Origin: Ignavibacteria bacterium RIFOXYB12_FULL_35_14
Lineage (GTDB): Bacteria; Bacteroidota; Ignavibacteria; Ignavibacteriales; Ignavibacteriaceae
NCBI GenBank assembly: GCA_001803045.1
Contig: MHAR01000087.1
Coordinates: forward strand, 38,587 to 93,146
Reading direction: 5' to 3'
DNA: 54,560 bases
Of the stretch, positions 1-54,560 are shown one piece after another (the stretch's first letter is position 1; every line of letters begins with the position of its first letter). The notes beneath the pieces were generated by a model, which saw only the letters and a program-made list of their open reading frames with translations, was not told the DNA's origin and ran no database searches. The position numbers and the translations under genes are program-made.

Positions 1-1
1 C

Positions 2-1648
2 ACAACAATAGCAAAATGGCAAGACATTACGACTTCCCGGGATATTACAAACAACATTATTTGCGGTGAAGTAAATCATCTTAGCGAATTTGCTATAACA
101 ATGCCAAGCGGCAATGAATTGATTGTTACAAATACAAATGATTCCGGAGACGGCTCATTTCGAAATGCAATTGATTCGGCAAATACAAATGCTGGAGCAG
201 ACATAATTAAATTTAACATTCCAAAAACAGATCCTAATTTTGATGCAATTAAAGGAATTTGGACAATCCAACCGGTAACTTATTATCAAAGCATATTAGA
301 TAGTAACACAGTCATTGATGGAACTTCGCAAAGATTATTTATTGCTGAGGACACAAATCCTGAAGGTCCGGAAATAGTTATTAGTGGAAGTATTATGGCA
401 GCAAATAATGGGTGCTTAACTATTCTTAGTAATAATACAGAAATATATGAACTGACAATAAATAATTTCCCTTCTACAGCAATTAGTTTTAGCCAAACAA
501 ACAACGGCATTGTTTCAGGATGTTTTATCGGAACTGATTATTCGGGTATGAACTCTGCAGGGAACTATAATGGTATTACTCTTGGGTACAAGGTTAATAA
601 TACACTAATTGGAACCTCACCGTATTTACAGCAACCAAATGTAATAGCGGGTAACTTGCAAGATGGGATATTCATAGTAGATTCCTCTCAAAATAATATT
701 GTTATTGGGAATTATATAGGTGTGAATAAAAACGCTACGGATACTCTTCCTAATTATTTACGCGGTATTGACCTATCCAGAGGAGCAGACAACAACATAA
801 TAATGGCCAATATTATCGGTGGTAATTATCAGGGTATTTATGTAAATGAGTCGAACAACAATGCAATAATATATAATTCAGTTGGCGCTACTGCAAACTG
901 GGTTTACAATCTTGGTAATTCAGATGGAATAATAGTATTCAACAATTCAAAAGGAAATAATATTAGTGAAAATATAGTGGGATATAATAATGGAGGAGGT
1001 ATAATAATATCGGGTGCTAATTCCATTTTAAACCTGATCAGTCGTAATTCAATTTCAAGAAATTTGGGATTAGGCATTGATAATTCGGATGGTGGTAACG
1101 GTGAACTTTCTCCGCCAATAATTCTTTCGGCTGCCAATAATCAAATTACCGGAACAGCAGGGGTAAATCAAATAATAGAACTTTTTGCAGATAGTACAAA
1201 TGAAGGAGAAGTATTTATTGATTCAACAGTTACAGATGCAAGTGGTAATTTCTCAATTACAGTAAGTTCTTTACCAACTTTTCCTAATATTACCGCTACT
1301 GCGAGAGATGTTTTAGGCAATACTTCTGAATTCAGTTCGCCGTTTATTGTTACAGATATTGAAGGTGAAGAAAATAAGCTCCCGACTAAGTATGCATTGT
1401 ATCAAAATTATCCTAATCCATTTAACCCAAGTACAATCATTAAGTATTCAGTTATTAGTGATCAGAAAGTATGTCTAAAAGTATTTAATGTGCTTGGTAT
1501 GGAAGTGGCTTTGTTAGTCAATGAGAACAAAGAGCCCGGCATTTACACAGTTGAATTTTCCGGTGCAGGCTTAGCCAGCGGCACATATTTCTACCGCTTG
1601 CAGGCAGGCACGTTTGTCCAGACAAAGAAATTTATTTTAATGAAATAG
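2..1648 (+). CDS. Secreted parallel beta-helix protein with T9SS sorting domain (5' truncated)
   Basis: The frame is open back to the window edge. An ATG exists at 101, but sequence before it reads through as protein without a ribosome site, so the gene very likely starts outside the window. After the ATG comes the 'VTNTNDSGDGSFRNAIDSAN' opening typical of parallel beta-helix surface proteins. Asn/Ile/Gly-rich rungs ('NNIVIGNYIGVN', 'NNIIMANIIGG', 'GNNISENIVGYN') follow to about residue 335 counted from the ATG, then a short Ig-like stretch. The last ~90 residues are a T9SS type A sorting domain, with NYPNPFNPST near residue 436, 'KVFNVLGMEV' and 'GTYFYRLQAG'. The protein is probably surface-attached or released. 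Its ligand or substrate cannot be told. The family call is firm; the function is open. Confidence 0.85.
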   Translation, partial: TTIAKWQDITTSRDITNNIICGEVNHLSEFAITMPSGNELIVTNTNDSGDGSFRNAIDSANTNAGADIIKFNIPKTDPNFDAIKGIWTIQPVTYYQSILDSNTVIDGTSQRLFIAEDTNPEGPEIVISGSIMAANNGCLTILSNNTEIYELTINNFPSTAISFSQTNNGIVSGCFIGTDYSGMNSAGNYNGITLGYKVNNTLIGTSPYLQQPNVIAGNLQDGIFIVDSSQNNIVIGNYIGVNKNATDTLPNYLRGIDLSRGADNNIIMANIIGGNYQGIYVNESNNNAIIYNSVGATANWVYNLGNSDGIIVFNNSKGNNISENIVGYNNGGGIIISGANSILNLISRNSISRNLGLGIDNSDGGNGELSPPIILSAANNQITGTAGVNQIIELFADSTNEGEVFIDSTVTDASGNFSITVSSLPTFPNITATARDVLGNTSEFSSPFIVTDIEGEENKLPTKYALYQNYPNPFNPSTIIKYSVISDQKVCLKVFNVLGMEVALLVNENKEPGIYTVEFSGAGLASGTYFYRLQAGTFVQTKKFILMK

Positions 1649-1708
1649 TATCATATGATAAAGAAGGAAGTTTATTCCAAAACTGATTTGAGAGTACATT
1701 ATAAGGAA

Positions 1709-1743
1709 AAGTGTCACACCATTAAGGAACTAGTGTGACACTT
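1709..1743. terminator. Bidirectional terminator between convergent genes
   Basis: A perfect 11-bp inverted repeat (AAGTGTCACAC at 1709-1719, GTGTGACACTT at 1733-1743) encloses a 13-nt loop. It sits in the 120-bp gap between the beta-helix gene (+) and eno (-). Short T-rich stretches follow it on both strands, so it may serve both transcripts. Confidence 0.65.
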
Positions 1744-1768
1744 CTATTTAATTAGATAAATATTTGAA

Positions 1769-3076
<1,308 letters not shown>

Positions 3077-3230
3077 TTAAAGTTTTATTTATTTCTGATT
3101 ATGATGAATTGATTAATAAAATTTTGTACAGCAAACTTAAATAAAAAAGGATAGAAAGAGGAAGGATGGGATTGAGATAAAGATAATGATGAAGATTAAG
3201 ATAAAATTATAATGGATATTGAAGTTCCGT

Positions 3231-3280
3231 TTGTCATGCTGAGCTTGCCTGCCTGCTGCAGGCAGGTCGAAGCATGATGT
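3231..3280. repeat. Hairpin-rich interspersed repeat (GTCATGCTGAGC type)
   Basis: In the 256-bp gap between eno and the MetX-like gene, TCATGCT (3234-3240) pairs with AGCATGA (3271-3277). Between them is a perfect 9-bp palindrome, CCTGCCTGC-T-GCAGGCAGG, at 3248-3266. Similar, related AT-rich tracts ('GATTGAGATAAAGATAA' on the left, 'GATTAAGATAAAGATAA' on the right) flank it. The form 'GTCATGCTGAGC...TCGAAGCATGA' resembles small dispersed intergenic repeats of many Bacteroidetes/Chlorobi-group genomes. No ORF worth calling is present. Confidence 0.6.
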
Positions 3281-3320
3281 AACACTTGGATTAAGATAAA
3301 GATAAGATGGAGAAAAAGCT

Positions 3321-4340
3321 TTAATCCTCAAAGAAATCGCGAACCAATTCTTTAAAAGTTTCTATCTCACAACCTGGAGCAAGATGCCCGCAGTTGTTAT
3401 CAAAGATATACGAATCCGCATCCGTTAATTCGGCAAACTCCTGTGCTGGAGCCGGGTTTACCATTAAATCTTTTTCAGCAGTAATTACTAGTAAATTGGC
3501 TCGTACTGCTTTTGCTGCTGCTTCAATTGAACCATTATAATTTTTAGTGATGTCATGATTCATCATTGCTTTTAAGAGAAGCGCCCAATCATAGGAATTA
3601 AAAAACTTGGTGTAAGATTCATATTCGTTTTTAAGTTTAGTTTGTACTTCTTCAGGTTTGGTATTTTCAACAATATATTCTGGAGATCTGGCAAATGTAT
3701 TATGAATTGCTGCTATTGTTTTTATCATTTGCTGCTCCGATAAATTACATTGCCATCCTTCTTCAATTGCATTCAATTCAGACTGCCACAGCATCAAATC
3801 GAATGATGTCAGTTTTGGTGAACCAACATAAGCAACAGCTTTTTCCATGAAATCGGGGTAAGAAACAATCCATTCAAAAACTTGCATGCCTCCCATGGAT
3901 CCGCCAATCATTCCATATAATTTTTGAATTCCCAAATGTTCAGTTAGGAGTTTATGATGCGAATTGACCAAGTCTTTAATGGTGATTGCAGGAAAATTTT
4001 TATTGCTCTGATATTCAGAATTAGATGGTGAAGATGATACTCCATTTCCAAGTGCATCCACTGCAATTACAAAATACTTATCGCTGTTGACCAATTTATC
4101 GGGACCGATTAGACTTGCAAGGTGTTCGGAATTACCTCCAAACCAGGTTGGAAAAAGTATTGTATTGGATTTTTCAGCATTGAGACTGCCAAAAGTTCTG
4201 TATCCAACTTTACAATGATAAATTATTTCACCGCTTACAAGCTTGAAGTTTCCAAGCTCAGCAAATTGCTGCTCTACTTGGGCATGTACGGTTATTAGCG
4301 TAAAAAATAGGGCGAAGAAGAAACTAAATAGTGATTTCAT
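3321..4340 (-). CDS. Secreted alpha/beta hydrolase of the homoserine O-acetyltransferase (MetX) fold family
   Basis: The 339-aa protein has a clear signal peptide (MKSLFSFFFALFFTLITVHA, cut before Gln21). The rest follows the MetX-type alpha/beta hydrolase pattern: 'FGGNSEH' oxyanion region, 'IAVDALGNGVSSSPSNS', and the nucleophile elbow GGSMGGMQ with Ser148. 'ITAEKDLMVNP' supplies the Asp and 'NNCGHLAPGCE' the His of the triad. True MetX is cytoplasmic and acylates homoserine. Export argues that this member is instead a periplasmic or secreted esterase or acyltransferase of unknown substrate. There are no methionine genes nearby. The fold call is firm and the reaction is unknown. Confidence 0.85.
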   Translation of the reverse strand: MKSLFSFFFALFFTLITVHAQVEQQFAELGNFKLVSGEIIYHCKVGYRTFGSLNAEKSNTILFPTWFGGNSEHLASLIGPDKLVNSDKYFVIAVDALGNGVSSSPSNSEYQSNKNFPAITIKDLVNSHHKLLTEHLGIQKLYGMIGGSMGGMQVFEWIVSYPDFMEKAVAYVGSPKLTSFDLMLWQSELNAIEEGWQCNLSEQQMIKTIAAIHNTFARSPEYIVENTKPEEVQTKLKNEYESYTKFFNSYDWALLLKAMMNHDITKNYNGSIEAAAKAVRANLLVITAEKDLMVNPAPAQEFAELTDADSYIFDNNCGHLAPGCEIETFKELVRDFFED

Positions 4341-4840
4341 TGAATTTTATTTTTTGAATTATTTAGAAATAAAAAATAGATGACACACTTAAATACTAAT
4401 CCTTCAAAGGCGGACAGGATCAACAGTCTTTCACCAAATGAAACCTCTGAAAAATTAAGAACATTTTATACTTTATAAGAATTTAAGATGTTAGTGGGTA
4501 AACAAAGAAGGGAACAAAATGTGAAACAACAAAAAAATAATCTAGACTTGCTTACTCAAGATGTCATTGTTAAGTGTATGCTTCTTCAAACAATGAATAA
4601 GCTCTCCGACCCCCTCGTCTTTACGAAGAAATAACCGATAGAAGAGTTTTCCAAATATTACTAGGATTAACCAATGGGACACTATCCCGAATGAAACAAT
4701 GACAGTGTTATAGATATAAAATACTCTTTGGTATTTCCAAAGAAAATTCCCGGGTTAATTAAACATCTTTCATTCTGTCAAAGAACTTAATAATCAAAAA
4801 AAATTGCATCTAGCTAAATGAGATCCCAATTTATAAACAA
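4341..4840. other. 500-bp intergenic region without a supported gene
   Basis: AT-rich spacer between the MetX-like gene and trxB, both on the minus strand. The only open frame of note is a plus-strand ATG-TAA frame of 48 codons at 4488-4634. It has no ribosome site and no similarity I recognise, so I do not call it. The promoter of the MetX-like gene must lie in this spacer. No strong hairpin terminator for trxB was seen. Confidence 0.5.
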
Positions 4841-5803
4841 TTACGTATGAAGATGAGCTTGAGTTTCAAGCCATCTTTCTGCATCAATTGCAGCCATACA
4901 ACCCGAACCTGCAGCAGTGATTGCTTGACGATAGGTTTTATCAGCAACATCTCCCGCTGCAAAAACACCTTCAATTTTCGTAAATGTTGATCCCGGTTTT
5001 AAAATAAGATATCCGGTTTCATCCATGTCTAAAATTCCCTTAAACAAATCGGTATTTGGTTTATGACCAATAGCAACGAACAATCCTTGTGCTTCAATCA
5101 TTTGAGTACTATGATCCTTTGTATCTTCTAATAATACCCCCGTCATTATTTTCTTTCCATCTTCCTCTTTGCCAATTACTTCTTTAACTATTTTGTTCAT
5201 AAGAAATTTTATCTTTGGATTACTCTTAGCTTTATCAAGCATTATTTTGGAAGCTCGAAATCCCTCTCTTCTATGAATGATAGTAACTTCAGATGCGAAC
5301 TTAGTTAAATAACTTGCTTCTTCCATTGCCGTATCGCCTCCGCCCACGACTATAACTTTTTGATTGCGGAAGAAAAAACCATCGCAGGTTGCACAAGCAG
5401 AAACACCATATCCCATAAATTTCTTTTCACTTTCTAAACCCAGAAGTCTTGCAGAAGCGCCGGTTGAAATTATAACGGCATCGGCAGTAAAAACTTCGTC
5501 ATAAGATTTAATTACAAATGGCCGTTTTGAAAAATCCACTTCTGTAACTTCCTGGTAAAGCGAAGCTGCACCAAAACGTTGAACTTGTTTTCTCATTACA
5601 TCCATAAGTGCAGGACCTTGAATTCCATGCTCGAAACCGGGATAGTTTTCAACTTCAGTCGTAATGGTTAATTGGCCGCCGGGCTGCAAGCCTTCGAAGA
5701 TGACGGGTTTTAGATTTGCTCTTGCGGTATAAAGAGCCGCGGTAAATCCTGCCGGACCTGAACCAATTATAATAACCTTATGATGATTAGAATTCTCGGG
5801 CAT
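4841..5803 (-). CDS. trxB: Thioredoxin reductase (NADPH, FAD)
   Basis: The 320-aa low-molecular-weight thioredoxin reductase transfers electrons from NADPH to thioredoxin in the cytoplasm. The FAD-binding 'IIGSGPAGFTAALYTARA' is at residues 12-29. The redox-active CATC is at Cys137-Cys140, and the NADPH-binding 'VVGGGDTAMEEASYL' and 'HRREGFRAS' follow. Near the C-terminus, 'GVFAAGDVADKTYRQAITAAGSGCMAA' closes the FAD site. The length is normal. The gene is followed at short distance upstream (72 bp) by queG on the same strand, but the functions are unrelated. Confidence 0.97.
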   Translation of the reverse strand: MPENSNHHKVIIIGSGPAGFTAALYTARANLKPVIFEGLQPGGQLTITTEVENYPGFEHGIQGPALMDVMRKQVQRFGAASLYQEVTEVDFSKRPFVIKSYDEVFTADAVIISTGASARLLGLESEKKFMGYGVSACATCDGFFFRNQKVIVVGGGDTAMEEASYLTKFASEVTIIHRREGFRASKIMLDKAKSNPKIKFLMNKIVKEVIGKEEDGKKIMTGVLLEDTKDHSTQMIEAQGLFVAIGHKPNTDLFKGILDMDETGYLILKPGSTFTKIEGVFAAGDVADKTYRQAITAAGSGCMAAIDAERWLETQAHLHT

Positions 5804-5875
5804 TTTTTCCTCTAACTTTATTCTGTAAAAATATTTTAATCTCAGATGGTTAGATTCATACTTAATAGTAAAGTT

Positions 5876-6811
5876 TCAGCATCCATTTTTTGCAAGAAGG
5901 AATTCGGCATTTCGCTTAAGCCCAGAAAGTTTTGCTCTTTTAATTGGACTAACAGCAAACCTTTTATCAAATTCTTTTTTTGTTAAACTAAATATTTCAT
6001 CCAACTGAAGTTCTTTATTTCCTTTTTCGGGATAAAACTCCTTGATCGAGGTTGCTTTAGAAAACTTCAAATTCCATGGGCAAACATCTTGACAAATATC
6101 GCACCCAAAAATCCAATTTTCAAACTGACCTTTGAATTCTTCAGGAATGTTTTTTTTGTTTTCAATGGTTAAATACGAAATACACTTATTTGAGTCCAGA
6201 ACATACTCATTTACAATTGCATTAGTTGGACAAGCATCAATGCAAGCGGTACATGAACCACAAAAATCTTCGAGAGGATCAGAATATTCGAATTCCCAAT
6301 TCGTAATCATGTTTGCTATGAAAAACCAACTTCCAATTTCCTTATTAATAACATTAGTATGTTTGCCCATCCAACCTAAGCCACTTCTGACAGCCCACGC
6401 TTTATCCATAACCGGACCTGTATCAATATATGATATTGCTTCAAATGAAGGTTCTTTCTGTTTAAGATGATCAATAATCTTATCTAATTTCTCCCAGATT
6501 ACAAAATGATAATCTTTTCCCCATGCATAGCGTGATACTTTACCTTTAGCTTTATCTTCTGAATGTTTTTCCGGAGAGTAATAATTCATTCCTAATGAGA
6601 TTACGGATCTAGCGAAAGATAAAATTTCCTTAATGTCTTTTCGCTTATTCAGATTCCTTTGCATGTAAGACATTCTCGCATGATAACCTCGATCTAACCA
6701 TTCCGTCAATCTTTCTATTTCTTTGTCAAGCACTTTCGCTTCAGCAAAACCGATCAGATCAAAACCGTACTTTTTTGCAAGCTCAATAACAGTTTGATTG
6801 TTTACCGGCAT
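5876..6811 (-). CDS. queG: Epoxyqueuosine reductase
   Basis: Last step of queuosine biosynthesis: cobalamin-dependent reduction of epoxyqueuosine to queuosine in tRNA. The 311-aa protein shows the QueG core, with 'SYIDTGPVMDKAWAVRSGLGWMGKHTNVIN' carrying the catalytic Asp. Two 4Fe-4S cluster motifs follow: 'CGSCTACIDACPTNAI' and, later, 'GCDICQDVCPWN'. The length matches the shorter QueG forms, which lack the C-terminal HEAT-like extension. The start at 6811 has only a weak ribosome site (AGGT). The Rieske gene lies 36 bp upstream on the same strand. Confidence 0.95.
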   Translation of the reverse strand: MPVNNQTVIELAKKYGFDLIGFAEAKVLDKEIERLTEWLDRGYHARMSYMQRNLNKRKDIKEILSFARSVISLGMNYYSPEKHSEDKAKGKVSRYAWGKDYHFVIWEKLDKIIDHLKQKEPSFEAISYIDTGPVMDKAWAVRSGLGWMGKHTNVINKEIGSWFFIANMITNWEFEYSDPLEDFCGSCTACIDACPTNAIVNEYVLDSNKCISYLTIENKKNIPEEFKGQFENWIFGCDICQDVCPWNLKFSKATSIKEFYPEKGNKELQLDEIFSLTKKEFDKRFAVSPIKRAKLSGLKRNAEFLLAKNGC

Positions 6812-6847
6812 AACCTATTATTGTCAAATAATTTTCTACCAAGAATA

Positions 6848-7183
6848 TTATTTTTCTGGCACCTTAACATAAACCTGTTCTTCAATAATTTTTGTTTCAT
6901 ATGTATTCAATCCTTTGCTTCCTCCAGGGGTTTTCCCAGTCTTAAGATTGAACATCCAGCCGTGAGCAGGGCAAACAACATATTCATCTTCTATAAAGCC
7001 ATCATAAATCAAAGCAGAGTGTTGATGAGGGCAAATATTACTCAGTGCATAAATTTTATTGTTAATAAGGAATACGGCTATCTCTGTATCATTGACTATA
7101 AATCGTCTTCCAACGCTTTCGCGTAAATTTTTTATTGAACAAATATTCTTAAAACCAGTCAAATCCTCACTGTCAGAGTTCAT
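6848..7183 (-). CDS. Rieske-type [2Fe-2S] ferredoxin (NirD-like)
   Basis: A small cytoplasmic Rieske protein of 111 aa. The cluster ligands are 'CPHQHSAL' (Cys-x-His) and 'CPAHGW' (Cys-x2-His), separated by 16 residues, in the normal order. I place the start at ATG 7183 rather than at a longer frame from 7282. The longer version would overlap the upstream hydrolase by 110 bp and adds a non-Rieske stretch. With the chosen start, the first 11 bases (ATGAACTCTGA) overlap the stop of the MBL-hydrolase gene, which suggests translational coupling. It may pass electrons to a partner oxygenase or reductase; none is adjacent except QueG downstream. Confidence 0.85.
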   Translation of the reverse strand: MNSDSEDLTGFKNICSIKNLRESVGRRFIVNDTEIAVFLINNKIYALSNICPHQHSALIYDGFIEDEYVVCPAHGWMFNLKTGKTPGGSKGLNTYETKIIEEQVYVKVPEK

Positions 7184-8015
7184 TAAGCTTTTCTTTCGCT
7201 CGATATCCGGTTTCAGTTTTCTCAACTGTTGCAAAAGCATAAAATGGATCGTGCTCAAAACATAAAATCCAATTTTCCTCAACAGCTTTTAGAAGAATTT
7301 GTTTTTTTTCTTCAACCGTAATTAGCGGCTGAAGATCATAACCCATTACATACGGTAAAGGAATATGTGAAGATGTTGGGAAGAGATCTGCACAGAATAA
7401 AATTGTATTTGAAGAATCAGAAATTTTAATAAGCTGCATCCCGAAGGTGTGTCCGTTCACTTCAATCAGTTCTATTCCATCATCGAAAATCTTATCCTTG
7501 ATTAAAAACAGAACGCCATTTTCAAATAACGGAAGAAAATTATCTTTTATATAACTTCCTTTATCCCTTTTCGAGGGATTCATTGCCCAATTGAAATTTT
7601 TCTCTGAAACATGATACTTCGCATTCTTAAATGCCGGCGTTGGTTTTCCATCAATTATTTCTGTTGAGCCGCCGGTATGATCAAAATGAAGATGCGTTAA
7701 CAAAACATCTGTAATATTTTCTGGTTTTATAGAGAACTTTACCATAGTTGTTCTTAAGGAAAATTCATCCTGTTCAATTCTATAAATATCGGCCGACTTC
7801 TTTGACCATTTGTTCCCCATTCCGGTATCAATAAGAATTTTTTTATCATCAGAAACTAAAAGAAGGTTTCTTGTAGCAAGTTTAATCCGATTTACTTCAT
7901 CGGCGGGATTTGTTTTTTCCCAAAGCGGTTTTGGTATGATACCAAACATTGCTCCGCCATCTAAGTAAAAATATCCGGAGTTGGTTATATGTATTTGATA
8001 TTTTCCTATCTTCAT
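7173..8015 (-). CDS. MBL-fold metallo-hydrolase
   Basis: The 280-aa protein has the metallo-beta-lactamase fold signature THLHFDHTGG (His108, His110, Asp112, His113). Later metal ligands are seen in 'CADLFP' (Asp) and 'CFEHDP' (His), and 'VNGHTFGMQ' carries the middle His. 'LIDTGMGNKW' near residue 62 is the usual strand before the active site. There is no signal peptide, so it is cytoplasmic. The family includes lactonases and other hydrolases, and the substrate cannot be assigned. It forms a two-gene unit with the Rieske gene through an 11-bp overlap. Confidence 0.88.
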   Translation of the reverse strand: MKIGKYQIHITNSGYFYLDGGAMFGIIPKPLWEKTNPADEVNRIKLATRNLLLVSDDKKILIDTGMGNKWSKKSADIYRIEQDEFSLRTTMVKFSIKPENITDVLLTHLHFDHTGGSTEIIDGKPTPAFKNAKYHVSEKNFNWAMNPSKRDKGSYIKDNFLPLFENGVLFLIKDKIFDDGIELIEVNGHTFGMQLIKISDSSNTILFCADLFPTSSHIPLPYVMGYDLQPLITVEEKKQILLKAVEENWILCFEHDPFYAFATVEKTETGYRAKEKLNEL

Positions 8016-8089
8016 TTTTTAGGAGTGTAAATTAATTTTGTCGATCAAACGGATAACAAATGTAAAGAATATAGAAAAGTGTATCGTTA

Positions 8090-8809
8090 CTAAATATTAA
8101 ATCTTTTGGGAAACTTCGTCATCACTGCGTCTGCAATTAATTCTGCAGCATGATCATAACTAAAATGGTGCGTGTTAATGGTTAAATGATAGATTAACGG
8201 GTCGTCAATTTGCTTATGAAAATAAGTGCTTAAGTAGTTTTTCCTTGCTTGATCGTCTTTTTTTAGAAAATCTGTTGCTTGTTTGGTATCATAACCATAT
8301 ACTTCCTTAACACGATTTATTCTATCTTCTAGAGGTGCAACTAATCTAACATGAAAAGAATTTGATAAATCCGCAGTGACAATATTCCCACCTCTTCCAA
8401 CAATAATCACATTTCCAAGTTCTGCTAAGCTTAAAATTGTCTGAGTAGTTTTATGAACTAAAGTTTGAACGGATGGCTGGCCAACCAGTACTTCACTAGC
8501 AAAGGACAAAATTGATGAATATTTCTTTTCATCGAAGACTTCCGAAAGTGTTTTTGGCAGGTGATGATCTTCAATTACTTTTTCAATCAAGTTCTTATCG
8601 AAGATCGTCCAGTCGGGTTGATTTTCTTTTCTATACTTTTGTAAAATCTCGACTAATTTATCAGTTATTTCCTCGGCACCAGCGCCGGTTTCCCTTGAGA
8701 TTGTAATGCAAGGTCCTTTTTCAAATTTTTCTTTTTTGTTAAGCTCTTTTTCTTTGGAATGAGTTTCTATATAAAGTCTTGCTTTTTCTAATGCACCGGA
8801 AATAAGCAT
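8090..8809 (-). CDS. Cytidylate kinase-like family protein
   Basis: The 239-aa protein matches the cytidylate-kinase-like family (PF13189 type). It has an N-terminal nucleotide-binding segment 'CITISRETGAGAEEITDKL' near residues 33-52, 'WTIFDKNLIEKV' in the NMP-binding region, 'NVIIVGRGGNIVTADLSNSFHVRLVAP' in the core, and 'DDPLIYHLTINT' near the end. The P-loop is atypical compared with Cmk, and the true substrate of this family is not established. It stands alone between a hydrolase pair and a ferredoxin. Confidence 0.8.
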   Translation of the reverse strand: MLISGALEKARLYIETHSKEKELNKKEKFEKGPCITISRETGAGAEEITDKLVEILQKYRKENQPDWTIFDKNLIEKVIEDHHLPKTLSEVFDEKKYSSILSFASEVLVGQPSVQTLVHKTTQTILSLAELGNVIIVGRGGNIVTADLSNSFHVRLVAPLEDRINRVKEVYGYDTKQATDFLKKDDQARKNYLSTYFHKQIDDPLIYHLTINTHHFSYDHAAELIADAVMTKFPKRFNI

Positions 8810-8919
8810 TTTATCACCTGTGTTTATGAACTAATCGAATGACTATACTTCAAATATAATTTTTTTTTGAACCACAATAAATGGAACTGGTAAACCGTAA
8901 AAAATTTAAATAAAAAAAA

Positions 8920-8938
8920 GGGCATCTAAATGATGCCC
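8920..8938 (-). terminator. Rho-independent terminator of the ferredoxin gene
   Basis: Perfect 7-bp stem GGGCATC/GATGCCC with a 5-nt loop. On the minus strand it is followed by eight T (A run at 8912-8919). It lies 27 bp past the ferredoxin stop. Confidence 0.85.
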
Positions 8939-8964
8939 AAATTATTTTCAAATTTATTTTGAAA

Positions 8965-9297
8965 TTATCTTCCTAAAGTATCAAGATATTCTTTACGCGC
9001 AAGAAGAGTAACTTTGTCTTCGACATGTTTTGGATCTGGGACACAACAATCAACAGGGCAAACTGCCGCACACTGAGGTTCATCATGAAAACCAACACAT
9101 TCAGTACATTTATCAGGAACTATGTAAAAGAAATCGTTTGAAAAGAAACCTGTAGCACCGCTTGGAGGAGCATCATCAGCGCCGTAGTTTTTGCCCGCTA
9201 ATTCCCACTGAGCTCCGCCTTCATAAATTGCTGTATTTGGGCATTCGGGTTCGCAAGCACCGCAATTAATGCATTCTTCAGTTATCATTATTGCCAT
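8965..9297 (-). CDS. 2[4Fe-4S] ferredoxin (Chlorobium/Alvin type)
   Basis: A 110-aa soluble electron carrier. The first cluster motif is '[12 protein letters not shown]'. The second is '[18 protein letters not shown]', with the enlarged Cys-x2-Cys-x8-Cys spacing characteristic of the Alvin-type ferredoxins, followed by a C-terminal helix extension. Such low-potential ferredoxins serve oxidoreductases such as pyruvate:ferredoxin oxidoreductase; no partner lies in the window. A good ribosome site (AAGGAG) precedes the ATG at 9297, and the gene has its own terminator at 8920-8938, so it is monocistronic. Confidence 0.93.
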
Positions 9298-9418
9298 ATC
9301 ATTTCACTCCTTAGAAACTATTGAAGAGAAGTTATTTTAATAAAAGTATTTAATTTCACATCAATTTTACAAAAACCGCTAAACAACTTCAATGAAAAAT
9401 CCATAATTTTTTTGTTGA

Positions 9419-10132
9419 TTACCAACTGCCGCTTGAACCGCCACCGCCAAAAGAGCCGCCTCCGCCACTAAATCCCCCAAAACCGCTGCTGCTTCCCCCT
9501 CCAAAACCTCCGCTGCCCCAACTTCCTCCGTGATAAATATATCCTCCTGATCTGCCAATTCTTCCTGATTTAGGTATAAATGATATAATGATAAAAATGA
9601 TTAGAAGAAGAATGATTATTCCGGAAATACTAATACCGTTTGATTTTTCCTTAAAGTCGGATTTGTACTCACTGCCGATCGCAGCGATTATTGCATTAAT
9701 CCCGGAAGTGATTCCAGCATAGTATTCATTTTTTCTGAAGTAAGGTGTAATCTCATTTCTAATAATGGAACTTGACAAAGCATCCGGAAGAACGCCTTCT
9801 AATCCGTATCCAACTTCTATGCGCATTTTTTTATCGTTCTTTACTACGAGAAACAAAACCCCATTTGATTTTTCTTTCGTACCAATTTTATTCCTTTCAG
9901 CAACTTCAAATGAATATTCTTCTAGTGGATATCCATCGAGCGACGCAATCATAAGAGAAACTAATTGATTGGTAGTTGTGTCTTCGTAGGATTTGAGTCG
10001 AAAATTTAACTGCTGTAACTCTTGTGGTGATAATGTGCTTGTATAATCATTAGCCCAATTAGAGAGCTGCGGTAGTTCCGGTTGAGCAAATGATGACGAG
10101 TAAAAAATCAGAAATAAGAACAGATAAAACAT
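9419..10132 (-). CDS. TPM-domain (YgcG-type) membrane protein with Gly/Ser tail
   Basis: A 237-aa protein with an N-terminal signal peptide (MFYLFLFLIFYSSSFAQ). A TPM/phosphatase-like domain follows at residues ~22-150 ('NWANDYTSTLSPQELQQLN', 'NGVLFLVVKNDKKMRIEVGYGLEGVLPD'). Then comes one transmembrane helix ('IIILLLIIFIIISFI') near 170-187, and a tail made almost only of Gly, Ser and Phe. The domain faces the periplasm, as in other YgcG proteins. It starts 5 bp after the LemA gene stop, and this pairing recurs widely, so the two probably act together in envelope or membrane stress. The biochemical function is unknown. Confidence 0.88.
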   Translation of the reverse strand: MFYLFLFLIFYSSSFAQPELPQLSNWANDYTSTLSPQELQQLNFRLKSYEDTTTNQLVSLMIASLDGYPLEEYSFEVAERNKIGTKEKSNGVLFLVVKNDKKMRIEVGYGLEGVLPDALSSSIIRNEITPYFRKNEYYAGITSGINAIIAAIGSEYKSDFKEKSNGISISGIIILLLIIFIIISFIPKSGRIGRSGGYIYHGGSWGSGGFGGGSSSGFGGFSGGGGSFGGGGSSGSW

Positions 10133-10137
10133 AGTCC

Positions 10138-10743
10138 TTAAAACTCAACTTTGGGAGGTGCTTCTGATCCGGGTATTGATTTGAAATATGATTTTTCTCT
10201 AAAACCAAAAATGCCAGCAAAAAATGCAGATGGAAATCGTTTAATTGTTGTATTATAATTTTGGACAGTTAAATTAAACTTTCTTCTCTCGACGGAGATT
10301 CTATTTTCCGTTCCTTCAAGCTGAGCTTGCAGCTGAAGGAAGTTCTCATTTGCCTTTAAATTGGGATAGTTTTCAACAGTAACAAGTAATCGAGAAAGTG
10401 CACTGCTCAAATTTCCTTGAAGCTGTTCAAATTTTTGAAATGCCTGCGGATCATTTAAAACTTCCGGAGTAATGTTGAACTGGCTAACTTTTGCTCTTGC
10501 TTCGGTGACATCCGTTAAAACACCTCTTTCAAAATCTGCATATCCTTTTACTGTGTTAACGAGGTTAGGAATCAGGTCTGCTCTTCTCTGGTATTGGTTT
10601 TCAACCTGGCTCCAGCTCTGGTTAACTTCCTCATTTATTGTAACGAGATTGTTGTAGGTACTAATTCCCCATGATATTAGAATTACTAAAAGAAGAATTA
10701 TTATTCCTGCAATGGACAAGCCAATAATCGTACCTTTTTTCAT
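10138..10743 (-). CDS. LemA family protein
   Basis: A 201-aa protein with one N-terminal transmembrane helix (residues ~7-27) followed by the all-helical LemA domain: 'YNNLVTINEEVNQSWSQVENQYQRRADLIPNLVNTVKGYADFE', with the typical 'RRADLIPNLV' core, then 'ENRISVERRKFNLTVQNYN'. The short C-terminal segment 'YFKSIPGSEAPPKVEF' is also family-typical. A ribosome site (GGAGG) precedes the ATG at 10743. It is the first gene of a two-gene unit with the TPM protein. Confidence 0.93.
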   Translation of the reverse strand: MKKGTIIGLSIAGIIILLLVILISWGISTYNNLVTINEEVNQSWSQVENQYQRRADLIPNLVNTVKGYADFERGVLTDVTEARAKVSQFNITPEVLNDPQAFQKFEQLQGNLSSALSRLLVTVENYPNLKANENFLQLQAQLEGTENRISVERRKFNLTVQNYNTTIKRFPSAFFAGIFGFREKSYFKSIPGSEAPPKVEF

Positions 10744-10875
10744 TTATCCTCCGAGGTTATTTTCAACTTAATTATTGATTATGGAAAACAGATAAAAAGT
10801 AAAATTTTAAATTTTCAACTGCAGACAATTTACTCTGTTTTCTTTTTAATTTGCAAGCCCTCTCTGCCTTAATAT

Positions 10876-11715
10876 TTATGGTTTAGGACCTCTGTAATTG
10901 TTCTGAAGATAATTCAGCCCCCAATTTGTTAATTCAGAATTGCGCTCATCAGCAAATTTTTCAGCGTTTTGTACGTTACCATTATAAAAGCGGAAAGCCA
11001 AAAAATTAGCAACCATCAAACCATCAAATATTCTGTCTGCCAGAAATGCCTCGACCGCGATATACGACCATAAAGCAACCCAGCTAAGAGATAGAATTCC
11101 GCTGATGTAATTACCGGTATAAAATTGTCCGGCACCCGGTAAAATATAAGATAAGACTTTTGCTTTGGTCTTTGAGAATTGAGCTTCTGAAACATTATCA
11201 CATATTATTTTTAGTTCATGATTAATGTCCAATTTAGCAAATTCTTCAGACGCTTTTTCCCAATCATCATTAAAAATATAAGCCCACCCCTTCCAATATG
11301 TTATTTTATCTTTTTTTGCTTTAAATAGTATATCTTCATTCAAATCATTTAATAAATCGAACGTCCGATAAATTGTTCTTCGCAATAAATTAATTTTAAC
11401 AATTTCTATTTTGATATCGAAGATACTATCAAGATTGGTCGTGCCAAGTTCAGATAAAGAAAAATATTTAATAGCATCGGTGAACTTGCCCCCCTGTTTG
11501 TAGGACATGGCAATATATTTGTTTGCATCAAAGGAATATTGTTTTAGCGAATCGAAAAAAAGGAGACGCTTAAATTCTGTGATTGCATCAAAATATTTTT
11601 CATCGTTAAACTGCTTGCTTGCATAATCATACTGGGCTTGAAGATTACTTTGAGCTAAAACACAAGTATTAGTAAGAATAAATAGTATTAGTAACATTTT
11701 TCTGAATGTCAGCAT
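10876..11715 (-). CDS. Secreted TPR protein with C-terminal DUF5683-like membrane module
   Basis: A 279-aa protein with a signal peptide ending 'TCVLAQ', then TPR-like helices at residues ~25-170 ('YASKQFNDEKYFDAITEFKRLLFFD'). A hydrophobic C-terminal part begins with 'LSYILPGAGQFYTGNYISGI', the 'PGAGQxYTG' motif of DUF5683-like small membrane modules. It is the third gene of a unit with the next two entries and is clearly a diverged paralogue of the 288-aa neighbour, 24 bp away. Its role is unknown; the context suggests envelope assembly. Confidence 0.72.
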   Translation of the reverse strand: MLTFRKMLLILFILTNTCVLAQSNLQAQYDYASKQFNDEKYFDAITEFKRLLFFDSLKQYSFDANKYIAMSYKQGGKFTDAIKYFSLSELGTTNLDSIFDIKIEIVKINLLRRTIYRTFDLLNDLNEDILFKAKKDKITYWKGWAYIFNDDWEKASEEFAKLDINHELKIICDNVSEAQFSKTKAKVLSYILPGAGQFYTGNYISGILSLSWVALWSYIAVEAFLADRIFDGLMVANFLAFRFYNGNVQNAEKFADERNSELTNWGLNYLQNNYRGPKP

Positions 11716-11739
11716 TGTGACTCTATTACCGAGTTTACT

Positions 11740-12606
11740 CTATTTGCAAAAATCATACTGCGGAATAAAATAGTTTTTTAACTTTATGAATGAATCCAAT
11801 TGTAAATTAAATTCATACTTTATTCGTGCATTGTGTATTTGCGCTGAAGCAAAAGAACCATAGATATTTCCACCGTAGAACATTACTGCTAAACCTGAAA
11901 ACAACCATCCTCTGAAATTATGTTCAGCTTTGAAGTTGTCGTAAGCTAAAAATGTAAACACTCCCGTAGTTAGAAAAGTAAAAATTCCATCACCAATATC
12001 ACCTGTATAGATTTTTCCGGCACCAGGAATTATGGCAGATAATACTGATGCAATCAGCGGATTTTTATTTGGCGGATTCATTTTTAATTGATACAAAGCT
12101 GCGACTTCATTTTTTTCATCTGCGTCAAATGCTTTTACGAAATTCTCAAATGCCGGTATAGTTTGCTGGTCTTTTAAAAATGAAAGGGAATAGAGCTTCT
12201 CTCCAGAAGTATTCTCCGTTGATAAATTCAAATTCCGGCCTGTCCGAAAATATTCCCCCAACTCATGATATCTCTCTTCGAGGAAAAAAATTTTCATGAT
12301 CTCAAGTCTGGATGAACCATAGTATGGCGAACTTTCATTTATTTGTCTAAAAATATTTTTTGCTGTGGAATAATCGCCAATTGTCGAGAAGCTAAGCGCA
12401 ATCTTAAAATTGATTTTCTCGTCTCTAAGCCCTTCATCAATTCTTAAATATTCATTAGCTGAACGCAGATAATCTTTTTCGCAAAAAAGATAATCGGCAA
12501 ATTTGATTATGTTCTCCTTTTGATGAAGGACATTAACACCCGAATTAATATTTTGAGAATAAGTGAACGAAGCGGCTGAAAGGCTTATTAGTATTAATTT
12601 TATCAT
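11740..12606 (-). CDS. Secreted TPR protein with C-terminal DUF5683-like membrane module (paralogue)
   Basis: A 288-aa protein with signal peptide (MIKLILISLSAASFTYSQ), TPR-like helices ('ADYLFCEKDYLRSANEYLRID', 'ALSFSTIGDYSTAKNIFRQIN'), and a C-terminal module starting 'VLSAIIPGAGKIYTGDIGDGIFTFLTTG'. The layout is the same as in the downstream 279-aa protein, so they look like a tandem duplication. Its ATG overlaps the stop of the YidD-like gene by 4 bases (ATGA), implying coupled translation. The function is not known. Confidence 0.72.
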   Translation of the reverse strand: MIKLILISLSAASFTYSQNINSGVNVLHQKENIIKFADYLFCEKDYLRSANEYLRIDEGLRDEKINFKIALSFSTIGDYSTAKNIFRQINESSPYYGSSRLEIMKIFFLEERYHELGEYFRTGRNLNLSTENTSGEKLYSLSFLKDQQTIPAFENFVKAFDADEKNEVAALYQLKMNPPNKNPLIASVLSAIIPGAGKIYTGDIGDGIFTFLTTGVFTFLAYDNFKAEHNFRGWLFSGLAVMFYGGNIYGSFASAQIHNARIKYEFNLQLDSFIKLKNYFIPQYDFCK

Positions 12607-13058
12607 TCACTTTTTATTAATATGGTTGGCGGTAAGTACTGAATTTTATCCTCATTCAAAGTGTATAAATCAACAGGATCATAGAGATGCAATGCTCCGT
12701 AGCGTGGATAGTGATTCATCCTGCCAAATATGTTTAGGTCTCGGGTAAAACGGTCAAAGAACATTAAGGTTCCTTGAGGAAGATTTGTTTCTTTTATAGC
12801 TTCAATTAAAAAACCAGAGCATGATGGATTAAAAGGACAATTTTCCCCATCCACATCTGAAATGAAGAACCAATAAGCTGAAGCCAATGATTTAAGTGCT
12901 GCTTCAGAAAAACTTTCTCCTGGAATAGAATAATCTCTTTTTGTATGCTCATTATTTTTTGAATAGGGTAAATCCGCTTTTTCCCATTTTACCCAATCTG
13001 TTTGAGCGTAAACACATAGGGTGTAAAAAATTAAAAGCACAGTAAATATCTTTTTCAT
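12603..13058 (-). CDS. Secreted YidD-like protein
   Basis: A 151-aa protein with a signal peptide (MKKIFTVLLIFYTLCVYAQ) followed by a YidD-family domain. 'CPFNPSCSGFLIEAIKE' matches the family's Cys-x4-Cys-Ser core, and 'GTLMFFDRFTRDLNIFG' and 'LYDPVD' match the remainder. Ordinary YidD is a ~70-90-aa cytoplasmic factor that helps Sec/YidC membrane insertion. This copy is longer, exported, and not next to rnpA/yidC, so the same job is doubtful. It heads a three-gene unit with two TPR/DUF5683-like proteins. Confidence 0.75.
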   Translation of the reverse strand: MKKIFTVLLIFYTLCVYAQTDWVKWEKADLPYSKNNEHTKRDYSIPGESFSEAALKSLASAYWFFISDVDGENCPFNPSCSGFLIEAIKETNLPQGTLMFFDRFTRDLNIFGRMNHYPRYGALHLYDPVDLYTLNEDKIQYLPPTILIKSE

Positions 13059-13073
13059 TTTATAAAAATATAT

Positions 13074-14216
13074 TTATGCATCGAGCAATGCACGAGCTAT
13101 AACAATGTTCTGAATCTCGGAAGTACCTTCATAAATTTCTGTAATCTTTGCATCGCGCAAGTATCTTTCCACAAGATATTCTCTTACATAACCATAACCC
13201 CCATGCACCTGAATCGCTTCAAGCGCACATTCAACTGCAATTTTAGATGAGTAAAGCTTTGCCATTGCAGCTTCTTTATAATATTTTTTTTCTGCATCTT
13301 TTAAGGCAGCAGCTTTTAGCGTAAGCATTTTTGCGGCATCGATCTTAACAGCCATATCGGCAAGTTTAAACTGAATAGCCTGGAAGTTTGCAATGCTTGT
13401 TCCAAATGCTTTTCTTTCCTTAGAATATTTAAGTGCAGCTTCAAAAGATGCTTCCGCAATTCCAATAGCTTGAGCTGCAATTCCAATCCTTCCGCCGTTA
13501 AGCGTGTTCATTGCAAAGTTAAAGCCCTTGCCTTCTTCCCAGACAATGTTTTTTGCCGGTACTCTGCAATTTTCAAAAGTTAGTGAGCATGTATCAGAGC
13601 TTCTTATTCCCAGCTTATCCTCTTTTTTTCCGTGACCAAAACCCGGTGTTCCTTTTTCAACAAGAAATGTTGATATACCCTTATGGCCTTTTTCTTTATC
13701 GGTTGTTGCCATAACTAAAAAATGATCGGCCGAAATTCCATTGGTGATCCAATTTTTCATTCCATTAATTACGTAATGATCACCATCCTTATCAGCCGTA
13801 GTTTTTTGCTTAGTTGCATCGCTTCCAGCTTCAGGTTCTGACAAGGCAAATGCGCCAAGTCTTTCACCTTTAGCCAATGGAGTTAAATAATTTTGTTTGA
13901 TATAATCCGAACCGTACTTTTCCAACCCAAAGCACACCAGAGAATTATTTACTGACATGATAACCCCAACACTTGCATCGACTTTGGAAATTTCTATCAT
14001 TGCAAGGACATAGCTGATTGTGTCCAGGCCAGCACCTCCAAACTCCGGAGGAACCATCATTCCGAGGAATCCTAATTCACCTATTTTTTTAACGATGTCC
14101 GTGGGAAACTCTGCATCAATATCTCTTTGAATAGAACTTGGAGCGATTTCAGCTTCTGCAAATTCCTTTGCGGATTGCTGAATCATCAGGTGATCTTCTG
14201 TAAAATCGAAATTCAT
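13074..14216 (-). CDS. Acyl-CoA dehydrogenase (short-chain/butyryl type)
   Basis: A 380-aa FAD flavoenzyme that oxidises acyl-CoA to trans-2-enoyl-CoA and passes electrons to ETF. The family landmarks are complete: 'FALSEPEAGSDATKQKT' (FAD/substrate), 'NGMKNWITNG', 'RIGIAAQAIGIAEASFEAALKYSKERKAFG', and 'QVHGGYGYVREYLVERYLRDAKITEIYEGTSEIQ', where the Glu of 'IYEGTSEIQ' is the catalytic base of the short-chain enzymes. Its length is normal and there is no ETF or thiolase gene nearby. It is divergent from rlmN. Confidence 0.94.
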   Translation of the reverse strand: MNFDFTEDHLMIQQSAKEFAEAEIAPSSIQRDIDAEFPTDIVKKIGELGFLGMMVPPEFGGAGLDTISYVLAMIEISKVDASVGVIMSVNNSLVCFGLEKYGSDYIKQNYLTPLAKGERLGAFALSEPEAGSDATKQKTTADKDGDHYVINGMKNWITNGISADHFLVMATTDKEKGHKGISTFLVEKGTPGFGHGKKEDKLGIRSSDTCSLTFENCRVPAKNIVWEEGKGFNFAMNTLNGGRIGIAAQAIGIAEASFEAALKYSKERKAFGTSIANFQAIQFKLADMAVKIDAAKMLTLKAAALKDAEKKYYKEAAMAKLYSSKIAVECALEAIQVHGGYGYVREYLVERYLRDAKITEIYEGTSEIQNIVIARALLDA

Positions 14217-14246
14217 TTTTATACCTATGGTTAAATTTGAAGAATT

Positions 14247-14276
14247 TGTTTTTAACTCTATTTTAATTTATATAAT
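14247..14276 (+). promoter_or_regulatory. Possible sigma70-type promoter for rlmN
   Basis: In the 120-bp divergent gap, TTGTTT (14247-14252) is followed after 18 bp by a perfect TATAAT (14271-14276), about 60 bp before the rlmN start. Only the -10 box is strong, so the call is tentative. Confidence 0.35.
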
Positions 14277-14336
14277 CGCAGATAAAATGGGAAATGTTTT
14301 TATTTTAAAGATAAATTCTTCTTTATATATTTTGAT

Positions 14337-15440
14337 ATGGAAAATGGAACAAACTTACCTGCAGAGAACAATTCTGAGAATCAAATCCAGAAAAAAGTAA
14401 TACTTAAAGGATTAACTCTATCCGAATTAAAAAATTATTTCCTTGCAAAAGGTTTGCAAAAATTTCGAGGTGAACAGTTTTTTTACTGGATGTACAATCA
14501 TCTTTCTACCAATATCGATGAAATGACTAACATTCCAAAGACTATCCGCAACGAAATCCGGAACGAGATTGAACTCCAAACCTTGGAATACTTTTACACT
14601 GAAGAATCGGAAAACACAAAAACAAAAAAATATATTTTCGTTACAAAGGATAATAACAAAATTGAATCGGTTATTATTCCCGAAGAGACTCGCACAACGC
14701 TTTGTATCTCAACGCAAGTCGGCTGTCCGCTTGACTGTCAATTTTGCGCTACGGGATTAATGGGTTACAAAAATAATCTTTCTTCAGGTGAAATTTTTGA
14801 CCAATATATGCTTGCCGCAAAGGACTATGGTAAAGAGAAAATCACTAACATTGTTTACATGGGAATGGGGGAGCCGCTTCTAAATTATCAAAATACATTA
14901 AAGAGCTTGAAGATTTTTTCGAATGAGTTAACAAAAGGAATCAGCGTTAAAAAAATTACTGTATCAACTGCAGGCATTGCCCCTAAAATAAGAGAGCTTG
15001 CTGATTCCGGTATTAATGTTAAAATTGCTCTTTCGCTTCATTCTTGTTTTGAGGAAATGAGAAGTAAGCTGATGCCGATAAATCAAAAATATTCCTTAAA
15101 AGAAAATTTGATGGCAGTGCGATATTATGCAAAGAAAACCGGTACACGAATTACATTTGAATACATAATGCTTAAGGATTTGAATGATACTGACGAGGAC
15201 GTAAATGCACTCGTAAAGATTTGCAAAGAGATTCCTTCAAAAATCAATATCATTCCATTCAATTCATTGAGCCATATGAATCCAAAAGGATTTTCAGCAA
15301 AATTAGAGTCAGCTCCGAGAGACCGAATTGAAAATTTTGTTCAGAAATTAAGAGATAAAAACATCACCGTAATGGTTCGTCAAACTCAAGGAGATGATAT
15401 TGCAGCAGCTTGCGGACAACTTGCAGTTAAGTTCCTTTAA
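14337..15440 (+). CDS. rlmN: Dual-specificity 23S rRNA/tRNA adenine C2-methyltransferase
   Basis: A 367-aa radical-SAM enzyme that methylates A2503 of 23S rRNA and A37 of some tRNAs. The radical-SAM cluster motif is C130-x3-C134-x2-C137 in 'QVGCPLDCQFCATG'. The conserved Cys of the methyl-transfer pair are at about 123 and 359 ('DDIAAACGQLA'). 'VYMGMGEPLLNY' is the family's GEP motif. The Asn-rich first 20 residues are variable, and no clear ribosome site precedes the ATG. A SPOUT rRNA/tRNA methyltransferase follows 20 bp downstream, forming a small RNA-modification unit. Confidence 0.96.
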   Translation: MENGTNLPAENNSENQIQKKVILKGLTLSELKNYFLAKGLQKFRGEQFFYWMYNHLSTNIDEMTNIPKTIRNEIRNEIELQTLEYFYTEESENTKTKKYIFVTKDNNKIESVIIPEETRTTLCISTQVGCPLDCQFCATGLMGYKNNLSSGEIFDQYMLAAKDYGKEKITNIVYMGMGEPLLNYQNTLKSLKIFSNELTKGISVKKITVSTAGIAPKIRELADSGINVKIALSLHSCFEEMRSKLMPINQKYSLKENLMAVRYYAKKTGTRITFEYIMLKDLNDTDEDVNALVKICKEIPSKINIIPFNSLSHMNPKGFSAKLESAPRDRIENFVQKLRDKNITVMVRQTQGDDIAAACGQLAVKFL

Positions 15441-15460
15441 AATGTAATTGAAGAATTTTT

Positions 15461-15994
15461 ATGCGAAAACTTACTCACGATGAAATTGCAAAAAGCAGAA
15501 GCACTCTTGAAACTTTACACAAAGTTAGGAAATTGCCTGTATATGTTTTGCTTAACAGCATTAGAAGCAACTACAATGTTGGATCAATTTTCCGTACATC
15601 AGATGGAGCAATGATAGAAAAACTCTATTTGTGCGGTTACACTTCCTGCCCTCCCAAAAAGGAAGTGTTAAAAACTGCATTGGGTTCAACTGAAAGTGTG
15701 AGGTGGGAATATGTAAAAGATGCAAAAGCAGTTATCAGTCAACTAAAAAGCAAAGGAGTTCAAATTTGCGCGTTGGAACTCACTGATAAAAGTATTCCAT
15801 ATCACCAAATCAAATCTGATGACCTTCCGATCTGTTTATTAATCGGAAATGAAATTACAGGTGTGTCTCAAGAATTGCTTGATCTGTGCGATAAATCAAT
15901 TGAAATACCACAGTATGGAATAAAGCAATCGTTGAATGTAGCTGTGGCTTATGGAGTTGCAATATTTGAATTTAGAAAAATTTTTAATTTATAG
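15461..15994 (+). CDS. SPOUT-class RNA 2'-O-methyltransferase (TrmH/SpoU family)
   Basis: The 177-aa protein carries all three SpoU motifs: 'LNSIRSNYNVGSIFRTSDG' (motif 1, with the catalytic Arg), 'LPICLLIGNEITGVSQELLDLCD' (motif 2, SAM knot) and 'IPQYGIKQSLNVAVAYGVAIFEF' (motif 3). It lacks the N-terminal RNA-binding domain of larger relatives, so the substrate RNA cannot be named. It is co-oriented with rlmN and probably co-transcribed. Confidence 0.9.
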   Translation: MRKLTHDEIAKSRSTLETLHKVRKLPVYVLLNSIRSNYNVGSIFRTSDGAMIEKLYLCGYTSCPPKKEVLKTALGSTESVRWEYVKDAKAVISQLKSKGVQICALELTDKSIPYHQIKSDDLPICLLIGNEITGVSQELLDLCDKSIEIPQYGIKQSLNVAVAYGVAIFEFRKIFNL

Positions 15995-16026
15995 ATAAGA
16001 AAACATGAGTCCTAGATGTTGACCAC

Positions 16027-16683
16027 TTATTGTGCGCTCGTAAAATACTCCTCCCCGTTATCTTTAGTGTGCAGGAAAAGCATATTTGCTCTAACTAATT
16101 TCACCAACGTTCGGGATGCCCTTCTTTCAGAAATGTTAATATAATCACTAAGCTCTTTAACAGAGATCCTTTCATAATTATCTAAAAATTCAAACACTGC
16201 TTTTTCGTTAGGACCTATTGAATATTTTTTCAAATTCATTTGTGAAGATCGTGCTTTTAATATCCTAATCATCTCTTTGCTTGCCTGAACGCTTTTATCA
16301 TTAACTCTTATGTGAACCACTGATTGGTTTACATCTAATTCCTTAAGATAATCTTGAATTCTATGCGGTTTATTATCCGACTCGAAAATCTCGACCACAA
16401 CTACTTCTTTTCCTTTAACTTCCACATAATCGATATTAATATTTAATGGCGGTTCACAAAAGTTATTAGCTGCATCATAAATTAATTCCGCTTCAGCTTT
16501 TTCACTTTCAACTCCGATTATTTCCTTATCATCATCAACTCCAATTACCAGATAACCGCCTTTAGTATTTGCAAATGCAATCATTTCACGTGCAATTTTT
16601 TCAGTTGTCGAAAATTTTCTTTTAAATTCACAGGTTAGATTTTCACCCTCTTCAATCAGTTCGAGCAATTCTCTCGGTTTCAT
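16027..16683 (-). CDS. AlbA_2 (Schlafen-like) DNA-binding protein with winged-helix C-terminus
   Basis: A 218-aa protein. Residues ~8-125 form the AlbA_2 domain ('LTCEFKRKFSTTEKIAREMIAFANTKGGYLVIGVDDD', with the family's EFK and FANTxGG motifs). Residues ~150-215 form a winged-helix segment ('AVFEFLDNYERISVKELSDYINISERRASRTLVKL'). It is probably a nucleic-acid-binding regulator. Its start overlaps the mtgA stop by ATGA, so it is translated with the cell-wall gene. What links the two is not clear from sequence. Confidence 0.82.
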   Translation of the reverse strand: MKPRELLELIEEGENLTCEFKRKFSTTEKIAREMIAFANTKGGYLVIGVDDDKEIIGVESEKAEAELIYDAANNFCEPPLNINIDYVEVKGKEVVVVEIFESDNKPHRIQDYLKELDVNQSVVHIRVNDKSVQASKEMIRILKARSSQMNLKKYSIGPNEKAVFEFLDNYERISVKELSDYINISERRASRTLVKLVRANMLFLHTKDNGEEYFTSAQ

Positions 16684-17432
16684 TTTACATCATCCGGAAA
16701 TAATTGAACGTCGCTCAGCCTGCCTCTGATAATTGATGAGCGCCGGCTTACATAACGAGAATTTGCTGCAGGATCATAGCGTAATGGTGAAGGAATGACA
16801 GCCGCCAATCGAGCGCTTTCTGTTGCGGATAAATTTTTAGGGTCCTTGTTAAAATAAATATCGGAAGCTTTTTCAATTCCAAAAATACCATCTCCCCACT
16901 CAATAATGTTTATATAATTTTCTAATATTGATTTTTTTGATAGCTCCTTTTCTATTCTCAAAGTGATTAAAAATTCTTTTCCTTTTCTCCAAACACTTTT
17001 ACTTGTTGAAAGAAATAAATTTTTAGATAGCTGCATACTAATTGTACTTCCGCCTCTAACTGTTCTTCCTCGTCGCTTATTCAATCGGATAGATGTTTTT
17101 AATTCTTTCCAATCAATGCCTTTATGTTTGAAGAATTTTCCATCTTCCATTGAAATTATTGCCCTCAGTAAATTAGGATTAACATTGTCAATATCTGCCC
17201 AAGCCTGTCTCGGATAATAAATCATAAAATTTTTTAATGCACGCTGCTCCATTAAAGATGTAATCCTCGTTCCATTATATTGAAGCCATGGAATGTTAAA
17301 AGAAGGAATGCTGAAATAAAGTACTAATATCAGGTAAATAATTGAAAAGAAGAATTTTCTTTTTTTTATGAGAGGCAGAGCCTTGCTAAAAATTTCAGCA
17401 AGCTCATTTATAGGAAATTGAGAGTAATTCAT
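16680..17432 (-). CDS. mtgA: Monofunctional biosynthetic peptidoglycan transglycosylase
   Basis: A 250-aa GT51 glycosyltransferase that polymerises lipid II into glycan strands at the inner membrane. One N-terminal transmembrane helix (residues ~28-45) anchors a periplasmic catalytic domain. 'ISMEDGKFFKHKGIDW' holds the catalytic Glu (residue ~96), 'GGSTISMQLSKNLFLS' the second motif, and 'RIEKELSKKSILENYINIIEWGDGIFGIEKAS' the third. No transpeptidase domain follows. It overlaps the AlbA_2 gene by 4 bp. Confidence 0.94.
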   Translation of the reverse strand: MNYSQFPINELAEIFSKALPLIKKRKFFFSIIYLILVLYFSIPSFNIPWLQYNGTRITSLMEQRALKNFMIYYPRQAWADIDNVNPNLLRAIISMEDGKFFKHKGIDWKELKTSIRLNKRRGRTVRGGSTISMQLSKNLFLSTSKSVWRKGKEFLITLRIEKELSKKSILENYINIIEWGDGIFGIEKASDIYFNKDPKNLSATESARLAAVIPSPLRYDPAANSRYVSRRSSIIRGRLSDVQLFPDDVK

Positions 17433-17483
17433 GAATGGATATTCAATAGAATTAACCTAGATCATTTAGTGAAGAATTACTTC

Positions 17484-19670
17484 TTATTTTATCTTGTCCG
17501 ATTTTGGTTTTTCAGGCTCTGTTAAATCAATAGGTGTATCCATCTTTTTCACTTCATTTGCTTCCATTTCTTTACGCTTGATATCCTTCTCCTCATCGCT
17601 CTCGGATTTTTCCTCGATTTGTGGCTGTTCTTTCTTTACATCTTCATTCGGATCAATGGGTTGAATTAATGAATCTGATTTCGTTTCAGCCAATTTTTTT
17701 AATTCAATCTGTTTTAGTGAATCCTCGATTGCTTTTTTTCTTCTATCGATTTCCTGCTTATAAAATGTTAGTTTCGGTCTTATACTTGAGGCGTATTGAG
17801 ATTGAGGATATTTAACATTGATGCTGTCATAAAACACGGCGGCGGAATCCAAAAGCTTAAGCTCATTTTCTAGAATCCATCCCCCGGCATACAAAGCTTT
17901 TGGTGCTAACGATGATTTCGGATAATCTCGGAAGATGCCGTAAAATTTATTTACCGACTCGCTATATTTTTTTTCAAGAAGAATTTTTTCCGCATCAACA
18001 TATAATTCATCTGCAGGATCGTAGGTTAAATTTATCAATGGCTTTTTAAGCTGAATTGCAGCAGCGTTTACAATGTTTTCATTTTTATAGTTATCATAAA
18101 TAAAGTAAAAAATACTATCTCCTTCTTCCTTTCGGCCAATCCCATTGTAGTATGTTCCTATGGAGTATAGCGAGAGAGAATGATATCTTGAATTGGGAAA
18201 ATTCTCAATGATGTTTTTATAGTAGTAATAAGCGGAGTCAGGAACATTAAGCTCGGTAAAGAATAAATTTGCAAGGTCGAATTCATTTTTCACTATTATG
18301 CTCTTTACCGAATCAATACCGATTGTAGGACGCATAGGAGGATTTTTTGTTACAGTCTTTACTTGTGTTTTTACAGGCTGAACAAATCCTCTCTCGTCAC
18401 CCTCGTTTCTTCTTTCACCTAAATCAACAGATTGCAATTCCTTTTCTTCAGCGCTTAACGTATCAGAATAAAATGCGATTGAATCTTGTATGAATTCATC
18501 GGGAGTTTCTAAATACGAAAGCTGTTTTCGCGCATCGAAAATACTTTTTTGCAGGGTTTGATATCTTTTGAATAGCTGGGCTTTTTCAGATGCCGGTTTG
18601 GAATATTCCGGTGGAGCGGTTGAGCTTGCTGATTTAATGTAATAAATGCTTGCGCTGTCAAAGTTTTTGTAATAATGCTCGAAAATCTCACCAAGCTTAT
18701 ATTTTGCAATACCGGAACTGACAGATGTGGCATACGTTGTGTCGACTTTCATCAGATACTCTACAGATTCATCAACCCGATTTAAGCTGTATAAAGTAAC
18801 TCCAGTTTCAAGATCAATTTTATCAAACGAATCTGAATATTTATTTTCATTTCGCATTTCTTCGAGAATGGATAATGCTTTATTATTTTCTCCGGCTTTA
18901 CGTAATGCAGAAGCCAATTCAATAGTGGAGTTTAATTCTACGCTAAAAGAAGGCGAATAATCAAAAACTTTTTCAAATGAAGCAATTGCGTTGTTATTAT
19001 CATTTATCTTTATGTAGAGTCGTCCCAATTCGTACATTACTTCAGCATTTACTTCGTCGTTAGTAGAAACTTCTAAAAACTCATTTGTAAGTGAAATGGC
19101 AGAAGAATAAGTTTCTTGGATAATCAGATGTACAATTTCTTCAACATAAGCATCTTTAACAATTTCGTCTTCACCTTCTTCAATGCCTTGTTCCCGGACT
19201 TTTTTTAACGAGGCTAAAGCGCTCTTAAAATCTTTCAATCTCATTTGTGTTTTGGCAATCCACAAATCGTTCTCAAGGATTAGATCGCTTTCGGGATCAG
19301 TCACAACAAGTTCTTGAAATTTTCTCAGCGCTTTCTGATAATTTTTTTGATAATAAAAAGATTTGCCAAGCATCAGCAATGCATTATCGACATAACCGGA
19401 GTTGGAGTGGAACTGTAGAATCTTTGAACTTTTTTCGATAACATTATTTAGAAGCTGCGGTACATTTCCCGAAATATTTGGTTCTTCAGGTTCAAAAAGA
19501 TTTTTTCGTTGAAGCTTAATGGCATCCTCAGCTTCTTGAAATTTATGCTTTGTGTTATAGTAGAGGTTAAAATATGTCGTGAAATCTTCCCAAACTCCGC
19601 AGCCGGGAAAAACTAAAACGAGAATAATAACAGGGATGTATTTCTTAAGTGAGGAACTAAATTTTAACAT
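17484..19670 (-). CDS. Large TPR lipoprotein, SprE/PorW-like candidate
   Basis: About 728 aa from the ATG at 19670. A longer frame from 19703 adds 11 residues before a clean signal peptide and is less likely. The signal 'KYIPVIILVLVFPGC' gives a weak lipobox (Cys at ~20). The mature N-terminus 'TTYFNLYYNTKHKFQEAEDAI' is followed by many TPR repeats ('ALLMLGKSFYYQKNYQKALRKFQELV', 'YELGRLYIKINDNNNAIASFEKVFDY', 'ALYAGGWILENELKLLDSAAVFYDSI'). A charged, Lys/Glu-rich tail ends the protein. The layout and the N-terminal 'YNxYYN' pattern recall the T9SS outer-membrane-associated lipoprotein SprE/PorW, which would fit the T9SS cargo in this window. That identity is an inference; BamD-like or generic TPR lipoprotein are alternatives. 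Confidence 0.7.
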   Translation of the reverse strand: MLKFSSSLKKYIPVIILVLVFPGCGVWEDFTTYFNLYYNTKHKFQEAEDAIKLQRKNLFEPEEPNISGNVPQLLNNVIEKSSKILQFHSNSGYVDNALLMLGKSFYYQKNYQKALRKFQELVVTDPESDLILENDLWIAKTQMRLKDFKSALASLKKVREQGIEEGEDEIVKDAYVEEIVHLIIQETYSSAISLTNEFLEVSTNDEVNAEVMYELGRLYIKINDNNNAIASFEKVFDYSPSFSVELNSTIELASALRKAGENNKALSILEEMRNENKYSDSFDKIDLETGVTLYSLNRVDESVEYLMKVDTTYATSVSSGIAKYKLGEIFEHYYKNFDSASIYYIKSASSTAPPEYSKPASEKAQLFKRYQTLQKSIFDARKQLSYLETPDEFIQDSIAFYSDTLSAEEKELQSVDLGERRNEGDERGFVQPVKTQVKTVTKNPPMRPTIGIDSVKSIIVKNEFDLANLFFTELNVPDSAYYYYKNIIENFPNSRYHSLSLYSIGTYYNGIGRKEEGDSIFYFIYDNYKNENIVNAAAIQLKKPLINLTYDPADELYVDAEKILLEKKYSESVNKFYGIFRDYPKSSLAPKALYAGGWILENELKLLDSAAVFYDSINVKYPQSQYASSIRPKLTFYKQEIDRRKKAIEDSLKQIELKKLAETKSDSLIQPIDPNEDVKKEQPQIEEKSESDEEKDIKRKEMEANEVKKMDTPIDLTEPEKPKSDKIK

Positions 19671-19715
19671 ATGAAAAGCTAAATAAGAATGCGTAAAATG
19701 CAAAGGTAAAATATT

Positions 19716-23122
<3,407 letters not shown>

Positions 23123-23161
23123 TTAAAAGTCTCTCCAATTGAAAAAATAGTGTCAATCAAT

Positions 23162-23199
23162 AGCGAGTCTTAGGAAATTAGACTTATCCTCAACTCGCT
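23162..23199 (-). promoter_or_regulatory. Stem-loop in the secA leader
   Basis: AGCGAGT (23162-23168) and ACTCGCT (23193-23199) form a 7-bp stem. The loop has a further AGGA/TCCT pairing. It lies ~40-75 nt upstream of the secA start on the transcribed strand and has no T run, so it is not an obvious terminator. A structured leader is possible, but nothing more can be said. Confidence 0.25.
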
Positions 23200-23334
23200 T
23201 TATGCAGATTAAACGAAGCCAAAATTAACTATTGAGGTTTTGAAATGCAATTTAAGAAGTAGTGCTATGAATAAGATCTGAAGCGACATTCGTGACAATT
23301 TTTTTTATCACGATGTTATCCTTCAACAAAAACA

Positions 23335-24459
23335 TTATTTCTTTTTATTAGTCTTAGGAGCTTCCTTCTTTCCGCTCCATTTAGCTAAAGGATTATTTAT
23401 TGCAAATTTATATAAACCTTTATCGGTTCCCACCCACATTTCGTTTCCATCAAAATAAAAAGTTTGCACCAGCGATGAACTTATCTCCGTTTGATTCAAG
23501 TCAATGTTGACAATTTTGCCCGAGACTCTATCAATTATAACAAATCCTTTTCCATATTCCTTTTTATTTTTCTTATCAAAAGCATAAACGGCAGCCCAAA
23601 TTTTATTCCCCGTTTTTTCCAAACAATAAATTCCATTGCCCGGCAACCCGTCTTGCTTGGAAATTCTTTCCCATTTCAATTTGCGATTGTATTTATATAT
23701 TCCTCCCATATTAAAATTCGGCTGCTGCGGAGTTACAAATTCATCGGTTGCAAACCAAATATTATCTCCTTCAAAAAGAAAATCCGAAACAGATACCGCA
23801 TCACCTTCTGCATTGAATCCCTTTTTATTATTTATAAATCGCCATACCGTCGCTGAATCTTTTGTTTGCTTATTATAAACATGAACCCCGGATTCAGAAC
23901 CAAACCACACGAGACTGTCTCCATCTAACTTTATTGATTTGATTGTATTCGTTTTAGGATCATTATTTTTTGTAAGATCATGTTCAGTGAATTTTTGTCT
24001 TTTAACATCAAGCTCGGTTAGATTTTTAAATCTTCCAATCCAGAGAGTACTTTCCTTCTTATCATAACAAAGGGAACGAATCCAATTTCCCATTTCCCCG
24101 CCAACGGCAAATTTTCTTTTTCTCCATGTGTTTCTTTTTTTATCATAAGTAAATAATCCCTCAATTGATCCAGCCCAAACATAGTCATCGCTGACAGCTA
24201 AACAAGAAAATAAATCATTCTCCAGGTTATTACTGCTTGTCGAGAAGTTAGTCCACTTATTATCTTTTTTTGAATATCTGTAAATACCTTGACCATAAGT
24301 TGCAAGCCAAACATAATTTGGTTCATCTCTAATCGCCGTGACTGATACATTCTCAAGTACAACTTCTGAGGATGCTTGAGGAAATAGATTAACTATCAGC
24401 AAAAGTACAATAGAGAAAAAGATAAATGCGAAGTTTAATTTAAAAGAAAAATTTTTCAT
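23335..24459 (-). CDS. Secreted beta-propeller protein (two-component-regulator-propeller repeats)
   Basis: Starting at ATG 24459 gives 374 aa with a clear signal peptide ('FAFIFFSIVLLLIVNLFPQA'). A longer frame from 24597 would overlap panB by 68 bp and is rejected. The protein is built of Reg_prop-like blades: 'NYVWLATYGQGIYRYSKKDNKWTNFS', 'YVWAGSIEGLFTYDKKRNTW', 'LVWFGSESGVHVYNKQT', 'EMWVGTDKGLYKF'. These normally form the periplasmic sensor of hybrid two-component systems, but here there is no kinase or regulator domain. A Lys-rich tail ends it. It probably works as a periplasmic or surface binding propeller; its ligand is unknown. It may be co-transcribed with panB. Confidence 0.8.
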   Translation of the reverse strand: MKNFSFKLNFAFIFFSIVLLLIVNLFPQASSEVVLENVSVTAIRDEPNYVWLATYGQGIYRYSKKDNKWTNFSTSSNNLENDLFSCLAVSDDYVWAGSIEGLFTYDKKRNTWRKRKFAVGGEMGNWIRSLCYDKKESTLWIGRFKNLTELDVKRQKFTEHDLTKNNDPKTNTIKSIKLDGDSLVWFGSESGVHVYNKQTKDSATVWRFINNKKGFNAEGDAVSVSDFLFEGDNIWFATDEFVTPQQPNFNMGGIYKYNRKLKWERISKQDGLPGNGIYCLEKTGNKIWAAVYAFDKKNKKEYGKGFVIIDRVSGKIVNIDLNQTEISSSLVQTFYFDGNEMWVGTDKGLYKFAINNPLAKWSGKKEAPKTNKKK

Positions 24460-24529
24460 GCTAAAAAAAATCGTAGGATCGATATTTGAGAAAATGAAAC
24501 TTCCAGAAAAATATTTTAAGTAAAAAGTG

Positions 24530-25345
24530 TTAATAGCTCTCTTCTTCGGTAGGGAATTTGGTTTGTCTAACATCATCAATATATTTTTTAACAGCATTTG
24601 AGACTACATCAGCAAGATGAGCATAATAGCGAACAAATCGCGGATGAAAATCAACGTTTAGTCCAAGCATATCCGGCGAAACGAGAATTTGTCCATCGCA
24701 ATACAAACCGGCGCCAATACCTACGGTGGGGATTTTAACCATCTCAGTAACTTGTTTTGCAAGCGATGAAGGAATTTTTTCAAGCACTAAAGCAAATGCT
24801 CCGGCTTCTTCAAGAATTTTTGCATCCTTTAGAATTTCCTTCGCTTCTTCTTTATCTCTTCCTCGTTCACGATAGCTTCCAAAAACGTGAATACTTTGAG
24901 GTGTGAGACCGATGTGACCCATGACAGGAATTCCAGCTTCAGTAATTTTTCTAACTGTTTCGGCAACTCTTTCACCGCCCTCAAGCTTTACACCACTAGC
25001 AGAAGTTTCTTTCATAATTCTGCCCGCATTACGAAAACCCTCATCAACTCCGAGCTGATAGGACATGAAAGGCATATCTACCATCACCATTGCACGGCTT
25101 ACGCCCTTAGTAACCGCTTTTGTATGATAAATCATTTCATCCATTGTAACAGGAAGCGTGGTATCATTTCCTTGAAAGACATTACTTAAAGAATCTCCAA
25201 CAAGAATTAAATCTATTCCGGCTTCGTCTAAAATTTTTGCGGTGATAAAATCATACGCAGTTAAGGCAGTAATCTTAATGCCTTTTTGCTTCAGGAGATT
25301 TAACGCCTTAGTGGTTATTCTTTTAAACTGTTGTTCAGTTCCCAT
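24530..25345 (-). CDS. panB: 3-methyl-2-oxobutanoate hydroxymethyltransferase
   Basis: First step of pantothenate/CoA biosynthesis: transfers a hydroxymethyl group from 5,10-methylene-THF to 2-oxoisovalerate. The 271 aa show '[35 protein letters not shown]' (metal ligand Asp in GDS), '[11 protein letters not shown]' (second Asp), '[10 protein letters not shown]' (Lys/Glu) and '[13 protein letters not shown]' (catalytic Glu). The length is standard. panC is not in the window. A short hairpin-containing leader lies upstream (25438-25474). Confidence 0.97.
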
Positions 25346-25437
25346 AAAATCATTAAATCAATTTATAAATAAAACTGTATTGTCTTATAAAAAGTTAATA
25401 CTTTTTAGGTTGATAAATTAGTTAATATTTTACCTAT

Positions 25438-25474
25438 AACAACCCCGCGAGTGCATAGCCCGGCTGGGGTTGTT
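25438..25474 (+). terminator. Terminator-like hairpin in the panB/locus divergent gap
   Basis: AACAACCCC (25438-25446) pairs perfectly with GGGGTTGTT (25466-25474) around a 19-nt GC-rich loop. It is followed on the plus strand by TGTTTTTGTT, like an intrinsic terminator. No plus-strand gene precedes it: panB diverges. It may end a short RNA that starts between 25346 and 25437, act as an insulator, or form a structured leader in the panB mRNA. Confidence 0.5.
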
Positions 25475-25630
25475 TGTTTTTGTTCTTACCTCTAAAAAAC
25501 AAAATAATGAATTAAAAAACTTTTTCAATTAATTCTTTTCTTTTTTTCAGTTGCCGTCTCTCTTTCGATTTCTATATCGGGTTTAAGGAATTTCATCGGA
25601 ATTTTTTTTACACTTTTATTGGCTATTTGC

Positions 25631-25659
25631 TTGACAAATAAAATTAAAAAAATTAAATT
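25631..25659 (+). promoter_or_regulatory. sigma70-like promoter of the carbohydrate locus
   Basis: A perfect -35 box TTGACA (25631-25636), a 17-bp spacer and a -10-like TAAATT (25654-25659) precede the first gene at 25816 by about 150 nt. The first LacI-type operator starts two bases after the -10 box, so it would cover the transcription start. Confidence 0.55.
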
Positions 25660-25660
25660 G

Positions 25661-25680
25661 AAATGTAAACGTTTACATTT
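25661..25680. promoter_or_regulatory. Perfect 20-bp LacI-family operator (O1)
   Basis: AAATGTAAACGTTTACATTT is a perfect palindrome with the central AACGTT core expected for LacI/GalR-family regulators. It overlaps the predicted +1, so binding should block transcription of the genes from 25816 onward. The intact LacI-family gene at 45875 is the obvious candidate regulator. Confidence 0.8.
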
Positions 25681-25753
25681 CATATCATTCTCTTGATAAT
25701 TAGACTTATTATAGCGGGCGGTTCTTGAAATTGAAATAAATTTAAATTCCAGA

Positions 25754-25767
25754 TGCGAACGTTTGCG
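25754..25767. promoter_or_regulatory. Second, imperfect LacI-type operator (O2)
   Basis: TGCGAACGTTTGCG shares the AACGTT core with the site at 25661-25680 but has asymmetric outer bases. The two centres are 90 bp apart, a spacing that would allow a repression loop. It lies in the predicted 5' leader, about 50 bp before the first start codon. Confidence 0.5.
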
Positions 25768-25815
25768 ATAATTTATTTAATTCAAAACACATTTTATTAA
25801 CAAAAGGAGATCATC

Positions 25816-26889
25816 ATGAAACGTCTTTTTGTACTTTCTTTGTTTCTGTTTTCTGTTTCTGTGTTTGGACAGGTTACAATTGATTTTGACACAACCGGTC
25901 AAAATTTTACATGGGTTAGCTTTGCGAATAATCCTGATTCTTCCATTGATTTTACTATTGTCGCAAATCCTTTCATGACAGGAATTAATACGTCAGCTAA
26001 TGTTGCAAAACATATCGTTAATGCTACTGCATCTCCATGGGCAGGTGCTTTTACTGATGATGTGAGCTTTACTGTAACTGCAGGTAATTCTACGCCTGCT
26101 ATTATGGTATATAAAGAAGTGATTTCAAATTGTGCACTTAAATTTGAGGGTCCCGTTCTAGGTCATGAGGTTAAAGTGCCCAATACTGTAACTAATCAAT
26201 GGGAACAGCTTGTATTCGATTTTACAGCCGACATTGGGAAAACGGTAACCAGAGTAGTTTTTTTTCCTGATTTCCCAGATACAAGAACAGCCGGCAGCAC
26301 TAACTATTGGGATAATCTTAAATTTGATTTTGTAATCCCGGTTGAGTTAACTTCCTTTACAGCCTCTTTTGTTGGAAGCAAGGTTCAATTGAATTGGATT
26401 ACTGCTACTGAAACTAATAATCAAGGTTTCGAAATTCAGCGAAGTGTTGATAATCGGAATTTTGAAAAGATTGCTTTTGTAAATGGCAAGGGTACAACAA
26501 CCGAAAAACAGAGTTACAGCTATCTAGACAATACTGAACTTACGGGTTCTAATTATTATAGACTGAAACAATTAGACTTTGACGGTAGCTATAGTTTTTC
26601 AAATACTGTTGAAGTCACCAGAGTAGTTTCCTATGAACTCAGTCAGAATTATCCAAATCCTTTCAATCCAACAACCACAATTACTTATTCAATACCGCAG
26701 AATTCATTTGTTACCTTAAAGGTATATAATATTCTGGGAAGCGAAGTTGCTGAATTAGTAAATGGACAAGTTGAAGCTGGTGTTCACAAAATTAATTTCA
26801 ACAGCTTTAATTTAAATAGCGGTGTCTATTTCTATACTATTAAAGCTGGTAACTTTAATTCTGCAAAGAAGATGACTTTAATGAAATAA
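25816..26889 (+). CDS. Secreted T9SS protein with N-terminal carbohydrate-binding-like beta-sandwich
   Basis: 357 aa: signal peptide (MKRLFVLSLFLFSVSVFGQ), then a beta-sandwich-like domain at ~20-172. Its pattern ('LKFEGPVLGHEVKVPNT', 'WEQLVFDFTADIGKTVTRVVFFPDF', 'YWDNLKFDF') resembles the sandwich modules attached to secreted glucanases. Next comes an FN3-like linker at ~175-265 ('VELTSFTASFVGSKVQLNW', typical of T9SS cargo), and a type A sorting domain from ~270, with NYPNPFNPTTTI. There is no catalytic domain, so a surface glycan-binding role is likely. It has a strong ribosome site (AAAGGAG) and is the first gene behind the LacI operators. Confidence 0.82.
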   Translation: MKRLFVLSLFLFSVSVFGQVTIDFDTTGQNFTWVSFANNPDSSIDFTIVANPFMTGINTSANVAKHIVNATASPWAGAFTDDVSFTVTAGNSTPAIMVYKEVISNCALKFEGPVLGHEVKVPNTVTNQWEQLVFDFTADIGKTVTRVVFFPDFPDTRTAGSTNYWDNLKFDFVIPVELTSFTASFVGSKVQLNWITATETNNQGFEIQRSVDNRNFEKIAFVNGKGTTTEKQSYSYLDNTELTGSNYYRLKQLDFDGSYSFSNTVEVTRVVSYELSQNYPNPFNPTTTITYSIPQNSFVTLKVYNILGSEVAELVNGQVEAGVHKINFNSFNLNSGVYFYTIKAGNFNSAKKMTLMK

Positions 26890-26992
26890 AGTCTAATAAA
26901 TGAAATAGCATGCAGGATTTCTGAAAAGATATTTTGCATGTCTATTTTTATATGCATTTATTTAATAATAAAATACTTTTAAAGGAGGCAGT

Positions 26993-28738
26993 ATGAAAAA
27001 TATAGTATTTACTATTACAGTGCTTCTTTTTCTTTCTCTCACACTAAATACAAACACTTCGTTTGCACAAACTCATTCAGATCCACCTTATTTAAAGGTA
27101 GTTACGGCTGAAAAGCAGATAACAATCGATGGAATTCTTAGCGAAACAGACTGGCAGAAGAGATATGATTATCTTGTTTACGGTGCAAATGCTCTTCCGG
27201 GTGATGTCACTTATACCGTTACCGGCGGTATATTAGTCGATCCCGGCTATACAGATACAACAATAACATTCGTTAGATTTCTTCATGACGGTCTGAAATT
27301 GTACATCTCCTTGCAATCGTATGATAAATCCATCTGTAGAAGGACCACTGGTTGGGAGGGCGATGGATTATTCATGAAAATTAAGAAAGCTGACGGATCC
27401 ACAATTGAGTTTAAATTATTCTACAGTAGTGCAGGTGTTGGTGCACCTATTAAATTCGAAGCACCGTCACTTAACCCAACTTGGGGTGAAGGAGCCGGAT
27501 ATGTTATTCCTCCAGGTGTTGTTAATCACTTAGCTTCGGATGATACAGGCTACACTGCAGAAATGGTTATCTATCTTGACTCATTAGGTTACACAGACCC
27601 ACAAGCTGATATTCCTGTCTTGATAAATATATTTGATCCTGACGGATTTGACGACGTAACAACCACCGGTTCCTATCACAAAATGTGGTGGGGAAGTGAA
27701 TGGGGTGATAGCTTCCGTATGTTAAGACTTGCCGATCCGCCGTTAAAGCATGCAATCGTTACTACTGAAACAATCACTCTTGATGGTCAATTGAATGAAG
27801 TTTTCTGGGCTAATGCTGAAAGTGTAGTTGTAAGCAAACCCAGTAACACCAGCACAGGCGGTTATTATAAGCAATGGAATAGCCCACTCAATAGCTATAA
27901 TGATCAGAGCAGAGCTACGGTTAAGTTTGTACACAAAGGAACAGATCTTTATATCGGTGTAGAGTCCGATGATAAATCCGTATGCGAATGGGCACCAGGC
28001 TGGGAAGCTGATGGGCTTTTCCTATGGATGACTATGAAAGATGATTATTTACCGGATCCAGGTCAGAGGTTAGAAATTAAAAATATGTTCTTTGGAAATG
28101 TTGTCGGTGATTCTGCTCATTTCGAGTTAAGCGCTACTGTTCCAACAGGAGGCGCTGAAGGTGCTTCATTTGAACCGTTAGGAACAGTATCTCATACTGA
28201 AGTTGGAGGACCCGACGATGGTTACTCTCTTGAAGTTATTGTACATACCGATCTGTTTGGATATTCTGTTCTCGATACAGTTCGTCTGAGTATAGTTATT
28301 TATGATATTGATTATGCTTCTAACGATGCAATTAGTGCGGATACTTCTGATTTTGCTCCTAACTGGTGGGGAACTCAGTGGGTTGATAAATACTTCGAGA
28401 AATTCCATCTCTTCAGACAAGTTGTTCTTTCTAATTCTCCGACTGACGTAAAGGATAATCACAATGTATTTCCTAATTCTTTTGTACTGAAACAAAATTA
28501 TCCTAATCCATTTAATCCATCTACAACAATATCTTATTCAATTCCTGAAAACTCATCAGTTACTTTAAAAGTATTCAATGTTTTAGGAAATGAAGTCGCA
28601 ACACTCGTCAATGAATTCAAAAATGCAGGTGAATACAATATGAGGTGGCAGCCTTCAAATGTAAGTAGTGGAGTTTATTTTTATGAATTAAGGACAGATG
28701 ATTTTATTAAGACAAATAAAATGATACTGTTACGCTAA
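26993..28738 (+). CDS. Secreted T9SS protein with two CBM9-like domains
   Basis: 581 aa with signal peptide (to 'TSFAQ' ~26). Two related domains follow at ~35-245 and ~255-480. Each begins 'ITIDGILSETDW' or 'ITLDGQLNEVFW' and contains a 'LYISLQSYDKSI' or 'LYIGVESDDKSV' strand, then 'GWEGDGLF' or 'GWEADGLF'. This is the CBM9-like sugar-binding pattern. A type A T9SS sorting domain starts near 500 (NYPNPFNPSTTI). It carries no catalytic domain and is likely a surface glycan-binding protein, partner of the preceding gene. The ribosome site AAAGGAGG is near-perfect. A strong terminator follows. Confidence 0.85.
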   Translation: MKNIVFTITVLLFLSLTLNTNTSFAQTHSDPPYLKVVTAEKQITIDGILSETDWQKRYDYLVYGANALPGDVTYTVTGGILVDPGYTDTTITFVRFLHDGLKLYISLQSYDKSICRRTTGWEGDGLFMKIKKADGSTIEFKLFYSSAGVGAPIKFEAPSLNPTWGEGAGYVIPPGVVNHLASDDTGYTAEMVIYLDSLGYTDPQADIPVLINIFDPDGFDDVTTTGSYHKMWWGSEWGDSFRMLRLADPPLKHAIVTTETITLDGQLNEVFWANAESVVVSKPSNTSTGGYYKQWNSPLNSYNDQSRATVKFVHKGTDLYIGVESDDKSVCEWAPGWEADGLFLWMTMKDDYLPDPGQRLEIKNMFFGNVVGDSAHFELSATVPTGGAEGASFEPLGTVSHTEVGGPDDGYSLEVIVHTDLFGYSVLDTVRLSIVIYDIDYASNDAISADTSDFAPNWWGTQWVDKYFEKFHLFRQVVLSNSPTDVKDNHNVFPNSFVLKQNYPNPFNPSTTISYSIPENSSVTLKVFNVLGNEVATLVNEFKNAGEYNMRWQPSNVSSGVYFYELRTDDFIKTNKMILLR

Positions 28739-28748
28739 GTTGTTTAGA

Positions 28749-28776
28749 GGGAGTAAATCCGGAACGATTTACTCCC
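28749..28776 (+). terminator. Rho-independent terminator after the CBM9-like gene
   Basis: An 11-bp perfect stem, GGGAGTAAATC/GATTTACTCCC, with a 6-nt loop, followed by TTTCTTTTTATTTTTTT. It separates the two binding-protein genes from the TonB-dependent receptor unit 80 bp downstream. The binding proteins can therefore be made in excess of the transporter. Confidence 0.9.
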
Positions 28777-28858
28777 TTTCTTTTTATTTTTTTCGGAATT
28801 GATTTTTCATACGCTCTAATACTTTAATTATTATTCACAGCAAAATATTTCGAAACAG

Positions 28859-31507
28859 ATGAAACTTTTTTACCAATTAAGTCTGTACATATTTTTATTA
28901 GTTGTTCTTAGTGCAGCCGTCATCTTTCCCGGTCAGACAGGTAAAATTGCAGGTACCGTAAAAGATAAAAGCACTGGAGAACCATTAATTGGTGTGAATA
29001 TTTTTATTGAGAAAGCCACTATCGGTGCAGCTTCGGATATTAATGGAGATTACTTTATAGTTAATGTCTCACCTGGCGAATACACAGTTGTTGCTTCAAT
29101 GATTGGTTATCAATCTATGAAAGTAACCAAAGTAATTGTAACAGCAGATAGAACCACCAATATTAATTTTGAACTAGAGGCACAGAGACTTGAACTAAAT
29201 GAAGAAGTGGTTGTAACTGCTGAAAGACTCATAATCCGCAAAGACCTTACATCAAGCGAACTATCTGTTACTTCAAGTGAGATCAAAAGCCTTCCTGTTG
29301 AAAGTCTTTCTGATATCCTTCAACTTAAAGCTGGTGTTGTTACTGATGCAAGTGGAGGAATACATATCAGGGGCGGCAGAACCTCCGAGGTAAGTTACCT
29401 TGTTGATGGTATTCCCGTTAGTGATTATTATTCAGGTAGCAGCGGTGCAAATGTAGATGTCCAATTTATGGAAGAGGTAAAAGTAATCAGCGGTGTTTTT
29501 AATGCTGAATATGGGCAGGCTCTTTCCGGTGTGGTTGATGTTATTACAAGACAGGGATCTAATACGTTTCAGGGAAATATTTCGGTTTCATCCGGCGATT
29601 ATCTGAGTAATCATAAAGACATTTTCTTTAATATCGATGAAGTGAATCCAACCGGCACTTCAGAAATCAAAGCAAACATTAGCGGGCCATTAAATATTTT
29701 AGGTAAGAATATTAGTTACAATTTAGCTTTCAGAAGATTTTCAAATGATGGCTATCATTACGGTCAAAGGAGATTCAATCCAAAGGACAGTTCTTTTCAG
29801 GAAGGTGATGTTTTTCATATCGTCTCAACAGGCGATAATAAAATTATTTCGATGAATCCTTTCTTAAATTATAACTTCCAAGGCAAATTTGCTTTCAATC
29901 TTTTACAGGAATTAAAAATATCTAATCTTTTTTTATGGGAAAAAACCAATTCTAAATATTACAACCATATATTTAAACTTAATCCTGATGGACTTCCTGA
30001 AAAATTTACTAACTCACTAAATAATATAGTTACGTTTACCTATGTCTTTTCTCCGAGTACTTTCCTTGATTTAAAATATTCATACGGCAGAAGCGAAGAA
30101 AAGTCATATGTATTTGAAGATATTAGAGATGCCCGATACGCAAATCCTGAACTTCTGAACCAGCTTACCAGTTACGCTTTTCTAACGGGTGGAACTTATA
30201 TGGGGCATTCCGGTAGAATCACCAATACTAACATTATCAAAGCTGATTTATTCAGCCAGGTTGATAACTACAATGGAATAAAAACCGGGATTGAATTAAA
30301 TCTTGGAAAGATTCAACTTAACAATGAAATTGTTAAGTATCAGGATACTCTAAAAGTTTTTGATTTCAATTATTTCATTAACCAGGGCAAGTTTGAATAT
30401 AATCCTGTTTCTTTTGCTTGCTATCTTCAGGATAAAGTTGAATATAAAAGCGTAATTATTAATGCTGGCGTTCGATACGATTATTTTAATTCAAACGGTA
30501 AAGTACCAACCGATCTTCGCGATCCGGAAAACTCTCCAAAAATTAATGCAAAAGAGCAGCACCAGGTAAGCCCAAGGCTGGGCATTGCTTTTCCTATCTC
30601 AGCAGATGGAACAATACACTTTAGCTATGGACATTTCTTCCAACTACCGCCATACAGCTATCTGTATTCAAATCCTAATTTTAGGGTTGGACCCGGTGGA
30701 TTATACACCCTTATGGGAAATGCAAATCTAAAAGCACAATCTGTTGTTGCTTACGAACTTGGTCTGCATTACCAGTTTTTTGATATGATTGGACTTGAGG
30801 TCATAGGGTACTACAAGGATATCACAAATCTGCTTGGTACTGAAATACAGGATACATACATAAAGAGCGACCGATATGCTTTATATGTAAACAGGGATTA
30901 TGGCAAGGCACGTGGATTTACTGTTTCACTATCGAAACGACCAACAGAAGATCACGTTTCAGTTTCACTTGATTACACTTTACAAATTGCAGAGGGCAAT
31001 GCTTCTGATCCAAACGATGCTTTTAATCGCGCACAGGGCACACCTCCTAAACAACCAAACATCCAGGTTGTTCCTCTTAATTGGGATCAGAGACATACTA
31101 TAAACCTTTCACTCTTTTATATAGTTCCCGGCGATTTCAATCTTGGAGTAATCGCTAAGTATGAAAGCGGTTTCCCTTATACACCTGAGTTGCAGTCAAT
31201 ACAAACAAGTTATGAAAACAGTTCAAGAATTCCATCAAAGACAAACGTTGATTTACAATTCAATAAAGATTTTATAATTGGAGAAACTACTCTTTCATTC
31301 TTTGTAAGAGTATTTAATCTTTTCGATACAAGAAACGAAATAAATGTTTACCGCGATACAGGAAGAGCCGGTTACACGCTTATAAGTCAGTACACTCCGC
31401 AATACCAGGGTCCAAATACATTAGACGAATTTTTAAATAGACCCGATTATTATACTGAACCGAGAAGAATTCTTCTAGGTGTATCACATAATTTTAATCT
31501 GCAATAG
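28859..31507 (+). CDS. TonB-dependent outer-membrane receptor
   Basis: An 882-aa active transporter driven by TonB/ExbBD. After a signal peptide comes a carboxypeptidase-regulatory-like domain at ~28-115 ('GKIAGTVKDKSTGEPLIGVNIFIEKATIGAASDINGDYFI'), then a plug at ~125-235 ('IHIRGGRTSEVSYLVDGIPVSDYY', 'VISGVFNAEYGQALSGVVDVITRQGSN'), then a beta-barrel ending 'ILLGVSHNFNLQ'. SusC proteins are about 1000 aa and come with SusD. No SusD gene is present here; a 1050-aa T9SS-like protein follows after 9 bp instead. It presumably imports glucan fragments released at the surface. Confidence 0.92.
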   Translation: MKLFYQLSLYIFLLVVLSAAVIFPGQTGKIAGTVKDKSTGEPLIGVNIFIEKATIGAASDINGDYFIVNVSPGEYTVVASMIGYQSMKVTKVIVTADRTTNINFELEAQRLELNEEVVVTAERLIIRKDLTSSELSVTSSEIKSLPVESLSDILQLKAGVVTDASGGIHIRGGRTSEVSYLVDGIPVSDYYSGSSGANVDVQFMEEVKVISGVFNAEYGQALSGVVDVITRQGSNTFQGNISVSSGDYLSNHKDIFFNIDEVNPTGTSEIKANISGPLNILGKNISYNLAFRRFSNDGYHYGQRRFNPKDSSFQEGDVFHIVSTGDNKIISMNPFLNYNFQGKFAFNLLQELKISNLFLWEKTNSKYYNHIFKLNPDGLPEKFTNSLNNIVTFTYVFSPSTFLDLKYSYGRSEEKSYVFEDIRDARYANPELLNQLTSYAFLTGGTYMGHSGRITNTNIIKADLFSQVDNYNGIKTGIELNLGKIQLNNEIVKYQDTLKVFDFNYFINQGKFEYNPVSFACYLQDKVEYKSVIINAGVRYDYFNSNGKVPTDLRDPENSPKINAKEQHQVSPRLGIAFPISADGTIHFSYGHFFQLPPYSYLYSNPNFRVGPGGLYTLMGNANLKAQSVVAYELGLHYQFFDMIGLEVIGYYKDITNLLGTEIQDTYIKSDRYALYVNRDYGKARGFTVSLSKRPTEDHVSVSLDYTLQIAEGNASDPNDAFNRAQGTPPKQPNIQVVPLNWDQRHTINLSLFYIVPGDFNLGVIAKYESGFPYTPELQSIQTSYENSSRIPSKTNVDLQFNKDFIIGETTLSFFVRVFNLFDTRNEINVYRDTGRAGYTLISQYTPQYQGPNTLDEFLNRPDYYTEPRRILLGVSHNFNLQ

Positions 31508-31516
31508 GTTTAACTT

Positions 31517-34500
31517 ATGAACAAGAGAAAGTTAATTTTAATAATTTTATTCTTTACCTTCTTTTCTATTGAGATATTCTCTCAGATTCATATACCATTA
31601 AATATGCGGGGAGATAGAAAATATCGCAAAGAAGGAATCCATAACAGTAATCTTGTTGAAACTCTTTTCTATAACTTTGGTGAGGTTGCCTGGTGGGGAA
31701 GAGAACCATCGGGGGTTTGGCCTAAAGGATCGGGTCATACTTATATGGATGGTATTACTCCCATAGTAGCTGCTGAAGTTGTGGATGCAAATGGGAACAC
31801 TATACGAATTGTTGAAGCAGGATACCGTGAAAATATGGATATCTCTCCAACTGGTGTTGAACGCGGGTGGCAGCCAAGACCGGGTTATGTTAATCCTAAC
31901 CAGGATAATATTGCGATGAGCGATAAACCAATTACCTGGCCTGAGTCCTGGCCCGATAAAGATGCTTCGTGGAATGGATTCTGGAATGGTTATTTTGGTA
32001 AACGTACAAATGCCGACCAGGAAAGTTTTTTTGTTATGGATGATAATAGCGACGACGGTCCTAATTTTTATCCCGATTCTACTGATCATACAAGAAGAGG
32101 TTTAGGAACAAGTGTCGGTGTTCGCGGCTTCCAGTGGTCTAACCTGCTTGCCGAAGATATTGTTTTCTGGCATTATGAAATTACTAATGAAGGAACAAAA
32201 AACTATTCTAAAATAATTTTTGGAATGTATGTCGATTGTGGTGTCGGAGGTCAGTATGACTCTAATGATGATTATGCTTCATTTGATATTGGCAACGATA
32301 TAACTTATAGCTGGGATCATGATGGAGTGGGGCAGGGTGGATGGCAGCCGACTGGTTATGCTGGTTATGCCTTTCTAGAAAGCCCGGGCAACGGCTACAA
32401 TGCAATTGATGACGATAATGATGGTGAAGCTGGCAGCCCTACAATTACTAATCAAATGCTTATTGGTGAACTCAAGGGAAATGGTATTGATGATAATGGC
32501 AACGGGCTTGTTGATGAAGACTCAATAAATGTTGGGATGAAATATGCTGACGGTATAGATAATAACGGTGATGGAAAAACTGATGAGATGATTGATGAAA
32601 CACGCGACGATGGAATTGATAATGATGGTAACTGGAATTCAAGCACAGATGATGTCGGATTAGATGGGCTGACTGGAAACGGTGATTTTGGTGAAGGGGA
32701 TGGGCTTCCAACTTCGGGCTGGCAGCTTCCGGGTGTTGTGCCTGGCGCACCGACTTTTCCTCTTAATAAATTTGGGTTGGTTGATACAAAACAGCCTGGT
32801 GAACCCCACATTGATAAGACCGATAAAAATGAATCCGACCAAATAGGACTTACTGCTTTTGATGTTTTCTATATAGGATCAGGAGTTGTTTTTAGGGAAG
32901 ATAACCAGATATGGAACAGGATTTCTTATAGCCACTTCGATACCAGGCTGCAGAATGGTAATATCGCATTCCTCTTCGGTTCAGGTCCTTTTATTTTGCC
33001 TTCGGGAACAACTGAAAGATTTTCTTTAGCTCTCGTGTTTGGTACAGATCTTCAGGATATTCAAAGGAATAAACAGGTTGTTCAGGATATCTATGATAAC
33101 AATTATAACTTTGCGCGTCCACCTGATAAACCAACTTTAACTGCAATACCGGGCGATGGAAAAGTTATTTTATATTGGGACAATGCTGCCGAAAATTCTT
33201 ATGATGATTTTTTAAATGAGTATGATTTTGAAGGCTATAAAATTTATAAAAGTACAGACCCTGGCTTTATTGATTCATACACTATTACAAGCGGGTATGG
33301 AGAGAATGCTCTTTTCAAGCCTTCAGCACAGTTTGATATTGTGAATGAAGTTCGTGGTTTCTTCCCGCTCGATTACCAGGGTGTTAAAATTTATATGGGT
33401 GATAATAAAGGTTTGAAACACTCCTGGGTGGATTATGATGTGGTAAATGGACAAACTTATTACTATGCGCTTGTTTCGTACGACAAAGGAAATGTACCTA
33501 TCGGAGTTTATCCATCCGAATGTGCAAAAGTGATTGTTCGTGATCTTGCAGGGAATATCAGGATAGATAAAAACACTGCCTATGTTACTCCGGGTACACG
33601 TACTGCTGGTTATGATGAACCGGGGCTTGTTGGTGGAATTGAACGCACTTCGGGTTTTGCAACAGGTACTATTGGGGTTGAGGTTCTTAACCCGATGAAT
33701 GTTGCAGATGAAAATTTTGTTTTAAAGTTCAACGATACTACTCATCCGGATACCATCCAATACTCCATCTCCAAGGTTAATGGATTTGACACAACAGATA
33801 TTCTTTCTAATTCCCCTTATATAAATGGAGAAGATTTTAACCCGATGTTTAACGGAATCAGGGTTCTTGTTATGAATGATACAATTGCTTTTGATCCGGA
33901 TAATTCCGGTTGGAAAGACGATGCGTCTAATCTCATCATTCAGGGATCACTGTTACGTTCGTTACCCAGTAGAGTGCATGGTTATCCTTCAAGCTATGAA
34001 ATTAGAGTCGGTGAGCCTGATTCATCCTGGCGTTTTGGATATAGGTCTGCAACCAACTTCCAGGTTTGGGATGTTTATGAAAATGAAAAAGCATTATTCT
34101 ATTTCTGGGAACCGACCGGGCAGCAGGATGAAAAAATTTCGGTTGGTGATTATATAACTATTTGGAAGCGGATTGAGGGAATTTGGAGAGAGATTTGGAA
34201 ATTTTCATTTGTTGCACCTCCTAACCAGGAATTAATACTGCCTGAAAATGGAGACAAAGGGGAAATTGTTATTAGAACTCCTTTCAGAACAGGTGATGTT
34301 TATACATTCACAACAAAAAGTATAGCTATCAATCGGGCAAAAGCTGAAGAGGATATGAACCTTATTGCAGTAGTGCCTAATCCCTATGTAGGCGCTGCAA
34401 AGTGGGAACCACAAAGATTAACTTCTTCAGGAAGAGGTGAGCGCCGAATTTATTTTATACATCTTCCCCGCGAAGCTACAATAAGAATTTACACGATAAG

Positions 34501-34669
34501 CGGCAATCACGTAAACACGATCTACCATAATTCAGCTAATTATGACGGGCAGGAACCCTGGAACCTTACTAATAAAGAAGGGCTGGACGTAGCACCAGGT
34601 GTTTATATTTATCACGTCGAATCGCCCGGGCTTCCGGATAAGATAGATAAATTTGCCATTATCAAATAA
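31517..34669 (+). CDS. Large secreted protein with Asp-rich Ca-type repeats and T9SS-like C-terminus
   Basis: 1050 aa with signal peptide (ending 'IEIFSQ'). Residues ~296-390 hold at least four thrombospondin-3-like or EF-type repeats, of the form 'IDDDNDGE', 'GIDDNGNGLVDED', 'GIDNNGDGKTDE', 'GIDNDGN'. An FN3-like segment follows near 540-690 ('KPTLTAIPGDGKVILYWDNAAENS'). The C-terminus ('VVPNPYVGAAKWEP', 'IRIYTISGNHVNTI', 'GVYIYHVESPG', 'KIDKFAIIK') is a variant T9SS/FlgD-like sorting domain. It sits between the TonB-dependent receptor and a PorV-type barrel. By position it could be a surface lid or binding partner of the receptor, in the place where SusD would be; this is inference. Confidence 0.75.
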   Translation: MNKRKLILIILFFTFFSIEIFSQIHIPLNMRGDRKYRKEGIHNSNLVETLFYNFGEVAWWGREPSGVWPKGSGHTYMDGITPIVAAEVVDANGNTIRIVEAGYRENMDISPTGVERGWQPRPGYVNPNQDNIAMSDKPITWPESWPDKDASWNGFWNGYFGKRTNADQESFFVMDDNSDDGPNFYPDSTDHTRRGLGTSVGVRGFQWSNLLAEDIVFWHYEITNEGTKNYSKIIFGMYVDCGVGGQYDSNDDYASFDIGNDITYSWDHDGVGQGGWQPTGYAGYAFLESPGNGYNAIDDDNDGEAGSPTITNQMLIGELKGNGIDDNGNGLVDEDSINVGMKYADGIDNNGDGKTDEMIDETRDDGIDNDGNWNSSTDDVGLDGLTGNGDFGEGDGLPTSGWQLPGVVPGAPTFPLNKFGLVDTKQPGEPHIDKTDKNESDQIGLTAFDVFYIGSGVVFREDNQIWNRISYSHFDTRLQNGNIAFLFGSGPFILPSGTTERFSLALVFGTDLQDIQRNKQVVQDIYDNNYNFARPPDKPTLTAIPGDGKVILYWDNAAENSYDDFLNEYDFEGYKIYKSTDPGFIDSYTITSGYGENALFKPSAQFDIVNEVRGFFPLDYQGVKIYMGDNKGLKHSWVDYDVVNGQTYYYALVSYDKGNVPIGVYPSECAKVIVRDLAGNIRIDKNTAYVTPGTRTAGYDEPGLVGGIERTSGFATGTIGVEVLNPMNVADENFVLKFNDTTHPDTIQYSISKVNGFDTTDILSNSPYINGEDFNPMFNGIRVLVMNDTIAFDPDNSGWKDDASNLIIQGSLLRSLPSRVHGYPSSYEIRVGEPDSSWRFGYRSATNFQVWDVYENEKALFYFWEPTGQQDEKISVGDYITIWKRIEGIWREIWKFSFVAPPNQELILPENGDKGEIVIRTPFRTGDVYTFTTKSIAINRAKAEEDMNLIAVVPNPYVGAAKWEPQRLTSSGRGERRIYFIHLPREATIRIYTISGNHVNTIYHNSANYDGQEPWNLTNKEGLDVAPGVYIYHVESPGLPDKIDKFAIIK

Positions 34670-34682
34670 GCAGGTATAAGCT

Positions 34683-35693
34683 ATGAATAAATATTTATTG
34701 ATAATTGTTATTACACTGCTTTTAGGGAATAAAAGTTTTTCACAAGTTTTTTCTGGCACAACTGCCGGGCAGTTTTTAAAAATTGAAGTTGGAGCTAAAG
34801 CAATTGCTATGGGCGGTGCATTTGTTTCTCAGGCTAATGATGCATCTGCCTTATATTGGAATCCCGGGAGTCTTTCCAAATTACAAAATAGTAGGGTAAT
34901 GTTTACACACACATTCTGGCTGGCAGATATCAATCACGATTTTGCAGGTATAGTTTTAAAAATTGGTGATCAGCATACAATTGGTATTAGTTATACTTCT
35001 TTAACTATGGGCGACATGAAAGTTAGAACAGAAATTTATCCTGAGGGTACAGGTGAATTATTTACAGTAAGCGATTATTCACTTGGTGTAAGTTATGGAT
35101 TAAATCTAACGGAAGATTTTAGCATTGGTTTTACAGGTAAATACGTTGGAGAAAATATTTGGCATATGTCCGCTTCAACTATCGCTTTTGATTTTGGGTT
35201 ACTTTATTATACTCCTGTTAAAAACCTGCAATTAGGTATGAGTGTTTCCAACGTTGGTGGTAAAATGAAATTTTCAGGCGAAGATAATTTTATTTATTAC
35301 ACTTATAATCCGGATGAACATGGTAACAGTGATAAGATATACGCTGAATTAAAGATGGATGAGTGGGACTTACCCCTGATTTACCGAGTTGGATTATCAT
35401 TCAAAGCGCTTGATACTGAAATTCATGCTTTAACAATTAGTGCAGATGCCATTCACTCAAATGATTATAACGAGAGTGTAAATATCGGCTGCGAGTACGG
35501 TTTTAGGGAAAGAGTTTTTTTGCGTGCAGGTTACAAATCACTATTCATGGAAGAAAGTGTTGAAGGATTAACAGTAGGTGTTGGTTTAATATATTTTCTT
35601 ACAGATTATTTACCGATGAAAGTAGATTACGCTTATGCCGATTTTGGCAGGCTGCAATCTGTTCACCGGATTTCAGTAGAGATTGGATTTTAA
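34683..35693 (+). CDS. PorV/PorQ-family outer-membrane beta-barrel
   Basis: 336 aa with signal peptide (to 'NKSFSQ') and the family opening 'TTAGQFLKIEVGAKAIAMGGAFVSQANDASALYWNPGSLSKL'. Alternating amphipathic strands continue to the C-terminal Phe ('ISVEIGF'). In characterised T9SS, PorV carries cargo from the translocon to the attachment complex. Paralogues like this one are common next to transporter and cargo genes in this group. It lies 13 bp after the 1050-aa gene, so it may serve that cargo, or the receptor, specifically. The family call is firm, the dedicated role inferred. Confidence 0.88.
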   Translation: MNKYLLIIVITLLLGNKSFSQVFSGTTAGQFLKIEVGAKAIAMGGAFVSQANDASALYWNPGSLSKLQNSRVMFTHTFWLADINHDFAGIVLKIGDQHTIGISYTSLTMGDMKVRTEIYPEGTGELFTVSDYSLGVSYGLNLTEDFSIGFTGKYVGENIWHMSASTIAFDFGLLYYTPVKNLQLGMSVSNVGGKMKFSGEDNFIYYTYNPDEHGNSDKIYAELKMDEWDLPLIYRVGLSFKALDTEIHALTISADAIHSNDYNESVNIGCEYGFRERVFLRAGYKSLFMEESVEGLTVGVGLIYFLTDYLPMKVDYAYADFGRLQSVHRISVEIGF

Positions 35694-35721
35694 ATGAGCA
35701 TAACTCCAAAAGGATATTGTG

Positions 35722-36040
35722 ATGTCTTCTACAATTAAAGAGATTGTTCAGCAAGCAAATGTTTCCATTGCAACGGTTTTCGCGTGCGCTTAACGACGAT
35801 CCTTAGGTTACAGAAGAAACATGAAAAAGAATTTTAGTGGTTTCTAAAGAGCCTCATTATGAAACGAATATTCTTGCCAGAAATTTTGTTAAAAGAAAAT
35901 CAAACCTAATGGGGCTAATTCTTCGAGATATTACAGATGAGTTCTTTACAGAAATTATTCAAGGTGTAGATGAGATTACATTCAAACATGGTTACTATAA
36001 TATTTTTATAAGTTCGCATGAGTACAGGACACTTGTTTAG
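35722..36040 (+). pseudogene. Broken LacI-family transcriptional regulator
   Basis: The frame starts 'MSSTIKEIVQQANVSIATV' (a LacI helix-turn-helix) and is lost at a T run (GTTTTCG, ~35777-35781), where one extra T shifts it. In the restored frame, 'SRALNDDP-stop-VTEET-stop-KRILVVSKEPHYETNILARNF' continues as a LacI hinge and core, 'KSNLMGLILRDITDEFFTEIIQGVDEIT'. In-frame stops are TAG (35804-35806) and TGA (35822-35824, where CGA/Arg is expected). It ends at TAG 36040, so two thirds of the sugar-binding domain are missing. It is a decayed relative of the intact regulator at 45875. Confidence 0.9.
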
Positions 36041-36074
36041 TAAATTACTACGTTTGTAAAAACCGGATGCTATC

Positions 36075-38456
36075 TTGAAAAAGAAATTTGAAACCCAATT
36101 TGGTTATTTCTCCGAGGATGGAAATGAATATGTAATTAAATCAGTTCATACTCCCAAACCATGGGTCAATGTCATTTCAAACGGAGACTATGGTTTAGTC
36201 ATTTCACAAGCCGGAGGAGGATTTAGCTGGCAGACTCATTCTGAATTTAACAGAATTAACAGATGGCATCAGGATCTTATCCAAGACAATTGGGGAAAAT
36301 ATATTTACATAAGAAATAATAAAACGGGAAAGTTTTGGAGTCCGACATTTCTTCCTGTCAAAAAGAAACTTGATAATTTTAAGTGCAGACATGGGATTGG
36401 ATACACAATTTTTGAATCGGAATACAAAGGCATTAAAACCCAATTAACTATTTTCGTTCCGACAGATGCCAACCTGGAAATTTGGGATTTGAAAATTTCA
36501 AACCACTCCGGTAAAGATGCCGATCTTTCCCTTTTCACTTATTTCGAATGGTGTCTTGGTTCATCAGCCGATCATCATCGTGAATTCCATCGTTCATTTT
36601 TAGAAACAGAGTTCAATGAAAATGAAAACACAATGTTCGCTACAAAAAGATTGTGGGAGATTCCACTTGGTGACAGGGGACATTGGAATATTGATTATCA
36701 ACACTTTGGATTTTTAAGCTGCAACAAAAAAGTAAAAGACTATGAGTCTGACAAAGAGTTTTTTGTTGGACAATATGGAGATTTAATTAATCCTTCTGCA
36801 TTGTCGAAGAAAAAACTCTCAAATCAAACAGGTAAATGGATTGATCCGATTGGATGTATCAAAGTTGATCTTAAAATTAAAAAGAATAAATCTGACGATG
36901 TCGCATTTTATCTTGGACTTGTTGATGAAAAGGCGGATGCAAAGAAAGTTCTTAAAAAATTTAATACGTCGTCGCAAATCGAAGAGGCATTGGAGAAAGT
37001 TAAAACCAAATGGGCTGATATTCTCGGATCGCTAGAAATTGATACTCCAGATGAAAGCATGAATCTCTTGGTCAATAAGTGGTTAAGATATCAAGCAATT
37101 TCAGGAAGAATGTGGGGTAGAACAGCTTACTATCAACAAAGCGGAGCGTTCGGATTTAGAGATCAACTTCAAGATAGCTTAGTGTTTTTGCCAATTGATC
37201 CGAAGTTAACGGAAAAGCAAATCCGGCTTCACGCTAAACATCAATTCGAAGATGGAACAGTTTTGCATTGGTGGCATCCGATAACCGATACAGGTTTACC
37301 AACAAAAATGACTGATGATCTTTTGTGGCTGCCGTTTTTAATGATTCATCATTATGTGGAAACTGGGGACTTATCTCTTTTTGATGAATCAAGTGAGTTT
37401 TACGATAACAAAAAGCTAAAAACATCTCTTTACGATCATTGTATTCGGGCTATCGACAAAGTATTATCGAGAATGAGCAAGAGAGGTTTGCCTCTAATTG
37501 GAGCTGGAGATTGGAATGATGGATTAAGCGCTGTTGGTTTAGATTGGAAAGGTGAATCAATCTGGCTTGCTGAGTTTTTATTTTATATTCTTTCGGAGTT
37601 TCAAAAAATATCTGTACTAAAAAATGATTTTAATCGCTCAGATAATTTGAACAAAGCAGCTGATACATTAAAACAAGCTTTTGAAAAGCATGCGTGGGAT
37701 GGCGAATGGTTTTTTAGAGGAACGAAAGACAGCGGGGAAAAATTTGGTTCAAAAGAAAATAAAGATGGCAAGATTTATTTAAATGCACAGACATGGTCAG
37801 TTATCAGCGGGATTACTGATGATGAAAAACAAACTTCGGCAATGAAAGCTGTTCAAAAGCATCTCATAAAGAAAAATGGTCCGCTGCTTCTATATCCTGC
37901 TTACAAAAAACCGGATAAGTTTATTGGCTATCTGTCTCGATATGCTGCCGGAAGAAGAGAAAATGGCGGCGTATACATGCATGCCGCAACTTGGGCAATT
38001 TGGGCATTTGCCAAATTGGGTGACGCCAAGAATGCTTATAATGTTTATCAGAAGCTGTCTCCGATTAATAATGGGATGAAGCCAGATGAATATTTCGCCG
38101 AGCCATATGTCACTCCGGGAAATATTGAAGGCCCGGATTCTCCGCAGTATGGTCGTGGGGGTTGGACTTGGTACACTGGATCTGCTTCATGGCTTCAAAA
38201 AGTTGTTGTTGATTGGATTTTGGGAATAAGAGCATCGGAGGAGGGATTGATTATTGATCCATGCATTCCCAAAGAATGGAAAGGATTTACTGTTAAAAGA
38301 AAGTTTAGAAATACTAACTATAACATTTCTGTAATAAATGATAGTCATGTTTCCAGCGGTATTAAAAAAATTGAAGTTGATGGAGTTTCTCAGGAATCAA
38401 TTATAATTAAACCGACAGGCCAAAAGTTTTCCAATGTAAAAGTATATTTGGGATAG
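36075..38456 (+). CDS. GH94 glycoside phosphorylase (cellobiose-phosphorylase-like)
   Basis: 793 aa, no signal peptide, so cytoplasmic. It shows the GH94 layout: an N-terminal beta-sandwich ('GDYGLVISQAGGGFSWQTHSEFNRINRWHQDL', 'YFEWCLGSSADHHREFHR'), then an (alpha/alpha)6 barrel ('SGAFGFRDQLQDSL', 'HWWHPITDTGLPTKMTDDLLWLP'). The 'GDWNDGL' motif (residues 479-484) carries the family's general acid Asp. It splits a beta-linked glucose disaccharide or oligosaccharide with phosphate to yield glucose 1-phosphate. The length is near cellobiose phosphorylase (~800 aa) rather than the longer 1,2-beta-oligoglucan phosphorylases (~1100 aa), so the linkage is open. The start is TTG at 36075, 34 bp after the broken regulator; no in-frame ATG fits. 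Confidence 0.9.
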   Translation: MKKKFETQFGYFSEDGNEYVIKSVHTPKPWVNVISNGDYGLVISQAGGGFSWQTHSEFNRINRWHQDLIQDNWGKYIYIRNNKTGKFWSPTFLPVKKKLDNFKCRHGIGYTIFESEYKGIKTQLTIFVPTDANLEIWDLKISNHSGKDADLSLFTYFEWCLGSSADHHREFHRSFLETEFNENENTMFATKRLWEIPLGDRGHWNIDYQHFGFLSCNKKVKDYESDKEFFVGQYGDLINPSALSKKKLSNQTGKWIDPIGCIKVDLKIKKNKSDDVAFYLGLVDEKADAKKVLKKFNTSSQIEEALEKVKTKWADILGSLEIDTPDESMNLLVNKWLRYQAISGRMWGRTAYYQQSGAFGFRDQLQDSLVFLPIDPKLTEKQIRLHAKHQFEDGTVLHWWHPITDTGLPTKMTDDLLWLPFLMIHHYVETGDLSLFDESSEFYDNKKLKTSLYDHCIRAIDKVLSRMSKRGLPLIGAGDWNDGLSAVGLDWKGESIWLAEFLFYILSEFQKISVLKNDFNRSDNLNKAADTLKQAFEKHAWDGEWFFRGTKDSGEKFGSKENKDGKIYLNAQTWSVISGITDDEKQTSAMKAVQKHLIKKNGPLLLYPAYKKPDKFIGYLSRYAAGRRENGGVYMHAATWAIWAFAKLGDAKNAYNVYQKLSPINNGMKPDEYFAEPYVTPGNIEGPDSPQYGRGGWTWYTGSASWLQKVVVDWILGIRASEEGLIIDPCIPKEWKGFTVKRKFRNTNYNISVINDSHVSSGIKKIEVDGVSQESIIIKPTGQKFSNVKVYLG

Positions 38457-38488
38457 AAAGTTAAAATTCATTATTGAGGTTACTCTAA

Positions 38489-38612
38489 AAAGGTGTCTTT
38501 TGTGTTCGTCATTGCGAGCGGAGCGAAGCAATCCTCCTAATTTGGATCAAAATCATAGATTGCTTCGTCATCCGTTATCTAACGGATTCCTCCCAATGAC
38601 AGAAACGACCTT
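38489..38612. repeat. Interspersed hairpin repeat (GTCATTGCGAGC type)
   Basis: In the 221-bp gap between the GH94 and GH35 genes, the ends are imperfect inverted copies (AAAAGGTGTC...CGTCATTG and CAATGACAGAAACGACCTTTTT). CGAAGCAATC (38524-38533) and GATTGCTTCG (38558-38567) form a perfect 10-bp stem. TCCGTTA and TAACGGA (38571-38586) form another. This 'GTCATTGCGAGCGxAGCGAAGCAATC' type recurs in many genomes of the phylum. It could act as a weak terminator or mRNA-stabilising structure between the two genes. Confidence 0.7.
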
Positions 38613-38677
38613 TTTATACCAGACTCAATATTGGTAAAAAATTTTTAAATGGTTGAACGAGAAAAGATCCTTACACT

Positions 38678-40807
38678 ATGAGTTTCAAAGCAGCACAAGG
38701 TTATTTTTTAAAAAATGGAAAACCATTCTTTGTAATATCCGGAGAGATCCATTACTTCAGACTCGATTCGCATCTTTGGGAGAAACACCTTATCCTACTT
38801 AAACAAGCAGGTGCGAACACAACATCCGCATACATTCCTTGGGATTGGCACGAGTACGAAGAAAACAAATTTGATTTTAATGGGGAAACAAATCCCGCCA
38901 GAAATCTAATCAAGTACATCAAACTTTGCAAAAAAATAGGATTGGATTTAATTGTTAAACCCGGTCCATATATCTTAGCCGAATATGAAAATCAAGGATT
39001 ACCCGAATGGTTTATAAATAAAAGAGAAACGAATGCACATGCTTTGGATGAACGCGGAAATATTATCTCTCCTGATTTGATGTCTTACCTTTCGGATGAA
39101 TTTCTTCACTTCACTTTCCTTTGGTATGATAAAATTATGCCCATTATTGCAGAACACCAGGAAAGTATAGGTGGTCCGATTACGATGATGCAAGTGTGTA
39201 ACGAAGTAGGCGTATTCCAGTGGTTGTCGGGTAAAATCGATTACCATGAGTCAGTCGTCAAGCTATACAAGACTTTTCTGAAAGAGAAGTATCAATCAAT
39301 CGAAACCATGAATATGACTTACGGAACTGAATATTCTTCATTTGACGAAGTTATTGCTCCACGAGGGAAAATTAAGGACAAACAAGACTACTGTGCATAC
39401 TATGATTTCCATCTTTTTTACCGCCATTATTATGCATCATATCTTGATACTCTGATAAATAAAATTAGAAGCTACGATATCAATCTTCAATTAACACATA
39501 ATATCCCTGGTTGGATTTACGGCATTGCTGCAGAGTTACCAATGCTGATAAGCACTTATGAAGAAGTTATGAGAACACGCTCGGATATTGTTTTTGGTTT
39601 AGATCACATTCCGGAGTTTTTTTCATTCCGTAATGCACACTCTGATTTAGCATGCAATAAAATTCTTGAAGCAATGCAGCCGTATGGACCAGTTTGGGCA
39701 GCCGAATTTCAATGCGGAACACGCGAACATCATGTTAAAAGCGATACAACTGATTTAGAAGCATTTTATTACGCGTCTCTTGCACATGGTATAAAAAGTT
39801 TTAACTACTACATGTTCTCTCAAGGAATAAATCCGAAGGGCAAAGGATTCTTCGGGAAGACATTTTATTATCAAACGGCATTGGAGTCAAAGGCATTAAA
39901 ATTGCCTTTGTATGAATCAATAAAAAAAGTAGATCGCTTCATCAACAAAGAAAAAGAAGATTTACTGATAAGTGAAACCAAATCCGAGATTTGTGTTGGT
40001 CTTTATAAACCATATTTCTACACTGAGCTTACCACTTCCCAAATGCTGAAGGAAAAAAGACTTGATGTTGCAAAACTTGGACTACTATTCGATCCTCGTT
40101 TTATTCGTGAAGAGATATTTTTTAACGGATTATTGAGAGGACTTCAAACATTAAATGTTAATTATGATATACAAGATTTAGAAAGAACAACCGTTAATGA
40201 TTTGCTCAAATACAAGCAGTTGTGGGTCACAACAATAGAATTTATGGACGGCAAAATTCAGCAGTTGCTTGTGAATTACGTTAAAGCAGGCGGGCATCTA
40301 ATCATGTACCCGGCAATTCCAACACTGGATTTATATCTTAACAAGTGTACATCATTACAAGATGAACTTAATCTGCAATTTTATAAATCCTCCAGTCCAA
40401 ATAAAGTTGAAGCTTTTGGCATTGAAGACTTGTTCACGGTGTTCGGGGAAAAGCTAATCTTTGAATCTGAAAAGGAAGCTGTTGTTTCAAAGACAAAAAC
40501 GGGAGAAGCCTGCGGAATAAGAAAAAAAGTTGGTAATGGCTTTTTAACTGCACTCGGATTTGCTTTTGGCTATACATCCGACGAACATTTGCATCTTATC
40601 GAAAAAGTTGTTTTGTTTGATAAAATAAAAAGGCAGGCAAAAGTATCTGATCCAGATATTCAATTTATTATTCGTAAAGGGGAAAAGAATTCCTATTTAT
40701 TCTTGTTGAATTATCATAATCAGAGAAAAACATTTACAGTTGATTCAAAACAGGTTACATTAAATCCTTTTTCGTGTAAAATTATTAAGCAGAAAAACAG
40801 GATTTGA
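38678..40807 (+). CDS. GH35-type beta-galactosidase family glycosidase
   Basis: 709 aa, no signal peptide, so cytoplasmic. The TIM-barrel part matches GH35: 'GKPFFVISGEIHYFRLDSHLWEKHLILLKQAGANTTSAYIPWDWHE' and 'DLIVKPGPYILAEYENQGLPEW'. The acid/base Glu176 is in 'MMQVCNEVG', and the candidate nucleophile Glu343 in 'WAAEFQCGT'. The C-terminal third has a flavodoxin-like segment ('GGHLIMYPAIP') and a small beta-domain. The active-site flanks differ from classic beta-galactosidases (NEVG instead of NEYG), and the neighbours handle glucans, so the true substrate may be another beta-linked sugar. Confidence 0.8.
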   Translation: MSFKAAQGYFLKNGKPFFVISGEIHYFRLDSHLWEKHLILLKQAGANTTSAYIPWDWHEYEENKFDFNGETNPARNLIKYIKLCKKIGLDLIVKPGPYILAEYENQGLPEWFINKRETNAHALDERGNIISPDLMSYLSDEFLHFTFLWYDKIMPIIAEHQESIGGPITMMQVCNEVGVFQWLSGKIDYHESVVKLYKTFLKEKYQSIETMNMTYGTEYSSFDEVIAPRGKIKDKQDYCAYYDFHLFYRHYYASYLDTLINKIRSYDINLQLTHNIPGWIYGIAAELPMLISTYEEVMRTRSDIVFGLDHIPEFFSFRNAHSDLACNKILEAMQPYGPVWAAEFQCGTREHHVKSDTTDLEAFYYASLAHGIKSFNYYMFSQGINPKGKGFFGKTFYYQTALESKALKLPLYESIKKVDRFINKEKEDLLISETKSEICVGLYKPYFYTELTTSQMLKEKRLDVAKLGLLFDPRFIREEIFFNGLLRGLQTLNVNYDIQDLERTTVNDLLKYKQLWVTTIEFMDGKIQQLLVNYVKAGGHLIMYPAIPTLDLYLNKCTSLQDELNLQFYKSSSPNKVEAFGIEDLFTVFGEKLIFESEKEAVVSKTKTGEACGIRKKVGNGFLTALGFAFGYTSDEHLHLIEKVVLFDKIKRQAKVSDPDIQFIIRKGEKNSYLFLLNYHNQRKTFTVDSKQVTLNPFSCKIIKQKNRI

Positions 40808-40872
40808 GGATGCACGGGCGCTGTAAAATCTTCCACAGATGATTTTGAAAATTTAATTTAGAGGTAGTAAAA

Positions 40873-42753
40873 ATGAGTAATTTGATAAAATATTTTTTAG
40901 TTGTTGCTATAAGCGGCTTGTGTTTTATTCGTGCACAATCAGATACGACTGCACCTCAGTCGCCACAGGGTGTACGAGCATTTGGATATGAAAAAAATCT
41001 CGATGTTGAGTGGTATCACAATAGTGAACCAGATCTTGCTGGATATAATATTTATATAAAAAGTGGTCAAAATTATAATTTATTTACAAAAATAAGTAGA
41101 GAAAAAAGTTATTATTCAATCAATACGAATTTTATTGGTGTTGGTTATTACTTTAAAGTTAGTGTGTATGATTCTAGCGGAAATGAATCTCCCCTAAGCG
41201 ACAGTGTTTATGCAATTACGCATATTATGACCGATGAAGAGTTCCTCGATATGGTTCAGCGCTCAACATTCAGATATTTTTATGATTATGCTCATCCTGT
41301 TTCTGGTTTATCGAGGGAAAGATTGGGTTGGGGTGAAACTGTAACAAGCGGCGGATCTGGCTTTGGAGTGATGGCTCTTTTAGTTGGTATTGAACGGGGG
41401 TTTATTACTCGACAGCAAGGAGTGGAGCGCATGTTGAAAATTTTGAACTTTCTTAAAAATAAAGCAAATAAATTTCATGGTGCTTTCTCTCACTGGTTAA
41501 ATGGAACAACAGGAGCAGTAATTCCATTCAGTACAATAGATAATGGTGGAGATTTGGTTGAAACTTCTTACATGATTCAAGGTTTACTTGCAGTCCGTCA
41601 ATATTTTGGTCAAACAAATGCCGATGAACAGCAGATCAGAGATTTATGCACTGAAATTTGGAATGGCGTTGAATGGGATTGGTACAGACGCACTTCAACG
41701 AGCAGTTTTTTGTACTGGCATTGGTCTCCAAATTACAACTGGCAGATGAATATGACTGTTCGTGGTCCGAACGAGGCAATGATAGTTTATCTTCTTGGAA
41801 TTGCATCAACCACACATGGAGTTCCAGCAAGTTTGTTTCACAATGGCTGGGCAAGTTCACCTTATTATGTTAACACTAAAAGTTTCTATGGGTATAGGAT
41901 TTGGGTTGGCTGGGATTACGGTGGGCCTCTTTTCTTTTCACATTATTCCTTTTTGGGTTTTGATCCTAGAAACAAAAAAGATAGTTATTGTAATTACTTC
42001 CTGAACAGCAAAAATATAACCTTGATTCATAAGGAGTATTGCACTGACAACCCGAAAAATTATACGGGCTACAATGTAAACTGCTGGGGATTAACAGCAA
42101 GCGATGATCCTACAGGTTATCGCGTTCATGAACCGACCAATGATAATGGAACTATAACTCCATCAGCTGCATTATCGTCTTTGCCATATACTCCACAAGA
42201 ATCGATTGAAGTAATAAAGCATCTTTATAGAACTTATGGTTCGGATGTTTGGGGTGAGTATGGTTTTAAAGATGCTTTCAATCCTACTGTAAAATGGTAT
42301 GCCGGTAGTTATCTTGCTATCGATCAAGGTCCTATAATTGTAATGATTGAAAATTACAGAAGCGAATTATTATGGGAAATGTTTATGGCAAATCCTGAAA
42401 TTCAGCCCATGCTAAACGCAATCGGTTTTGTGCCGGATTCAACTACAGATGTTATTGATGGAAAAGATTTGGATTACTCTTTTGAGCTTGAAGGAAATTA
42501 TCCAAATCCTTTTAATCCGAATACGGTTATTAGATTTGAACTTCCTCAAAATCAGAAAGTTAGTATTAAAGTTTATAACACATTAGGACAACAAGTCAGA
42601 GATTTATTAGCAGGTGAACTACAGAAAGGAACAAATGGGGTTTTATGGGATGGAAAAAGCGATGACGGCTTTTCGCTTCCAAGCGGAGTTTATATTTATA
42701 AGATAGAATCAGAAGAAAAAATGCTCAGCAGCAAAATGATTCTTCAAAAATGA
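40873..42753 (+). CDS. T9SS-exported PF10091/GH144-like glucanase with FN3 domain
   Basis: 626 aa: signal peptide ('VAISGLCFIRAQ'), an FN3 domain at ~27-115, the catalytic 'glycoamylase' (PF10091) domain at ~120-520, and a type A T9SS sorting domain from ~535 (NYPNPFNPNTVI). Catalytic-domain landmarks are 'STFRYFYDYAHPVSGLSRERL', 'GGSGFGVMALLVGIERGFITRQQGVERM', 'NGGDLVETSYMIQGLL' and 'WGEYGFKDAFNPTVKWYAGSYLAIDQGPIIVMIENYRS'. PF10091 proteins of this type include GH144 endo-beta-1,2-glucanases, so this enzyme probably makes the first cuts at the cell surface. Not every family member has been tested. An AGAGGT ribosome site precedes the ATG. Confidence 0.85.
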   Translation: MSNLIKYFLVVAISGLCFIRAQSDTTAPQSPQGVRAFGYEKNLDVEWYHNSEPDLAGYNIYIKSGQNYNLFTKISREKSYYSINTNFIGVGYYFKVSVYDSSGNESPLSDSVYAITHIMTDEEFLDMVQRSTFRYFYDYAHPVSGLSRERLGWGETVTSGGSGFGVMALLVGIERGFITRQQGVERMLKILNFLKNKANKFHGAFSHWLNGTTGAVIPFSTIDNGGDLVETSYMIQGLLAVRQYFGQTNADEQQIRDLCTEIWNGVEWDWYRRTSTSSFLYWHWSPNYNWQMNMTVRGPNEAMIVYLLGIASTTHGVPASLFHNGWASSPYYVNTKSFYGYRIWVGWDYGGPLFFSHYSFLGFDPRNKKDSYCNYFLNSKNITLIHKEYCTDNPKNYTGYNVNCWGLTASDDPTGYRVHEPTNDNGTITPSAALSSLPYTPQESIEVIKHLYRTYGSDVWGEYGFKDAFNPTVKWYAGSYLAIDQGPIIVMIENYRSELLWEMFMANPEIQPMLNAIGFVPDSTTDVIDGKDLDYSFELEGNYPNPFNPNTVIRFELPQNQKVSIKVYNTLGQQVRDLLAGELQKGTNGVLWDGKSDDGFSLPSGVYIYKIESEEKMLSSKMILQK

Positions 42754-44072
42754 TTTTAGCAATGAAGTTAGTTTGGTTTGAAATAAAGTTCTCATATTTA
42801 AAGGAAAAACTATTCCTTTTGATTTCCACTTTGATTTTAATTTTAAGCTTATCATGCAATGAATCAGGCAAAGAAACTGTGATTGATTTTTGGGGATTAG
42901 GTTCTGAAGGTGAATTTGTAAAGCAGTTAATTCCAAGGTTTGAAGCACAAAATCCCAGCATCAAGGTTAAAGTTCAAATGGCACCATGGACAGCTGCACA
43001 GGAAAAATTAATTTCAGCATTTGCGAGCGATAACCTGCCGGATGTTTTCCAGCTTGGTAACACTTGGGTTCCTCAATTTGCTCAGTTAGAAGCAATTACA
43101 GAGTTATCATCCCAACTTCCTGAAAGTAAAATCATCAAAAAGGAAAATTACTTTGAAGGAATTTGGGATACGAATGTTTTGGATAGCCTGGTTTACGGAA
43201 TTCCCTGGTACATTGACACAAGAGTGATGTTTTACCGGAAAGATGTTTTTGAAAAAGCGGGTTTCAGTTCGCCGCCTAAAACATGGGATGAGTTGTACCA
43301 GCTATCTAAGAAAATAAAAGCGAGCCATAAAGGTGAAGAGAAATATGCAATCTTCATTGCAACTAATGAATGGGCAAACTTTATAATCTTCGGCTTACAG
43401 AATGGCGCAGAAATTCTAAAAGATAATAACACCTACGGAAATTTTAATGGTGAGAAATTTACAGAAGCATTTTCTTATCTAACTAAATATTATAGAGAAA
43501 ATTTAACACCTCTTGGCGTATCTCAGGTTACAAATGTTTACCAGGCTTTTGCCGAAGAATATTTTTCCATATACATCTCTGGTCCCTGGAATATCTCTGA
43601 ATTTAAAAAATGGATGACGGGAGATTTGCAAGATAAATGGATGACTGCTGCATTACCTGGTCCGAATGAAAATATCAAAGGAATTTCCCTTGCCGGAGGT
43701 TCAAGTTTGGTTATTTCGCAGCGGTCAAAATACAAAAACGAGGCATGGAAATTAATTGAGTATCTATCCAAACCTGAAACTCAAATCGATTTTTATCATC
43801 TTGTAAATGATTTACCTGCAGTTAAAGAAGCCTGGAAAGATACTTCGCTTAGTAATAATCCTTACATGAAAGCTTTTTACGAGCAGTTTAATTATGTTGT
43901 TGCAACACCAAAAATTCCCGAGTGGGAACAAATAGTATTTTCTAAGCTTCAGCAATATGTTGAATTAGCAGCAAGAAATGTTCTGAGTGTTAAAGAAGCA
44001 TTGCAAAAGTTAGATGATGATGTTAACGTTATTCTTGAAAAAAGAAGATGGATGTTAAGTAGGAATAAATAA
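42750..44072 (+). CDS. Sugar ABC transporter substrate-binding lipoprotein
   Basis: 440 aa of the extracellular solute-binding protein family 1. The N-terminus has a hydrophobic segment ending in the lipobox 'LSLSC' (Cys36), so it is lipid-anchored in the periplasm. The mature domain shows 'IDFWGLGSEGEFVKQLIPRFEAQNPSIKVKV', 'LPDVFQLGNTWVPQFA' and 'GIPWYIDTRVMFYRKDVFEKAG', typical of oligosaccharide binders. Its ATG overlaps the stop of the GH144-like gene (ATGA), so the two are translationally coupled; an in-frame ATG four codons later is possible. It is followed without gap by two permease genes. Confidence 0.92.
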   Translation: MILAMKLVWFEIKFSYLKEKLFLLISTLILILSLSCNESGKETVIDFWGLGSEGEFVKQLIPRFEAQNPSIKVKVQMAPWTAAQEKLISAFASDNLPDVFQLGNTWVPQFAQLEAITELSSQLPESKIIKKENYFEGIWDTNVLDSLVYGIPWYIDTRVMFYRKDVFEKAGFSSPPKTWDELYQLSKKIKASHKGEEKYAIFIATNEWANFIIFGLQNGAEILKDNNTYGNFNGEKFTEAFSYLTKYYRENLTPLGVSQVTNVYQAFAEEYFSIYISGPWNISEFKKWMTGDLQDKWMTAALPGPNENIKGISLAGGSSLVISQRSKYKNEAWKLIEYLSKPETQIDFYHLVNDLPAVKEAWKDTSLSNNPYMKAFYEQFNYVVATPKIPEWEQIVFSKLQQYVELAARNVLSVKEALQKLDDDVNVILEKRRWMLSRNK

Positions 44073-44993
44073 GTGTTTAGGATGCGAGAGAACAAAGTTC
44101 AAATAGAAAGAAAAGATTTTAGCTCGGGAATATCAGCAGCATATTTCTTCTTAGCACCTGCTCTAATTTCTATTTTTATTTTCTTTTTCATTCCAGTCAT
44201 TGCTGCATTTATAATCAGCTTTACGGATTTTGATATTTATTCACTTGGAAATTACAACAACCTTAGGTTTGTGGGACTAAAAAACTATTCTGATCTTTTA
44301 AACAACGAACTTTTTTGGATTTCATTAAAAAACACTTTTTATTTTGTAATTGTTGCAAGTCCTTTATCAATTTCTGTTTCTTTGGGAGCAGCATTAATTC
44401 TAAACTCAAAGGTTGTGAAGCTAAAAGGAATTTTTCGCTTGGCTTACTTCATTCCCGTAGTAACAACATTAGTGGCTGTGGCGATCGTTTGGAGATTTAT
44501 CTATCACCCAAGGTTTGGAATTCTAAATTATTTGTTGAGCTTTGCAGGTATCAATCCAATTGATTGGCTGGGGGATCCGTTTTGGGCAATGCCGTCAATC
44601 ATACTTATGTCAATTTGGAAAAATTTTGGCTACAACATGATAATTTTTATTGCAGGTCTTCAGAATATCCCTGAACATTTGTATGAAGCGGCAGTATTGG
44701 AAGGCGCAAGCGGCTGGCAGCAGTTCAAAAAAATTACTTTACCAATGCTTGCTCCAACAACGGTTTTCATAAGCATCATAACAATGATCGGGAACTTTCA
44801 GTTATTTGCAGAACCATATGTGATGACGCAAGGCGGACCTTTGAATAAAACTCTCAGCGTAGTTCAATACATGTACCAAGAAGGATTCCGGTGGTGGAAT
44901 ATGGGCTATTCGGCATCAATTGCATTTGTTCTATTCATAATAATTTTTATCGGAACAATGCTGCAGCTTAGAATACAAAAACAAACCGCTTGA
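44073..44993 (+). CDS. Sugar ABC transporter permease (MalF/UgpA type)
   Basis: 306 aa, six predicted transmembrane helices ('AAYFFLAPALISIFIFFFIPVIAAFIISF' opens). The EAA loop 'YEAAVLEGASGWQQFKKITLPML' contacts the ATPase. The start is GTG at 44073, directly after the binding-protein stop; ATG 44082 is an alternative. It pairs with the next gene to form the inner-membrane channel for the imported oligosaccharide. Confidence 0.93.
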   Translation: MFRMRENKVQIERKDFSSGISAAYFFLAPALISIFIFFFIPVIAAFIISFTDFDIYSLGNYNNLRFVGLKNYSDLLNNELFWISLKNTFYFVIVASPLSISVSLGAALILNSKVVKLKGIFRLAYFIPVVTTLVAVAIVWRFIYHPRFGILNYLLSFAGINPIDWLGDPFWAMPSIILMSIWKNFGYNMIIFIAGLQNIPEHLYEAAVLEGASGWQQFKKITLPMLAPTTVFISIITMIGNFQLFAEPYVMTQGGPLNKTLSVVQYMYQEGFRWWNMGYSASIAFVLFIIIFIGTMLQLRIQKQTA

Positions 44994-45811
44994 CAGCTAT
45001 GATTAAGAAAATATTACTCTATATATTTTTGATTGTAACCGGTTTGATGATGCTGGCTCCATTTATCTGGATGTTATCTGCATCATTAATGTATGATGGC
45101 CATGCAAGCACTTATCCTCCAAGGTTCATTCCCGATGAATTTACTCTATATCAATTTGAAAGTTTATTCTCACGCTTAAATGTTGCAAGAAACCTTTTCA
45201 ACAGTTTATCGTTATCGATTATAGTTACCCTCGTATCACTATTTTTTAACTCAATGGCTGGATACGCATTTGCAAAGTATCGTTTTGCAGGAAAAGATAA
45301 GCTATTCAGCTTATTGCTAAGCTCGATGATCATTCCTGCGCAGGTTACAATGCTACCACTTTTTTTGATGTTAAAAGAAATGGGATTCATAAACACTTAC
45401 ATGGCCATTATCATTCCAGGCTTAGCAAATATTTTTGGGATATTTCTTATTCGCCAATATGCATTGTCAATTCCAGACAGCTTAATAGAATCTGCGAGAA
45501 TGGATGGGGCTACCGATTTTCAAATTTACAGAACAATCATACTTCCTCTATGTCTTCCAATTTTAATTACCCTGGCAATCTTCACATTCATGGGTACATG
45601 GAACGATTTTCTTTGGCCTCTGATTGCATTAACAGATAGTTCAATGTACACATTGCCGGTAGCACTTGCTAATTTAATGGGTGAGCACACAAAGGATCCT
45701 GAGCTAATGATGGCAGGTTCAGTAATTACAATTGTTCCCATACTGATTGTCTTTTTAGTTCTTCAAAAGTATTACATTAAAGGTATAATGCTAGGCGGAG
45801 TAAAAGAATGA
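44990..45811 (+). CDS. Sugar ABC transporter permease (MalG/UgpE type)
   Basis: 273 aa, six transmembrane helices, with EAA loop 'IESARMDGATDFQIYRTIILPL'. The TTG start at 44990 overlaps the previous stop by four bases (TTGA); the ATG at 44999 is a good alternative. No ATP-binding (MsmK/UgpC-type) gene is present in the locus, so the importer must borrow an ATPase encoded elsewhere, as many sugar importers do. Confidence 0.93.
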   Translation: MTAMIKKILLYIFLIVTGLMMLAPFIWMLSASLMYDGHASTYPPRFIPDEFTLYQFESLFSRLNVARNLFNSLSLSIIVTLVSLFFNSMAGYAFAKYRFAGKDKLFSLLLSSMIIPAQVTMLPLFLMLKEMGFINTYMAIIIPGLANIFGIFLIRQYALSIPDSLIESARMDGATDFQIYRTIILPLCLPILITLAIFTFMGTWNDFLWPLIALTDSSMYTLPVALANLMGEHTKDPELMMAGSVITIVPILIVFLVLQKYYIKGIMLGGVKE

Positions 45812-45874
45812 CTCGTAATTAATCATATACGAAATTCTTGAAATGATTTATAAGTTCTTTAATAAATTCATGAA

Positions 45875-46903
45875 ATGAAAACAAATATTAATATTGTCGC
45901 TGAAAAAGCCGGAGTGTCAATCGCAACAGTTTCCCGTGCTTTAAATGAACGAGAACTGGTTAAAGAGGAAACCCGCAGCAGGATTATTCGAATAGCTAAA
46001 GAGTTGAACTATAAACCAAGTCCTATTGCAAGAGGTTTATCAACAAAAACTACCGACACAATCGGAGTAATTCTTCCCGACCTTGTGGGTGAATTTTTCA
46101 TGGACATCATTCACGGAATTGATGAAGAAGCATACAAGGCAAATCGCTATGTGATAATTTCCAGTTCTCATAGTCAACGAGATATAGTTGAAACTTTAAT
46201 CGAATTTATGGCAAGCGGCAGAGTTGACGGCGTGATTCTGATGGCTCCGCAAATGCACAAGAAAGTTGCGGATTTTTTAACGAAATCCAAAAGACCAATT
46301 GTATTAATAAACAGCTGTTCTGATTTAACTGATATGGTAAATTTCCAAATAGATAATTATCTAGGTGCAGTAAGCTGTGTTGAACATTTGATTCGGCACG
46401 GTAATAAAGAAATTGCTATAATTAAAGGTCCGGCTGAAAACTGTGATGCGCAGGAACGATATTCTGGTTTTCTTGATGCTTTACATAAAAATAATTTAGG
46501 TTCAAAACGCTCATTCGAAGTATCCGGTGATTTTGGAATCAAATCCGGCTACCATGCTTTTATAGAGTTGATGAATCAGAGCAGAAAACCAGATGCAATA
46601 TTCATTTCGAACGATATGATGGCAATTGGTGCCTATGAAGCGGCAAAAACTTTGGGCGTTAAAATTCCTCAGGATATTGCAATTGTTGGGTTTGATGATA
46701 TTTATTTATCCAAGCTTCTTAATCCTCGCTTAACAACCATGCATGTACCAATTTCAGAATTGGGTGCAAAGGCAGTAAATTATTTATTAAAAATGATCAG
46801 TGGTGAAGTTGATTCTACAAAAGCTTATAAGGAAGTATTGTCAACTAAACTTGTAATTGGCGGTTCATGCGGATGTTCTAATTCTTATCAATCTTTTATT
46901 TGA
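45875..46903 (+). CDS. LacI/GalR-family transcriptional regulator (intact)
   Basis: 342 aa, normal length. The DNA-binding domain 'INIVAEKAGVSIATVSRALNERELVKEETRSRIIRIAKELNYKPSPIARGL' has the hinge helix intact. The periplasmic-binding-like effector domain follows ('DTIGVILPDLVGEFFMDIIHGIDEEAYKANRYVIISSSHS', 'RVDGVILMAP', 'DAIFISNDMMAIGAYEAAKTLGVKIPQDIAIVGFDDI'). It is the best candidate to bind the operators at 25661 and 25754 and to respond to a sugar derived from the imported glucan. No operator is seen in front of its own gene. The broken gene at 35722 is a relative. Confidence 0.94.
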   Translation: MKTNINIVAEKAGVSIATVSRALNERELVKEETRSRIIRIAKELNYKPSPIARGLSTKTTDTIGVILPDLVGEFFMDIIHGIDEEAYKANRYVIISSSHSQRDIVETLIEFMASGRVDGVILMAPQMHKKVADFLTKSKRPIVLINSCSDLTDMVNFQIDNYLGAVSCVEHLIRHGNKEIAIIKGPAENCDAQERYSGFLDALHKNNLGSKRSFEVSGDFGIKSGYHAFIELMNQSRKPDAIFISNDMMAIGAYEAAKTLGVKIPQDIAIVGFDDIYLSKLLNPRLTTMHVPISELGAKAVNYLLKMISGEVDSTKAYKEVLSTKLVIGGSCGCSNSYQSFI

Positions 46904-46918
46904 AAGTAAAAAATTAAC

Positions 46919-48322
46919 ATGAAACGGATTTCAATAGATATTATGCTTTCAGTTCTAGCAATTCTAATTTTAATAGGATGTAATAATGCCGCAAAAGTGA
47001 GGTCGGAACATGATGATGTAAAATATGATCTCACTAAGAATGAAGAAGCTTTATTGGATTCAATTCAGTATCGAACTTTTTTATACTTTTGGCATGAATG
47101 CAATCATGAAAACGGTTTAGTTAAGGATCGTTCTACTGAAAAATCACCTGCCAGCATTGCGGCTACCGGATTTGCAGTTCCAGCATGGGCAATTGGTGCT
47201 GAAAGAAAATGGATTACACGTGATAAAGCGGTAGGTTTAACTTTAAACCTCCTTCGCTTTCTAATTAACTCAGAACAAAGCACTGCTAAAGATGCAACCG
47301 GCTATAAGGGATTTTATTATCATTTTCTTAATATGAAAACAGGCAAACGCGAATGGAATTGTGAACTCTCCACTATAGACACCGCATGGCTTCTGGCAGG
47401 AATAAGATTTGCTTCACAATATTATGATAGAAACAATAAACAGGAAAAAGAAATTAGATCCCTTGCTGATAGTTTAGTAAATCGAGTTGATTGGGACTGG
47501 ACAATTATCCAAAAATCCAAGCATGATAGTCATGAGAACTTAGTTGCAATGGGTTATAAACCGGAAGAGGGTTTAGGAGATTTTGGCTGGTTCGGCTATA
47601 CTGAAGCACTTTATCTTTATATTCTTGCTGCCGGAACAAATCTAACTAATCCGCAGAAAGCTTATCAGCAATGGATATCGGGTTATGATTGGGTCGAACC
47701 TTATGAAGGACTTGCACATGTTGGTTTTCAGCCATTGTTCGGGCATCAGTTTTCTCACATGTTTATAGACTTTCGAAGACTTGCTGATGAATACATGCAA
47801 AAAAAGGGAATAGATTATTTTGAAAATTCAAGAAGAGCTACTTTATCAAATTGGAAGTATTGCATTGATAATCCTAATGGATGGGCTGGTTACGATTTAT
47901 TAACCTGGGGAATTAGTGCATGCGATGGGCCAGGAGATTTTGAAAGAGATGGTAAAAGATTTTTTGGCTACGCTGGCAGAGGTGCGACCGGACCAGATGA
48001 TTTTATACATGAAGATGGTACAATAACTCCGGAAGCTGCCGGCGGTTCAGTTCCTTTCGCACCGGAAATATGTATTGCCACATTAAAAAATTTGTATGAG
48101 AAATACGGTTCAAAAGGATTGTGGGGAAAATACGGTTTTAAGGATGCATTTAATTTAACAGTTGATTGGTACGATACGGACTATCTTGGATTAGATCAAG
48201 GTCCAATATTAATTATGATTGAGAATTTCAAAACCGGTTTAATTTGGAAGTATGCAATGAGAGATCCAATTATTCAAAATGGATTGAGGAGATTAAATTT
48301 TTCTAGCTTAACAAAAAACTGA
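46919..48322 (+). CDS. PF10091/GH144-like glucanase, lipoprotein
   Basis: 467 aa with a lipobox 'LILIGC' (Cys21), so periplasmic or outer-membrane lipid-anchored. The rest is the PF10091 domain: 'FLYFWHECNHENGLVKDRS', 'AATGFAVPAWAIGAERKWITRDKAVGL', 'CELSTIDTAWLLAGIRFASQYY', 'GWFGYTEALYLYILAAGTNL' and 'WGKYGFKDAFNLTVDWYDTDYLGLDQGPILIMIENFKTG'. It is related to, but well diverged from, the T9SS-exported copy at 40873. A likely division of labour is surface endo-cleavage by the first and periplasmic processing of imported oligomers by this one. It starts 15 bp after the LacI gene. Confidence 0.85.
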   Translation: MKRISIDIMLSVLAILILIGCNNAAKVRSEHDDVKYDLTKNEEALLDSIQYRTFLYFWHECNHENGLVKDRSTEKSPASIAATGFAVPAWAIGAERKWITRDKAVGLTLNLLRFLINSEQSTAKDATGYKGFYYHFLNMKTGKREWNCELSTIDTAWLLAGIRFASQYYDRNNKQEKEIRSLADSLVNRVDWDWTIIQKSKHDSHENLVAMGYKPEEGLGDFGWFGYTEALYLYILAAGTNLTNPQKAYQQWISGYDWVEPYEGLAHVGFQPLFGHQFSHMFIDFRRLADEYMQKKGIDYFENSRRATLSNWKYCIDNPNGWAGYDLLTWGISACDGPGDFERDGKRFFGYAGRGATGPDDFIHEDGTITPEAAGGSVPFAPEICIATLKNLYEKYGSKGLWGKYGFKDAFNLTVDWYDTDYLGLDQGPILIMIENFKTGLIWKYAMRDPIIQNGLRRLNFSSLTKN

Positions 48323-48344
48323 TTATCGAAAGGTAAAGCTTATT

Positions 48345-49235
48345 GTGAATCCGAACTATAAAAACTTACTGCAGTTCCTTACAATCATATTTATTTTTTT
48401 TCAATATTCATCTTTTGCGCAAGTTGATGAATTCAGCAGCCAATTCCGTGTGATGACATACAACATCCGGTATGCGGGAGATGAAAAAGCAGACGGAATT
48501 AATTCGTGGAATAATCGAAAGCACTTAATCGCCAGCATGATAAGATTTAATGACGCAGACATTGTAGGTGTACAAGAAGCTCTTTTTCACCAGCTTGAGG
48601 GTTTAACAACATTGCTTGATGGTTATTCATGGTTTGGAGTTGGACGTGATGATGGAATAAACAAAGGTGAATTTTCAGCGGTATTATTTAAAAATGATCG
48701 CTTTGGTGTTATTGAACAATCGACATTTTGGCTTTCGGATACTCCTGATGTTCCATCTATGGGTTGGGATGCAGCATTCCCGCGTGTTGTAACTTGGGGA
48801 AAAATGAAAGATAAGTACACTCAAAAAGAATTTTATGCTTTTAATACCCATTATGATCATATTGGCGAAGAGGCAAGAGCAAACAGCTCTAAATTATTGA
48901 AGAAAAGAATTGGGGAGATAGTTGATGACTCGCCCGTAATTCTTATGGGAGATTTTAATACACAAGATTCAACCTTGGCATATCGGATTTTAACGGATAA
49001 TGAAAATGATAAACTAACTCTGTATGATGCTCAGTTCATGTCAAGAACAGATCATCATGGCTCGCATGTTACATTTAACGGTTTCGGGCAATCAATTGAA
49101 CCGGGGAATAAGATTGATTTTATTTTCGTTACTAAAGATTTCGAAGTACTCCAACATGGAGTGATTGATGAAATGGTTGATGGTCGTTATCCGTCCGATC
49201 ATATGCCGGTGATTGCAGAAATAATAATCAGATGA
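48345..49235 (+). CDS. Secreted endonuclease/exonuclease/phosphatase-family protein
   Basis: 296 aa with signal peptide ('FLTIIFIFFQYSSFAQ'). The EEP metal-dependent hydrolase motifs are complete: 'RVMTYNIRYAG', 'DIVGVQEALFHQL', 'YAFNTHYDHIG', 'VILMGDFNTQDS' and 'PSDHMPVIAEI'. The start is GTG at 48345, with a weak AAAGG site ahead. Exported members of this family often sit in glycan-degradation loci, where they may act on phosphate or glycosyl-phosphate esters. The substrate here is unknown. It closes the plus-strand locus. Confidence 0.87.
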   Translation: MNPNYKNLLQFLTIIFIFFQYSSFAQVDEFSSQFRVMTYNIRYAGDEKADGINSWNNRKHLIASMIRFNDADIVGVQEALFHQLEGLTTLLDGYSWFGVGRDDGINKGEFSAVLFKNDRFGVIEQSTFWLSDTPDVPSMGWDAAFPRVVTWGKMKDKYTQKEFYAFNTHYDHIGEEARANSSKLLKKRIGEIVDDSPVILMGDFNTQDSTLAYRILTDNENDKLTLYDAQFMSRTDHHGSHVTFNGFGQSIEPGNKIDFIFVTKDFEVLQHGVIDEMVDGRYPSDHMPVIAEIIIR

Positions 49236-49323
49236 TTTGTGAATCTGTTTTTATATTTCAAAAAAAACAGATAAGGTCTCTTTTAAACCAAGTAACGAGA
49301 CTGTCGAATAATTGCACTTTTCG

Positions 49324-49408
49324 CGGAGAGACAGGGATTCGAACCCCGGTATCCCAAAGGATAAACGGTTTTCAAGACCGCCGCATTCAACCACTCTGCC
49401 ATCTCTCC
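49324..49408 (-). tRNA. tRNA-Ser(UGA)
   Basis: 85 nt read on the minus strand. The acceptor stem GGAGAGA/TCTCTCC has discriminator G, the D arm follows, and the anticodon loop CTTGAAA gives anticodon UGA. A long serine-type variable arm and GGTTCGAATCC as T-loop complete the cloverleaf. CCA is not encoded. It stands alone in a 345-bp gap between the plus-strand EEP gene and the HisN-like gene. Confidence 0.95.
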
Positions 49409-49610
49409 GAAAATTATTTTTTATGATTTATAAGGTCTATCTTATTTATGTGATTTTGTTAAAACCGTATATATTTAATTTTCAACTTATGTTTGTAAAT
49501 AAATTTTCCGGTGTAAATATAAAAATACTTCACTACACCAAAAAGTAGTTTTTAATTTAATTTTAAGTCCAAATATATTATTGATCACAAATAGTAATTC
49601 GAGAGTCCCG

Positions 49611-50375
49611 ATGCAAGATTATATTGAATTTCAAAAGTTCGCTAAACATCTTTCCGATATTAGTGGTGAAGTGATAAAAAAATATTTTAGATCTAAGGTA
49701 TCTGTAAATCAGAAAAAAGATAACTCACCTGTAACCGTTGCCGATAAAAAAGCCGAAGAATTAATGCGGGAAGCAATTCTTAAGAACTATCCAGATCACG
49801 GAATAATTGGTGAGGAATTCGATGAGCATGAAGGTAAATCTAAATATAAATGGGTGCTCGATCCAATTGACGGAACAAAGAGTTTTATTTGCGGTATGGT
49901 TAATTTTGGAACGCTAATCGCCTTACTTAGAAATGGCAAACCCATCTTAGGGGTATTTAATCAACCAATTCTAAATGAATTTCTTTTAGGTGATAATCAT
50001 TCTGCTTATCTCAATCAAAAAAAAGTAACAATTCGAAAATGTGAGATGCTTTCGGACGCTGTTCTTCTCACAACTGATCATTTGAATATTGAGAAATATC
50101 AAGATGCTAATAAGTTCGATTCATTAATTCATAAGGTGAATTTTTATCGAGGTTGGGGAGACTGTTATGGTTACTATCTATTATCGACAGGATTTGTAGA
50201 TATTATGATCGACCCAATTATGTCATTTTGGGATATTGCCGCCATCGTTCCGATTGTGAAAGGCGCCGGTGGGAAAATTACCGATTATCATGGTAATGAT
50301 CCTCTAAAAGGAAACAGTATCATAGCTGCATCCCCTCTACTTCATTCTCAGGTAATCAAGGAACTAAACCCGTAA
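49611..50375 (+). CDS. Inositol-monophosphatase family protein, HisN-like histidinol-phosphatase
   Basis: 254 aa from ATG 49611. A TTG at 49581 would add 10 residues but has no better ribosome site. The Mg-dependent phosphatase motifs are 'GIIGEEFDEHEG', 'WVLDPIDGTKSFICG' and 'IMSFWDIAAIVPIVKGAGGKITDY'. The 'DPIDGTKSFxxG' form and the short length are closest to HisN-type histidinol-phosphatases, but inositol-1-phosphatase or 3'-phosphoadenosine-5'-phosphatase activity cannot be excluded. No other histidine genes are nearby. Confidence 0.85.
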   Translation: MQDYIEFQKFAKHLSDISGEVIKKYFRSKVSVNQKKDNSPVTVADKKAEELMREAILKNYPDHGIIGEEFDEHEGKSKYKWVLDPIDGTKSFICGMVNFGTLIALLRNGKPILGVFNQPILNEFLLGDNHSAYLNQKKVTIRKCEMLSDAVLLTTDHLNIEKYQDANKFDSLIHKVNFYRGWGDCYGYYLLSTGFVDIMIDPIMSFWDIAAIVPIVKGAGGKITDYHGNDPLKGNSIIAASPLLHSQVIKELNP

Positions 50376-50399
50376 TTTTTTTTACGCCGATGAGAATGA

Positions 50400-51191
50400 T
50401 TAAAAAAAGTTTTGGGAATAAAATATTAGTAGAGTCAGAATGGAAAATGTCAGCACCCATTTTCTTGGAATTCTCGAATAAGAAACAAGAATAAGATTTA
50501 ATATCCAGATTATTAATAGGGCAACTAGCCAAGGCTCAAACAATTTACCAATTGGTGGAACGGTTTTTCCTATAGCTCCCATTTCGTAAGCCTTTTTAAC
50601 TGGTGCAAAAAGCATTGCAAATGAGAAAAAAGATATTAATGTAAATATTGAATACAACCTCAGTCTCGGTTTTTCATTAAAGAATTCTAACCCACCTCTT
50701 ACTGCCAGAAGTATTCCGACAAACAAGGTTAAGTAATAATGGAGATCTATAGATAAAGGAACCGGTCCTAAAAACAATATTTTTTTAATTTTATTTTTAG
50801 GCAAGAAATATTCCCGGTTTTTATAGTTTAAATTCACAAGGTATTCAATTTCAGTTAATGCTGATTGCTTGGGGATTTTTGCAAGCAAGCTGCCTCTTGA
50901 ATATTTCATAGTATCAATTTGCCAAGCTTGATTTTCGCCCCTTTCTCTCCATTTAACAAATCCCTTCAGATTTTCGATATCCGTTCTCAGCAGCAAAACA
51001 TAATCAGTCTTTTCTCTATGAACGTTTTTGAAATGATAAGAAATTTTTTGTCCTTCAATACCGATTGTTCCGCTGGTTGGGTAAATCACTGATGTTCGAT
51101 TCTGTAAAAAGCCGGTGAGGAAAGTAATGATAGCTGCCGAAATCCAAAGTATAAAAGATTGTTTCATAAATGAATGGTAAGTTTTACTCAA
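50400..51191 (-). CDS. Predicted membrane protein, five helices, periplasmic domain
   Basis: 263 aa; I do not recognise a characterised family. One helix lies at the N-terminus ('ILWISAAIITFLTGFL'). A beta-rich periplasmic segment follows at ~32-130 ('ISYHFKNVHREKTDYVLLLRTDIENLKG'), then four helices ('YLTLFVGILLAVRGGL', 'IFTLISFFSFAMLFAP', 'WLVALLIIWILNLILVSYS', 'VLTFSILTLLIFYSQ'). The ATG at 51167 (residue 9) is an alternative start. It lies 177 bp downstream of the predicted outer-membrane protein gene on the same strand. Confidence 0.6.
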   Translation of the reverse strand: MSKTYHSFMKQSFILWISAAIITFLTGFLQNRTSVIYPTSGTIGIEGQKISYHFKNVHREKTDYVLLLRTDIENLKGFVKWRERGENQAWQIDTMKYSRGSLLAKIPKQSALTEIEYLVNLNYKNREYFLPKNKIKKILFLGPVPLSIDLHYYLTLFVGILLAVRGGLEFFNEKPRLRLYSIFTLISFFSFAMLFAPVKKAYEMGAIGKTVPPIGKLFEPWLVALLIIWILNLILVSYSRIPRKWVLTFSILTLLIFYSQNFF

Positions 51192-51368
51192 ACATACTCA
51201 AATTTGAATTACCCTGAATGGAAAGAGAAAGACGTGAACATTATCTGAATTAATAAAAAATGACGGAAAGCAATTACGATTCAACAACTAAAGTCCGCTT
51301 GCAAGTAACGGTAGTGGCTAATTTATTAAAGTATTTCTTATGATTTAGAAATAGTCACCCTTTATAAA

Positions 51369-52511
51369 TTATAAAGAAGTTCCGACCTTCAAGCGCAAAT
51401 TAAGTAATATAGAAATGATAGCACTCTTTCCTTTATCATCCTTAGAAAATATTAGGGATGGTCCTACAGCAAGAGCACTGAATCCCCAACTCTCGGCAAT
51501 CTTCTGAACTAAAATATCCAAAACATATTGAGGTTGTCTTACATCGCTTTTGGGCATTGCATCAAACCTAAAATCGAATGTGCTTCCTGCTAAAGAAAGT
51601 TCTCTGCCGGTAAATCCTATATGTACTTCATCAAGATAACTAGCCACATAAACTTTCGCTCTTGTTGAGCCGAGAAAGCTAAATGGATACCTAAGTTCCC
51701 AATTATAATATGATCCGCTTAATATTTTAGCTTTATAATCTTTTGTATCGTTCGCACTAAATTTAATGATCTCTCCCTCAGTAGCTTCATTAATAATTTC
51801 AGCAAAACTAGCCTGGAAAAAATTTCCTAACGGGAAAACATAGCCAATCTGAAATCCTAAAGTAGTGTATAGATTATTATGACTATTTTTTTTGCGCAGG
51901 CTTGTTATTCCATCAATACCATTGAAAATACCGCCGAAAGCTCCAAGCAAGTGAAAATTTACTTCGAAGAAATTAGTTTCAATTATTCCGGAATAAGGTG
52001 TTCCGGCACCAAAGGAAATTCCTAAATCCTGCTTCAATGGAATTCCAAATCTTTCTCCACCTTGAAATTGTAAGAATGGATTTATGTATTGCAACGTTGA
52101 TGAAATCTGATACAGAGTTGGGGGTGAAAAAAGCTTTGGAAATCTTATCTTTTCAATGACTCTTGTGAACACACTACCGAAGTGGATGCTTTCAGATAAA
52201 TTAATTTTAAATGGAAAGGTTTGAATTCTTGCTCTTGTTTCAGGGGTGAATGCAAGAAAAGGATAAAGCGCACCCTTTATTGATAATGTTTGGTTGTTCG
52301 CATCTCTGAGATCGGCAATTATTTCAGCTTTAGGATCGGGAGGATCAATGAATACTTCTGATTGAATTTTAATGAACAAACTGTCATCAAAAGGTTCCAT
52401 TTGAAAATAAAGAATCGGTTCAACATCAATTTCCTGCGCATAAGAATTACTACCTGAAAAAAGAATTATTGAGAATAAAAAAACATAGAATAATTTCATT
52501 ATTAGTTTCAT
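51369..52511 (-). CDS. Predicted secreted/outer-membrane beta-rich protein, unknown
   Basis: 380 aa with a signal peptide ending 'SNSYAQ' (~26). The sequence is beta-rich, with alternating strands such as 'DLGISFGAGTPYSGIIETNFFEVNFHLLGAFGG', 'YTTLGFQIGYVFPLGNFFQASF' and 'AIISILLNLRLKVG', which suggest an outer-membrane barrel. No named family is recognised. It starts 20 bp after the stop of the periplasmic protein gene upstream, so they are likely one operon. Confidence 0.6.
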   Translation of the reverse strand: MKLIMKLFYVFLFSIILFSGSNSYAQEIDVEPILYFQMEPFDDSLFIKIQSEVFIDPPDPKAEIIADLRDANNQTLSIKGALYPFLAFTPETRARIQTFPFKINLSESIHFGSVFTRVIEKIRFPKLFSPPTLYQISSTLQYINPFLQFQGGERFGIPLKQDLGISFGAGTPYSGIIETNFFEVNFHLLGAFGGIFNGIDGITSLRKKNSHNNLYTTLGFQIGYVFPLGNFFQASFAEIINEATEGEIIKFSANDTKDYKAKILSGSYYNWELRYPFSFLGSTRAKVYVASYLDEVHIGFTGRELSLAGSTFDFRFDAMPKSDVRQPQYVLDILVQKIAESWGFSALAVGPSLIFSKDDKGKSAIISILLNLRLKVGTSL

Positions 52512-52531
52512 TGAATAATATCCATAATTAA

Positions 52532-53227
52532 TTATTTAGAATAATCAGTAAAGAAGAATGAATCACCAACCTGTACTCGATCTTTTGATCTTTCATCAAC
52601 AACGGTAAAAAAGAAATTAGCTTTATATCTTCCATCTGCTTCTCTAAGCGATGAATTATTATCTATCCATTCTTCGAATCTGGTTTCGTTTGGTGCAATA
52701 TTTAAAGATACGTTATAAACAAGATTACCTTTGGCATCTTTAAAAGGGCCTTTTACAGATATTGGTCCCGAGTGGGTTACTTTTAGCTGTTCTGGTCTTT
52801 CATCAATAATTGTAACAGAAAACGCAGTTATGCGCTGCAGCTCTTTAACGTAAATGTTGCCGGAATTCATTTTAGTGGTAACTCTTTCTATTTTGACTTC
52901 GGGAAGCCGGTTTGGCAATACTTTTACTCGCTCTTCCTGGGTTCCAAATTTTATTATTAATTCTGTCTGATCGGTCAAATCAAATTTACGTTTTTCTCCG
53001 GCTTGAATTGTTACAATAGGTGAACTAGTACTTCGCGAATCATAAACAATTGTGGTCACATCGCCATTATTTTTAACTTCATTCCATGTATTCTGAATAA
53101 AAGTTTGACTCACAGAAAGGGGAGATTGCAGTTTTGTATTGTCAATTATTTCTGGTTCTTTCTCTTGTTTAACTTCAGTGGGAATTTCATTGAGCTTAGT
53201 AGTAAGAGAAGCTAATTGTTTATTCAT
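52532..53227 (-). CDS. Periplasmic domain of an interrupted single-pass membrane protein (231-aa remaining frame)
   Basis: The longest clean frame starts at ATG 53227, but the same reading frame runs upstream through 'DSLYAQGIKFDIKLNEKVENEVLKEKLTK' to a TAA at 53327-53329, and beyond it to ATG 53479. The start at 53227 falls inside a coiled-coil-like helix and has no ribosome site. It is probably not the native start. The remainder is a Lys/Glu-rich beta protein ('RLPEVKIERVTTKMNSGNIYVKELQR', 'EWIDNNSSLREADGRYKANFFFTVVDERSK') with no family I can name. Without the N-terminal helix it would lack membrane targeting. It may be non-functional, or the stop may be a sequence error. Confidence 0.55.
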   Translation of the reverse strand: MNKQLASLTTKLNEIPTEVKQEKEPEIIDNTKLQSPLSVSQTFIQNTWNEVKNNGDVTTIVYDSRSTSSPIVTIQAGEKRKFDLTDQTELIIKFGTQEERVKVLPNRLPEVKIERVTTKMNSGNIYVKELQRITAFSVTIIDERPEQLKVTHSGPISVKGPFKDAKGNLVYNVSLNIAPNETRFEEWIDNNSSLREADGRYKANFFFTVVDERSKDRVQVGDSFFFTDYSK

Positions 53228-53326
53228 TTTAGTAAGCTTTTCTTTAAGAACCTCATTTTCTACTTTTTCGTTAAGCTTTATGTCAAATTTTATTCCCTGG
53301 GCATAAAGAGAATCTATTAATATATT

Positions 53327-53479
53327 TTACGAATCTTTTACACTTACATCGACTACATTTTCTTTACTAACAACTCTGCTCAGATCAAGCTCCGCACCTT
53401 TAAGTGCCAACACAGTTATAACAAAGATGTAGAGCACCTGATAAATAATAAACTTGCTGTCATTATTCTTGTTAATCAT
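53327..53479 (-). pseudogene. N-terminal fragment (50 codons, then TAA) of the same membrane protein
   Basis: ATG 53479 opens 'MINKNNDSKFIIYQVLYIFV', continuing 'ITVLALKGAELDLSRVVSKE' as one transmembrane helix followed by a periplasmic start. The frame stops at TAA (53327-53329) and continues in the same phase into the 231-aa frame, for 315 codons in total. The N-terminal helix loosely recalls GldM/PorM-type motor proteins. It lies 9 bp after the upstream polytopic protein gene, with which it must have been paired. Confidence 0.6.
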
Positions 53480-53488
53480 TTCGGTTAT

Positions 53489-54481
53489 CTATTTTTTAAC
53501 TACAATTGATTCTAGGTACTTAAGCCCCGTTAGGGTTTTTTCATCGCTCAATGATTGTGAGGCTGTTGAAATTGATTGCGCCAATGTTTTTAGCTCTTCA
53601 ACCTTTTCAGAACTTAAATTTTGCATCCCATTTATTTTCTCCAAAAGGGCATGGATTGAATTAAAATTATTCATCAACTCTTTACTCATTTGGGATGTTT
53701 GGCTGAGAAGATTTTTATAAACTTCAAGATCTTTAAGAGATAACTCAGGTAATTTCCCTGCTGCCGAATTGCTTTGTTGAATGCTCAGCTGCTTGATAAT
53801 GCTTTGAGTATTTCTCAACTGCAACTTCGAGTAATATTTATCGCGCATATCCGTTACATGATTAACGACACTTTGAAGCTCTAGGCCTAGTTGATCAAGA
53901 ACGGGTTCAAAAAGTTTACCCAAAGCGAGAATAATTAATGCTTTCACTTCAAACGGGACTGAGAGACCAAGGAACACTTCTTCTCCGAGCTTGATACTTA
54001 TTAAAAGTAATGCTGCACCGATCAGTGGAAGGGTCATTGAGACACTGTCTATGATAGTAGTATAAGCAGAGATGATTTTATCGATAGTTTCGCTTGCAGG
54101 GGTTCTCATCACTTCTTTTTTTAATTTTGTAAAAGCAGCATATGCGAGAATAATATAAAAAATGTAGACAACGACTGGTAACCACCAAAAGCTATACGGA
54201 GTAAATGATTCTGTAACTGGCTGCCATTTGGGAAAAAGAATCTGAGCGAGCTTAACGGTAATATTTCCTAAAATAGGAACAGTTGATAAATCAAGAAAAA
54301 ATGAAAATAATAAAGCCACAAAGGAAATTACAGCTGGTTTGACGATTACAGAAAATCGAATGTTATTTAGAGCTGCTTCTTTGTAACGATCTACTCTTTC
54401 CTCTAAACCATTTTTTGAAGAATCATGCCGAGCATCTAAATTTTTGAATTGGGATTGTTGGGCAAAATTATTGTTAAGCAT
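53489..54481 (-). CDS. Polytopic inner-membrane protein with C-terminal coiled coil
   Basis: 330 aa. About four transmembrane helices lie at ~45-65 ('VIVKPAVISFVALLFSFFL'), ~95-117 ('WWLPVVVYIFYIILAYAAF'), ~145-165 ('SMTLPLIGAALLLISIKLG') and ~177-195 ('VKALIILALGKLFEPVL'). A long helical, coiled-coil C-terminus follows at ~200-330 ('LSQTSQMSKELMNNFNSIHALLEKI', 'ELKTLAQSISTASQSL'). The layout (polytopic partner plus a single-pass periplasmic protein in the next gene) recalls GldL/GldM or ExbB/ExbD-type motors, but no diagnostic residue is seen. A GAGGT ribosome site precedes ATG 54481. It is the first gene of the minus-strand unit in the window. Confidence 0.6.
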   Translation of the reverse strand: MLNNNFAQQSQFKNLDARHDSSKNGLEERVDRYKEAALNNIRFSVIVKPAVISFVALLFSFFLDLSTVPILGNITVKLAQILFPKWQPVTESFTPYSFWWLPVVVYIFYIILAYAAFTKLKKEVMRTPASETIDKIISAYTTIIDSVSMTLPLIGAALLLISIKLGEEVFLGLSVPFEVKALIILALGKLFEPVLDQLGLELQSVVNHVTDMRDKYYSKLQLRNTQSIIKQLSIQQSNSAAGKLPELSLKDLEVYKNLLSQTSQMSKELMNNFNSIHALLEKINGMQNLSSEKVEELKTLAQSISTASQSLSDEKTLTGLKYLESIVVKK

Positions 54482-54560
54482 TAATACCTCATAATACTTT
54501 AAAATTTCTGTTTGAAATTCGGTTAAATTTGAATTACTGTTCTAGGGTTTGAAATTAAGG

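Follow-up and report, generated by a model that had tools for sequence, protein, structure and literature searches.

The beta-1,2-glucan cluster of Ignavibacterium album (IaSGT, IALB_1185) carries GH35, two putative GH144 enzymes, GH94 and an ABC binding protein, and according to the accessible parts of the article its authors guessed at a TonB-dependent transporter (PMC8861115). Neither 'SusD' nor 'secretion' occurs in the main text on this cluster, and the accessible parts mention no cargo protein or PorV there. In paddy soil, Ignavibacteriales had carbohydrate gene clusters with hardly any susCD detected in them, as far as the accessible text of that study goes (PMC10576277), which puts the route of oligosaccharides across the outer membrane in question and makes the three-gene unit described below, referred to as the triad, a concrete candidate for it. 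An earlier description of the triad was not found in the open literature searched, as represented by the accessible main texts without supplements.

The receptor, cargo and barrel genes

The window, i.e., the whole stretch of 54,560 nucleotides that was analysed, encodes a TonB-dependent receptor, a large secreted protein (the cargo) and an outer-membrane barrel, as follows:

28859..31507, + strand: TonB-dependent receptor, 882 aa, with a CarboxypepD_reg domain, a TonB-box-like EEVVVTAER, Plug and TonB barrel
31517..34669, + strand: secreted cargo, 1050 aa; its start is signal-peptide-like, without a lipobox
31604..33106, + strand: cargo residues 30-530, predicted beta-supersandwich (GH94/GH116/glucodextranase type) without the catalytic alpha/alpha barrel
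32384..32836, + strand: cargo residues 290-440, Asp-rich calcium-type insertion within the supersandwich, mostly of low pLDDT
33107..34321, + strand: cargo residues 531-935, beta-sandwich (fibronectin III/Ig-like), little tested by itself
34322..34666, + strand: cargo residues 936-1050, divergent T9SS-type C-terminal domain (CTD), nearest to PorZ
34683..35693, + strand: PorV/PorQ-family outer-membrane barrel, 336 aa, paralogue of the canonical PorV and PorQ of the genome

The three ORFs lie on one strand, with 9 bp between receptor and cargo and 13 bp between cargo and barrel, confirming the tight packing noted in the initial annotation. The same gene order, when sought in genomes of the class, recurs there and beyond. 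The source genome holds 13 complete triads, and in 80 named loci, which were those closest to the window's cargo so that neighbour counts tilt toward its relatives, a receptor lies upstream and a barrel downstream of 64 of the 71 cargo ORFs with enough flank. The median intergenic gaps across the named triad loci are 14 and 14 bp, and the phyla with such loci include Ignavibacteriota, Calditrichota, Fidelibacterota, Gemmatimonadota and others; a triad was seen in Stygiobacter electus, among others. Given the 13 triads of the genome itself and the 64 of 71 cargos, a chance neighbourhood or a contig-specific order was rejected.

Among the 13 own triads, the distances of the three proteins correlate at 0.92 (receptor-cargo), 0.86 (cargo-barrel) and 0.87 (receptor-barrel), values that none of 20,000 permutations reached; another alignment with corrected distances gave 0.84, 0.81 and 0.84. 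Splitting the cargo by domain yielded neither a pairing of the CTD with the barrel nor one of the N-terminal domain with the receptor. Across 197 genomes of the class, first-look copy numbers of cargo and PorV correlate as well (Spearman 0.85, the genomes not being independent). In these genomes the best cargo match, counted by hand from the best E value with at most four candidates scored per genome, was strong (E < 1e-50) in 102, weak only in 89 and absent in 6, so that the 191 of 197 genomes with a match overstate the spread because of the 89 weak ones. With the CTD removed, the cargo query had matches at E 1e-10 in 62 out of 148 genomes from the phylum. Judged from sequence, the receptor, cargo and barrel genes are one inherited unit, present 13 times in this genome and in several phyla.

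CarboxypepD_reg, Plug (51 bits, cut-off 23.9) and TonB barrel (95.2 bits, cut-off 27) of the window receptor all exceed the Pfam cut-offs; a TonB-box-like pattern is found in only 38 of 71 triad receptors. The window barrel belongs to the PorV family (NF033709, 218.8 bits, cut-off 90) and stays below the canonical PorV and PorQ equivalogs (NF033710, 82.6 of 250 bits; NF033711, 110.8 of 220). The genome encodes the canonical T9SS outer-membrane components separately, namely SprA (991.7 bits, cut-off 200), PorU (981.5, 420), PorV (268.5, 250), PorQ (274.6, 220) and PorZ (400.8, 260), which makes the barrels of the triads additional paralogues, in agreement with the PorV paralogue proposed initially. 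In a PorV tree bearing on the origin of the paralogues, one group was recovered in 97% of 200 bootstrap trees, but with node support of only 31/57 and long branches.

SusD and the carbohydrate context of the triads

The initial annotation had placed the triad in the stead of SusC/SusD, which fits the source genome but is not borne out across the class. Searches of the source genome with PF07980, PF14322 and PF12771 gave no SusD match, with the Bacteroides ihuae control positive every time, and as all three models were blank a divergent relative of SusD hidden in this genome was rejected. Apparent lipoproteins of about 500 aa adjoin the receptor in two named loci and likewise gave no SusD match. 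Class-wide, however, the copy numbers of cargo and SusD are not anticorrelated (rho -0.08, p 0.27; 197 genomes), and one class genome, taken as Melioribacter roseus, has both a triad and a SusD match. The idea that triad and SusD exclude each other as a rule is thus unsupported. All three genomes with at least four SusD matches (4, 8 and 4) belong to one family, a single lineage, and lack a cargo match, as do three other class genomes. In four SusD-bearing regions of these genomes a SusD ORF of about 450 aa adjoins an ORF of about 1000 aa, and the triad-receptor profile reaches only two of these four neighbours.

The window triad is surrounded by the following genes:

25816..26889, + strand: secreted protein with a classical T9SS tail, same orientation, probable member of the locus
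26993..28738, + strand: 581-aa secreted protein with a classical T9SS tail
36075..38456, + strand: GH94 phosphorylase
38678..40807, + strand: GH35, 1074 bits to the beta-1,2-glucosyltransferase 7vkw
40873..42753, + strand: PF10091 enzyme with a classical T9SS tail, related to the endo-beta-1,2-glucanase 5gzh
42750..44072, + strand: binding protein of a sugar ABC transporter; 3uor is its best solved match (388 bits), Lin1841 5ysb the second (248)
44073..44993, + strand: ABC permease (BPD_transp_1)
44990..45811, + strand: ABC permease (BPD_transp_1)
45875..46903, + strand: LacI-family regulator
46919..48322, + strand: second PF10091 enzyme

With a GH144-type enzyme, GH94 and a sophorooligosaccharide-binding protein together, all assigned by similarity only, the window triad appears to sit in a beta-1,2-glucan-type locus. 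All 11 loci of the window type encode a homologue of the 581-aa protein upstream of the receptor. More generally, the surroundings of triads include regulators of the LacI family, ABC transporters for sugars, and glycosidases. Upstream of the triads (n=75), LacI was found in 15 and CBM9 in 14 cases, and downstream (n=84) SBP_bac_1 in 16 and GH16 in 9, each of these families, which lie outside the 25 listed for the controls, occurring in at most 1 of 120 control genes. Among loci of the window type that extend 1.7 kb or more downstream, 8 of 9 carry GH94; among other loci it is 4 of 56, and in some of these the downstream sequence is short.

Predicted fold and C-terminus of the cargo

The 1050-aa cargo has no Pfam match at E 0.01 and no CAZyme family match by sequence in Pfam or NCBIfam. 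There is no Cys among its first 40 residues, hence no lipobox; the lipobox pattern found in 2 of 71 triad cargos was in both cases judged to lie inside the signal helix. The N-terminal half is predicted as a beta-supersandwich (Z 20.0 to 1ug9, rmsd 2.8 Å over 240 residues), resembling domains of GH94, GH116, GH149 and GH161 enzymes and of glucodextranase, and also GH174 endo-fucanases (Z 14.6). In enzymes of the GH94/GH116/glucodextranase type an alpha/alpha catalytic barrel follows the supersandwich. As cargo residues 530-1050 are nearly all beta in the model, with helices only at 557-560 and 940-949, there would be no space for such a barrel. The predicted supersandwich fold by itself would be no proof that the cargo binds sugar.

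The Asp-rich calcium-type repeats claimed earlier are real, as the cargo has three D.[DN].[DN]G motifs (residues 298, 325 and 348), where shuffled sequences average 0.28, and at least three occur in 13 of 5000 shuffles. They lie in a low-confidence insertion of the N-terminal domain. As the motif is missing in 3 of the 13 own-genome paralogues, and the insertion in more, the repeats do not define the system and were discarded as its hallmark.

The T9SS-like C-terminus that had been claimed stood as a fold but not as a sequence match: TIGR04183 gave 17.7 bits, below its cut-off of 23, neither TIGR04183 nor PF18962 exceeds its cut-off, as type A classification requires, and the NCBIfam PorZ model is likewise below cut-off. 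Predicted alone (AF2), the CTD has seven strands with a pLDDT of 84.7, and its best PDB match among those listed by Foldseek and VIA is PorZ 5m11 (VIA Z 11.5, rmsd 3.2 over 92). Vpr, which is not a T9SS protein, follows at Z 10.2 among the VIA matches listed, then PorU at 9.7, and the CTDs of mirolase, NucA and RemA at 7.5-7.7, i.e., within the range common to the Ig-like fold (other Ig-like domains, Z 7-9). Within the same genome, some match to the PorZ model is seen for 8 of 13 triad cargos as compared to 2 of 16 classical CTD proteins, to TIGR04183 for 4 of 13 as compared to 16 of 16, and to the PorU model for 4 of 13 as compared to 7 of 16. Hhalign probabilities of the triad CTD are tied between the classical set (96.1, 54 columns), PorU (96.2, 91) and PorZ (95.4, 90). 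The PorU CTD is closer to the classical set (hhalign 98.0; 44.8 bits with the classical and 34.9 with the triad profile), and for this reason the label 'PorU-like' was dropped. A type B (CHU_C) match was found in none of the window cargo and, weakly (E 6e-4), in 1 of the 13 own-genome cargos. On this mixed evidence, the cargo C-terminus is predicted to have the T9SS CTD fold, a seven-strand beta-sandwich nearest to PorZ.

Proposed role and known systems

The carbohydrate context of the triads adds weight to the import reading, and a role of the triad in carbohydrate uptake is very likely. We think it likely that the triad imports glycans in the manner of SusCD, but with a sugar-binding protein exported by the T9SS, together with its own PorV-type barrel, in the place of the SusD lipoprotein. 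The cargo is somewhat more likely than not to be the sugar-binding partner of the receptor, and the chances that the barrel is a permanent cognate anchor and not a transient shuttle appear about even, lowered by the PorU CTD being closer to the classical than to the triad set. We propose that the cargo would be exported through the shared SprA translocon, that its PorZ-like CTD would remain uncleaved and be kept on the cargo's own PorV-type barrel, as PorZ on PorQ, and that the supersandwich would bind sugar on top of the receptor or next to it. Import of the oligosaccharide by the receptor would then be powered by TonB, and periplasmic enzymes and the ABC transporter would complete uptake. 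The substrate of the window triad is probably beta-1,2-glucan oligosaccharides. Only tentatively, with belief falling just short of an even balance, do we suggest that Ignavibacteriota, Calditrichota, Fidelibacterota and further phyla related to them may use a stable receptor-cargo-barrel complex as a second, independent form of TonB-driven glycan capture. The SusD-like lid would then be a carbohydrate-enzyme domain retired from catalysis, sent out through the T9SS and held in place by a PorV-type barrel of its own.

In a shuttle reading along the lines of the initial annotation, which is possible though less probable than anchoring, the PorV paralogue would only ferry the cargo onward from SprA, either to the receptor or to the sortase, the cargo then being anchored otherwise (e.g. 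to A-LPS by PorU) or on the receptor alone. PorV is described as the shuttle of type A cargos in the accessible text of PMC10202324, and the genome encodes canonical PorU, PorZ and PorQ; yet 13 cargos each with a barrel of its own are unlike a single PorV serving many cargos, and the triad CTD is distinct from the classical CTDs that the genome also encodes, its nearest solved fold being that of PorZ, whose CTD is retained on PorQ (PMC10202324). That the barrel is a second, FadL-like import channel, with the cargo serving both channels, is very improbable. FadL channels carry hydrophobic substrates, the triads have carbohydrate genes as neighbours, and the best solved match of the window barrel is PorV at 103.6 bits, as compared to 24.1 for TodX. 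These facts stand against the weak matches to TodX and CymD, with Toluene_X below cut-off, and the report that PorV is a FadL homologue (PMC12578637, accessible part).

Two other readings concern the cargo. The fibronectin-like and Asp-rich calcium-type regions and the many T9SS-tailed proteins close by would suit a structural or adhesive surface protein for attachment to substrate or biofilm, with a receptor that is merely co-regulated, but this is unlikely in view of the tight co-divergence with the receptor, the predicted carbohydrate-enzyme fold and a cargo lineage that follows the locus enzymes, as seen with GH94. Quite unlikely, too, is a surface glycosidase or lyase in place of a binding protein; such an enzyme would account for the fold shared with glucodextranase, GH94, GH116, GH149, GH161 and GH174, but not for the missing room for an alpha/alpha barrel or the blank CAZyme searches.

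If the importer reading is correct, the triad could mark uptake loci in uncultured phyla, and would give the expanded PorV family an added role as partner of nutrient importers. A widespread cargo family whose member here is blank in Pfam also gains a fold prediction and a probable function.

Like SusC/SusD, the triad has a CarboxypepD_reg-bearing TonB receptor, an adjoining gene for a surface partner and many copies per genome, and both occur in carbohydrate loci with a regulator, glycosidases and further surface proteins. In contrast, the triad receptor does not reach the SusC/RagA model TIGR04056 (84.5 bits, cut-off 368.25), the genome yielded no SusD homologue, and the partner is larger, without a lipobox, of another predicted fold, T9SS-type and accompanied by a PorV-family barrel. 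The window locus shares with the I. album cluster a set of enzymes that match beta-1,2-glucan proteins; the accessible introduction of PMC8861115 adds to that cluster a putative GH3 that was not seen in the window. Type B cargos with PorP/SprF (e.g. SprB-SprF) also have the cargo gene beside a dedicated barrel, a proposed anchor according to the accessible text of PMC10202324, but the triad barrel is of the PorV/PorQ and not the PorP family, the window cargo has no CHU_C match and a TonB receptor is present. As in PorZ-PorQ and PorU-PorV, a T9SS-CTD protein is paired with a PorV-family barrel, and by predicted fold and NCBIfam counts PorZ is the closest counterpart of the triad CTD; the CTD of PorU is closer to classical CTDs than to those of triads. 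Unlike these pairs, which are parts of the machine, the barrel and cargo of the triad occur in many copies, each linked to a TonB receptor, besides the genome's own set.

A triad duplicated as a unit

The three genes lie on a single strand at the positions given by the initial annotation, with gaps of 9 and 13 bp:

28859-31507, + strand, TonB-dependent receptor
31517-34669, + strand, 1050-aa secreted protein (the cargo)
34683-35693, + strand, PorV-family barrel

The receptor carries CarboxypepD_reg, Plug and barrel domains, each above its own cut-off, and the barrel belongs to PorV_fam (218.8 bits, cut-off 90); no Pfam model matched the cargo. Minus-strand open frames opposite the cargo gene (31598-32089 and 32452-32811) are most likely shadow ORFs.

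That this gene order extends beyond the window was borne out. In its own genome (100% complete; 95 contigs totalling 4.10 Mb), where the cargo query matches 26 stretches and 19 PorV_fam loci above cut-off and 33 Plug loci are found, ORF calling on 20 fetched regions yielded 13 triads with receptor, cargo and barrel all present: that of the window, L032-L041, L043 and L044. Further copies are rearranged (L045), truncated at a contig end (L046) or an orphan cargo-like gene (L047). In L045 the receptor adjoins the barrel and two genes separate cargo from receptor. L045 and L046 can both be read as rearranged or extended triads (L045:4524-14413, L046:70-6097), in which an apparent lipoprotein of ~500 aa, matching no NCBIfam model, lies upstream of the receptor. 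Pairwise distances among the 13 triads are correlated (receptor-cargo 0.92, cargo-barrel 0.86, receptor-barrel 0.87; reached by 0 of 20000 permutations), and with a second alignment and corrected distances the values are 0.84, 0.81 and 0.84. As all 13 copies sit in one genome, this co-divergence is not a species-tree effect, and it shows that the triad duplicated and diverged as one unit.

Scanning genome contigs with the cargo gave at least 583 stretches, 558 of those listed encoding a relative, and the best 80 of these 558 make up the set of named loci. Their record titles include Ignavibacteria, Melioribacteraceae, Caldithrix, Neomarinimicrobiota, Gemmatimonadetes, WOR-3, Stahlbacteria, KSB1, Eisenbacteria, Latescibacterota and one Rhodothermaceae bacterium. 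The 80 loci hold 86 cargo-family ORFs, 71 of them testable in having 1.5 kb or more of sequence upstream and 1 kb or more downstream; receptor and barrel are both in place for 64 of the 71, and complete triads have median gaps of 14 and 14 bp. The others have the receptor only (3), the barrel only (2) or neither (2). Three of these seven are tandem cargos (L071 twice, L094), and three (L117, Eisenbacteria; L121, L131, Latescibacterota) come from loci crowded with overlapping long ORFs, where a simple ORF caller is unreliable; at L101 the barrel was not seen. The tandems, L071:9926-16333 and L094:622-6419, hold two distinct cargo-family genes per triad locus.

Some cargo match occurs in 191 of 197 class genomes, and a match at E < 1e-50 in 102 by hand count; with the C-terminal domain (CTD) removed, the query reaches 62 of the phylum's 148 genomes at E 1e-10. 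Cargo and PorV_fam candidate copy numbers correlate over the 197 genomes (Spearman 0.85, from loose first-look counts of non-independent genomes). Stygiobacter electus also has a triad (L070).

The cargo and its barrel

AlphaFold2 modelled the cargo from 67 sequences with mean pLDDT 83.7 and pTM 0.75. Residues about 30-530 of the model resemble the beta-supersandwich found in glucodextranase (1ug9; 240 residues aligned, Z 20.0, rmsd 2.8) and also match dextran dextrinase and GH94, GH116, GH149, GH161 and GH174 enzymes. Glucodextranase, GH94 and GH116-type enzymes carry a helical catalytic barrel; in the model this barrel is absent and the second half consists almost wholly of beta structure. 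The Asp-rich stretch forms a low-confidence insertion inside the supersandwich domain. Based on this fold and the gene context, we predict that the cargo has a sugar-binding role. No lipobox was found in the window cargo, and the pattern in 2 of 71 cargos was judged to fall within the signal helix.

The T9SS-like C-terminus proposed initially is present as a tail match, although a sub-threshold one. At E <= 0.01, TIGR04183 matches all 16 proteins with a classical CTD taken from the same loci and 4 of 13 triad cargos (best triad E 1.4e-4; Fisher p 7e-5), whereas the PorZ model matches 2/16 and 8/13 (best triad E 1e-11; p 0.016) and the PorU model touches 7/16 and 4/13. With hhalign the triad CTD is tied between classical, PorU and PorZ CTDs (probability 96.1, 96.2 and 95.4 over 54, 91 and 90 columns), whereas the classical set is nearer to PorU (98.0) and farther from PorZ (67.8). 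From these counts and alignments the triad CTD appears to lean to PorZ rather than PorU. Modelled alone (pLDDT 84.7, seven strands), it finds PorZ best with Foldseek (E 9.8e-5) and with VIA (Z 11.5, 92 residues, rmsd 3.2), followed in the latter by Vpr (10.2), PorU (9.7) and many Ig-like domains (Z 7 to 9).

SprA, PorU, PorV, PorQ and PorZ of the own genome exceed their NCBIfam cut-offs, PorU adjoining canonical PorV. The triad barrels are paralogues additional to canonical PorV and PorQ. Phylogenetically they are set off from those two in 97% of 200 bootstrap trees, but branches are long and the node itself is poorly supported (31/57). Further PorV_fam-type paralogues lie outside triads at L050:7601-9707 (two, one below cut-off), L051:9130-10302 and G000:C60:32478-33239; those of L050 and L051 have long branches.

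Whether the barrel would hold the cargo or hand it on can be weighed by analogy. According to a review (PMC10202324), the CTDs of PorZ and PorU are retained on PorQ and PorV, and PorP/SprF barrels, which cluster with type B cargos, are proposed anchors for them; these precedents give a mild preference for anchoring over shuttling. Comparison with PorU, however, lends retention no support, which weighs the anchor down and the shuttle up, and takes a little from the importer reading as a whole and from its boldest form (both below). A permanent anchor stands at about an even chance, and a paralogue that only shuttles the cargo is possible but less likely.

SusD and glycan import

Three Pfam models for SusD (PF07980, PF14322 and PF12771) found no match in the own genome, as had been expected beside the triad, and were positive in the Bacteroides control. 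Across the class PF07980 matches 46 of 197 genomes, nearly all with one or two matches each. Three genomes of one family (G139, G147 and G166) have at least four SusD matches each, all three being among the six class genomes without a cargo match; at four of their SusD-bearing places (L162-L164) a SusD ORF of ~450 aa, with a Cys near the start in three of the four, adjoins an ORF of ~1000 aa, which the triad-receptor profile matches weakly in two of four cases (75 bits each). This single lineage lends itself to studying how SusD and triad were gained or lost. Cargo and SusD counts show no anticorrelation over the class (rho -0.08, p 0.27). As G140, a single contig taken to be Melioribacter roseus, has one SusD match and a triad (L161, gaps 21 and 12 bp), both systems can occur in one genome; a single SusCDE operon is reported in the genome paper on M. 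roseus (PMC3534657). The proposed replacement of SusC/SusD fits the own genome, where SusD was not found, but a class-wide replacement is not supported.

Genes of 150 aa or longer that lie no more than 3 kb from a triad mostly share its orientation (112 of 120 downstream, 76 of 91 upstream). Among 84 of the 112 scanned, the best 25 of 41 families include SBP_bac_1 (16), BPD_transp_1 (14), Por_Secre_tail (13), GH16 (9), malectin (9), GH94 (7) and CBM20 (5); among 75 of the 76, the best 25 of 46 include Por_Secre_tail (33), LacI (15), CBM9 (14) and SSF (9). As controls, 20 arbitrary regions from ten class genomes supplied 156 ORFs, 120 of which were scanned; Por_Secre_tail was hit 4 times there, and LacI, SBP_bac_1, CBM9, GH16 and GH94 are not among the best 25 of 189 families; as the listed families run down to single members, each has at most one member in 120 ORFs. 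Against this bound LacI, SBP_bac_1 and CBM9 are enriched (p < 1e-5 each), as are GH16 (0.002) and GH94 (0.009), the exact proportions being biased since loci were picked by likeness to the window cargo and from more phyla than the controls.

We consider a SusD-independent glycan importer module the best explanation of the triad, and a probable one; its parts and their common inheritance are observed, its physical assembly, ligand and transport predicted. A stable receptor-cargo-barrel complex, in which a T9SS-exported retired enzyme domain would serve as a SusD-like lid, has a little short of an even chance.

A beta-1,2-glucan-type locus

The genes downstream of the window triad encode GH94, GH35 and two PF10091 enzymes, the first of these two with a T9SS tail, and between the two an ABC sugar transporter and LacI; PF10091 presumably corresponds to GH144. 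The GH35 (38678-40807) matches a beta-1,2-glucosyltransferase of solved structure, 7vkw, which we take to be IaSGT, at 1074 bits; as no GH35 homologue occurs near the 67 triad rows compared, it is a variable part of the locus. The T9SS-tailed PF10091 enzyme gives 512 bits to a putative glucoamylase and 473 to an endo-beta-1,2-glucanase, and the binding protein 388 to the ABC sugar-binding protein 3uor and 248 to Lin1841, presumably the sophorooligosaccharide-binding protein cited in the I. album cluster paper. At the locus head, 25816-26889 encodes a second small secreted protein with a T9SS tail and no other recognised domain.

Window-type cargos (48% identity or more) occur at 11 named loci, against 56 other rows. 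A homologue of the 581-aa T9SS protein lies upstream in 11/11. Nine of the 11 extend 1.7 kb or more downstream, and 8 of these nine have GH94 there, compared with 4 of the 56 others, some of which have little downstream sequence. Triad lineage thus goes with substrate.

The window locus can be set beside the I. album cluster, for which the paper lists two putative GH144 genes beside GH35, GH94 and a gene for a binding protein (PMC8861115). Its introduction adds a putative GH3 (PMC8861115), a difference from the window locus, where none was seen. For uptake of the cluster's products, its authors guess at a TonB-dependent transporter (PMC8861115).
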